The notes under the pieces are model-generated. The model searched no databases and was not told the origin of the DNA. It saw nothing but the letters and a program-made list of their open reading frames with translations. From NCBI GenBank assembly GCA_025356415.1, contig JANXTB010000376.1:1-44080 (forward strand): 44,080 bases of DNA, given 5' to 3'. The DNA is from Hyphomicrobiales bacterium (GTDB lineage Bacteria; Pseudomonadota; Alphaproteobacteria; Rhizobiales; Beijerinckiaceae). Shown here piece after piece: positions 1 through 44,080 of this stretch. The position numbers and the translations under genes were made by a program. Numbering within the stretch: the first letter of the stretch is position 1; every line of letters starts with the position of its first letter.

Positions 1-858
1 ATCGTAGCCTTTGGACCCGGCGCCTTCGCCATCCCACCGGATCTCGATGCCGAGTTCTCTGGCTGCAGCGACGATGAAATCGCGCACGCTGTACTGGACG
101 CCGGTGGCGATGACGAAATCTTCCGGCTTTTCCTGCTGCAGCATGAGCCATTGCATTTCGACGTAATCTTTCGCGTGGCCCCAGTCGCGGCGCGCGTCGA
201 GATTGCCGAGATACAGGCACTCCTGCAGGCCGAGCTTGATGCGCGCCAGCGCGCGCGTGATCTTGCGCGTGACGAAGGTTTCGCCGCGGATCGGCGATTC
301 ATGATTGAAGAGGATTCCGTTGCAGGCGTAGATGCCATAGGCCTCGCGGTAATTCACCGTGATCCAGTAGGCGTAGAGTTTGGCGACGGCATAGGGGCTG
401 CGTGGATAGAACGGCGTGGTCTCTTTCTGCGGCGTTTCCTGCACGAGCCCGTAAAGCTCCGACGTGCTCGCCTGATAGAAGCGGGTCTTCTTTTCCATGC
501 CCAGAATGCGGATGGCCTCGAGCACGCGAAGCGCGCCGAGCGCATCCGAATTGGCGGTGTATTCGGGCTCCTCGAAACTCACGGCGACGTGGCTCTGCGC
601 CGCAAGATTATAAATCTCGTCCGGCTGAACCTGCTGGATGATGCGCACGAGCGACGACGAATCCGTCATGTCGCCATGGTGCAGAATGAACCGGCGGCCC
701 TTTTCGTGCGGGTCCTGATAGAGATGGTCGATGCGGTCGGTGTTGAACAGCGACGTCCGGCGCTTGACCCCGTGGACTTCGTAGCCCTTGGAAAGCAGAA
801 GCTCGGCGAGGTAGGCGCCGTCCTGGCCGGTGACGCCGGTAATGAGCGCTATCTTCAT
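1..858 (-). CDS. gmd: GDP-mannose 4,6-dehydratase, 3' end truncated by window edge
   Basis: Reverse-strand translation from ATG at 858: [47 protein letters not shown]...; GxxGxxG Rossmann motif and YxxxK (YAVAK). Absent from the ORF track because the frame runs off the window. Confidence 0.95.
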
Positions 859-1030
859 TTCGCTGCGACCTGCTCCTTTCATAATCTGCCTTTCATCCCA
901 CTGTCGCCTTATAACAGCCCTCGAAAGGCATAGCGATGGCGCCCCGCCGCGCCCCTTTTCAGATAACGGAGTTATCGGCTCTGGCGCCTCCGCAGGCCTG
1001 CCGACGATCCGCCAACCAGATTCAACTAAA

Positions 1031-1312
1031 TCAGAGTTGGTAAATATAGGCGGCGGATATGCCGTGTCTCTCCGCAAGCTCCGCGACCGGCACGCCACGC
1101 TTGCGTTCGGAGATCAACATTTTCCGGAACTCCGCCAATTCTTTGCCGGTGCGGCGACGACGCTTCGCTTCCGGCGCGACTTCAGAACGGGTGAGCGCCT
1201 TGCCGCCTTTGGTCGTGACAGATCTGCCGGCATCCGGATGAGCATTTGCGATCAGCGCCCCGGCGAGAGAGATGATCTGGCGAAGCATGTCAATTTCGCG
1301 GGTCGACAGCAT
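1031..1312 (-). CDS. Small protein with C-terminal helix-turn-helix-like segment
   Basis: 93 aa ORF; C-terminus [21 protein letters not shown] resembles a HTH. Confidence 0.5.
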
Positions 1313-1659
1313 TGGAGCGTCTCTACTCAGCGACTATCAGTTACTTTGTTAACATAAATCCAGAAGTCCATCAATTGTTCGCAACGAACGCTCGCCAAGA
1401 CGTCGCACTTGCGATCTTGCGTCCAGGTTGCGTCCAAGGGCGCGTTATCGAAAACGAGCTGGTCGTCAGCCTTTGGCGCGAAAGCGCTCGCAGCTTGCAC
1501 GCCAGATCGCCTGACCCGATTCTTCGAGTCCCAATGATCCGCGAATTGTCGGCCGCGCGCCCAGCTCTGTCTCTGGCGCAGCGGCAGGGTCGATGCTATG
1601 CGGGAAGTTCTGGGCCGCACTCCTGGCCGGGAGAGCAAGCCAACGAAAAGGATCGCCAG

Positions 1660-2853
1660 ATGTCCGTCGAAGCGCTCGATACACGACACGAGGTTCCCGT
1701 GATCGGGGTGGTCAGCTTCGGACACCTGCTCAGCCATCTCTACATGCTCGCCATTCCGCCACTCTTCCCTCTCCTGCGGACGGATTTCAACGTCGGCTAT
1801 ATCGAGCTTGGCCTCACCATCACGGCCTATGCGGTGACGACCGGCCTGCTGCAGACGCCTGTTGGATTCCTCGTGAACCGGATCGGCGGACAGCGCGTGC
1901 TCGCCGGCGGGCTGTTCCTGAACGCGCTCGCCATCGCGCTGACCGGCGTCGCCACGCAATATTGGCAGCTGGTCGCGCTCATGCTTCTGGCCGGCGCGGG
2001 ATCGAGCGTCTTCCACCCGGCCGATTATTCGATCCTCAACGCCCGCATTTCGACGAAGCGGCTCGGACGCGCGCTTTCCGCGCACACGCTGGCGGGCAAT
2101 TTCGGTTTTCTCACCGCCCCGCCGCTGATGGTCTTGCTCGCGGCGCTCGCAGGCTGGCGGCCCGCCGTCCTCATCATCGGGGCTGTCGGCATGGCGATGG
2201 CGGTTTCCATGCTGTTCATGTCCTCGATCCTCTCAGGCGAGGGCAAGACGCGGAAAAAGCAGGCCGATTCCTGGCGCGAGCTGGTCACTTCGCCAAAAAT
2301 CATGCTGCTCTTCACCTTCTATGTCCTCTCCTCGGCGGCCAATTCCGGCATGGTCCATTTCTCGGTCGTGGCGTTCAAGGACATCTACCACCTGCCGGTG
2401 ACGGCCACCGCCGTGGCGCTGACCGCCTATCAGGGGTTGCAGATGCTGGCCGTGCTGCCGGGCGGCTGGCTTGCCGACAAGGTCGAGAACCACGAGCTGC
2501 TGCTGGCGCTATGCTTTGGCGTCTCGGGTCTCTTCGTCCTGCTCGCAGGAGCTGGCGGGCTGCCGTTCTGGATGGCTGTCGGGCTGCTTGGCGGCGCCGG
2601 CGCCCTGCGCGGGCTCGTCAACGCGTCGCGCGACGTCTCCGTGCGCCATGCCGCCACCGACCGCATCAGCGTCGGCACGCTGTTCGGGTTCGTCACCACG
2701 GGCTATAGCGGCGGGCAGATCATCGGGCCGGCGCTCTATGGCTGGATCATGGATTTCGGGCGGCCCGAACTCGTGTTCTGGATTTCGGCGGCCTTCTCGA
2801 CGCTGGCCATCGGCACCATGCTGGTGAACAGGCTCGCGCCAAGACCTGCTTGA
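1660..2853 (+). CDS. MFS transporter (fosmidomycin-resistance/Fsr-like)
   Basis: Start MSVEALDTRHEVPVIGVVSFGHLLSHLYMLAIPPLFPLL at 1660; multiple hydrophobic helices. The track start at 1312 adds a non-membrane low-credibility N-terminus. Confidence 0.85.
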   Translation: MSVEALDTRHEVPVIGVVSFGHLLSHLYMLAIPPLFPLLRTDFNVGYIELGLTITAYAVTTGLLQTPVGFLVNRIGGQRVLAGGLFLNALAIALTGVATQYWQLVALMLLAGAGSSVFHPADYSILNARISTKRLGRALSAHTLAGNFGFLTAPPLMVLLAALAGWRPAVLIIGAVGMAMAVSMLFMSSILSGEGKTRKKQADSWRELVTSPKIMLLFTFYVLSSAANSGMVHFSVVAFKDIYHLPVTATAVALTAYQGLQMLAVLPGGWLADKVENHELLLALCFGVSGLFVLLAGAGGLPFWMAVGLLGGAGALRGLVNASRDVSVRHAATDRISVGTLFGFVTTGYSGGQIIGPALYGWIMDFGRPELVFWISAAFSTLAIGTMLVNRLAPRPA

Positions 2854-2927
2854 GCCCGGGGCTCGCAACGCCTAAATGAGGCGTCTAGGAACCGTCCGCC
2901 CCCAAGCTTGAAAGCATTGAAACCCGT

Positions 2928-3299
2928 ATGCGCTCGCTCATGCGTTCCAAGATCCACAACGCCACCGTCACCGAGGCGAACCTCGCCTATATCGGCTCGA
3001 TCACCATCGACACCGACCTGCTCGACCTCGTGAACCTGTGGCCGGGCGAGCGCGTGCTCGTGGTGTCCAACACGTCGGGCGCGCGGCTTGAAACTTATGT
3101 CATCGCCGGCGAGCGCGGTTCGGGCGCGATTTGCATGAATGGCGCCGCCGCCCACCTGATCAAGGCGGGCGAGCAGGTCATCATCATGGGCTTCGAGCTG
3201 TCAGATCGCCCGATCGAGCCGAAATGCGCGCTGGTCGATGGCAAGAACCGCTTCGTCCGCTTCCTGGCGGAAAAGGAAAAGACGGTTCTGGAGGACTAA
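2928..3299 (+). CDS. panD: Aspartate 1-decarboxylase (pyruvoyl-dependent)
   Basis: MRSKIHNATVTEANLAYIGSITID; conserved Gly-Ser self-processing site (YIGS) and NGAAAHLIKAGEQVIIM block. Confidence 0.95.
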   Translation: MRSLMRSKIHNATVTEANLAYIGSITIDTDLLDLVNLWPGERVLVVSNTSGARLETYVIAGERGSGAICMNGAAAHLIKAGEQVIIMGFELSDRPIEPKCALVDGKNRFVRFLAEKEKTVLED

Positions 3300-3304
3300 A
3301 CGCT

Positions 3305-4153
3305 TTAGAGCTTGTCCTCGCCGCGCCCTTTCGCCAGTTCCTTGGCTTGCGGCGTCTGCATGTAGAAATTCAGGAACTCGTAGCTCAGCGACGCATCGTG
3401 CACGAGGTTGAACTGCGCGAGCATCTGCTTGTTGAGCACGCGCTTGGTCATCGCCAACGCGTAGGCGTTGCGCTTCAACAGGCGTTGCGCGATCTCATCG
3501 GTCTTGGCGTCGAGTTCTGAGGCGGGCACTGCGTAATTCACCACGCCCATGCCGGCCAGTTCCTTCGCCGTGAAGGGCCGCGCCAGCATGAGATATTCCT
3601 TGGCCATGTTCATCGGCATTTTCAGCGGCGCGAAGACGGCGCCGCCGTCGCCTGTCACCATGCAATGGTCCGCAGAGCCAACCACCTTGCCGTCGATCTC
3701 CAGCTCGCCCGCGCTCATGTGATGATCGGCGATGATGGCGTCCTCGCGCGCCACGATGAAATCGCAGGCGAGCACGAGGTTTGCGCCGAAGCCCACCGCA
3801 TGGCCGTTGACCTTGGCGATCACCGGTTTCTCGATCGTGCACATCACCTCGACCGCGCGCGTGACGCCGCTCAGGATGTCCCAGTCATTGCCCGGATTGC
3901 CGTGATGCCCGTAGGACGAGGGCGGAATCGTGAAGACGTCGTCCTTGCCGGTGATGATGATCACGCGGATGGAATCGTCGTTGCGCAATTCATTCAGCGC
4001 GCGCGCAACCTCGCTGGCGCGTTGCGCGCCGCCTTTCTTTTCCGTGCGCATGAGATCACGAATATGAGGTTCAAGCCGCTTCAGCTGGATGGTCGCGACC
4101 TGACCGTCGCGGAGGATGTCGAGCAGCACGTAATCGGACATTTCAAGCCTCAC
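3305..4153 (-). CDS. Enoyl-CoA hydratase/isomerase family protein
   Basis: IEKPVIAKVNGHAVGFGANLVLACDFIVARED crotonase signature; ATG overlaps the stop of the upstream Bug gene. Confidence 0.85.
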   Translation of the reverse strand: MRLEMSDYVLLDILRDGQVATIQLKRLEPHIRDLMRTEKKGGAQRASEVARALNELRNDDSIRVIIITGKDDVFTIPPSSYGHHGNPGNDWDILSGVTRAVEVMCTIEKPVIAKVNGHAVGFGANLVLACDFIVAREDAIIADHHMSAGELEIDGKVVGSADHCMVTGDGGAVFAPLKMPMNMAKEYLMLARPFTAKELAGMGVVNYAVPASELDAKTDEIAQRLLKRNAYALAMTKRVLNKQMLAQFNLVHDASLSYEFLNFYMQTPQAKELAKGRGEDKL

Positions 4154-5190
4154 TTGTCGGCGAGCAGGCGCGCGAAGCGCTGGCGGATGGATTCGGGCGT
4201 CTGCGCGGCTTTTTCGAGCAACGCATGCACGGCGGCGCCGTCGATGGGGCTGGTCATGATGCCGGCTTTCAGCATCTCGGCGCGGAACGTCTCGTCCGTC
4301 GCCATGTCCATGAAGGCTTTTCGAAGGATCGCCATACGATCCTCAGGCACGCCAGGCGGCGCGACTACCGGCAGCGCCATGAAGAACGGCAGTTCGGCGA
4401 AATCGAGCAATGCGAAATCGTCGCCGCCCTTCACCAGTTCGCGCGCGATCGGCACATCGGGATAATCGGGCAGGCGCGTGGTACGGCCAAAAGCGATCAG
4501 CGGTTTCAATTTCTTCTGCGCCCAGAGCTGCGGTCGGCCGACCTGAATGGCGCTGATGTCGACGATCTGCCCATCGACCTCGCCGCGCTCCATCGCGAGC
4601 CAGATTTCATTGGCGCCGGGAAACCCGCGCACGACATCGACATTCATGCCGACCATGTCCTTGGCCAGCAGCGCGAAGGTGATGTTGGTCGAGCCGCCGC
4701 GCGTGCCACCGAGGATCGCGGGCTTCGGAAGCTTGGCGAGTTCCGCGATATTGCTGGCGGGAAACGTGTCGTTGACGACCAACAGATAGGCGTCGTCCTT
4801 GTAGGACGACAGCGAGCCCAGCCAGTTGAGTTTCAGCGGATCGAAACTCGCATTCGGATCGTTGAGAAACGCGAGCTGCGGCAGAGCGCGGCTCATCACC
4901 ACGATGGACAATCCGTCGCGCTCCAGCGTGTTGCCGAGCTTGTTGGCGATGGCGAGCCCGCCGGCGCCAGGCTGGTTCTGCACGACGATATTTGGTTTGC
5001 CCGGAATGAAGCGTGCGAGATGGCGCGCGATGGTGCGCCCGGCGGTGTCGTAATAGCCGCCCGTCGACGAGCCGACGATGATGTTCAACGTGCGGCCTGA
5101 ATAGAAACTCGTTTGCGCTGTCGCTTGCGTGGCGATGGCCGGCACGAATGCGCCGGCCATCGTTGCGAGTGCGTGTCTGCGTGTCAGCAT
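4150..5190 (-). CDS. Tripartite tricarboxylate transporter-type (Bug/TctC) substrate-binding protein
   Basis: Start at 5190 MLTRRHALATMAGAFVPAIATQATAQ (leader), then GRTLNIIVGSSTGGYYDTAGRTIARHLARFIPGKPNIVVQNQPGAGG. Confidence 0.9.
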   Translation of the reverse strand: MLTRRHALATMAGAFVPAIATQATAQTSFYSGRTLNIIVGSSTGGYYDTAGRTIARHLARFIPGKPNIVVQNQPGAGGLAIANKLGNTLERDGLSIVVMSRALPQLAFLNDPNASFDPLKLNWLGSLSSYKDDAYLLVVNDTFPASNIAELAKLPKPAILGGTRGGSTNITFALLAKDMVGMNVDVVRGFPGANEIWLAMERGEVDGQIVDISAIQVGRPQLWAQKKLKPLIAFGRTTRLPDYPDVPIARELVKGGDDFALLDFAELPFFMALPVVAPPGVPEDRMAILRKAFMDMATDETFRAEMLKAGIMTSPIDGAAVHALLEKAAQTPESIRQRFARLLADK

Positions 5191-5218
5191 TGGACCCTCC
5201 CCCAGAAAGTCGCTTGCC

Positions 5219-6454
5219 TTACATGCCGTTGAATTCTTGCATCGGCCGCTCTTCGCCCTCCTTGGGCTCCTCGTAGATCCAGTCTTCCATGCGGGACTTT
5301 GCGCCCTCGCGCGCAAGGGTTTCCTCGTATTCCTTGCGGATATACGGATCTTCCATGTCGTACGGAATGGCATTGCCGCCGTCACGCACATCGATGGCGC
5401 CGAGGTCGCGCTCCTTCTCGCCGGGACGGCCCGGACGGCGCCCGCGCGAGTTGTTGGGGCCGAACCACGCGGTCATGCGCAGCGGACCTTTGCTGATGCC
5501 GAAATGCTGGTGATACCAGTCGCCGCTCATCGGCGCGGCGGAGACCATGCCGACCGGCTCGTAATCGACCCGGAACACCTGATCGGCCTTGCCGTCCTTC
5601 CACGGCGTCGAGCCGATTTCGGAGGGCCAGGTGTAAGTGTAGCCCTTGCCATTGACGCAGATGAGCACGGCGGCGGACGCGTGCTTGTGGGCTTTCGAAT
5701 AGCGGCCCGTTTCATGCTGGCCAATCCACATGTAGAAGCGCTGGCCAGCCATATGCGGCTCGATGCGGCGATAGCCGGGCGAGCGCCGGTTATCGAGCGG
5801 CAATTCGCAATTCATGATGTCGGGAATCATGTTCGTGCGGCGCATGGCCAGCCCACGCACGGGGTCGGACGCAATGTCTTCCTTAGGCTTGAAGTAATCG
5901 CTCTCGCCGGAGAACCGATCCTTGAATGCGTAAGGATTGTTGAAGATGAAATCCTCGTTGCCGTAGAGGTTCATGGCGTTGGGCGCCGACGTGCCCGCAA
6001 GCAGCAGGGCGGGCGACGACGACGCGTTGACGATACGGTGGAAGGCGTTCATCGGGATCGCAAAGAGCGAGCCCTTCTGCCATTCGAACACCTGCTTCTT
6101 GCCGCCCTCCTGCCAGACCTCGGTCGTGCCACGTCCCTCGATCACGAGGAACTGCTCTTCATAAAGATGCCGCTCGACATTGAGCGCGCCCGAACCCGGC
6201 ACTTCGATGACGTAGGAGCCCCAGAGCCCTTCCGTTCCCCAAAGCTGGATGAAGGAACCCTTGCCGCCCATCCGGCTCCACGGCTTCAGCGGCAGGTTCT
6301 GCACCTTGCTGACGCCTACCGCGCGCACGATCGGAATGCCCTGCTCTTCCATGAAAGTATCGTAAGGCATGGGCGGCTTCTTGAACGTGCCCAGCCCCGC
6401 CTTCTTGGTGAGGCCTGTGGGTTCGTGCCAATGGTCCTGTGCGTCGTGCGGCAT
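5219..6454 (-). CDS. Bi-cupin protein (gentisate-dioxygenase-like/cupin domain)
   Basis: N-terminal cupin RHLYEEQFLVIEGRGTTEVW...PMNAFHRIVN; C-terminal cupin KAHKHASAAVLICVNGKGYTYTW...WYHQHF. Confidence 0.8.
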   Translation of the reverse strand: MPHDAQDHWHEPTGLTKKAGLGTFKKPPMPYDTFMEEQGIPIVRAVGVSKVQNLPLKPWSRMGGKGSFIQLWGTEGLWGSYVIEVPGSGALNVERHLYEEQFLVIEGRGTTEVWQEGGKKQVFEWQKGSLFAIPMNAFHRIVNASSSPALLLAGTSAPNAMNLYGNEDFIFNNPYAFKDRFSGESDYFKPKEDIASDPVRGLAMRRTNMIPDIMNCELPLDNRRSPGYRRIEPHMAGQRFYMWIGQHETGRYSKAHKHASAAVLICVNGKGYTYTWPSEIGSTPWKDGKADQVFRVDYEPVGMVSAAPMSGDWYHQHFGISKGPLRMTAWFGPNNSRGRRPGRPGEKERDLGAIDVRDGGNAIPYDMEDPYIRKEYEETLAREGAKSRMEDWIYEEPKEGEERPMQEFNGM

Positions 6455-6485
6455 GTGTCGTCCTCCCTTTGGGTTTTGTTCTTGG

Positions 6486-7598
6486 TCAGGCCGAAAAATA
6501 TTTATCCATGCCCGGTGTGATTCCGGCTTTCTTCATCTCGTCGAGCCAGATCGCGTGAATGCGCGGATCCTGATCTTCGAATTCGATCTGGTTGCCGCCC
6601 TGCTTGATGCTCATCGACGAGCGTTGCTTCTGGCCCTTGTCGCCGATCATCGTCTGGCGCTTCTGCATGGTGAAGGGATAGCGCACGTTGCCGATGCCCA
6701 TGGCGAGATAGCGCGCGGGCTCAAAGCTGGTGTTGAAGTGCTGGTGGATCTGGCTTTGGCACGGCGGAAACACGACGCCATGCTTCCATTCGATGCGCGT
6801 GTAATCCGCGTCGCCCTCATACCAGAGCAGCGAATAGCCATGCCCGGTGACGCAGATGACATGCGTTCCAGGCCCGTGCCTGTGGGCTTTCTTGTAAGTG
6901 CCGACTGGCATTTCCGACATGTGGCCAGACATGATGCCATCCGCCAGCACGAATTTGATATTGCTCGAACCGCCGCCGCGATCGGCATATTCGTGCAGTT
7001 TGATATTGGCCATATCGGGCACGAAATTCGTTTCCCAGAGATGGTTGCCCGGACGGATCGGGATGAAGTCGCCCTCGCCGGTCCAGTAGTTTTCCTTGCC
7101 GACGCGCTCCTGAAAGCTGAACGGATTGTCGAAGATGAAACGCTCGTTGTGGAACGTGTTCATCAGGAGCGGCATGTTGGTGGTCGAGACGATCAGCGCG
7201 CGGTCGCGTCCGCCCGCGTTGAAATGGCGGTGCGGCATGTTGATCGGAATCGAGAACATCGATTTCGCCGACCATTCAAAACTGCGCTTGGCGCCGTCCG
7301 GCAGTTCGATCTGCGTCGAGCCCTCGCCTTCCAGCACATAATAAATATCCTCATAGAGATGGCGCAGCGGCGCGGTGGAGCCGCCCGGCGCGATCTCGAA
7401 CAGGAACATATTGCAGAAATCGCCACGACCCTTCAGGTGCACGGCGGCGCCCTTCGCGCCGACCCGCGCCCAGGGCGACGTCTCCACTTCGAACAGGTCG
7501 ATGGCGTAATCGCCTTCCACCACGGGAATGCCCTCGGCATTCACCCAGTCGAGATAGGCGTCAATTCCGTAACGTGCGGCGGCGACTTCGTCGCTCAT
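6486..7598 (-). CDS. Bi-cupin protein, paralogue of the adjacent gene
   Basis: Start MSDEVAAARYGIDAYLDWVNAEG at 7598; RHLYEDIYYVLEGEGSTQIELPDG...PINMPHRHFN and KKAHRHGPGTHVICVTGHGYSLLW...QIHQHF. Confidence 0.8.
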   Translation of the reverse strand: MSDEVAAARYGIDAYLDWVNAEGIPVVEGDYAIDLFEVETSPWARVGAKGAAVHLKGRGDFCNMFLFEIAPGGSTAPLRHLYEDIYYVLEGEGSTQIELPDGAKRSFEWSAKSMFSIPINMPHRHFNAGGRDRALIVSTTNMPLLMNTFHNERFIFDNPFSFQERVGKENYWTGEGDFIPIRPGNHLWETNFVPDMANIKLHEYADRGGGSSNIKFVLADGIMSGHMSEMPVGTYKKAHRHGPGTHVICVTGHGYSLLWYEGDADYTRIEWKHGVVFPPCQSQIHQHFNTSFEPARYLAMGIGNVRYPFTMQKRQTMIGDKGQKQRSSMSIKQGGNQIEFEDQDPRIHAIWLDEMKKAGITPGMDKYFSA

Positions 7599-7724
7599 CC
7601 TGTTTCCTCCCCTGGCGGGTCTTTTTTTGGCGGCTGGTGACAAGCCGCGAACCCTGTGCGTAAAATTAGCAGCAGAATGAGCGCCGTGACAACAAGGGCG
7701 CCGCAATGGGAGGGAACCGCGCGC

Positions 7725-8804
7725 ATGTGGACGCCGCGTAGATTCACGTCGGGTACGATGGCCATGCTGGCTGGCTTGGCCGCCAGCCAACCTGCGCGCG
7801 CGCTCGACAATCCGCTCACCTATACGGGACCCGACCGTCAGGCGGCGCTTATCGAAGGCGCAAAAGCCGAGGGCGAAGTCGTTTTCTATTCGGCGATGAT
7901 CGTCAATCAGGCGCTGCGCCCGGTGTCAGAAGCTTTCATGAAGAAATATCCCTTCGTGAAGGTGAATTACTGGCGCGCGGAATCGGCGGGCATTTTCACC
8001 AAGCTGTCCGCTGAAGTGCGCGCCGGCAAGGTGGTGGCCGATGTGGTCGAGGGTACGGGCGTGGGCGAATCGGTCATCCAGGCCGGCTTCGCGCAGCCCT
8101 ATGCCACGCCCGCGATCGAGAATGTGCCCGAGCGCTACCGCGATCCCAATGGCCTGTGGACGCCGACGCGCCGCTCATTCTTCGGCGTCGGCTACAACAC
8201 CAAGCTCGTGGCGGCGGGCGACGTGCCGAAGACCTACGACGACCTGCTCGACCCGCGCTTCAAGGGCCGCATGGCGTGGCATGCGGGCAGCGCGAGCGGC
8301 GCCGATCTCTTCGTCACCAACCTGCGCATGGCATGGGGCGATGCGAAGACCAGCGATTATCTGCGCCGTCTTGGGGAGCAGAAGGTGGCGTCGCTCAGCG
8401 GCGCCAGTGCGCGTGGCCTCGTCGATCGCGTGATCGCGGGCGAGATGATGCTGGCGCTCAATATTTTCGCTCATCACCCGCTGATCAGCCAGGCCAAGGG
8501 CGCGCCCGTCAGCACGGCCCTGCTCGATCCGGTGGCGAGCACGGTCGGCACGATGATCATCCCCAAGGGGCTGCGGCATCCGCATGCGGCCATGCTGCTC
8601 TCCGACTTCATCCTGTCGCGCGAGGGCCAGACGATCCTCTCGGAGGCCGGGTACTTTCCGACCCACAAGGACGTAGCGACGCGCGCCGACCTCGCCCCGA
8701 TCGTCGAAGGTCTAGGGCGCGTGAGGGAACAATTCGTCCCGCCCGAGCGGCTGGTGAAGGACACCGCGGCGTCCGAGGACATGATCGCGCAGACGATGAA
8801 ATAA
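7725..8804 (+). CDS. ABC transporter substrate-binding protein (family 1, Fe3+/FbpA-like)
   Basis: MWTPRRFTSGTMAMLAGLAASQPARALDNP leader, SD GGAGGG upstream; KAEGEVVFYSAMIVNQALRPVSEAFMKKYPFVKVNYWRA. Track start is 7656. Confidence 0.88.
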   Translation: MWTPRRFTSGTMAMLAGLAASQPARALDNPLTYTGPDRQAALIEGAKAEGEVVFYSAMIVNQALRPVSEAFMKKYPFVKVNYWRAESAGIFTKLSAEVRAGKVVADVVEGTGVGESVIQAGFAQPYATPAIENVPERYRDPNGLWTPTRRSFFGVGYNTKLVAAGDVPKTYDDLLDPRFKGRMAWHAGSASGADLFVTNLRMAWGDAKTSDYLRRLGEQKVASLSGASARGLVDRVIAGEMMLALNIFAHHPLISQAKGAPVSTALLDPVASTVGTMIIPKGLRHPHAAMLLSDFILSREGQTILSEAGYFPTHKDVATRADLAPIVEGLGRVREQFVPPERLVKDTAASEDMIAQTMK

Positions 8805-8935
8805 GACGCATTGCGGGGCCGCGCTTGCCAGAGCGGCCCGCGCACCGAATAATACGAACTTGCGTCGCCCTTCGGGGCAACGCGCGAGCCACGCCAAAAG
8901 GCGGGCCGGATAAAAACATAAAAGGGAGGTCGCCC

Positions 8936-10006
8936 GTGCTGATCCGCGATTACGCTTCGCATCCAAATGTCATGCGCAAGGAAGATCCCACCTGGAAATT
9001 CGCGCTCGGCGCGAGCCCGGTGACGGAAGGCTCCATCCTGCGCATCGTGGACGAGGCCGGCAACGAGGGCTTCGGCTACGCTTCGGCCACACCGCATATG
9101 GGCGCGATTCCCGCCACGCTCGAAGCCGAGCTCGCTTACTTCAAGCCGCATCTCGTCGGCCATGACGCCGACAACATCGAGGCCATCGGGGCCGCGCTCG
9201 ATCGCGCCATGCGCGGCGCGCCGCAGGCGAAAGCCGCCATCGATTGCGCGCTGCATGAACTTCTCGCCAAACGGCTCGGCGTGCCGCTCTGTCAATTGTT
9301 TGGCGGCAAGGTGCGCGACAGGCTGCCGATCCTGCGCATCCTCGCGATCAAGACGCCCGATGAAATGGCCGCGCAAGCGCGCAAGCTGGTCGATCAGGGT
9401 TATCGCTATTTGAAGATCAAGGTGCACGGCGAAGTCGATCTCGACGTCGCGCGCGTGCGCGCCATTCGCAAGATGGTCGGCGACGACGTGCATCTGACCA
9501 TCGACGCCAACCAGTCCTACACGACCAAGAACGCGATCATCGCAATTGGCCGCATGGCCGATTACAACATCGACCTCGTGGAACAGCCTGTGCAGGCGGA
9601 CGATTTCGAAGGGCTCGCGCTCGTCACCCGCACCGTGCCGGTGAAGGTCGAGGCCGACGAGGCGGCGGGCTCGCTTGCGGAAATCTACCAGCTCGTCACC
9701 AAGCGCGCGGTCGACGCCGTGTCGCTGAAAATCCCGAAGCTTGGCGGCCTGCGCAACACCATCGCGGCGGCGCGGCTCTGCGAGCAGGCGGGCGTCGCCT
9801 ACCGCATGGGCGCGGCTGTGGGCTCGCGCCTCTTGTCCGCGCATGCGCTGCATCTCGCCTGCGCGCTGCCGGGCGTCGATTACGCCTGCGAACTGGGCGA
9901 ATTCGCGCGCCTGCTCGACGATCCGTTCGACGGCATTGAAATCGAAAACGGCGAATTGCGGCTGACGGATGGGCCCGGCTCGGGCGTCCGCTGGAAAGGC
10001 CCCTGA
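8936..10006 (+). CDS. Mandelate racemase/muconate lactonizing enzyme family (enolase superfamily)
   Basis: GTG start with SD AGGGAGG; YLKIKVHGEVDLDVARVRAIRKMVGDDVHLTIDANQSY, DLVEQPV, KVEADEAAGS, VDAVSLKIPKLGGLRNTIAAARLCEQAGV. Confidence 0.9.
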   Translation: MLIRDYASHPNVMRKEDPTWKFALGASPVTEGSILRIVDEAGNEGFGYASATPHMGAIPATLEAELAYFKPHLVGHDADNIEAIGAALDRAMRGAPQAKAAIDCALHELLAKRLGVPLCQLFGGKVRDRLPILRILAIKTPDEMAAQARKLVDQGYRYLKIKVHGEVDLDVARVRAIRKMVGDDVHLTIDANQSYTTKNAIIAIGRMADYNIDLVEQPVQADDFEGLALVTRTVPVKVEADEAAGSLAEIYQLVTKRAVDAVSLKIPKLGGLRNTIAAARLCEQAGVAYRMGAAVGSRLLSAHALHLACALPGVDYACELGEFARLLDDPFDGIEIENGELRLTDGPGSGVRWKGP

Positions 10007-10035
10007 GACCGGACCCGGCGCGCAAGGAGATCGAC

Positions 10036-11115
10036 ATGCCATCACTTCTGAACAAGACGTCGGCGCTCGCACTGGCGGGCGCCCTGCTGCTCTCCGCGCC
10101 CAGCGCCATGGCGCAGGAAATTCTGACGAGCCGCGCACCCGATCGCGACCAGCAATTGCTGGACGGCGCCAAGAAAGAAGGCCAGGTCGTTCTCTACTCG
10201 GCGGCCATCGTCAATCAGGCGCTGCGGCCGATGGCCGAAGCGTTCATGAAGAAATATCCCTTCGTGAAGGTGACTTACTGGCGCGCCGATACGGAAGAGA
10301 TCATCTCGAAACTCTCAGCCGAAGTGCGCGCAAAAAATGTCGTCGCCGATCTGGTCGAGGGCACGGGCGTCGGCGAACTCGCGGTTGAGTCAGGGCTCAC
10401 CGTGCCCTTCACGACGCCCGCAACCGACGCGCTTCCGGAAATGTACCGTGACCCGCGCGGCAATTGGGCCAGCACGCGCATCAGCTATTTCGGCCTCGCG
10501 TATAATACGAAGTTGGTGCCCGCCGATCAGGTTCCGAAAACCTACGAGGACCTGCTCGATCCCAAATGGAAAGGCAAGCTGTCGTGGCGCATCAACACGT
10601 CGAGCGGCACGCCTTTGTTCATCACCACCATTCGCCTGACGCTGGGTGAGGACAAGGCGAAGGAGTATTTCGACAAGCTGGCGCAGCAGAAGATCATCAA
10701 CTTCGGCTCGGGCAGTGCGCGCACGCTGGTCGATCGCGTCATCGCCGGTGAAATACCGATTGCGCTGAACATTTTCGCGCATCATCCCCTGATCAGCAAA
10801 GCCAAGGGCGCGCCGGTCAACACGCAGCTGCTCGGCCCCGTGCCTTCCACCGCCGGAACAATGGTCGTGCCCAAAGGCGTGCGCCACCCTTATGCCGCCA
10901 TGCTGCTCGCCGATTTCATCATCGCGAAGGAAGGCCAGAGCATTTTCGCGAAGGCGGAATATTTCCCCGTGCGCCCGGACGTCGCGCCGCTCGAGACGCT
11001 CGCGCCTGTGGTGCCGAAGGTCGCTGGCGTGCAGGAGCTTTTCGTCAGCTCCGAAAAGCTCAATCGTTATTACGAAAGCTCGCAGAAAATCTTCGAGGAC
11101 AAGTTCCGGCAATAA
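10036..11115 (+). CDS. ABC transporter substrate-binding protein, close paralogue of 7725..8804
   Basis: Leader MPSLLNKTSALALAGALLLSAPSAMAQ; KKEGQVVLYSAAIVNQALRPMAEAFMKKYPFVKVTYWRADTEE. Confidence 0.92.
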   Translation: MPSLLNKTSALALAGALLLSAPSAMAQEILTSRAPDRDQQLLDGAKKEGQVVLYSAAIVNQALRPMAEAFMKKYPFVKVTYWRADTEEIISKLSAEVRAKNVVADLVEGTGVGELAVESGLTVPFTTPATDALPEMYRDPRGNWASTRISYFGLAYNTKLVPADQVPKTYEDLLDPKWKGKLSWRINTSSGTPLFITTIRLTLGEDKAKEYFDKLAQQKIINFGSGSARTLVDRVIAGEIPIALNIFAHHPLISKAKGAPVNTQLLGPVPSTAGTMVVPKGVRHPYAAMLLADFIIAKEGQSIFAKAEYFPVRPDVAPLETLAPVVPKVAGVQELFVSSEKLNRYYESSQKIFEDKFRQ

Positions 11116-11130
11116 GGAAAACAACAGCCC

Positions 11131-12873
11131 GTGACGACCCAGATCGAAGAACCCCGGCGTCCCACCCTGCCTTGGCCAGCGCTTCGCTGGCCCGAAAACC
11201 TGCGCGTGTCGCCGCTGGTTTTGCTCCTGATCGCCGTCCTGCTGATCGCAGTCGTGCCGCCGGCTCTCTTCCTCATCAACGCCAGCCTGCATGAAACCCT
11301 GCCCGACGGCGCCAATGGCGCCTTCACATGGCGCTTCTACCAGCAACTCGTGTCGGGCCGCTTCTTCCTGCCGAGCCTCGTCAACACGATGATCTACGCC
11401 TGCGGCTCAGCCGTGATTGCTATTTCCATCGGCACCGTGCAGGCGCTGATCGTCGAACGCACCAATACGCCCGGCCGCAAACTGGCGTTCCTGGCCGCCA
11501 TCATCTCGCTCGGCGTACCGCATATTCTCTACACAGTCGCGTGGCTGCTGCTGCTCGGGCGTTCGGGTCCGGTGAACGATCTCCTCTCGAGCCTTTTCAA
11601 CACCACGCAGGCGCTCGATGTCTATTCGCTCTGGGGCATGATGCTGATCGAGGGTATTGGCTTCGTGCCGCTGACCTTCCTGCTGATGTCCGCCGTGCTG
11701 CGCTCCACCGACGCCTCCTTCGAGGAAGCCGCGATGATGTCGGGCGCCAGCCCCGTGCGCGCCTTCGCCAGCGTCACCTTGCGGATGGCTCTGCCCGCGC
11801 TCGCCGGGCTCACGCTGCTGATTTTCGTGAAGGCCTTCGAATCCTTCGAAGTGCCTGCGCTGGTGGGCCTTGCCGGCAACGTCAATGTCATCACGACGAT
11901 GATCTATCAAAGCTCGCGTCATGCAGGGTCGCCTAATTACGGCGAGGCGGGCGCCTATTCCGTCTGCCTCATCATCATCCTGCTCGGGCTGATGTTCTGG
12001 CAAAGCCAATTGTCGCGGCACGCCAAGCGCTACCAGACGATTACCGGCAAGGGGTTCCGGCCGCGCGTCATCGATCTCGGCGGGTGGCGTTATGGCGCGT
12101 CGGCGCTTCTCGTCGGTTTATTCCTGATGGTGACGGTGATCCCCGTCGCCATGCTCGCCTTCACGTCGTTCCAGCCTTTTTACGGCGGCGTGTCGCTTGA
12201 ATCCTTCACACGGCTATCGCTGGAAAATTATCAGGCGCTGCTCGGCCCCGGCTCGTTCCGCGATTCGATTCTCAATACGCTGACGCTGGGCGCCATGACG
12301 GCGACGCTCGTCGTGCCCTTCACGGCGCTCTGCGCGTGGCTCGTCGTGCGCCGCGCGCCGGGCGCCTGGATCATCGACCAAATCGCCTCCGTGCCGCTGG
12401 TGTTTCCGGCGATCATCCTCAGCGTCGCGTTTCTCGATGTCTTCGTGAATTCATCGCTGCCGCTTTATGGCACGCTGTTGTCGGTGATCCTTGCCTCGTC
12501 GGTGCGCTACCTGCCGTACGGCATGCGCTACGCGGTCGCGGGCGCCATGCAGGTGCACACAGATCTGGAGGAAGCCGCGACCATCTCGGGCGCAAGCCGC
12601 GCGCGTGTGTTCTTCAAGATCCTCGCGCCGTTGCTCGCAGCAACGCTGATCTCGTCATGGCTGCTGATCTTCCTGCTCTCGGTGCAGGCCGTCTCGCTGC
12701 CGCTGCTGCTCGTTGGCCCCGGCTCGGAAGTGATGGCCGTGACACTGTTCGAGCTCTGGCAAAACGGACAGGTGACGGAACTCGCCGCCATGGGCGTGCT
12801 GTGGATCGCGCTGATGACCTGCGTTAGCGTGATGTTCCATATGCTGACGCGGCGCCACCAGCTGAGTGTCTGA
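11131..12873 (+). CDS. ABC transporter permease, fused two-domain (FbpB-like)
   Basis: 580 aa, two EAA-like loops (FEEAAMMSGASPVRAFASVTLRMALPA and LEEAATISGASRARVFFKILAPL), many TM segments. Confidence 0.92.
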   Translation: MTTQIEEPRRPTLPWPALRWPENLRVSPLVLLLIAVLLIAVVPPALFLINASLHETLPDGANGAFTWRFYQQLVSGRFFLPSLVNTMIYACGSAVIAISIGTVQALIVERTNTPGRKLAFLAAIISLGVPHILYTVAWLLLLGRSGPVNDLLSSLFNTTQALDVYSLWGMMLIEGIGFVPLTFLLMSAVLRSTDASFEEAAMMSGASPVRAFASVTLRMALPALAGLTLLIFVKAFESFEVPALVGLAGNVNVITTMIYQSSRHAGSPNYGEAGAYSVCLIIILLGLMFWQSQLSRHAKRYQTITGKGFRPRVIDLGGWRYGASALLVGLFLMVTVIPVAMLAFTSFQPFYGGVSLESFTRLSLENYQALLGPGSFRDSILNTLTLGAMTATLVVPFTALCAWLVVRRAPGAWIIDQIASVPLVFPAIILSVAFLDVFVNSSLPLYGTLLSVILASSVRYLPYGMRYAVAGAMQVHTDLEEAATISGASRARVFFKILAPLLAATLISSWLLIFLLSVQAVSLPLLLVGPGSEVMAVTLFELWQNGQVTELAAMGVLWIALMTCVSVMFHMLTRRHQLSV

Positions 12874-12890
12874 GGCGCCGCGCGCTTCTT

Positions 12891-14000
12891 CTAACGCTTC
12901 ATCGGCTCGCGCAATCCGGCGCGCTCCATGCGCGGCAGGAGTTCGTCGCGGATATGCGGGAAATCATCAATGTAGTTGATCATACCGCAAGCAAGGCCAT
13001 CAAGGCCCATTTCGTTGAGCTTCAGGAAAGTCTCCACGGCATCGTCGTAAGATCCCACCATAGGATAACCGGCGCCGCTGATGAGGCGCGCCTTCAAATC
13101 CGTCTGCTCCTTCATCCACGTGTTCAGCCGATTGCCGCGGAAGTCGGCCGCATAGGCGGCGGCTTCCCAATCGCCTTTCTCGTGCACGATGTAATGGTGA
13201 TAATCCTGCGCTTCCTTGCGGGTCTTGCGCACCATCAAATGGCAGCTCGCAAAAATGTTGCGTAATTGGCCCGGAGGCGCTGCAGCGCGGAAGCCGTCGA
13301 TCTTCGGCTTGAGCTCGTCGAGGTTCGGGATCGACGTGAACAGGCAATCCGCATTGCCGGCCGCGAACTCGCGCCCAGTCGGCGAATTGCCGGCGCTTAC
13401 GAGAATCGGCCGCGAGCCCCAATAGGGTTTCGGCTTGCCGAGCACGCCCTTCAGCTTGAAGATCTTGCCGTCGAAATCGAACGGCTCGTCCTCCGACCAG
13501 ATGCGCTTGACGATCTCGATCCATTCCTGGCTGTAGGCGTAGCGATCGTCATGCTCGCGCAGTTCGACGCCCATCATGCCGAACTCGACCGGGTTCCAGC
13601 CCGACACGATGTTCAGCCCGAAACGCCCGTGCCCGATGTGGTCGGCAGTGACCATCTGCTTGGCCGAAAACACCGGATTGCAGAAGGCGACATGCAGCGT
13701 GCCGAAGGTCGTGATGTCCTGCGTGGAGGCGAGCAGGCCGCAGGCCCATGTCAACGTCTCGAACGTCGTGCCCTGCGTATCGCTCTGGCCCTGATAGCCA
13801 TGCCAGCGGCCGATGGGCAGCAGGAATTCGAGGCCTGCTTCATCGGCGAGCCGAGCCGCGCGTACGTTATTGTCCCATGACGCATCCCAGCGCTCGGGGG
13901 CGAGCGTGAGGCTCAAACCGCCGGAACAATTCATGCCGAACAGTCCGAGCTTGAACTTGTTCTTGTTGTAGATACGGGTTTCGTCGCGATTGGCGGCCAT
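12891..14000 (-). CDS. LLM-class flavin-dependent monooxygenase (RutA/SfnG-like clade)
   Basis: Start at 14000 MAANRDETRIYNKNKFKLGLFGMNCSGG; HIGHGRFGLNIVSGWNPVEFGMMG; PILVSAGNSPTGREFAAGNADCLFT. Confidence 0.88.
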   Translation of the reverse strand: MAANRDETRIYNKNKFKLGLFGMNCSGGLSLTLAPERWDASWDNNVRAARLADEAGLEFLLPIGRWHGYQGQSDTQGTTFETLTWACGLLASTQDITTFGTLHVAFCNPVFSAKQMVTADHIGHGRFGLNIVSGWNPVEFGMMGVELREHDDRYAYSQEWIEIVKRIWSEDEPFDFDGKIFKLKGVLGKPKPYWGSRPILVSAGNSPTGREFAAGNADCLFTSIPNLDELKPKIDGFRAAAPPGQLRNIFASCHLMVRKTRKEAQDYHHYIVHEKGDWEAAAYAADFRGNRLNTWMKEQTDLKARLISGAGYPMVGSYDDAVETFLKLNEMGLDGLACGMINYIDDFPHIRDELLPRMERAGLREPMKR

Positions 14001-14168
14001 GTCGCCCCTCCTCCCCTGATCCGGCGCTCTGGTGGCGCCTGTGTCGCGCATGATAGCCGCACCGTGGGCGATTGCAAAAACTTGCCGAGCGTCCAGCGTC
14101 ATCCTAGTCTTGACCGATGTACGCCGCGCAAAGTTGGCGATGGCCCACGTGGGCCCGGGGAGGAACGC

Positions 14169-15410
14169 ATGGATTTGATCGCCGATCGCGGACGCCGCGT
14201 CAGTGTCGATGAACTCAATACGTCGAAGCTGCTCGCCCATGCCGCCGAGCAGGCGCGCGAGCGCAAGTACGAAGACATGATGATCGTCGATTGCGACGCG
14301 CATCATTATGAGAACGAGAGCTTCAGCGAAATTTTCGAATTCATGGAGAACGACGTTTTCAAGCAGCTGACCACCGGCGGCCGCTTGAAGAACGGCGTGC
14401 AGGCGCTGCTGCCGACGCAAATCGGGTATCAGGACATGGGCGGGCGCGTGACGCGCTATCCACTGCGCGGCAGCGAGAAAACCGACGCCGGAAAAATCCG
14501 CGACGTACAGCTCGGCGAGCGCTGGATGGACGCGATGGGCGTCGACTATTCGTGCCTGTTCCCGACCGGCATGCTCAACGTCGGCTTGCATCCGCAGAAG
14601 GAAATGGAAGTCGAACTTTGCTGGGCCTACAATCGCTGGCTCACCGAAGTCGTGCTGCCGGAAAACCATGGCCGTTTTTACACGCAGCTCGCGCTGCCGC
14701 TGTCCGATCCCGATGCGTCGCTGCGGCAAGTGGAAACATTCGGACATCGCAAGGGCGTCACCGGCTTCATGGTGACGACCGTGCGCACGCTTCCCGTGCA
14801 CGACAATTCGCTGATGAAAGTCTACCGCGCGATCGAAGAGCGCGGCCTGTCGCTGGCTTTCCACTCCGGTCCCAACTGGGGCGAGCCGGTGTTCAAGGGC
14901 TGCAACCGCTTCATCTCGGTTCATGCGCTCGGCTTCAGCTTCTACAACATCCTGCATTGCACGAACTGGGTCATCAACGGCATGGGCGAGCGCTTCCCCA
15001 AGCTGCCGGTGATCTGGATCGAGTCGGGTCTCGCATGGATCCCGTTCCTGATGCAGCGGCTCGACCACGAATACATGATGCGCCCGTCGGAAGCGCCGCT
15101 TCTGAAGAAGAAGCCGTCCGACTACATGCGTGACATGTTCTATTCGACGCAGCCGATGGAAATACAGGACATGGAAGCGCTGGAGACGACGTTCCGCATG
15201 ATGAACGCGGAAACGCAGCTCATGTACGCCTCCGATTATCCGCACTGGGACTTCGACCTGCCGTCGACGATCTACGATCTGCCGTTCCTGTCGGAAAAGG
15301 CCAAACATAATATTCTGGGCGGCACCGCCGCGCGGCTGTTCAAGCTGCCGCCACGCAATGAGAAGCAAAAAGCCAATCTCATTAAATATGGAAACTACAC
15401 GTCAGCCTGA
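14169..15410 (+). CDS. Amidohydrolase family protein (amidohydrolase 2/ACMSD-like)
   Basis: IVDCDAHHYEN, LAFHSGPNWGEPVF, YASDYPHWDFDLPSTIYDLPFLSEKAKHNILGGTAARLFKL. Confidence 0.9.
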   Translation: MDLIADRGRRVSVDELNTSKLLAHAAEQARERKYEDMMIVDCDAHHYENESFSEIFEFMENDVFKQLTTGGRLKNGVQALLPTQIGYQDMGGRVTRYPLRGSEKTDAGKIRDVQLGERWMDAMGVDYSCLFPTGMLNVGLHPQKEMEVELCWAYNRWLTEVVLPENHGRFYTQLALPLSDPDASLRQVETFGHRKGVTGFMVTTVRTLPVHDNSLMKVYRAIEERGLSLAFHSGPNWGEPVFKGCNRFISVHALGFSFYNILHCTNWVINGMGERFPKLPVIWIESGLAWIPFLMQRLDHEYMMRPSEAPLLKKKPSDYMRDMFYSTQPMEIQDMEALETTFRMMNAETQLMYASDYPHWDFDLPSTIYDLPFLSEKAKHNILGGTAARLFKLPPRNEKQKANLIKYGNYTSA

Positions 15411-15463
15411 CGTGAAGCCTGCAGGAACGCGCGCGAGACGCGTCCGGCCATAGGGAGGGGATA

Positions 15464-16483
15464 ATGGGCAAAGCCGCAGGCTGGCGTGCGTTCGTCTTTC
15501 TATGCGCCTGCGCAGCGGCGCTCAGTGCGCGGGCGCAGGACAGCGACTTCTACAAGGGCCGCACGATGGACATGTTCGTCGGCTCAGAAGCCGGCAGCGG
15601 CTATGATGCCTATGCGCGGCTTGTCGCAGCGCATCTGCCCAAGCAGATTCCCGGACGCCCGAATATTCTCGTAAAGCAAATGGTCGGCGCGGGCGGCATC
15701 GTCGCGACCAATTATCTCGCGCGCATCGCGCCGCGCGACGGCACCGCCATTGCGCAGGTGCAGAACACCGTTCCCTTCCAGCCGTTGATCGCGCCCGGCG
15801 GCGAACAGTTTGACGCGACAAAACTTGGCTACATCGGTTCGGCGAACAGTGAAGTAGCGCTGGCCTTCACCTGGGTCACCTCGCCGACCGCGACGCTCGA
15901 AGATCTGCGCAATCGCGAGACGATCATGGCCGGCGTCATCGGTTCGATCAGCGCCAATTACGCGCGTGCGCTCACCGATCTCGCGGGCGCGAAGATCCGG
16001 CTGATCACCGGCTACGCGAGCGCGGGCCAAGCGATGCTGGCGCTGGAGAAAGGCGAGATCGAGGGCTATCCGGCGTTGTTCTGGTCGACGTTCAAATCAA
16101 CCAAGCCCGACTGGCTCGCGCAAAAGAAAGTGCATCTGCTCGTGCAGCTCGCGCTGAAGAAGCATCCCGAACTGCCCGACGTTCCGCTGATCTTCGACGT
16201 CCTGCACACGGATGCCGACCGCGCCGCCGCCGAACTGCTTCTCGCCCCGCAACTCGCGGGCCGCCCTTTCATTACACCGCCCGGATTGTCGCCCGAGCGT
16301 CTCGCGCTGCTGCAGCGCGCCTTCGCTCAGATGATGAGAGATTCGGAGTTTCGGGCCGAGGCCGCGCGACGCAACATGGAAGTACAATTCACCTCGGGTG
16401 AAGAAATCGCCGCCGTCGTAGCGCGCGCTTATGCGAGCCCTGCGGACGTCATCGCGCGCGTGCGCCGCATCAGTGCGCCCTGA
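15464..16483 (+). CDS. Bug/TctC-family substrate-binding protein
   Basis: Leader ...CACAAALSARAQ; FYKGRTMDMFVGSEAGSGYDAYARLVAAHLPKQIPGRPNILVKQMVGAGG. Confidence 0.88.
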   Translation: MGKAAGWRAFVFLCACAAALSARAQDSDFYKGRTMDMFVGSEAGSGYDAYARLVAAHLPKQIPGRPNILVKQMVGAGGIVATNYLARIAPRDGTAIAQVQNTVPFQPLIAPGGEQFDATKLGYIGSANSEVALAFTWVTSPTATLEDLRNRETIMAGVIGSISANYARALTDLAGAKIRLITGYASAGQAMLALEKGEIEGYPALFWSTFKSTKPDWLAQKKVHLLVQLALKKHPELPDVPLIFDVLHTDADRAAAELLLAPQLAGRPFITPPGLSPERLALLQRAFAQMMRDSEFRAEAARRNMEVQFTSGEEIAAVVARAYASPADVIARVRRISAP

Positions 16484-16498
16484 TCTGGAGGAAACAGC

Positions 16499-17227
16499 AT
16501 GTCCTTTTCAACCTGGCGCGGCACTGTGGGAATTGTGCGCCCGACCTATCGTCCCGGCGGCATGGAGGAGCTGATCAAGATGCTTCCCGATGGCGTCGGC
16601 GTGATCCCGCTGTTCGCCGAAATCGAACGCGGCACGCAGGACGAGTTCAAGGAAGCCATCGTGCGCTATCGCAAGAAAGTCGCGAAGCTCGCGGAGATCG
16701 GCATCGATGTCATCAACCCCTCTGGCGCGCCGCCCTTCATGGTGCTGGGCTATGCGGGCGAGGCCGCGCTGATCAAGGAATGGGAGGCCGAGTACAAGGT
16801 GCCGGTTTTCACATCGGGCACCACGCATGTCGACGCCTTGCGCGCGCTGCAGGCGCAGCGCTTCGTCGGCTTCAGCTATTTCGGCGGCGCCATCAACGAT
16901 ATCTATGCGCAATATTTCCGCGACGCGGGACTCGATGTGCTCGACATGGTCGGCCTCGATGTGCCGTTCCAGAAGGTGCAGGAATATTCGAGCCACCTCA
17001 TCTACAGCTGGATTCGCGAGCACATGCGCAAGCATCCAACGGCGCAGGCGATCTACATGCTGGGACCCGCGTGGCGCACGCTCGACATCATCGAGCATCT
17101 TGAGCGCGATTGCCGCGTGCCTGTTGTCCACGCGATTCCCTCGCAATGCTGGGATATCCAGCGCCACCTCGGCCTGCGTCAGCCGGTGCCGGGCTTTGGA
17201 CGCTTGCTTGCGGAGATGGTGGAATGA
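16499..17227 (+). CDS. Asp/Glu racemase superfamily protein (maleate isomerase/arylmalonate decarboxylase-like fold)
   Basis: TLDIIEHLERDCRVPVVHAIPSQCWDIQRHLGLRQPVPGFGRLL matches the C-terminal pattern of AMDase/maleate isomerase as recalled. Confidence 0.75.
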   Translation: MSFSTWRGTVGIVRPTYRPGGMEELIKMLPDGVGVIPLFAEIERGTQDEFKEAIVRYRKKVAKLAEIGIDVINPSGAPPFMVLGYAGEAALIKEWEAEYKVPVFTSGTTHVDALRALQAQRFVGFSYFGGAINDIYAQYFRDAGLDVLDMVGLDVPFQKVQEYSSHLIYSWIREHMRKHPTAQAIYMLGPAWRTLDIIEHLERDCRVPVVHAIPSQCWDIQRHLGLRQPVPGFGRLLAEMVE

Positions 17228-18240
17228 AAGCGAAAACATTTCTTCGCGCGACGATTCTCGCCGTCATCGCGCTCGCCTCGCCTTCGCAAGCGGCTGATTT
17301 CTACGAGGGCAAGGTCGTCACCATCGTTGTCGGCTTCACGCCGGGCGGCACCTACGACCAGATGGCGCGGCTTTATGCGCGTCACATGCCGCGCTTCCTG
17401 CCCGGCAAGCCGACGATCATCGTGCAGAACATGCCCGGCGCCGGCAGCCTTGTCGCCACGACGCATCTCGCCAACAACGCGGCGCGCGATGGCACAGTGC
17501 TGGGCGTTGTCGGCGGCGGTACGGTTTGGGAATCGCTGCTGGGCAATCCGCAGGCGCGCTACGATCCCAAGACCTTCAACTGGATCGGCGGCAAGTCGCG
17601 CGACAACATCACCTGTCTCGTCTGGCACACGTCGCCGATCCGCACGATCGCTGACGCGATGAACAGCGAAGTCATCGTCGGCGCCACGGGGCCGGGCTCG
17701 CGCACCATGACCTTCCCCAAGGCGCTCAACGATATCGCGCATACGAAATTCAAGATCGTTTCGGGTTATCCCGGCGGCAATGAAATCACCATGGCGCTTG
17801 AGAAGGGCGAGGTCGGCGGCTATTGCGGCTGGGCGCTCGGCTCGCTGAAGCAACGCGCGCCGCAATGGTATGACGAGAAGAAGGTTCGCTTCCTCGTGCA
17901 ATTCGCGACCGCGCGCGACAAAGATCTGCAGGACGTGCCGCTCGCCGTCGATCTCGCGAAAACTCAGGCCGACAAGGACATCATGGAATTCCTGACGTCG
18001 GACGCCGTCCTCGCCTGGACGCTGCTGGCGCCGCCCGGCGTTCCTGCCGAGCGGGTGACGCTGCTGCGCGGCGCTTTTGAGGCTATGCTGCGCGATTCCG
18101 CAGCGCTCGCTGAAGCCGATCGCGAGAAACTGGAGATCGACCCGGTGCCGGGCGCAGAATTGCAGGCGCTTGTCGAAAAGCTTGCGCGCACCCCGCCTGC
18201 GACTCTGGAGGCGATCAAGCAGATCAACAGCGGCAAGTAG
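17224..18240 (+). CDS. Bug/TctC-family substrate-binding protein
   Basis: ATGA overlap with upstream gene; MKAKTFLRATILAVIALASPSQAADFYEGKVVTIVVGFTPGGTYDQMARLYARHMPRFLPGKPTIIVQNMPGAGS. Confidence 0.9.
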   Translation: MKAKTFLRATILAVIALASPSQAADFYEGKVVTIVVGFTPGGTYDQMARLYARHMPRFLPGKPTIIVQNMPGAGSLVATTHLANNAARDGTVLGVVGGGTVWESLLGNPQARYDPKTFNWIGGKSRDNITCLVWHTSPIRTIADAMNSEVIVGATGPGSRTMTFPKALNDIAHTKFKIVSGYPGGNEITMALEKGEVGGYCGWALGSLKQRAPQWYDEKKVRFLVQFATARDKDLQDVPLAVDLAKTQADKDIMEFLTSDAVLAWTLLAPPGVPAERVTLLRGAFEAMLRDSAALAEADREKLEIDPVPGAELQALVEKLARTPPATLEAIKQINSGK

Positions 18241-18241
18241 A

Positions 18242-19861
18242 TCAGGCGCGGGGCGCGAAGCTCTCTGCGTCGGCCATATCCCAGGCGCGCCGGAAGCGCG
18301 CCTCCAGCGTTCCCGCGAGCAGCTCTCCAGGCTCGAGACGCGGATAGAGATCAGCGAGCGTCGCGACTTCGCTTTGCGACACGCGGCGTGAAAAATGGAC
18401 CGCGTGGAATGAGCCGGGATGTTCGAGCCCCGCAGCCGCCGTGATTTCGGCGAGCGCTTCCATGGTCGCATGATGATAATTGGCGACGCGCTGCGCCTTG
18501 TCGGGCACGACGAGCGCGCGCTGGCGCAGCGGATCTTGCGTGGCGACGCCCGTCGGGCATTTGTCGGTATGGCACGATTGCGACTGGATGCAGCCTAGCG
18601 CAAACATGAAACCGCGCGCCGAATTGCACCAGTCGGCGCCAAGCGCGAGCGCGCGTGCGATATCGAAGGCCGTGGCGATCTTGCCGCTGGCGCCGACCTT
18701 GATCCGCTCGCGCGCGTTGATGCCGATCAGCGCATTGTTGACGAAGCTCAGCCCCTCGCGCAAAGGCTTGCCGATGTGATCTATGAATTCGAGCGGCGCC
18801 GCGCCGGTGCCGCCTTCCTTGCCATCGACGACGATGAAATCGGGATAGACGCCGGTCGCCGTCATCGCCTTGCAGATGGCGAGAAATTCCCAATCGTGCC
18901 CGACGCAGAGTTTGAAACCGACAGGCTTGCCGCCCGAAAGCTCGCGCAATTGTGCGATGAAGCGCATCATTCCGGTCGGCGTGGAAAAAGCCGGATGGCT
19001 GGCGGGCGAAATGCAATCCTGCCCCATTTCAACGCCGCGCGTCGCGGCAATCTCGGCCGACACTTTGGCGGCGGGCAGTACGCCGCCATGGCCGGGCTTG
19101 GCGCCCTGGCTCAACTTCACTTCGATCATGCGAATTTGCGGATCGGCGGCGGTCTGCGCGAAGCGCTCGGGCGAGAACGAACCATCGACGTGACGCGCGC
19201 CGAAATAGCCGGAGCCGAGCTCCCAGATGATGTCGCCGCCGCCGGCGCGATGATAGGGGCTGAACCCGCCCTCGCCCGTGTCATGCGCGAAGCCGCCCTT
19301 GCGTGCGCCCTCGTTCAGCGCGTGGATCGCATTCGGGCTCAGGGCGCCGAAGCTCATGGCGGAAATGTTGAAGATCGAGGATTCGTAAGGCTGCGCGCAA
19401 TCGGGCCCGCCGATGCTCACTTGAAACTTGGTGGATGCAATCGGCTTGGGCGCCAGCGAATGGTTCATCCATTCAAAGCCGTCGGCGTAGACGTCGTAGG
19501 CCGTGCCGAAGGGACGCTTGTCGAGTTCCAGTTTCGCACGCTGATAAACGATGGCGCGCTTGTCGCGGCTGAAGGGAAGGCCGTGCTTTTCGTCCTCGAA
19601 GAAATATTGCCGCATCTCGGGGCGGATCGATTCCAGCAAGAAACGCAGATGCGCGGCGATCGGATAATTTCGCAGGACCGCGTGCTTGGTCTGCAGCAAA
19701 TCGTGCAAGCCGATCATCATGAGCCCGGCGCCGATCAGGAAGCCGAGCACCGGCACGAGAGACATCACTCCCGCCAGCAGCGCAACGAGGCTCGCGAGGC
19801 AGAGCGCGACCGACGCCGCGAGCGGCAGGAAGCGTGGATGCAGGAAAAGTATATAGGGCAT
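18242..19861 (-). CDS. FMN-binding glutamate synthase-family protein with N-terminal membrane segment
   Basis: ISAMSFGALSPNAIHALNEGARKGGFAHDTGEGG, KLSQGAKPGHGG, DGKEGGTGAAP, CIQSQSCHTDKCPTGVATQDP (C-X5-C-X4-C). Confidence 0.92.
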   Translation of the reverse strand: MPYILFLHPRFLPLAASVALCLASLVALLAGVMSLVPVLGFLIGAGLMMIGLHDLLQTKHAVLRNYPIAAHLRFLLESIRPEMRQYFFEDEKHGLPFSRDKRAIVYQRAKLELDKRPFGTAYDVYADGFEWMNHSLAPKPIASTKFQVSIGGPDCAQPYESSIFNISAMSFGALSPNAIHALNEGARKGGFAHDTGEGGFSPYHRAGGGDIIWELGSGYFGARHVDGSFSPERFAQTAADPQIRMIEVKLSQGAKPGHGGVLPAAKVSAEIAATRGVEMGQDCISPASHPAFSTPTGMMRFIAQLRELSGGKPVGFKLCVGHDWEFLAICKAMTATGVYPDFIVVDGKEGGTGAAPLEFIDHIGKPLREGLSFVNNALIGINARERIKVGASGKIATAFDIARALALGADWCNSARGFMFALGCIQSQSCHTDKCPTGVATQDPLRQRALVVPDKAQRVANYHHATMEALAEITAAAGLEHPGSFHAVHFSRRVSQSEVATLADLYPRLEPGELLAGTLEARFRRAWDMADAESFAPRA

Positions 19862-19973
19862 CGCGCCGTCCTTGACGTATGGGCCGGCGAAACTGCCGGC
19901 CCAATGTCAAGCTAGGCCCCGCCTCCCGGCGCGTCCAGCAAAGGATGGCGCGGGTGCGGGGGGTGCGGCGATG

Positions 19974-20726
19974 TCACTCGACGAAGGGCTGCATGCCCAT
20001 CTGGCGCAGGAAGGGCTCTGACGAGGGAGCCACCAGAAACTTCACGAGCTTGCGCGCGGTCTCCGGGTCTTTTGCGCTGGTGCTGACGCCGGCGGCGAAT
20101 CCGATCCATGTCTGCAGTTCGTCAGGCAGAAGGCCTGCCATATCGACGCCCTTGACGCCCCACATGCGCGAGGCGACGACGACCACCATGTCGGCTTCGC
20201 CGGTCGCCACCACTTCGACATTATATTCGCCCGGCATGGGCATGAGACGCGACTTCATTTCATTTTCAATGCCGAGGCGCTTCACGAGATTGGCGAAATA
20301 AATGCCGCTCGCGCCCTCTTCCGGATAAGCGACTTTCTTGGCTGACAGCAGCGCTTTCTTGAAACCGTCGGCGGTCGACAGGTCGGGACGCGGTGCCCCT
20401 TGCTTGATGCCAACGCCGACGCCGATGCGGCCGATCACGGCGCGCGTGTCGGGCACGACCTTGCCGGCTTTAATCAATTCGTCGAGCACCGGAGGATTGA
20501 GCACCGTCACATCGAACGCTTCGCCATCCAGCACGCGCTTGCGGATTTGCGGGTTCACCGCGACATCGAGGATGATCCTAGTTCCGGTCTCGCGCTCGAA
20601 GCGCCCGCTCAATTCCGCGACCGCGGCCTTGCCGCCATTGCCGCTGAGGATTTTCAATTCAGCCGCCTGCGCGCCGCACGACAGGAACAGCGCGGCGACG
20701 GCCGCCAGCGCGATACGAGATTTCAT
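19974..20726 (-). CDS. ModA-like (molybdate-type) substrate-binding protein
   Basis: MKSRIALAAVAALFLSCGAQAAELKILSGNGGKAAVAELSGRFERETG...FDVTVLNPPVLDELIKAGKV. No modB/modC adjacent. Confidence 0.82.
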   Translation of the reverse strand: MKSRIALAAVAALFLSCGAQAAELKILSGNGGKAAVAELSGRFERETGTRIILDVAVNPQIRKRVLDGEAFDVTVLNPPVLDELIKAGKVVPDTRAVIGRIGVGVGIKQGAPRPDLSTADGFKKALLSAKKVAYPEEGASGIYFANLVKRLGIENEMKSRLMPMPGEYNVEVVATGEADMVVVVASRMWGVKGVDMAGLLPDELQTWIGFAAGVSTSAKDPETARKLVKFLVAPSSEPFLRQMGMQPFVE

Positions 20727-20890
20727 GTTTCCACCCATTTTGTGTTTTTGAAATGCGCCGCATGGAACTCTGGATCGGCGCGCGCTGCAAGCTGCGATCG
20801 CGCTGCATCGCAACATCGAATCCTTTTGCGCTTCGTGAACAACGTGACGTAAGCTTCTACATTGCTTGTGTGCCGGCATGGAGAGACTCC

Positions 20891-21076
20891 ATGAATTTGA
20901 ACATGACTGAATTTGTCATCGACGGTGTGATCGCCTCCTCGCGCGAGGCGATGGCCGTCTCGAATGCATTGCGAGAGAAGGGCGAGGACGAACTCGCAGC
21001 CCTTTGGGCGCAGTATGCGCAATACCTCGTCGCATCGGAGCTTTACGTCGGGCCGCCCACATCGGGCCTGAATTGA
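20891..21076 (+). CDS. Small hypothetical protein (61 aa)
   Basis: MNLNMTEFVIDGVIASSREAMAVSNALREKGEDELAALWAQYAQYLVASELYVGPPTSGLN; GGAGAGACTCC immediately upstream of the ATG. Confidence 0.5.
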   Translation: MNLNMTEFVIDGVIASSREAMAVSNALREKGEDELAALWAQYAQYLVASELYVGPPTSGLN

Positions 21077-21083
21077 GCGCGCT

Positions 21084-21284
21084 CTAGCGCCCGGCGAACT
21101 GCTGATAGATGTAATAGATGAGCGCGAGCCCGGCGACGCCCAGCATCGCGAGCGCCAGATATCCGACCTGCCGATTGAAATCATCGCTCGCCTGCCGGAG
21201 TGCGCGCGAGCGCTTGAACATGAGTGACCGCACGAAAGCCAGGACCGGAAGAGCGGCCGCGCAGTAGAGAAGGAACTTGATCAA
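21084..21284 (-). CDS. Small membrane protein (66 aa, two predicted TM segments)
   Basis: TTG start with AAAGG upstream; MIKFLLYCAAALPVLAFVRSLMFKRSRALRQASDDFNRQVGYLALAMLGVAGLALIYYIYQQFAGR. Confidence 0.55.
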   Translation of the reverse strand: MIKFLLYCAAALPVLAFVRSLMFKRSRALRQASDDFNRQVGYLALAMLGVAGLALIYYIYQQFAGR

Positions 21285-21286
21285 GG

Positions 21287-21394
21287 CTAACCTTTCGCGG
21301 GCGCATGCTGATGCGCCACGTGATGCGGCGAAAAGGGCGGTTTGTCCATGGCGTCATGCGCGGCGCCGGCGGAAGGCGTCACTTTGTGAACCAT
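21287..21394 (-). CDS. His-rich micro-ORF (35 aa)
   Basis: MVHKVTPSAGAAHDAMDKPPFSPHHVAHQHAPAKG; SD-like AGGAGGT 6 nt before ATG; stop 2 nt before the next gene start. Confidence 0.35.
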   Translation of the reverse strand: MVHKVTPSAGAAHDAMDKPPFSPHHVAHQHAPAKG

Positions 21395-21501
21395 GCGAAG
21401 ACCTCCTGAAAGGTCATCGGGCGTGGCGAGCCATACGCCATGCCGAGCACCGCCAGCAGCGTGATGAGCATCATGTAGAGCGTGATCTGACCCTTCGTCA
21501 T
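21379..21501 (-). CDS. Single-TM micro-ORF (40 aa)
   Basis: MTKGQITLYMMLITLLAVLGMAYGSPRPMTFQEVFAWFTK; below the track length cutoff; read manually. Confidence 0.35.
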   Translation of the reverse strand: MTKGQITLYMMLITLLAVLGMAYGSPRPMTFQEVFAWFTK

Positions 21502-21689
21502 GCCGCGATGTTAGCTGCGAAACTGAAGCCCGTCTCGGGAGCAACGCGTATGGCCAAGTCAGCGCTGTCACGGCCAGCATGATCGGAAACGTGCCTCGGG
21601 AGATAGATTTTTAAAATGCAGTCTCCCGCTCGACTTACGATCTTGTAAAGTTCAGCTTCCACACTCTCCTCAACGACAGGAACGCAAGG

Positions 21690-22517
21690 ATGATCGACCG
21701 CACGAAGAGTCTGCTGACGGCTGTTGTTCTGGGCCTTGCCTGCGCGCCAGCCCTCGCCGAGACGCCGCTGGAGCGGGGCTCTTATCTCGTGAACGGGATC
21801 ATTGGCTGTGGCGATTGTCACACGCCGCGCGGCAAGCCGCCGGGGCCATTCCTGTCGGGCGGCAACAAGCAGATGGGCGGCCAGGCTGTCACGGCGAACA
21901 TCACGCCCGACGTGGAAACGGGCATCGGCGGCTGGACCGACGAGCAGATCATCACGGCCCTGCGCGAAGGCAAGCGCCCGGACGGCTCGACGATCGGCCC
22001 GCCCATGCCGGTGCGGGATTACCGCGCCATGTCGGATGACGACGTAAAAGCGGTCGTCGCCTATCTGCGCACGGTTCCGCCGGTGAAGAACGTCGTCGCC
22101 AAGTCGCAATACAAGAACCCGCTGCCCGCGAGCTACGGGCCGCCGGTCGGGCACGTGCCGAACCCGCCCGCCGACGATCAGATTGCGCAAGGCGCCTATC
22201 TCGCCGGGCCGCTCGGACATTGCATGGAGTGCCACACGCCGATGGGCCCCGAGGGCCGCGCCGATATGGAAAACCGTCTGGGCGCGGGCGGCCAGGACTT
22301 CCGCCTGCCAAACGGCGTGGTGACATCCGCCAACCTGACGCCGACGGGCCTGTCGCGCTACACGGATGCGCAGTTGAAAACGATCATCACTACGGGCAAG
22401 CGTCCGGACGGAACGGAAATCACCGGCCCGATGGAAGTGTCGCTCTACGCCAAACTGACGCCGAAAGATCTCGACGCCATCGTCGCCTATCTGCGCAGCC
22501 TTCCGCCCAAGGGCTGA
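21690..22517 (+). CDS. Diheme c-type cytochrome
   Basis: Leader MIDRTKSLLTAVVLGLACAPALA; two CXXCH motifs, CGDCH and CMECH. Confidence 0.92.
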   Translation: MIDRTKSLLTAVVLGLACAPALAETPLERGSYLVNGIIGCGDCHTPRGKPPGPFLSGGNKQMGGQAVTANITPDVETGIGGWTDEQIITALREGKRPDGSTIGPPMPVRDYRAMSDDDVKAVVAYLRTVPPVKNVVAKSQYKNPLPASYGPPVGHVPNPPADDQIAQGAYLAGPLGHCMECHTPMGPEGRADMENRLGAGGQDFRLPNGVVTSANLTPTGLSRYTDAQLKTIITTGKRPDGTEITGPMEVSLYAKLTPKDLDAIVAYLRSLPPKG

Positions 22518-22519
22518 AA

Positions 22520-23533
22520 CTAGTTGCTGCCGATCAGCTGTTTCGCCAGCGTAACCGCTGATGCTGGCGAGGCGATGATTTCGCGCGCTGTCTTGTCGAG
22601 CGAGGCGCCATCGGTGGGCTCGATTTCCATCTTCAGCTTTTGCGCTTCGGCCAGAAAATCCTTGTCCTGCATGGTTTCGTCGAAAGCTTTGCGCAGGATC
22701 GCGACGCGATCGGCAGGCACGCCCGGCGGGAAGAAGAAGGCGCGCGCAAACTGGCCCGAGGCGGAGATCAGTCGCACCGCGGCTTTCTCGTTTTCGCCTT
22801 GCGCGAGTTCAAGCAGCGTGGGCACATCCGGCAGCGTGGGATCGCGCGTCAGGCCATCGACGACCAGCGGCTTGAATTTTTTCTCGGCGATATATTGCGG
22901 GGCGGCGATGACGACACTGATCCAGTTGGCGCCGCGACCCTGGATTTCGCCGCGCTCCATGGCGAGGTTGAGATCCGCCGTGCCGTTGTAGCCCAGCACG
23001 ATCTTGTATTTCGTGCCTATCAGCTGATTGAGCGCGGCCGGCACCGTATAGGTCGGTGAATTGCGCCCGGTGGCGCCGATGATCGTCTCGATCTTCTTCG
23101 CATCCTCGAGCGTCTGCGCGGGCGCCGTGTGCCAGACGCCGAGCATATTGCGGAGCGGCGCCATATTGCCAATCCACTGCCACTTGGTGACGTCATACTT
23201 GCCGGCCACTTCGGTTTCGGTGATCTGGCTGGTGACGTTGGTCTGCTGCACAATGCCGATCGTCAACCCGTCGCGCGGCGCGGCATGCTCCATCTGGATC
23301 GCCGTGGCGACGCCGCCGCCGACACCCCCCGCGATCTTGACGACCATGGTCGGCGCGCCGGGGATATGCTTGCCGATGTGATTGGCGAGCGTGCGCGCAT
23401 AAACGTCATAGGATCCGCCAGCGCCGGCCCCGACCAGAATGGAAATGTTTTTGCCGGCGTAAAAATCGGCCGCGGACGCAGGCGCTCCGGCGATCAGGAG
23501 AGACGCGGTCAGCGCGCCGAGGATCCGGTTCAT
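22520..23533 (-). CDS. Bug/TctC-family substrate-binding protein
   Basis: MNRILGALTASLLIAGAPASAADFYAGKNISILVGAGAGGSYDVYARTLANHIGKHIPGAPTMVVKIAGGVGGG. Confidence 0.9.
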   Translation of the reverse strand: MNRILGALTASLLIAGAPASAADFYAGKNISILVGAGAGGSYDVYARTLANHIGKHIPGAPTMVVKIAGGVGGGVATAIQMEHAAPRDGLTIGIVQQTNVTSQITETEVAGKYDVTKWQWIGNMAPLRNMLGVWHTAPAQTLEDAKKIETIIGATGRNSPTYTVPAALNQLIGTKYKIVLGYNGTADLNLAMERGEIQGRGANWISVVIAAPQYIAEKKFKPLVVDGLTRDPTLPDVPTLLELAQGENEKAAVRLISASGQFARAFFFPPGVPADRVAILRKAFDETMQDKDFLAEAQKLKMEIEPTDGASLDKTAREIIASPASAVTLAKQLIGSN

Positions 23534-23701
23534 GTTTCCACCCTTCGAATTTCTTATCTTGGCTATCGAGCAGATTTCTCGAGGTGAAATCCAGCCTTCG
23601 ACATGGCTTTTGAATGAGCCTGCGCCGCTTTTGAATTAGGCGGCAGGCTCTCGCAAATTCCAAGCTGCATCAACGATAAAGACTTATCCCAGGAGGAAGA
23701 A

Positions 23702-24763
23702 ATGGCTCGACTCGCGCCGATCCGCGCCGCTGCCCTGCTCGCGACCGCATTCACGGCTGCCGCCCTCCTCGCCCCGGCCGCCGAGGCGCAGAGCGAACAG
23801 GAGCTCTACGCGAAGGCCAAACAGGAAGGCACACTGATCTTCTTCGGCTCAGGCCAGGCTGAAACCAACGAGCGCCTGATCCGCGAATTCGAGGCGAAAT
23901 ATCCGGGCATCAAGGTCGTCTACACGGGCGGTTTCAGCAATGTCTTCAATCAGGAGGTCAACAAGCAACTCGCTGCGAAAGACCTCAAGGTCGATCTGAT
24001 CAGCTTGCAGACTGTGCAGGATTTCCACGAATGGAAAAAGCGCGGCGTACTGCTGAATTTCAAGCACGAGGGCTTCGATCAGATCAATCCCGCCTACCGT
24101 GACCCGGACGGCGCCTTCACGACCATCCAGGTCAATTACATGAGCTACGGCTATAATCCGAAGCTCTTGAAGCCTGAGGATGTGCCGAAGTCCGCGCTCG
24201 ATTTTCTCAAACCCCAGTTCAAGGGCCGCATCACGCTCACCTATCCGCACGATGACGACACGACCTTGTTCTTGTTCGAACTGCTGTCGGACAAATATGG
24301 CCCGACTTTCGTCCCCGACCTGTTGAAACAGGAACCGAAATTCGTGCAGGGGCATCTGGGCGTGTCGCGCAGCATCGCGTCTGGCGAATCTCTCGCGTCC
24401 TTTGACGTGACGAGTTCCGCCGACAATCTGAAGCGCGCCGGCCAGCCGATCGAGCGCGCCTTTTCGCAGGAAGACGCCACGCCCATCACCACGCTGACGA
24501 TGGGCATCTTCAAGGATGCGCCTCACGTCAATGCGGCGAAGCTTTATGAAAATTGGCTGATGTCGAAGGATGTGCAGAGCCGCTCGCAGACCTATTCGGC
24601 GCGCACTGATGTGCCGCCGCCCGCAGGGCTGCCTGATTTGAAGACGCTGAAAGTGGCTTTTAATTATATCGAGTTTCTCGACAGCGAAGAGCATCTGAAA
24701 GTGCGCCGCGCCAAATATGAGAAGCTCATCGGTCCGGTTGTCGCCACCGGCTTCGCGCGCTGA
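23702..24763 (+). CDS. ABC transporter substrate-binding protein (family 1)
   Basis: SD AGGAGG; leader MARLAPIRAAALLATAFTAAALLAPAAEAQ; EQELYAKAKQEGTLIFFGSGQAETNERLIREFEAKYPGIKVVYTG. Confidence 0.9.
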   Translation: MARLAPIRAAALLATAFTAAALLAPAAEAQSEQELYAKAKQEGTLIFFGSGQAETNERLIREFEAKYPGIKVVYTGGFSNVFNQEVNKQLAAKDLKVDLISLQTVQDFHEWKKRGVLLNFKHEGFDQINPAYRDPDGAFTTIQVNYMSYGYNPKLLKPEDVPKSALDFLKPQFKGRITLTYPHDDDTTLFLFELLSDKYGPTFVPDLLKQEPKFVQGHLGVSRSIASGESLASFDVTSSADNLKRAGQPIERAFSQEDATPITTLTMGIFKDAPHVNAAKLYENWLMSKDVQSRSQTYSARTDVPPPAGLPDLKTLKVAFNYIEFLDSEEHLKVRRAKYEKLIGPVVATGFAR

Positions 24764-24786
24764 TCAGACCGGACGCCAACAAAAAG

Positions 24787-24820
24787 CCCGGCGCTGGAAA
24801 CAGCGCCGGGTTTTTATTTT
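24787..24820. terminator. Rho-independent terminator, probably bidirectional
   Basis: aaaaag CCCGGCGCTG gaaa CAGCGCCGGG tttttatttt: perfect 10-bp stem, GAAA loop, T-tract right and A-tract left, between convergent genes. Confidence 0.93.
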
Positions 24821-24834
24821 GGAAACATCCTAGA

Positions 24835-25635
24835 TCAACCGTGCTTGCGGCACCAGTCGATGACGATGCGGTTGAACTGCTCCGGATCTTCGATGTTCGG
24901 CAAGTGCCGCGCCTTCGGGATCATGAGGAATTCGCCCCGTTGTACAGTCCTGGCGATCATGGCGTTTTCTTCCGGGTTGGCGCCGGGATCATCCTCGCCG
25001 CACAGCACATAAGTTGGCGCCGCAATCTTCGAAAGCTGATCCGTCCATTTGAAATTCTGGATCGCCGCCGCGCAGCCGATGTAGCCGGTCGGCGTGCAGG
25101 CCGCGACCGTCTCGCGAATCTGTTTCCAGCGGCCGGGATTACGCGCCTTGAACTCCGGGCTCAGCCAGCGCCCGAGCGTCGTGTCGGCGATCGGCTCCAG
25201 CGAATTGTCGCGGCGGATCTGCACGATGCGCGCGCCCCAGCGCTCCTGCGCGTCGGCCGGCGACTGGCTCTGCGTGTCGCACAGGATGAGCGAGCGCAGG
25301 CGCGAGGCATGGTTGATCCCCAGCCCCTGCCCGATCATGCCGCCGATCGACAAGCCCCAATAAATCGCCTTGTCGATGCCCAGTTGGTCCATCACCTCGA
25401 CGGCGTCGCCGACGAGATCGTCCATCGCATAGAGGCCCGGCGCCGGATCGCTGCCGCCGTGGCCGCGCAGATCCGCGCGCAGCACGCGGAAACCGGCCGC
25501 CGTGAAAGCGGGAACCTGTTCCGCCCACATGCCCATGTCGGATGCGAGCGCGTGGCCGAAAAAAACCACGGGCGCATCTTCACGGCCCACGATGTCGTAG
25601 GCGATGCGAAGGCCATTCTTTTTTCTGTAGAGCAT
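24835..25635 (-). CDS. Alpha/beta hydrolase (3-oxoadipate enol-lactonase/meta-cleavage hydrolase-like)
   Basis: MLYRKKNGLRIAYDIVGREDAPVVFFGHALASDMGMW; nucleophile elbow GLSIGG; terminal H in ARHLPNIEDPEQFN. Confidence 0.88.
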   Translation of the reverse strand: MLYRKKNGLRIAYDIVGREDAPVVFFGHALASDMGMWAEQVPAFTAAGFRVLRADLRGHGGSDPAPGLYAMDDLVGDAVEVMDQLGIDKAIYWGLSIGGMIGQGLGINHASRLRSLILCDTQSQSPADAQERWGARIVQIRRDNSLEPIADTTLGRWLSPEFKARNPGRWKQIRETVAACTPTGYIGCAAAIQNFKWTDQLSKIAAPTYVLCGEDDPGANPEENAMIARTVQRGEFLMIPKARHLPNIEDPEQFNRIVIDWCRKHG

Positions 25636-25649
25636 GTGCGCGTCCCCGT

Positions 25650-26513
25650 TCAGGCCTGATGCGCGCGCACGGGCACGTCCATGCGTCCGATCAGCGGGCA
25701 CTCGAGCGTGATCACATCGCCGGGCTTCACCGGGCCGACGCCCGAGCAGGTGCCGGTGTAGATCACATCGCCCGGATAAAGCGTGTAGAAGGACGTGGCG
25801 AATTCGATGAGGCGGCGGACGTTGTAGATCAGATAGGCCGTGTTGGTCTTCTGCCGCGTCTCGCCATTGACCTTGAGTTCGAGGGTAACGTCGGTCACAT
25901 CCGGAATTTCATCCGCCGTCACCATCCAGGGGCCGAGCACCGCATAACCGTCCGGCGACTTGCGGAACGAGCGGTCTTCCGGACCGCGGATCGTCATGTC
26001 GAGGCCCAGCGTATAGCCCGCGACGCAATCGAGCGCGTTGTCCATGGTGAGGTTAGTGGCCTGCTTGCCGATGACGACGACGAGTTCGAGCTCATGATCT
26101 GTGCGGCGCTCGGGGAAGCGCACCGGCACGCCCTCTGAGGGACCGACGATGGAGGTCGCCGCTTTCAGGAAGAGCCCGTCAGTGCCGATCTTCGCCGTGT
26201 GCTTGGAGCCGCCCGCCTGACGCGCCGCCTCCATTTCGATGATATGGTCCTGATAATTGGTCGGCGCCGCGACGGCCTTGGGCACGCGCGCGATCGGCGA
26301 GAGCAGTTTCACCGACGACACATCGACGCCCGGCGCCTTCTTGGCGGCCTCCATCAACTGATCCTTGATCTGCGGCAGCGCCGCGACCACGGCGTCGCAT
26401 TTCGCGGCGTAGGGCGTGCGCGCGCGAACCTCGGTCTGCACGTCGGTCACATCGTGAATCTTGTCACCGATGACGACGCCGAGACGGTCATCTCCAAAAC
26501 GACAGATACGCAT
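25650..26513 (-). CDS. Fumarylacetoacetate hydrolase (FAH) family protein
   Basis: RFPERRTDHELELVVVIGKQATNL, YTLGLDMTIRGPEDRSFRKSPDGYAVLGPWMVTADEIPDV, LYPGDVIYTGTCSGVGPVKPGDVI. Confidence 0.9.
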   Translation of the reverse strand: MRICRFGDDRLGVVIGDKIHDVTDVQTEVRARTPYAAKCDAVVAALPQIKDQLMEAAKKAPGVDVSSVKLLSPIARVPKAVAAPTNYQDHIIEMEAARQAGGSKHTAKIGTDGLFLKAATSIVGPSEGVPVRFPERRTDHELELVVVIGKQATNLTMDNALDCVAGYTLGLDMTIRGPEDRSFRKSPDGYAVLGPWMVTADEIPDVTDVTLELKVNGETRQKTNTAYLIYNVRRLIEFATSFYTLYPGDVIYTGTCSGVGPVKPGDVITLECPLIGRMDVPVRAHQA

Positions 26514-26533
26514 GTTCTTCTCCTTGAATCAGA

Positions 26534-27934
26534 TCAGGCGCGCAGCGCCGCGACAATGTCCTGCGCCGATGCGAGGCGCTCGGCGTTGAGCACGAGATCG
26601 ACCACGCGATCGACCTTGTCGTTGCTGAATTGCGTCGACGCCAGCTTCCGGAACTTGGAAACGACATCCGCCTCAGTCGCAAACTTCGCCTCGCTGCCGC
26701 GCGGCGCCTCGACGGTTTCCATTTCGACATCGCCGTTCTTGAAGCGAATCTCGACACGCACCTTGTGGCGGAAGCGCGAACCCAGCGCGGTGATCGCCGG
26801 ATCCTCGACCACGTCGACAAGACGCGACACCGCGATGCGGTCCGGATCGGCGACCTTGTCCTGCGTGAATTGCGCGACGAAGACATCGCCTTCCAGCAGA
26901 TAGGTCGCGATGCAATAGGGCAGGTTCAGTTGCGCGGAGGTCAGGCCCTCGGGCTTGTAGGGCCAGCCGACGTGATCTGCGGTGACCTGCGAACCATGCA
27001 CGATGATCTTCTCGATATCGGCGAGCTTGAAAGGATGGCGCGCCTCAATCTCGCGAATGCCGTCGAGCGTCGTGTGATTGCTGCCGACGCAGGAATAGAA
27101 TTTCAGCGCGATCTGCATGGTCTCGAAACGTTCGCCGAGTCCGGCCGACAGAGCCTCGAGATTGTAGCGATCATGCGAACGCGAGAAGGTCGAGCAGAAC
27201 CCGCCATATTCGCTCTCGAACACATCCTGAATGCCGGTGTATCCGCGCCGCGCCAGCATGGCGCCGTAATAGCCGCTCTGCGCGGAACGCCCCGCATGCA
27301 TGCGCTTGACCATCGAGCCATATTGCGCGGCCATGAGGCCGGCGGCCTGCGTGCCGGCGATGCCGAGCGCGTTCACGGTCTGGCCAACATCAAGCCGCAT
27401 CGCCGCGGCGGCGCCCGCGGCCGCGGAATAGACGCCGAGCGTCGCGCCCGAGTGCCAGCCCTGGCCGATATGCTCTTGCCCCATGCAGATGCCCACACGC
27501 GGGCCGATCTCGTAGCCCGCAACCGTCGCTGCAAGAAAATCCTTGCCGGTGATGGCGGCGTTCTTTTCAAGCACCGCGAGGACCGGCGGCAACGTCACCG
27601 CGCCGACATGCAGCACGCCGACGCGATGCACGTCGTCGAGCTCGAAGCTCTGCACCAGCGCGCCGTTGATCAGCACGGCGTGCGGCGCGGACAGCTTTTC
27701 CTTCGTGCCCCAGACCGATGTCGTCGTGCTGGAGTCCTCGTCGCCCAGCGCCTCGCGCAGGATCTTGCTCCACGGCAGATCGACGCCATAAATCGCGCAG
27801 CCGAGGGAATCCAGAACCAGCAGCTTGATGCGCGCGAGCACCTCCGCGGGAATGCGATCATAGGTGAAACCGCTCACGAATTCCGCGATCGCCTGCGTGT
27901 GCGGGTTGCCCCCGGCTCCATGTGACTTGGCCAT
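26534..27934 (-). CDS. MmgE/PrpD family protein
   Basis: AIAEFVSGFTYDRIPAEVLARIKLLVLDSLGCAIYG; LGIAGTQAAGLMAAQYGSMVKRMHAGRSAQSGYYGAMLARRGYTG. Confidence 0.92.
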   Translation of the reverse strand: MAKSHGAGGNPHTQAIAEFVSGFTYDRIPAEVLARIKLLVLDSLGCAIYGVDLPWSKILREALGDEDSSTTTSVWGTKEKLSAPHAVLINGALVQSFELDDVHRVGVLHVGAVTLPPVLAVLEKNAAITGKDFLAATVAGYEIGPRVGICMGQEHIGQGWHSGATLGVYSAAAGAAAAMRLDVGQTVNALGIAGTQAAGLMAAQYGSMVKRMHAGRSAQSGYYGAMLARRGYTGIQDVFESEYGGFCSTFSRSHDRYNLEALSAGLGERFETMQIALKFYSCVGSNHTTLDGIREIEARHPFKLADIEKIIVHGSQVTADHVGWPYKPEGLTSAQLNLPYCIATYLLEGDVFVAQFTQDKVADPDRIAVSRLVDVVEDPAITALGSRFRHKVRVEIRFKNGDVEMETVEAPRGSEAKFATEADVVSKFRKLASTQFSNDKVDRVVDLVLNAERLASAQDIVAALRA

Positions 27935-27950
27935 TTTTCTTTCCCTGCCC

Positions 27951-29303
27951 TTAATGTATCCAGTCGATGCGGCTCGCCTGCTCGAGGCTGCAGAGCCGTT
28001 CGAAAAGTTTTTCCGGATCTGCGTCCGGGTCCTGCCCTGTCATGATCGTGAACCGGGCGCGCAAATCATCCATACTCAATGGACACGACGGTGTCCCCGG
28101 AAAGTCGCTGACTTCGCGCTCGAAAACCCGTCCGTCCGTACATGTCAGCACGGAGCGGGTCATCCAGTCGGAATGGCTCTTGCGGCCATCGCTGACCACG
28201 TCGATCTTGGCGCAGAGCTGCCGCACGGCCTTGTTGTGGAGTTTTGCAGGATCGAAGCTCGCGGGGTCCGCCGCCTTGCCGGTCAGCGCGCAGGCGACCG
28301 AAAACGGGATGCTGTAGTTCGCCATGGCGAGATCGGCCGGCGACTTGTTGCCGTTCAGCTCGGCCATGCGCGACGTGCCGTAAATGATGATCGATTGCAC
28401 GTCCTGCGGCTTCAGTCCTAGCTCGGTTTGCCAGCATTCGATCGCGTAGATCGGCGTGTGCGCGGTGATGTGGCAGGGGTAGCGCTTGAGGCAGAGATTG
28501 AGCGTCTCGTAGTCAACTCCGAGCCCCTCGGTCAGCGTCTCGACGCGATACTTTTCACAATAGGTTGCGAGAAATCCCTTCTGGCCTTCGAGGATCTGAT
28601 GCGGGCCCGAAAAGCCGCGCTCGGCGAGACGCGCGGCGAACAGACCATTTTGCGCGGCGCGCCCGATGTGTAAGCGCTTCACCATCGCGCCCTGTCCCTC
28701 GAATGCGAATTGCATGAGGCCGGCCGACATGGAGCCTGCAATGCCGAAAGCCGAATTCATGGTCGCGGCATTGAATTTGTAGATCCGGCCCACGGCGGCT
28801 GCGGCGCCGAATGGCCCGGTGAGACCTGGCGCATGAAAGCCGCGCGGCTCGGCGGAATGCAGGGTCGCGGCGCCGATGCGCATCAGCACTTCGAAACCGG
28901 CGATCACGCCCGCGAGAAAGTCGCGCCCGCTGGCCTGCCTGTCCTGCGCAGCAGCCAGCGCCGCCGCAACCACGATGGCGCCGGGATGCACGCCGGCGCC
29001 GGGCTTGCGCAGGCTGTCGAGTTCCAGCGCATGGGAGAGCAGGCCATTGGCGAAGGCTGCCTGCTCGGGGGCGAGAGACACTTCGCCGGGACCGATCAGG
29101 CGCGAGAGGCCGAGACCGCCTTCGCTGGCATGCGCCATGGCGATCTGTCCCCATTGCGTCGTGCGACCGCGACGGCCGATGGCGATCGTGTCGATAATGC
29201 ATTCGCGCGCTCGCGCGATGACGTTGTCGGGAACGTCCTCAAGTTGCAGACCGGCCGCGTAGGCCGCCAGCTCCGCGCTATAGGCCTTGGTCGAAGCGCT
29301 CAT
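27951..29303 (-). CDS. MmgE/PrpD family protein (second, divergent copy)
   Basis: ARECIIDTIAIGRRGRTTQWG; FGIAGSMSAGLMQFAFEGQGAMVKRLHIGRAAQNGLFAARLAERGFSGP. Confidence 0.92.
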   Translation of the reverse strand: MSASTKAYSAELAAYAAGLQLEDVPDNVIARARECIIDTIAIGRRGRTTQWGQIAMAHASEGGLGLSRLIGPGEVSLAPEQAAFANGLLSHALELDSLRKPGAGVHPGAIVVAAALAAAQDRQASGRDFLAGVIAGFEVLMRIGAATLHSAEPRGFHAPGLTGPFGAAAAVGRIYKFNAATMNSAFGIAGSMSAGLMQFAFEGQGAMVKRLHIGRAAQNGLFAARLAERGFSGPHQILEGQKGFLATYCEKYRVETLTEGLGVDYETLNLCLKRYPCHITAHTPIYAIECWQTELGLKPQDVQSIIIYGTSRMAELNGNKSPADLAMANYSIPFSVACALTGKAADPASFDPAKLHNKAVRQLCAKIDVVSDGRKSHSDWMTRSVLTCTDGRVFEREVSDFPGTPSCPLSMDDLRARFTIMTGQDPDADPEKLFERLCSLEQASRIDWIH

Positions 29304-30355
29304 TTTTGCGCATCCGGCGCGCGAACGACGACTTCATTGCCTTCGCGGTCGAGCCGCGCGCCGAGTTCGAGGCTGCGCTTCTGCAGGTCGCGTAGCTCTT
29401 CGGTCTCGTCCGCGAGATCGCAGATGTAGGTTTCGTTGATGTCGTTGTGACGGACGAATTCGAAAGCGGCGCGAGTCAATGTGCTCCCGTCGAAATCGAG
29501 CTTCGCCATCATGCCGATCCAGTTTCCATGCGTGTGGCCGCCATGCCCGGTGTGAAACGAGAAACTGCCGAGGCCGTAGAAAATAGGCTTGCCGCGATAG
29601 ACTTCGACGCCGAGCGAGTAATGCGGGCCGTGGCCGATGACAGCATCCGCGCCCATGTCGATCGCGTGATGCGCGATCTCCTTCATGTATTCGAGCACAT
29701 CCTTGTTGAGGCCCCAGTGGAACGACGCAATGACGATGTCGGCGTTTTCACGCGCCGCCTTGATGTCGTCTTCGAGACGCTTCAGGTGATCCTTGTCGGC
29801 CCAGGTCACGATATAGGGCGGTATTCCGGGCCGGTTCATCGGCGGAATTTCACGCTTCATTTTATACATCGGTACTTGGTACGCGGTATGCCCGCGCAGC
29901 ACCGCGATCCCCGCCGCATGTTTTGTGGCTTCATGATTGGTCGCCCAGAACACCGAGCTTTTCTGGATGAACCCGATGCGCTGGCCCTTGCGCGTCACGA
30001 TGGCGGGCGCGCGCGCTTTCACATCAGACGCGCCGGCGCCCGTATGCGCAATGCCGGCGGCGTCAAGATAAGCAATGGATTCGTTGATCGCCTGCTCGCC
30101 GTAATTGACGTTGTTGGCCAGTCCGACAACGTCGATCCCGTAGCGCTTCAAAGCGGTCTGCGCGACATCCGGATTGGCGAAGAAGCCTTCAACGCTCGTC
30201 GAGCCTTCGTTGATCCTGTCAGACAGGCAGCATTCGAGATTCGAAAACACGAGATCGGCGGATTCGAAGGTCTTGCGCATCCGGCGGAATGGAACGTCGG
30301 GGTCGTCGACGTTCATCAAGTTGACGTCGCCTGTGAGCATCAGACTGAAAGACAT
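29300..30355 (-). CDS. CapA-family (poly-gamma-glutamate/metallophosphatase-like) protein
   Basis: MSFSLMLTGDVNLMNVDD, DLVFSNLECCLSD, VVGLANNVNYGEQAINESIAYLDAAGIAHTGAG, IASFHWG, AVIGHGPHYSLGVEVYRGKPIFYGLGSFSF. Confidence 0.85.
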   Translation of the reverse strand: MSFSLMLTGDVNLMNVDDPDVPFRRMRKTFESADLVFSNLECCLSDRINEGSTSVEGFFANPDVAQTALKRYGIDVVGLANNVNYGEQAINESIAYLDAAGIAHTGAGASDVKARAPAIVTRKGQRIGFIQKSSVFWATNHEATKHAAGIAVLRGHTAYQVPMYKMKREIPPMNRPGIPPYIVTWADKDHLKRLEDDIKAARENADIVIASFHWGLNKDVLEYMKEIAHHAIDMGADAVIGHGPHYSLGVEVYRGKPIFYGLGSFSFHTGHGGHTHGNWIGMMAKLDFDGSTLTRAAFEFVRHNDINETYICDLADETEELRDLQKRSLELGARLDREGNEVVVRAPDAQK

Positions 30356-30365
30356 GGCGCGTTCC

Positions 30366-31370
30366 TTATTCAACGATTTCATTGAGGCCCGGAACGACAA
30401 GAGAGGCCGTCGGAATCACTGACGACATATCCTTCAACGCCACCATGTCCTTCATCATGTTCGCGAGCGGAGCCGTATGAATGGCGCTCGTGTGGGCGAA
30501 GAAGTCGATGGACGCCAGGAAGTCGTAACTCTCGGCGATTTCCTCGCGATTACCCTTTGATGCTTCCACGAGAATATCGATGGCCTCGTTGCGATTGTCC
30601 TTGTTGTAGAACCACGCTATGGCCTCGTCCACGGCGGCGTTGATCTCGCGCGCTTCCTTCATGTTCGCCTTGGCCCAGCGCTGCGACACCTGCATGCCGG
30701 TCTGCGGCAGGTCCTGCGCGTAATCCTTGACGAGACCCAGCGATGTAAACCCTCGTTTCACCGCGGCAAAATTGAACGGCGGCACGAGCATGGTCGCATC
30801 GATGGCGCCCGACTGCAGGGCCGCGAAACGCGCGCCGGTCGCGCCAATGACGATGATGTCGTAATCACCGTCCTTGAGGCCAGTCGAGTTCATCACGCGA
30901 TCGAGAAAGATCTTGTTGATGTCGCGCAGGCCGCCGATGGAGATCTTCTTGCCCTTCAGGTCTTTCAGGCTCTTGATCGCGGGCTGGCCGATCATCACGT
31001 AATTCGGCGTCTGCCCGATGATGCGCATGATCGCGACGGGCGCGCCTTTCTCGACCGCATGAAGCGGCTCGGCGAGTCCGTTGACCGCCACAAGATCGAG
31101 CGATCCAGCCGCGAGCTGCTGTACGAGGCCCGGCGCCGTCGGCACGAAGACGACATCGGGCTTGATGCCATGACGCGCAAAGAAGCCTTTCTTCATCGCG
31201 ATGAGAAACGGCCAGACGCCAGACGTATACGAGCCCAGCACGCCGGTCACGACGACCTTTTCGGCCGCGACCGAAGCCTGCGGCTGGACGAAAGCCATTA
31301 CACAGAGCGCCGCGCCGAGAAGACCGGCGCGAATGCTTTTGCCTCCGGCATATTCGCCATCTCGTGTCAT
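30366..31370 (-). CDS. ABC transporter substrate-binding protein (NMT1/SsuA-like) with leader
   Basis: AGLLGAALCVMAFVQPQASVAAEKVVVTGVLGSYTSGVWPFLIAMKKGFFARHGIKPDVVFV. Confidence 0.85.
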   Translation of the reverse strand: MTRDGEYAGGKSIRAGLLGAALCVMAFVQPQASVAAEKVVVTGVLGSYTSGVWPFLIAMKKGFFARHGIKPDVVFVPTAPGLVQQLAAGSLDLVAVNGLAEPLHAVEKGAPVAIMRIIGQTPNYVMIGQPAIKSLKDLKGKKISIGGLRDINKIFLDRVMNSTGLKDGDYDIIVIGATGARFAALQSGAIDATMLVPPFNFAAVKRGFTSLGLVKDYAQDLPQTGMQVSQRWAKANMKEAREINAAVDEAIAWFYNKDNRNEAIDILVEASKGNREEIAESYDFLASIDFFAHTSAIHTAPLANMMKDMVALKDMSSVIPTASLVVPGLNEIVE

Positions 31371-31402
31371 CTTTCCCCTCCCGCTTTTTTTTAGATTTTT
31401 TA

Positions 31403-32341
31403 TCAGCCGTGTTCGACAAGCACGTTTCCGTCAGACCGTAGCTTTTGGGTGGCGCGATGGTAGGAGCTGTCGACATAATCAGAAGGCTTGCCCGGTGTGA
31501 CGCCAGCGCCGAAATGGCGCCTCAGCTCAAGGGTATTTACGAACCCCGCTTCATCGATGGTCGCTGTCGGCTCGAGGCCATAGCGATCGAGCCGCAGCAA
31601 GCGAACGCATTCGCTCGCCACATCCGGTTCCGTGCCAAGTTGGCCGGTGAGGATCGCGACGCAAGCCTCGTGATTGGCCTCATCGAGCACGAAGTCGAGG
31701 CAATCAATGTAGGCGGCGATGTAGCGCGTCACGAGATCGCGGTTGGCTTCCGCCCAGGCGCGCAGGGCGAAAGCTGACCCGGCCTGATACGGACCGATGA
31801 AATCCGTCGTGTCGCCGAAGCTTTTCAGGCCGAGCTTTTTGGCCTCCAGCGTGTAAGGCAGATTGAGTACGGAGGCCGTGTTGGCGCGATCATCCAGCAT
31901 CGCCTTGATGCGCAATTCGCCACGCCCCACCGCCACAACCGCATAATCCTCGCCGCGCTTCAGGCCGGCGTCTTCGAACATGCGGTACGCCTGAAACGCG
32001 AAAGCCGTGTCGGGCGCATCGACGACGAGGCGGCCGCCGCGCATCTGCGCGAGGTCGTCGATCTCCGGCTGCACGATCAACTCGTTCATGCCGGCGTCGC
32101 CGCCCATAAAGACGACGATGTCGACCCCATCGACGTCGCGCAGCGCTACCGCATTGTCGATCGCGACATGCACGATGTGAAAGTCGCCGCGCGCGAGACC
32201 ATCACGCTGAGCACGTGAATTGTCGGTCGACACGACTTCAAGCGCAATGCCGCGCTTTACGAATACGCCTAGATCGAGACCCACGCGCAGCGGCAGGGAC
32301 TTGGCGGTCGGATTGCAATTGACGACGAGATGGTCAGCCAT
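31403..32341 (-). CDS. NMT1/SsuA-like periplasmic-binding-fold protein without recognisable signal peptide
   Basis: MADHLVVNCNPTAKSLPLRVGLDLGVFVKRGIALEVVSTDNSRAQRDGLARGDFHIVHVAIDNAVAL. Confidence 0.75.
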   Translation of the reverse strand: MADHLVVNCNPTAKSLPLRVGLDLGVFVKRGIALEVVSTDNSRAQRDGLARGDFHIVHVAIDNAVALRDVDGVDIVVFMGGDAGMNELIVQPEIDDLAQMRGGRLVVDAPDTAFAFQAYRMFEDAGLKRGEDYAVVAVGRGELRIKAMLDDRANTASVLNLPYTLEAKKLGLKSFGDTTDFIGPYQAGSAFALRAWAEANRDLVTRYIAAYIDCLDFVLDEANHEACVAILTGQLGTEPDVASECVRLLRLDRYGLEPTATIDEAGFVNTLELRRHFGAGVTPGKPSDYVDSSYHRATQKLRSDGNVLVEHG

Positions 32342-32345
32342 GGCC

Positions 32346-33317
32346 TCAGCTCGCCGGCGGCGCGACGAACGCCTCGGACGAAAACGGCACGCTGTGTTCC
32401 GCGTCCTTCATTTCCTTCGAGGGCGGGCCCGCCGCGCCCCATTGATCGTTGCGCCCGGGCTGCGGAACCCATTTCTCGACCGCGCCCGGCGCATAGGTTT
32501 CATCGATCTGCTGCACTTCCGCGGTGTATTCGAGCGGCAGGCCCTCGAAGCCGGAAAAATAAGCGAAGATGTTGTTGCCCGGCCCATGGCGGCCGACGCC
32601 CCAGCCGATGCTGAAGCCGGCGTCACGCATCCGTCCGATGCCGCGCATGACCGCGTCAAAGCCGCTCATCTCGAACGCGAGATGATGCAGCGTGGAGACG
32701 TCCGAGGGCACGACGGCGATCGTGTGGTGATCGGAATTGCAGTTCAGGAAAAACATCTTCCGCGTCCGGTCGACGACGCGAAAGCCGAGCGCGCCGGCGT
32801 AGAATTTTTCGAGCACGTCAGGTTGCGGCGTGTTCAACACGAGATGCGACAGCTTGAGCGGAGCATCATTGCGCGTCGCCTCCGCGGCGTCGCGCGCATC
32901 ATCGGCGACCAGCATGATGAGGCGCCCCTCGGGATCGCGGAACGACAGGCCGTAGCCGCCGCCGGGCTCCGACAGGACCTCGACGTCGCCGACATGCACG
33001 CCTTGCGCCTGCAGCACGGCCCGCCTTTCCTCCAGCGCAGCACGGGACGCCGCGCGGAAATCCGCCCTCAGGACCTCGGTCTTGTCGCGCTTGTGCAGGC
33101 CAATCAAGTAGCCGCTGGCGCCAACCGCACGCAGATAGACGGACGAGGGCGTGCGCGCCATCACCTCGAGCCCCCATGGGCCGGCAAAGAAATCCACCGC
33201 GGCGGCAAGGTCCATGACGCCGAACTGGACGCTCCGGAGCGCGTAGACGAAGGCGCGCTGGGCGCTCTCCTGCAAGCTTTTCATCGTTACACCTGAGTTA
33301 TTCATCATGGACGCCAC
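32346..33317 (-). CDS. VOC-family extradiol-type dioxygenase
   Basis: Candidate metal ligands LSHLVLN, LHHLAFE and PLEYTAE (H,H,E) plus NSDHHTIAV; alternative start MKSLQESAQRAF at 33284. Confidence 0.85.
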   Translation of the reverse strand: MASMMNNSGVTMKSLQESAQRAFVYALRSVQFGVMDLAAAVDFFAGPWGLEVMARTPSSVYLRAVGASGYLIGLHKRDKTEVLRADFRAASRAALEERRAVLQAQGVHVGDVEVLSEPGGGYGLSFRDPEGRLIMLVADDARDAAEATRNDAPLKLSHLVLNTPQPDVLEKFYAGALGFRVVDRTRKMFFLNCNSDHHTIAVVPSDVSTLHHLAFEMSGFDAVMRGIGRMRDAGFSIGWGVGRHGPGNNIFAYFSGFEGLPLEYTAEVQQIDETYAPGAVEKWVPQPGRNDQWGAAGPPSKEMKDAEHSVPFSSEAFVAPPAS

Positions 33318-33398
33318 GAGGGCGTTCCTCTAGCGTTGGGTTTGGGAGGAATTCTCGATTTTTCGGAGGCCGCTGGCCAATCTGAAAAACGGGAAATC

Positions 33399-33417
33399 TG
33401 ATAGCTTTTTCGGATCA
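33399..33417. promoter_or_regulatory. Candidate LysR-type regulator box TGAT-N11-ATCA
   Basis: TGATagctttttcggATCA in the intergenic region divergent to the LysR gene; matches T-N11-A spacing. Confidence 0.4.
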
Positions 33418-33449
33418 AAGAACTCGAGCCATAACTTGAGCGACCACAC

Positions 33450-34715
33450 ATGAACCATCTCAAACGCCTACCGAGTTTCCGGCATCTGCGCGTCTTCGAG
33501 GCGATCGCCGAATGCCGGAATTTCAGCCGTGGCGCGGCGTCTGTTCATTTGTCACAACCAGCTGCGACGCAGGCGGTTTTCAATCTCGAGAAATGGGTCG
33601 AGGCGTCGCTTTTTTATCGCAACAAGGGCGGCACTTATCTGACGACCGAAGGCGATATTTTCCGGCTCGGCGTGAGGCGCCTGTTTGAGGCCGTCGAGCA
33701 AAGTCTGGCGCATGATTTGTTCGACGGGTCGAGCGAGCGCGCCAAGCAACTCGCGCCCCGCATCAAATCCTCGCACGTCAACGTGCTGCGGGCGATTTCC
33801 GAATTCTCGTCCCTGGAGCTCGCCGCGAACTTCCTCGGCCTGTCGCGTGCTGCGGTGCAGCGTATCGCGCGCGATCTTGAGGCTACGCTCTCGTCCACGC
33901 TGTTCGAGCGGACGCCGCGCGGCGTATCGGCCAATGCGCTGGGCATGCGCGTCAGCGCCTCGTTCCAAAAAGCCTTTCTGGTGATCGACAACGCTGTCGA
34001 AGAGATCGCCTCGCTGCAAAAGCAGTTCTCGACGCATCTCTACATTGGCGCACAACCGCTCGCCTCCACCTCATTGCTCGCCGCGGCCGTCAACGATCTG
34101 CTTGCGCAGCACCCGCAAACGCAGGTGCGCATCATCGAGGGCTCGTACCAATATCTACTGCAGGAGCTGCAGTCAGGCCGGCTCGACATGATGTTCGGCG
34201 CGCTGAAGTGCCCGAAATCCCTGGACAATGTAAACGAGATCGCGCTGTTCCAGGAGCCCTATTGCGTCGCCGCGCGCGCCGGTCATCCGCTGACCAAGAA
34301 GGCAAGGGTGACGTTGCGCGATCTGGCCGAGGTCGACTGGGTTCTGCCGGGCGCCGGAACGCAACGCCGTCTCGCATTCGAGATGATGTTCAAGGATCAT
34401 CCCAAAACGCCGACCTCGCAGATCGACGCGACATCCGTCTCCGCGCAGATCGCGTTTCTCACATCGAGCGATCGTCTCGCCTTGCTGACGCCGCTTGAAT
34501 TGGCGCTGGATCCGCATATGGGGAGCCTCGCGCAGATCAATTTCGACACCAAGATCGCGCGCAAGCCGGATGGCGTCACGGTGCGCTCGGACTGGCGGCC
34601 CAATGTCGTGCAGACGGCTTTTCTCGAGGGCCTGCGCAAGCGTGTTGCGACATCGACCTTGAGCCCCTCGGCGAAGATGCCGACGGGCTTCCCCGCGCTC
34701 GATCGCGCCGGCTGA
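33450..34715 (+). CDS. LysR-family transcriptional regulator with apparent tandem HTH domains
   Basis: RHLRVFEAIAECRNFSRGAASVHLSQPAATQAVFNLEKWVEASLFYRNKGGTYLTTEG followed by NVLRAISEFSSLELAANFLGLSRAAVQRIARDLEATLSSTLFERTPRGVSANALG and a LysR substrate-binding domain. Confidence 0.9.
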   Translation: MNHLKRLPSFRHLRVFEAIAECRNFSRGAASVHLSQPAATQAVFNLEKWVEASLFYRNKGGTYLTTEGDIFRLGVRRLFEAVEQSLAHDLFDGSSERAKQLAPRIKSSHVNVLRAISEFSSLELAANFLGLSRAAVQRIARDLEATLSSTLFERTPRGVSANALGMRVSASFQKAFLVIDNAVEEIASLQKQFSTHLYIGAQPLASTSLLAAAVNDLLAQHPQTQVRIIEGSYQYLLQELQSGRLDMMFGALKCPKSLDNVNEIALFQEPYCVAARAGHPLTKKARVTLRDLAEVDWVLPGAGTQRRLAFEMMFKDHPKTPTSQIDATSVSAQIAFLTSSDRLALLTPLELALDPHMGSLAQINFDTKIARKPDGVTVRSDWRPNVVQTAFLEGLRKRVATSTLSPSAKMPTGFPALDRAG

Positions 34716-34813
34716 AGGCGCCCCGCACAAGCGATAAGCGGGGCACGAAAACCAATAGCAGCGGCGCCGCGCCTTGCCCTAAGATGCGGGCGAATATCCA
34801 ATGAGGGCTTGTC

Positions 34814-35710
34814 ATGTATCTGCTGGGAGACTCCATCCCCGCTTCGCCTCCGGGGCTGCGGTTTCGTGAACTTTTGACCAAGGCCGGGATCCTCGGCATT
34901 CCCGGCGCCCATAACGGGATGGCGGCGCTGCAAGCCAAGCGCGCTGGGTTCGAAGCGCTCTATCTGTCGGGCGCCGCCGTGTCGGCCTCCATGGGCCTGC
35001 CCGATCTTGGCATCCTCACTATCGAGGACATGGCCTTCTACATCCGCCAGGTGTCGCGCGCCTCCGGCCTGCCCGTGCTCGTAGATGGCGACACCGGCTA
35101 TGGCGAAGCGCTCAATGTCATGAACATGGTGCGCTCCTTCGAGGACGCCGGCGCCGGCGCCGTGCATCTGGAAGACCAGATTCTGCCCAAGAAATGCGGT
35201 CATCTCAGCGACAAGAAGATCGCCAGCCGCGACGACATGGCGGCCAAGGTCGCCGCAGCGGCGCGCGCGCGCCGCCACCTCTACATCGTCGCCCGCACGG
35301 ATGCTGCCGCGAGCGAGGGGCTGGATGGCGCCGTCGAACGCGCCAAGGCCTATCTGGCGGCGGGCGCCGACGCCATCTTCCCGGAGGCGCTGACGGATGA
35401 GGGTATGTTCCGCGAATTCGCGCGCCGCATCGACGCGCCGCTGCTCGCCAACATGACCGAGTTCGGCCGCACGCCGTTTTTCACCAAGGACCAGTTCCGC
35501 GACATGGGCTACCGCATGATGATCTGGCCGGTGAGCTCGCTGCGCGTCGCCAACAAGGCGCAGGAAAATCTGTACCAGACGATCAAGGCGAAGGGCTCGA
35601 CGGAATCCCTGTTGCCCGTCATGCAGACGCGCGCCGAGCTTTACGAGACGATCGGCTATCACGAATTCGAGTCGCTCGATCAGTCGATCGCCCGCTCAAT
35701 TATCCCGTAG
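34814..35710 (+). CDS. prpB: Isocitrate lyase/PEP mutase family, methylisocitrate lyase-like
   Basis: YLSGAAVSASMGLPDLGILT, VDGDTGYGEALNVMNMV, GAGAVHLEDQILPKKCGHLSDKKI (KKCGH motif). Confidence 0.82.
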   Translation: MYLLGDSIPASPPGLRFRELLTKAGILGIPGAHNGMAALQAKRAGFEALYLSGAAVSASMGLPDLGILTIEDMAFYIRQVSRASGLPVLVDGDTGYGEALNVMNMVRSFEDAGAGAVHLEDQILPKKCGHLSDKKIASRDDMAAKVAAAARARRHLYIVARTDAAASEGLDGAVERAKAYLAAGADAIFPEALTDEGMFREFARRIDAPLLANMTEFGRTPFFTKDQFRDMGYRMMIWPVSSLRVANKAQENLYQTIKAKGSTESLLPVMQTRAELYETIGYHEFESLDQSIARSIIP

Positions 35711-35719
35711 CGAATAACT

Positions 35720-36106
35720 TCAAGCCGGGCTCGGAAGCACCGGCTTGAAGACGCCCGTCGCCTTGGCGACGATGCGGCCCGCCTCGTTGCGCACTTCGCC
35801 TTCGCAAAAGACGATGTTACGCCCGCCGCCGGTGGCGCGGCCCTCAGTCACGAGGCGACCTTCGCCGGGCGCCAGAAACGCCGTCTGCAGGTCGATGGTG
35901 ATGAAGCCGGTCGCGCCCTCGACGCTGTCGCGCGCGGCGCGGCCGAGCGCCACGTCGAGCATGGTCATCAGCAGCCCGCCATGCGCATGGCCGCGCGTGT
36001 TGGAAATCGGCGACGCCACCACGACGGACAGGCGAGAAACGCCTGCGGGCGCCTCCTCCGTTACAACACCGCAATGCTGCAGGAACGGTATCGTCTGCTC
36101 GCTCAT
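35720..36106 (-). CDS. PaaI-family hotdog thioesterase
   Basis: NTRGHAHGGLLMTMLDVALGRAARDSVEGATGFITIDLQTAFLAPGEGRLVTEGRATGGGRNIVFCEGEV. Confidence 0.9.
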   Translation of the reverse strand: MSEQTIPFLQHCGVVTEEAPAGVSRLSVVVASPISNTRGHAHGGLLMTMLDVALGRAARDSVEGATGFITIDLQTAFLAPGEGRLVTEGRATGGGRNIVFCEGEVRNEAGRIVAKATGVFKPVLPSPA

Positions 36107-36984
36107 CGCGGCGCCAGTTTCAAGATCTCGCGGGCTTCCGCGGGCGAGGCGATATTGCCGCCGATGTGCTGCACGAGCCGCACGGCGCGGCGCACCAGTT
36201 CCGCATTGTCGCGCGCCTGTACGCCGCGCTCCATGTAAAGATTGTCCTCGAGCCCAACCCGAACATGCCCGCCCAGCACGACCGCCTGCGCGAGCATCGG
36301 GAATTCATGACGGCCGATGCCGAAGGCCGCCCATGTGGCGCCTTGCGGCATGAGGGTCTTGAACAGCATCATGGTTTCGGGCGTCGCAGGCGCCCCCCAC
36401 GGCACGCCGAGCACGGCCTGGAACAGCGGATGTGGGCCAAACATGCCCTTTTCCGCGAGATGTCGCGCCAGCGCCATGTGCCCTGTGTCAAAGACCTCCA
36501 GCTCGGGCTTGACGCCGAGACGCGCAATCTCTGTCGCCATCATTTCGATGTGGCGCTGCACGTTGACCAGCGTCACGCCGGCGAAATTCAGCGTGCCCAT
36601 GTCGAGGGTGCAGATCTCCGGCCGCAAGGCCGCAACGTGCGCGATGCGCTCCATCGGCGTGCGCAGGTTCGAGCCCGCTGCCGCTGTGTTATGCGCCTCG
36701 TCGGAGGGGTTGAAGCGCGCGCCCGGCCCCGTTGTCAGGTTGATGATCACCTCGCTGCCGCTTTCGCAGATGCGCTCCACGACGTCGCGATAAAGCGCGC
36801 CATCCATGCTCGGCTTGCCGGTCACAGGATCGCGAACATGGATATGCGCCACCGCCGCGCCGGCGCGACACGCTTCGATGCACGCGTTGGCGATCTGCTC
36901 GGGCGTGACGGGCACGGCCGGAAAACGGAAGGCGGTGTCGTCGCCGCCCGTCACCGCGCAGGTGATGATGGTTTTCGCGTTCAC
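36103..36984 (-). CDS. Beta-keto acid cleavage enzyme (BKACE; 3-keto-5-aminohexanoate cleavage family)
   Basis: AKTIITCAVTGGDD, AAVAHIHVRDPVTGKPSMDGALYRDVVERI, INLTTGPG, PELEVFDTGHM, GHVRVGLEDNLYMERGVQARDNAELV. Track start 37038; GTG at 36984 preferred. Confidence 0.92.
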   Translation of the reverse strand: MNAKTIITCAVTGGDDTAFRFPAVPVTPEQIANACIEACRAGAAVAHIHVRDPVTGKPSMDGALYRDVVERICESGSEVIINLTTGPGARFNPSDEAHNTAAAGSNLRTPMERIAHVAALRPEICTLDMGTLNFAGVTLVNVQRHIEMMATEIARLGVKPELEVFDTGHMALARHLAEKGMFGPHPLFQAVLGVPWGAPATPETMMLFKTLMPQGATWAAFGIGRHEFPMLAQAVVLGGHVRVGLEDNLYMERGVQARDNAELVRRAVRLVQHIGGNIASPAEAREILKLAPR

Positions 36985-36997
36985 GCTGCTTCGCCCC

Positions 36998-38116
36998 TCA
37001 TGCCACGGCCCGGACAGGCTGGGCGCCGATGGCCGCATTGACGCGCGGCAGGACTTCCGTCGCCATCAGCTCCATCGAGCGCTTGGTCAGATACGGATCG
37101 ACCCAGTCCATCCCCGCATAGACGAGTTCGCCGAAGTCGCCGACCTCCTCGCGCAGCGCGAGGATCTTGTCGACGACCTTGTTCACCGTTCCGTAGAGCA
37201 CGAGATTGTCGAGGACGTAATCGACCGTGATTTCCGAGTCCGGCTGATCGCGGTCGTTCTTGAAAATGATGTGACGGTTGGCGCGCATCATCTTCTGCAG
37301 CATCTGGTGATAATAGGCGCGATAAGGGCTCTTCGCGTCTTCTATCGCGTAGCGGCGCGCGGTCGCCTCGTCATCGGCAACGAACACCGTGCGGGCGATG
37401 CGCCAGTCTTCGGGATTGGCGACGGCGCCAACCTCTTCCTTGCCCTTCACATAATTGGGCCAATGCGTCTTGACCCACTTGGAGAGCAGGAAGTTGGCCG
37501 ACAGCGGATGGAAGTCGCGACGGCCCATGGCGATGACGCCCTTCGAGAAAGGCGCCACGACCGTGCCGACGATCTCTGGCCGGGGCTGCTGATAGGGCTT
37601 CGCCAGATATCCGACGCCAAGATCGAGCTTGCCGGTCTTGCGCGTCGACACCTTGAACTGGTTGCCGGGCAGATCGATGTCGTAGGGCGGGTCGCGTTTC
37701 CAGATTTCGAGGATCACGTCGATCGAATCCTCGAACATTTTCTGGCGGTCGAAATCCAGCGTCTGCAGCGCCTCGGCGTCGGTTGGCAGCGCGCCCGCGC
37801 TGATGCCGAAAATGAAGCGGCCCCTCGTCAGATGATCCATCATCGCGGCGTTGGAGGCGATCAGCGTCGGGTGCATCTGCGAGAGGTTGGACGTGCCGGT
37901 CGCGAGCTTGATGGTTTTCGTCTCGGAGATCAGGCTCGACAGGAAGATCATGCTGTTGGTGACGTTTTCCAACTTGTCGGTCAGGTGCTCGCCGACAAAC
38001 GCGTCATGAAAGCCAAGCTTGTCGGCGAGGATGATCGCCTCGCGATCCTCCTTGAGCGTCTCGGCCCAGTTCCGCTCGATTGGATGCATCGGCATGGTGA
38101 AATAGCCCAGACGCAT
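36998..38116 (-). CDS. LLM-class flavin-dependent oxidoreductase (limonene-monooxygenase/luciferase-like)
   Basis: MRLGYFTMPMHPIERNWAETLKEDREAIILADKLGFHDAFVGEHLTDK; NAAMMDHLTRGRFIFGISAGALPTDAEA. Confidence 0.9.
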   Translation of the reverse strand: MRLGYFTMPMHPIERNWAETLKEDREAIILADKLGFHDAFVGEHLTDKLENVTNSMIFLSSLISETKTIKLATGTSNLSQMHPTLIASNAAMMDHLTRGRFIFGISAGALPTDAEALQTLDFDRQKMFEDSIDVILEIWKRDPPYDIDLPGNQFKVSTRKTGKLDLGVGYLAKPYQQPRPEIVGTVVAPFSKGVIAMGRRDFHPLSANFLLSKWVKTHWPNYVKGKEEVGAVANPEDWRIARTVFVADDEATARRYAIEDAKSPYRAYYHQMLQKMMRANRHIIFKNDRDQPDSEITVDYVLDNLVLYGTVNKVVDKILALREEVGDFGELVYAGMDWVDPYLTKRSMELMATEVLPRVNAAIGAQPVRAVA

Positions 38117-38269
38117 GTCTGTCCTCCATGTAAATCCGTGCGGCGCTTGAGGGCCGCCCTTCTGGAGTCAAGTCTAAGAGCCGCGAGCCGTCCGCCGGAA
38201 CCGCCATTTACGAAATAGACCTGTTCCTCAAAACACTTCATCCGAGCGCCCCTTGACCGACCGGAGGGC

Positions 38270-39229
38270 GTGGCCGATGCTGCGCGCGGTTTGTTTTCCG
38301 GGGAGGAATGCGCCTTGGACAAGTTTCAGGCGATGCTTGTCTTCAAGGCCGTGGTCGATCACGGCGGCTTCACCGCCGCCGCGCGCAAGCTCAACATCTC
38401 GCCCTCCGCCGCGACCAAGAACATCACGAGCCTCGAAGACAGCCTCGGCGCGCAATTGCTCAGCCGCTCGACGCGACGCATCAACCTCACCGACTACGGG
38501 CGCGACTTCTACCATTCCTGCGTCACTATTCTCGATGCGCTGGAGGAGGCGGAATCCTCCGTGCGGGCCAAGAACAAGGCCGCCAAGGGGCTCGTGCGGA
38601 TCGTCATGCCGTACTCATTCGGGCGCGTGACGTTCACGCCCGAGCTGCCGTCCTTCTTCGCGGAAAACCCTGAAATCAGCCTCGATGTGCACTTCAGCGA
38701 CGATCCGCTCGACATCATCAAGGAAGGATTCGACCTCGCCGTGCGCTCGCGCGAGCTGGAGGATTCGCAGCTCATTCAGCGCGTCCTGCACAAGGGGCCG
38801 ATTATCACCGTGGCCTCGCCGGAGCACCTCGCCCGGCACGGCGCTCCACAGACGCCGCAAGACCTTGCAAGCCGGCCCTGCATCGTCGGCAATTACGGCG
38901 CGGAATGGCGGTTCAAGGACCCGGACGGGACGGACCTGCGCGTGCCCGTGCAGAGCGTACTGACGCTTCGCAATGGCGACGCCGTGCGCGAGGCCGCCGT
39001 CGCCGGGCTCGGCTTCGCGCAATCGACCTGGTGGCTGTTCCGCAAGGACCTGCAGAACGGCAATCTCGTTGCGGTGCTGGAGGATTTCGAGCGCGAAGCG
39101 GTGCCGATCTCGGTCTGTTACCCGGCCAAAAAGCATGTGCCGCACAAAGTGGCGCGCGTGCTGGATTTCCTGACGCGCATCACCGATGCGCGGCCCTCCC
39201 GGCGACCGCGCCTCGCTGCGGCGCAATAA
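38270..39229 (+). CDS. LysR-family transcriptional regulator
   Basis: MLVFKAVVDHGGFTAAARKLNISPSAATKNITSLEDSLGAQLLSRSTRRINLTDYGRDFYHSC. Alternative TTG start at 38315 with SD GGGGAGG. Confidence 0.93.
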   Translation: MADAARGLFSGEECALDKFQAMLVFKAVVDHGGFTAAARKLNISPSAATKNITSLEDSLGAQLLSRSTRRINLTDYGRDFYHSCVTILDALEEAESSVRAKNKAAKGLVRIVMPYSFGRVTFTPELPSFFAENPEISLDVHFSDDPLDIIKEGFDLAVRSRELEDSQLIQRVLHKGPIITVASPEHLARHGAPQTPQDLASRPCIVGNYGAEWRFKDPDGTDLRVPVQSVLTLRNGDAVREAAVAGLGFAQSTWWLFRKDLQNGNLVAVLEDFEREAVPISVCYPAKKHVPHKVARVLDFLTRITDARPSRRPRLAAAQ

Positions 39230-39342
39230 AACCTATTGGCCGACTTTCGGAAAATATGAATTCTCAATTTTGCGCTGGCCCCAAGGCTGGGCTCTAATAG
39301 GCTCGCAGCCGGACCGAGAGAGTTCAGTCAAAAGAGCGAAAC

Positions 39343-40455
39343 ATGCACATGCCGGGAGGAAATGCGATCGGGGGCGTCGGTCCGCAGCTTGCTGCGGATG
39401 CCGCGGCCTTCATCAGCGTGTCCGGCTTGTCGAAATCCTATGGCGCGTTTCAGGCTCTGGCCGATGTGAGCTTTTCCATTGATGCGGGCCAGGGACTCGC
39501 GTTGCTCGGCCCCAGCGGCTGCGGCAAGACCACCATCCTGCGCTGCATCGCGGGGCTTGAGACTCCAGATACGGGCCGCATCGAGATCGGCGGCGTCACG
39601 GTTTTCGACGCGCAGAAAAAGATCGACCTCGCCCCCGAGCGTCGAGAACTCGGCATTGTCTTCCAGTCCTATGCGATCTGGCCGCATATGAGCGTCGGCG
39701 AGAATGTCGGCCTGCCGCTAAAGGTGCGGCGTGTGGCGGGCGCAGAGATTACGCGCCGTATCGATGAGGCGCTGGCGTTGGTCGGCCTGAAGGGCTGGCA
39801 TGAACGCTCTGCCATGGCGCTGAGCGGCGGGCAGCAACAGCGCATCGCGCTGGCGCGCGCCATCGTGCACCAGCCGCGCCTCGTGCTCTTCGACGAGCCT
39901 ATGTCGAATCTCGATACGCAATTGCGCGAAGACATGCGCGTCGATCTTCGCTTGATGCAAGAGCGCATCGGCTTCACCAGTGTGTATGTCACCCACGACC
40001 ACGGCGAGGCCTTTTCGCTCGCCCGCGACGTGCTGGTGATGAACCACGGCAAGGTCGAGATGAAAGGCGAACCGCATCAGGTCTATTTTAATCCTGCCAC
40101 ACCGTTCGTCGCGAAATTCTTTGGCTATAATGTCGTGGAGGGCGTCGTCGCCTCCGCGCAGGAGATCGAACTCGCGCCGGGACTTCGCCTCGCCGTCGGC
40201 CCGCATCTTCTGCCGCCGGGCGCGCCTGTCACGTTGTGCGTGCGCAAGGAAGACATCTCGCTCGTCGATGGCGACAGCGGACTTGCCTGCGAGATCGAGA
40301 CGCAGCTTTTCCAGGGCGGACATGACGAACTGGTCGTCGCCTGCGGGCCGCTTCGCCTGCGCGTCATCCAGCCGCCACGCCGCATACCCCACAAAGACAT
40401 CCGGCTGACCATTCCGCCGGAGCGATGCATCGTTCTCGCCAGACCGGCGCAATAA
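39343..40455 (+). CDS. ABC transporter ATP-binding protein (FbpC/PotA-like)
   Basis: Walker A GPSGCGKTT, signature LSGGQQQRIALARAIVHQPRLVLFDEPMSNLD, H-loop THDHGEAFSLARD. Confidence 0.96.
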   Translation: MHMPGGNAIGGVGPQLAADAAAFISVSGLSKSYGAFQALADVSFSIDAGQGLALLGPSGCGKTTILRCIAGLETPDTGRIEIGGVTVFDAQKKIDLAPERRELGIVFQSYAIWPHMSVGENVGLPLKVRRVAGAEITRRIDEALALVGLKGWHERSAMALSGGQQQRIALARAIVHQPRLVLFDEPMSNLDTQLREDMRVDLRLMQERIGFTSVYVTHDHGEAFSLARDVLVMNHGKVEMKGEPHQVYFNPATPFVAKFFGYNVVEGVVASAQEIELAPGLRLAVGPHLLPPGAPVTLCVRKEDISLVDGDSGLACEIETQLFQGGHDELVVACGPLRLRVIQPPRRIPHKDIRLTIPPERCIVLARPAQ

Positions 40456-40485
40456 TAACAAAACTAACTTATCAGGGAGGAACGC

Positions 40486-41571
40486 ATGAAGGCTCTCAGG
40501 ACTGTTCTCTCGCTAGTCTGTCTCGGGCTCGCGGCGACGCAGTCGCACGCGCAGACTCCAGCTTTGTCGGCCGCGACGGGGGCTGAAAAGGAGCGTATCG
40601 CCGGCCTCGTCACTGAGGCGACGAAGGAAGGCAAGCTGACCTATTGGGACACTGTCATGCAGCCAGCGACGAAGAACGCGCTGCAAGCGGCCTTCGTTGC
40701 GCATTACGGACTGCCGAAAAACTTTCAGATCGAGTTCAGCGAAATCGCGCCGAGCAACATGATCACGCGCCTCGAGCAGGAGGCAAAAGCCGGCCGCGCG
40801 ACAGTCGACGCCGCCGCTGTCGCGTCGCCGATTTGGGTCGCGGCGCAAGCGCGGGCAGGCGCGTTGATGAAATATGATTCACCCGAATATGCAAACTACA
40901 GTCTCGTCGCGCAGGCGGGATTGATCGAGCCGGGCTCTTACGCTTTCAACGGCGCCTACGTCTTCGTGCCGCTCTGGGATCCCGAGAAGCTGAAGGTCGC
41001 AGGAGATTCCTGGAACGACGTGATTGCGGCGGCGCAGGAAGGCCGCGTCAGCGTCGGCAATGGCGCGGCGTCGGACGCCACGATCATGACCTACATCGGC
41101 CTGCGAACCGCGATGGGTAAGGATTACGTGGCCAAGCTCGCGGCGAAGAAGCCGGTGTTTATTCCCAAATCCGAAACCATTGCCTCGCGCGTGGTGTCGG
41201 GCGAGGACACGATGGCTTTCATGGGCATGCCAACGCGCGCCTATCAACTTAACGCCAAGGGCGCCAAGCTCTCTTACCTGATGCCCAAGGAAGGCGTGAC
41301 GCTGCTGCCGCAGAATTTCTTCATCCTCGCCAATGCGACGCATCCGGCGGCGGCGAAACTCTGGTTTGATTTCATTCTCTCCGAGCAGGGCCAGAAGATT
41401 ATCGTCGAGAAGGAAGCGATGATCTCGGGCCGCAATCATTTCATCAGTCCGATCCCCGAATACGCGCCGCAGATCGACAAACTCAAGCTCGTACGCATCG
41501 ACTGGAACAAGATGACGCCGGACGATCTGCAAGCGGCGCGCCGCGAGTGGATGGACCTGTTCAAGCAATGA
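40486..41571 (+). CDS. ABC transporter substrate-binding protein (family 1)
   Basis: MKALRTVLSLVCLGLAATQSHAQ leader with SD GGGAGG; ATKEGKLTYWDTVMQPATKNALQAAFVAHYGLP. Confidence 0.92.
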   Translation: MKALRTVLSLVCLGLAATQSHAQTPALSAATGAEKERIAGLVTEATKEGKLTYWDTVMQPATKNALQAAFVAHYGLPKNFQIEFSEIAPSNMITRLEQEAKAGRATVDAAAVASPIWVAAQARAGALMKYDSPEYANYSLVAQAGLIEPGSYAFNGAYVFVPLWDPEKLKVAGDSWNDVIAAAQEGRVSVGNGAASDATIMTYIGLRTAMGKDYVAKLAAKKPVFIPKSETIASRVVSGEDTMAFMGMPTRAYQLNAKGAKLSYLMPKEGVTLLPQNFFILANATHPAAAKLWFDFILSEQGQKIIVEKEAMISGRNHFISPIPEYAPQIDKLKLVRIDWNKMTPDDLQAARREWMDLFKQ

Positions 41572-41586
41572 GGCAGACGCGCGCAC

Positions 41587-43314
41587 GTGGCTGATTACAT
41601 GGTTTCGACAAGCGGGCGCGCGCACATCGACGCGCCCGCGCCCGCAACCGACAAAGACTCGCGCTGGCTCGAAAGGCTTGCGCCGCTGGCTGCTGTCTGG
41701 ATCGGCCTGCTGCTGGCGCTGGGCCCCGTGTTCGCAACTTTGCTGCGCAGCCTCATGGTGGATGGCGCGCCCGACGGGTTGGCGTTCGACAATTTCACGC
41801 GGCTGTTCGCCGATCCGCGCGCGCGGCAGGCCGCTCTCAACACGCTGATCATCGGCGTCGGCGTCACGCTGGCCTCTTCGTTGCTCGGGTTCATGCTGGC
41901 CTGGATCGTGTCGCGCACCGATATCCCGGGACGCAGGAGCTTCGAGATTCTCAATCTCGTGCCGTTCTTCACATCGCCCTATGTCGGCGCCATGGCGTGG
42001 CAATATCTCACCGCGCCGCATAGCGGCATTCTGCCCAATCTCGCGCGCAGCTGGTTCGGCATCGACCTCTCCTTCATCCGCATCAATTCGATCAGCGGCG
42101 TGATCTGGGTGCTCGTGCTGTTCTACACGCCCTTCATCTATCTCTTTGTCATCGGGCCCATGCGCAATCTCAACGGCGCGCTCGAAGACGCCGCGCGCGT
42201 GCATGGGCTGAGCTTCTTCCAGACGATGCGGCGCGTGACCTTGCCGCTGCTCGCGCCCGCGCTGCTGTCGGGCGCCATCGTCGTCTTCGTCACCAGCGCC
42301 GGCCTGTTCGACGTGCCGGTCATTCTGGCGACGCCCTATTCGATCCCAACCGTCCCGGCGCTCATCTATGAATCCATCGGCTATCCGTCCGACTTTGGCC
42401 GCGCCGCCGCGCTTGGCGCCATGATGATGGGCGTCATCATCATGCTCGTCGTCGCGCAGCGCCAATATCTCGGGTCACGCCGCTTCGAGACTGTGAGCGG
42501 AAAAGGCTACAGCCCGCGCGTCACGAAGCTGCGGCCCGCTGCGCGCAATGCGGCGCTTGCCCTGGAGCTCGTCTACATCGGCTGCGGCGCGGTGCTGCCG
42601 CTGATTTCTATAATTATGGTGTCGCTTTCGCCCTTGTGGCGCGGCTATTTCGAGCCTTCGAAAATCACGCTCGCTAATTTCATTTATGTGCTCGACGAAT
42701 TCGAGCTGACGCGCGGCGCCATCGTCAACAGCGCGATCCTGTCGATTGCGGGCGCGAGCCTGATTGTCGCGCTCGGTTTCCTGCAGGCCTATAGTTTGCA
42801 AACGCGCAAGAACCGTTGGGCCAACGCACTACAGCCGCTGCTCTCGCTGCCTAATGGCATTCCGGGAATTATCTTCGGACTTGGCATTCTCATCATCCTC
42901 ATCCGCACGCCCCTCTACGGCACCTACTGGATCATTCTTTCCGCCTATGTGGCGCATTACTTTCCCTTCGCGCTTCGCTCGATCGGCGCGGTGCTGATGT
43001 CGCTCAGCCCCGAGCTCGAACAAAGCGCGCGTTCATCGGGCGCAAGCTGGCTGCAGACAATGCGGCTTGTCGTCATTCCGCTGGCGCGTCCGGGCCTCGT
43101 CGCAACGTGGCTGATGGTGTTCATCATCCTCGTTCGTGAACTGGGCTCGACGATCCTGCTTTATGCGCAAGGGACGGAGACAATCAGCGTCGCCATGCTG
43201 ATCCTGAGCGAGCAGAATTTTTTGTATGTCGCAGCGCTCGCCGTCGTTCAGGTGGCGCTGCTGGGTGGCGCCTTCATCCTGATGAGCCGCAACAGCAAGT
43301 CGCTGTTCGACTGA
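41587..43314 (+). CDS. ABC transporter permease, fused two-domain (FbpB-like)
   Basis: 575 aa; EAA-like loops LEDAARVHGLSFFQTMRRVTLPLLAPALL and LEQSARSSGASWLQTMRLVVIPLARPGL. Confidence 0.94.
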   Translation: MADYMVSTSGRAHIDAPAPATDKDSRWLERLAPLAAVWIGLLLALGPVFATLLRSLMVDGAPDGLAFDNFTRLFADPRARQAALNTLIIGVGVTLASSLLGFMLAWIVSRTDIPGRRSFEILNLVPFFTSPYVGAMAWQYLTAPHSGILPNLARSWFGIDLSFIRINSISGVIWVLVLFYTPFIYLFVIGPMRNLNGALEDAARVHGLSFFQTMRRVTLPLLAPALLSGAIVVFVTSAGLFDVPVILATPYSIPTVPALIYESIGYPSDFGRAAALGAMMMGVIIMLVVAQRQYLGSRRFETVSGKGYSPRVTKLRPAARNAALALELVYIGCGAVLPLISIIMVSLSPLWRGYFEPSKITLANFIYVLDEFELTRGAIVNSAILSIAGASLIVALGFLQAYSLQTRKNRWANALQPLLSLPNGIPGIIFGLGILIILIRTPLYGTYWIILSAYVAHYFPFALRSIGAVLMSLSPELEQSARSSGASWLQTMRLVVIPLARPGLVATWLMVFIILVRELGSTILLYAQGTETISVAMLILSEQNFLYVAALAVVQVALLGGAFILMSRNSKSLFD

Positions 43315-43322
43315 GCGACGCA

Positions 43323-43351
43323 AAAACTCGCCCTGTTGGGGGGCGAGTTTT
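43323..43351. terminator. Rho-independent terminator between convergent genes
   Basis: AAAACTCGCCC tgttggg GGGCGAGTTTT: 11-bp perfect stem, T/A tracts on both sides. Confidence 0.88.
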
Positions 43352-43371
43352 GTCGTTGTCCTTTTGACGGT

Positions 43372-44080
43372 TTAGCCGCTGACAAATTCGTCGATGATGC
43401 GCGACAGTTCCGCCGGATCGTCCAGCATCGGGAAATGCCCGCAATCGGCCATCTTGAACCTTGGCGCGGTCGGCAGGAGTTTCGCGAAGAGATCCAGCGC
43501 ATGCGGATGCGGAGACCTGTCGCCGTAGATCACCGCGGTTTGCGCCTTGATGGCGGGGATATTCGCAAAGACATCATATTCGCGAAGCGACCACATGACA
43601 TCCATCATCGACCAGGTGCCAGCCTTGCTGCGATCGATGTTCCAGCGCTCCAGCATGGGATCGGTGAGATTGCGCAGGCGCGGTCGGACCTGCTCCTTGC
43701 TCTGCATCACCATGCCGTAGCCAACCTCGGTCGGATACCAGCGCTCGACCCATTGCTCAGGCGTGCGCATCGGCGATTCCACCACGAATAATTTGTCGAT
43801 CCGTGCGGCGTGCCGCACGCCAAGATCGATCGCCACGGCGCCGCCTATGGAGGAACCAAGCACGCTGGCTTTGCTCATGCCCAAGGCATCCATGAAGGCA
43901 ACAATAAAATCCGCGTAATCACCGACGCTGTAATGGCGCCGCAACTGCTCGGAATCGCCATGGCCTGGATAATCGACCGCGATGGCGCGATATTTCTTCG
44001 CCAGGATCGGCAGCACGTCCTCATATTCGTAAGCCGAATGGCCATTCGAATGCATCAGAATGATCGGCGCGCCAGACCCG
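43372..44080 (-). CDS. Alpha/beta hydrolase, 5' end truncated by window edge
   Basis: GSGAPIILMHSNGHSAYEYEDVLPILAKKYRAIAVDYPGHGDS; nucleophile elbow GSSIGG; DCGHFPMLDDPAELSRIIDEF. The frame stays open to the edge, so the track Met at 44055 is internal. Confidence 0.9.
   Translation of the reverse strand, partial: GSGAPIILMHSNGHSAYEYEDVLPILAKKYRAIAVDYPGHGDSEQLRRHYSVGDYADFIVAFMDALGMSKASVLGSSIGGAVAIDLGVRHAARIDKLFVVESPMRTPEQWVERWYPTEVGYGMVMQSKEQVRPRLRNLTDPMLERWNIDRSKAGTWSMMDVMWSLREYDVFANIPAIKAQTAVIYGDRSPHPHALDLFAKLLPTAPRFKMADCGHFPMLDDPAELSRIIDEFVSG

Follow-up and report, generated by a model that had tools for sequence, protein, structure and literature searches.

The window, as we term the whole 44,080-nt stretch of a Hyphomicrobiales contig (JANXTB010000376.1) analysed here, holds a predicted operon of eight minus-strand genes bounded by an intrinsic terminator, with genes for a LysR-type regulator and a PrpB-type lyase diverging from it (Table 1). 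All eight open reading frames of the preliminary description were recovered at the same place and strand, and the families it had named were matched above curated Pfam cut-offs. The tight packing and the strong terminator that it reported also held on inspection: with revised starts, the intergene gaps are 4, 32, 10, -4, 16, 20 and 14 nt, the negative value being an ATGA overlap of CapA and PrpDa, and a 10-bp stem (9 G-C pairs) followed by CTTTTTG lies 24 nt past the last stop codon. Starts were revised by comparison with the closest relative, locus L055, which placed the likely start of the VOC gene near 33308 and the likely starts of CapA and the alpha/beta hydrolase at ATG codons (30355 and 25635). 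Against the same relative, all eight genes show purifying selection and no frameshifts; for example, PrpDb differs at 132 third positions and 15 amino acids, and FAH at 76 third positions and 15 amino acids.

Table 1. Features of the operon and of the divergent unit in the window.
Feature	Position	Strand	Basis
Intrinsic terminator, 10-bp stem then T run	24787..24810	-	
Alpha/beta hydrolase, closest to 3-oxoadipate enol-lactonase PcaD	24835..25635	-	TIGR02427 224.5 bits; start by L055 comparison
FAH-family hydrolase/isomerase/decarboxylase	25650..26513	-	FAA_hydrolase 173.1 bits
PrpDb, MmgE/PrpD family	26534..27934	-	Pfam; alignment; nearest solved relatives
PrpDa, MmgE/PrpD family	27951..29303	-	Pfam; alignment; nearest solved relatives
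CapA (PGA_cap), distinct subfamily	29300..30355	-	Pfam PGA_cap 176.8 bits; ORF opens at TTG 30400
SBP2, SsuA/NMT1-type substrate-binding protein with leader	30366..31370	-	Pfam NMT1 73.4 bits; leader visible in sequence
SBP1, NMT1-type binding-protein fold without signal peptide	31403..32341	-	Pfam NMT1_2 25.4 bits
VOC-family putative extradiol ring-cleavage dioxygenase	32346..33308	-	Pfam Glyoxalase 54.9 bits; start by L055 comparison
LysR-type regulator, divergent from operon	33450..34715	+	Pfam HTH_1 (two stretches) and LysR_substrate
PrpB, methylisocitrate-lyase-type, KKCGH motif	34814..35710	+	TIGR02317

The order of the genes is kept from genome to genome and extends to a second family. 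In a comparison made mostly among metagenome-assembled genomes (MAGs) of close kin, the genes for CapA, PrpDa, PrpDb, FAH and the hydrolase are contiguous and co-oriented in seven loci, namely the window, L055 and L057-L060 from five related MAGs, and L061 from Jiella, which belongs to another family. The PrpB and LysR-type genes are linked to this block in 7/7 loci; PrpB is 75-87% identical in all six relatives, and the regulator, which has two N-terminal HTH domains by Pfam, has an orthologue in each of them. The proposal that the eight genes form a catabolic system stood in part, but the operon in the window is incomplete: ABC permease and ATPase genes lie between the binding-protein genes in L055 and L057-L060 and are absent from the window and from the cultured Jiella sonneratiae, while a flavoprotein hydroxylase and PrpF are encoded on another contig. 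The window copy is thus a reduced version of the related loci. No further PrpDb at E 1e-80 or better was found in a phylum-wide sample of 399 genomes, and we therefore regard the system as rare.

The preliminary description took the PrpD pair and the lyase across the regulator to suggest C-C cleavage of a tricarboxylate-like intermediate. PrpB scored 426 bits with TIGR02317, above the methylisocitrate lyase cut-off of 354. The MmgE/PrpD superfamily has the active-site set His/Glu/His/His/Lys/Lys (PMC12290011); in our alignment PrpDa keeps the full set, and PrpDb carries Gln for the first His and keeps the rest. The nearest solved relatives of PrpDa are cis-aconitate decarboxylase and IDS-epimerase, the 2-methylcitrate dehydratase model gave PrpDb 33.6 bits versus a cut-off of 458, and an NCBIfam profile scan returned no TIGR02330 match for PrpDa. 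Outside ring-cleavage loci, PrpDb and PrpB occur with PrpDa and TcuA (L089) and with a TctC-like transporter gene (L088), so that their neighbours include dehydrogenase or transport genes of tricarboxylate type. On contig C325 of the window's own genome, PrpF2 scored 472 bits, above the 4-oxalomesaconate tautomerase cut-off of 440; PrpF1 shares 85% identity with the PrpF adjoining PrpB in L057. A tricarboxylate-type lower half is therefore independently supported, both because PrpDb and PrpB are found again alongside PrpDa, TcuA or transporter genes where ring-cleavage genes are missing and because a PrpF of oxalomesaconate-tautomerase type adjoins the orthologue of the hydroxylase; a route through oxalomesaconate itself is suggested by that single gene above a cut-off.

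The first gene had been called an extradiol dioxygenase. Its product has the VOC fold and a 2-His-1-Glu motif (H158, H212 and E266, counted from the first-read start, GTG 33317) in the second domain, aligned with the corresponding region of BphC, but it scored 91 bits against a catechol 2,3-dioxygenase cut-off of 320 and 89.6 bits with the HpaD model (cut-off 321). The closest solved relative is 3b59, an uncharacterised VOC protein (1.4e-51). From the fold and the three metal ligands we treat it as a putative ring-cleavage enzyme. Identity to the window copy falls from 81% in L055 to 51% in L060, ~40% in L057-L059 and 30% in Jiella, making VOC the least constant member of the operon; the VOC protein may therefore vary in function or may not cleave rings at all. 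The hydrolase has Ser, Asp and His motifs and scored below the TIGR02427 cut-off of 255.85 (224.5 bits), and the best NCBIfam match of FAH is the C-terminal half of HpaG (136 bits, below cut-off); VOC, the hydrolase, FAH, PrpDa and PrpDb all fell short of equivalog cut-offs. An FAD hydroxylase is encoded inside the cluster region in five relative loci, and its orthologue in the window's genome (81%) is on contig C325, beside the two PrpF genes. Among solved structures, the hydroxylase is closest to tropone 2-monooxygenase, decarboxylative vanillate 1-hydroxylase and 6-hydroxynicotinate 3-monooxygenase.

From gene content, conservation, family membership and residue patterns, we infer a set of reactions, their order and a substrate, and we think it about an even call that the conserved operon degrades an aromatic acid, probably hydroxybenzoate-like, with a lower half that uses methylcitrate-cycle-type chemistry. 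SBP2, together with the permease and ATPase in the relatives, would import the substrate, the flavoprotein hydroxylase would prepare the ring and the VOC dioxygenase would open it. The ring-opened product would then be hydrolysed or tautomerised by the enol-lactonase-like hydrolase and the FAH protein, giving an unsaturated tri- or dicarboxylate of oxalomesaconate or aconitate type, which PrpF-type tautomerases encoded elsewhere in the genome and both PrpD-type enzymes would isomerise and hydrate or dehydrate, before retro-aldol cleavage by PrpB to pyruvate and a dicarboxylate. CapA would most likely catalyse a metal-dependent proton transfer, hydrolysis or decarboxylation on a polycarboxylate, leaderless SBP1 would probably serve as a cytosolic enzyme or ligand sensor, and the LysR-type protein may govern both divergent units.

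The main rival interpretation is that the operon handles polycarboxylates only and no ring is involved, VOC being a lactonase or isomerase acting on an aliphatic lactone, with isomerase or dehydratase roles for PrpDa and PrpDb and the lyase role for PrpB. A precedent is RdoPA, a small VOC protein (127 aa, annotated as a ring-cleaving dioxygenase) from a PrpD-containing itaconate cluster of Pseudomonas aeruginosa; it is a 2-hydroxyparaconate lactonase whose operon also encodes an isomerase of the MmgE/PrpD family (PMC9875883, PMC12290011), and both the variability of VOC and the occurrence of PrpDb, PrpB and PrpDa apart from ring-cleavage genes point the same way. We nevertheless consider this interpretation unlikely because the VOC protein of the window has two domains and ~320 aa, aligns with extradiol dioxygenases over its length and keeps the three metal ligands, because the locus comes with an FAD hydroxylase of aromatic type, and because plasmid-borne VOC relatives adjoin genes for MhpA-like hydroxylases and FAH.

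The assignment of SBP1 to the cytosol in our aromatic-acid scheme draws on start sites and gene context. Inspection of start sites revealed no export signal in seven orthologues, and in the window and L055 the gene has a single possible start and no leader. Its AF2 model (pLDDT 88) has a type II periplasmic-binding fold (Foldseek match to 3qsl, 1.1e-18) and matches both binding proteins and the enzyme Thi5. Since the leader is missing in all orthologues and the gene is kept where transporter genes are absent, SBP1 is probably cytosolic, an enzyme or a sensor. It might instead be an ordinary ABC binding protein exported by another route, its leaderless start being functionally meaningless, given that in L055 and L057-L060 the gene lies directly upstream of those for the permease and ATPase and that some paralogues (L040, L043) have leaders; however, its retention in the window and Jiella, together with the presence of the leader-bearing SBP2 as the obvious, and probable, transporter partner, makes this improbable. 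SBP1 might conceivably be related to 4,5-dihydroxyphthalate decarboxylase, but the open-licence literature offered nothing on such a tie, and neither Pfam nor NCBIfam gave a match for a suspected relative on C325. Weak PDB matches of SBP1 to CagY were rejected as composition matches.

That the locus is an ordinary meta-cleavage operon of the 4-hydroxyphenylacetate or catechol kind, carrying CapA (for capsule), the PrpD pair and SBP1 as unrelated passengers, would accord with the VOC matches to HpaD and catechol 2,3-dioxygenase models and the FAH match to HpaG, all below cut-off, but is very improbable given the CapA-PrpDa-PrpDb-FAH-hydrolase order kept in seven loci of two families, the ATGA overlap of CapA with PrpDa, and the lack, in the window genes scanned, of capsule genes and of any semialdehyde dehydrogenase or 4-oxalocrotonate tautomerase.

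The proposed aromatic-acid pathway resembles several known systems in part. It shares with the methylcitrate cycle a PrpB above the methylisocitrate lyase cut-off and PrpD- and PrpF-family enzymes in the operon or genome, but here the two PrpD proteins share 27% identity, score far below the PrpD equivalog cut-off and are tied to putative ring-cleavage genes, and no citrate-synthase-family gene (PrpC) was found among the window genes scanned. With gallate/protocatechuate 4,5-cleavage via 4-oxalomesaconate (Gal/Lig) it shares the tautomerase-type PrpF, which lies outside the operon; VOC, however, stands in place of a LigB-type dioxygenase, and neither a GalB/LigJ hydratase nor a GalC/LigK aldolase was recognised in the operon, roles that PrpD and PrpB would fill. 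By description, the flavonoid A-ring pathways fde of Herbaspirillum and ifc of Variovorax likewise cluster an FAD hydroxylase with a VOC dioxygenase (FdeC/IfcB), but they use cupin proteins, and PrpD is unmentioned in the ifc paper (PMC11069340). The Pseudomonas aeruginosa itaconate/methylsuccinate cluster joins MmgE/PrpD, VOC proteins and a lyase in one operon, but it is CoA-dependent, its 127-aa VOC protein is a lactonase, and CapA and FAH genes are absent from it as described (PMC9875883, PMC12290011). We put forward tentatively, and with considerable doubt, that the locus encodes a new way of feeding aromatic rings into methylcitrate-type chemistry. Two dissimilar PrpD enzymes together with PrpB would take the place of the hydratase and the aldolase of the oxalomesaconate pathway, and both the His-less CapA subfamily and the leaderless binding-protein fold would be enzymes that have so far escaped recognition. 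If true, aromatic degradation would be connected to the propionate (methylcitrate) toolbox, CapA-family proteins, whose usual annotation is capsule synthesis, would gain a catabolic role, and a further case of a binding-protein fold acting inside the cell would be added.

The claim that CapA and the leaderless binding protein lie outside known meta-cleavage pathways is supported: neither has a place in any described pathway that we found, and searches of the open-licence literature gave no described operon that combines CapA and MmgE/PrpD with ring cleavage. CapA belongs to PF09587 (176.8 bits versus a cut-off of 27), and its AF2 model matches the lasso-peptide epimerase MslH (Foldseek 3e-27), with which, as with CapA/PGA_cap proteins, it shares the fold and, by alignment, residues equivalent to MslH Asp11, Glu44, Asn87, His259 and His295. 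In contrast to MslH, it occurs in a catabolic gene context, scores 88 against an MslH equivalog cut-off of 700 and lacks the catalytic His88/Asp91 motif: where other aligned CapA proteins have His directly after Asn, the motif NNHxxDxG is reduced to NNVNYG in this subfamily (NNVTYG in Jiella), so that by alignment most metal-site residues are kept and the catalytic His/Asp motif is lost. The subfamily also occurs in CapA loci of Rokubacteria and betaproteobacteria where the operon is absent, and alone is therefore no marker of the pathway. In one of these, the betaproteobacterial locus L062, the CapA gene is flanked on both sides by TcuA genes, which favours the tricarboxylate-type reading. 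In an order-wide sample, 2 of 29 other CapA genes lay within 2 kb of PrpD (~0.06 expected); the pairing thus recurs outside the operon, making the question wider than one locus. A CapA alignment from a plasmid collection consisted mostly of proteins from different CapA subfamilies, encoded in other catabolic clusters.

Eight minus-strand genes make up the operon, encoding a putative extradiol dioxygenase (VOC), a leaderless NMT1-type protein (SBP1), a binding protein with a leader (SBP2), a CapA protein, two MmgE/PrpD-family proteins (PrpDa and PrpDb), FAH and an alpha/beta hydrolase (ABH); that the operon is conserved, and its composition, are secure. The preliminary description of a tightly packed operon ending at a strong terminator was borne out: all eight ORFs lie where they had been placed and match their families above the Pfam cut-off, the genes with corrected starts are spaced by 4, 32, 10, -4, 16, 20 and 14 nt, and a 10-bp stem with 9 G-C pairs is followed by CTTTTTG. 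Since an A run lies on its other side, the convergent plus-strand gene may also use this terminator. All eight ORFs are conserved codon by codon, with no frameshifts, in L055, the closest relative. The 132-bp divergent intergenic region contains long blocks identical to L055, for example AGAACTCGAGCCATAACTTGAGCGACC, probably a regulator site.

Features of the window and of two related loci elsewhere in its genome
Contig	Position	Strand	Feature
Window	16499-17227		Arylmalonate decarboxylase-family gene, TctC-type binding protein adjoining
Window	24810-24787		Terminator
Window	24835-33317	-	Eight-gene operon
Window	33318-33449		Divergent intergenic region
Window	33450-34715	+	LysR-type regulator, two tandem N-terminal HTH domains; Jiella orthologue of same architecture
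Window	34814-35710	+	PrpB
Window	36103-38116	-	Beta-keto acid cleavage enzyme (BKACE) and LLM flavin monooxygenase, adjoining PrpB gene; then ABC transporter
C325 (L111)	626-19938		Second catabolic island: hydroxylase orthologue, two PrpF, TauD, TctA/TctC, sulfomuconolactone-hydrolase-like amidohydrolase, two more PrpD genes
C363 (L037)	3675-8944		Paralogue locus: PrpF, PEP-mutase-family protein, SBP1-like protein (44%), isochorismatase, TctC

When 298 genomes from the window's family were searched with SBP1, and a species-level genome collection was scanned once using a CapA profile, the locus turned up in MAGs titled Beijerinckiaceae and Hyphomicrobiales bacterium as well as in Jiella sonneratiae (Aurantimonadaceae). 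The order CapA-PrpDa-PrpDb-FAH-ABH is identical in the window, L055, the related MAGs L057, L058, L059 and L060, and Jiella (L061), all of which also link it to PrpB and the two-HTH regulator; the truncated contig L056 agrees as far as it reaches. L058-L060, of the window's genus, are apparently the same genomes as L034-L036, obtained via two collections, and were counted once. At E 1e-80 or better, PrpDb is rare outside these loci (3 of 397 other genomes in the order sample) and absent from the 398 other genomes of the phylum sample.

The polycarboxylate half of the pathway, inferred from gene context, is well supported. PrpB scores above the cut-off for methylisocitrate lyase and carries the KKCGH motif. 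PrpDa retains every active-site residue of the set reported for the MmgE/PrpD family (PMC12290011), and in PrpDb, as in all of its relatives but L090, Gln replaces the first His; because of this and an identity of only 27%, the two are probably different enzymes rather than a recent duplication. A tricarboxylate intermediate draws its main support from independent PrpDb/PrpB neighbourhoods and from PrpF beside a hydroxylase orthologue. Genome G598 carries PrpDb and PrpB at two places, both lacking ring-cleavage genes, one with a TctC-like gene and the other with PrpDa and a TcuA-type dehydrogenase that exceeds its cut-off. On contig C325 of the window's genome, an FAD hydroxylase orthologue (81%) adjoins two PrpF genes, of which PrpF2 scores above the cut-off for 4-oxalomesaconate tautomerase and PrpF1 shares 85% identity with the PrpF adjoining PrpB in L057.

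Ring cleavage by the VOC protein is a plausible prediction. The strongest competing model is an entirely aliphatic pathway with no ring cleavage, since an itaconate operon that also encodes a PrpD isomerase contains a VOC protein that proved to be a lactonase (PMC9875883); the linkage of the FAD hydroxylase, which lies near the operon in five relatives (L057-L061) and has hydroxylases of tropone, vanillate and 6-hydroxynicotinate as nearest solved relatives, speaks against it, though not decisively. For the ring-cleaving reading, VOC retains three metal ligands; as it scores under every equivalog cut-off and varies more among relatives than any other gene of the operon set, it may be what adapts the pathway to its substrate. 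On other plasmids, VOC relatives have MhpA-like hydroxylases and FAH genes as neighbours, and amidohydrolases as well in two of three cases; in Novosphingobium aromaticivorans a set of this kind also adjoins a CapA and a PrpD gene. ABH is nearest to the enol-lactonase PcaD (224 versus a cut-off of 256 bits).

In L055 and L057-L059, a TauC/SsuC-like permease and a TauB-like ATPase sit between SBP1 and SBP2, and in L060 they adjoin SBP1; Jiella and the window have neither. Here SBP2 follows SBP1 by 32 nt at a junction similar to the ATPase-SBP2 junction of L055, which fits a loss in the window lineage; a misassembly of the MAG is another possible explanation. A 62% identical permease lies on contig C122 of the same genome. 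The SBP1 model (AF2, pLDDT 88) has a type II binding-protein fold matching transport proteins and the enzyme Thi5. Inspection of starts found no convincing leader in the operon orthologues, although some paralogues carry one; SBP1 is retained in both lineages lacking permease and ATPase, and remoter homologues (L037, L038, L044, L045) lie in loci with PrpF, three of the four also with PrpB-like genes. SBP1 is likelier to be a cytosolic enzyme or sensor than a transport protein.

The operon CapA subfamily (13 relatives, 53-84% identity to the window protein) has the signature NNVNYG, a stretch two residues shorter than the NHxxDxG type; most other CapA proteins align with NHxxDxG or similar after Asn. 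In MslH, the structurally closest solved protein (Foldseek 3e-27), His88 and Asp91 of the NHxxDxG-type motif form the catalytic dyad, and Asp11, Glu44, Asn87, His259 and His295 belong to the metal site or to the second dyad (PMC10406935). An MslH-type two-dyad epimerase is ruled out, because NNVNYG replaces the His88/Asp91 motif. D16, E47, N88, H219 and H251, the aligned equivalents of the second set, are kept. CapA thus retains most of a putative metal site; His261 of MslH has no clear equivalent in the alignment and, unlike metallophosphoesterases, CapA lacks the usual histidine.

Of 29 other CapA genes sampled across the order, 2 have a PrpD gene no more than 2 kb away, where 0.06 would be expected (P about 0.0015, with the limit set after the data were seen); this proximity is an association, not a function. 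The two extra loci have peptide-type transporter genes and lack ring-cleavage genes. In the betaproteobacterium L062, a CapA of the operon subfamily is flanked by two TcuA genes. Conserved sphingomonad plasmid clusters (L077, L082) place CapA with a TRAP transporter, CoA transferases and 2-hydroxyacyl-CoA dehydratase, a predicted further catabolic context, and a Variovorax plasmid cluster (L073) places it with isopropylmalate-dehydratase-type subunits, an ICL/PEP-mutase protein and an acyl-CoA ligase. Within the window, the BKACE and LLM monooxygenase genes and the ABC transporter are probably a separate catabolic unit.
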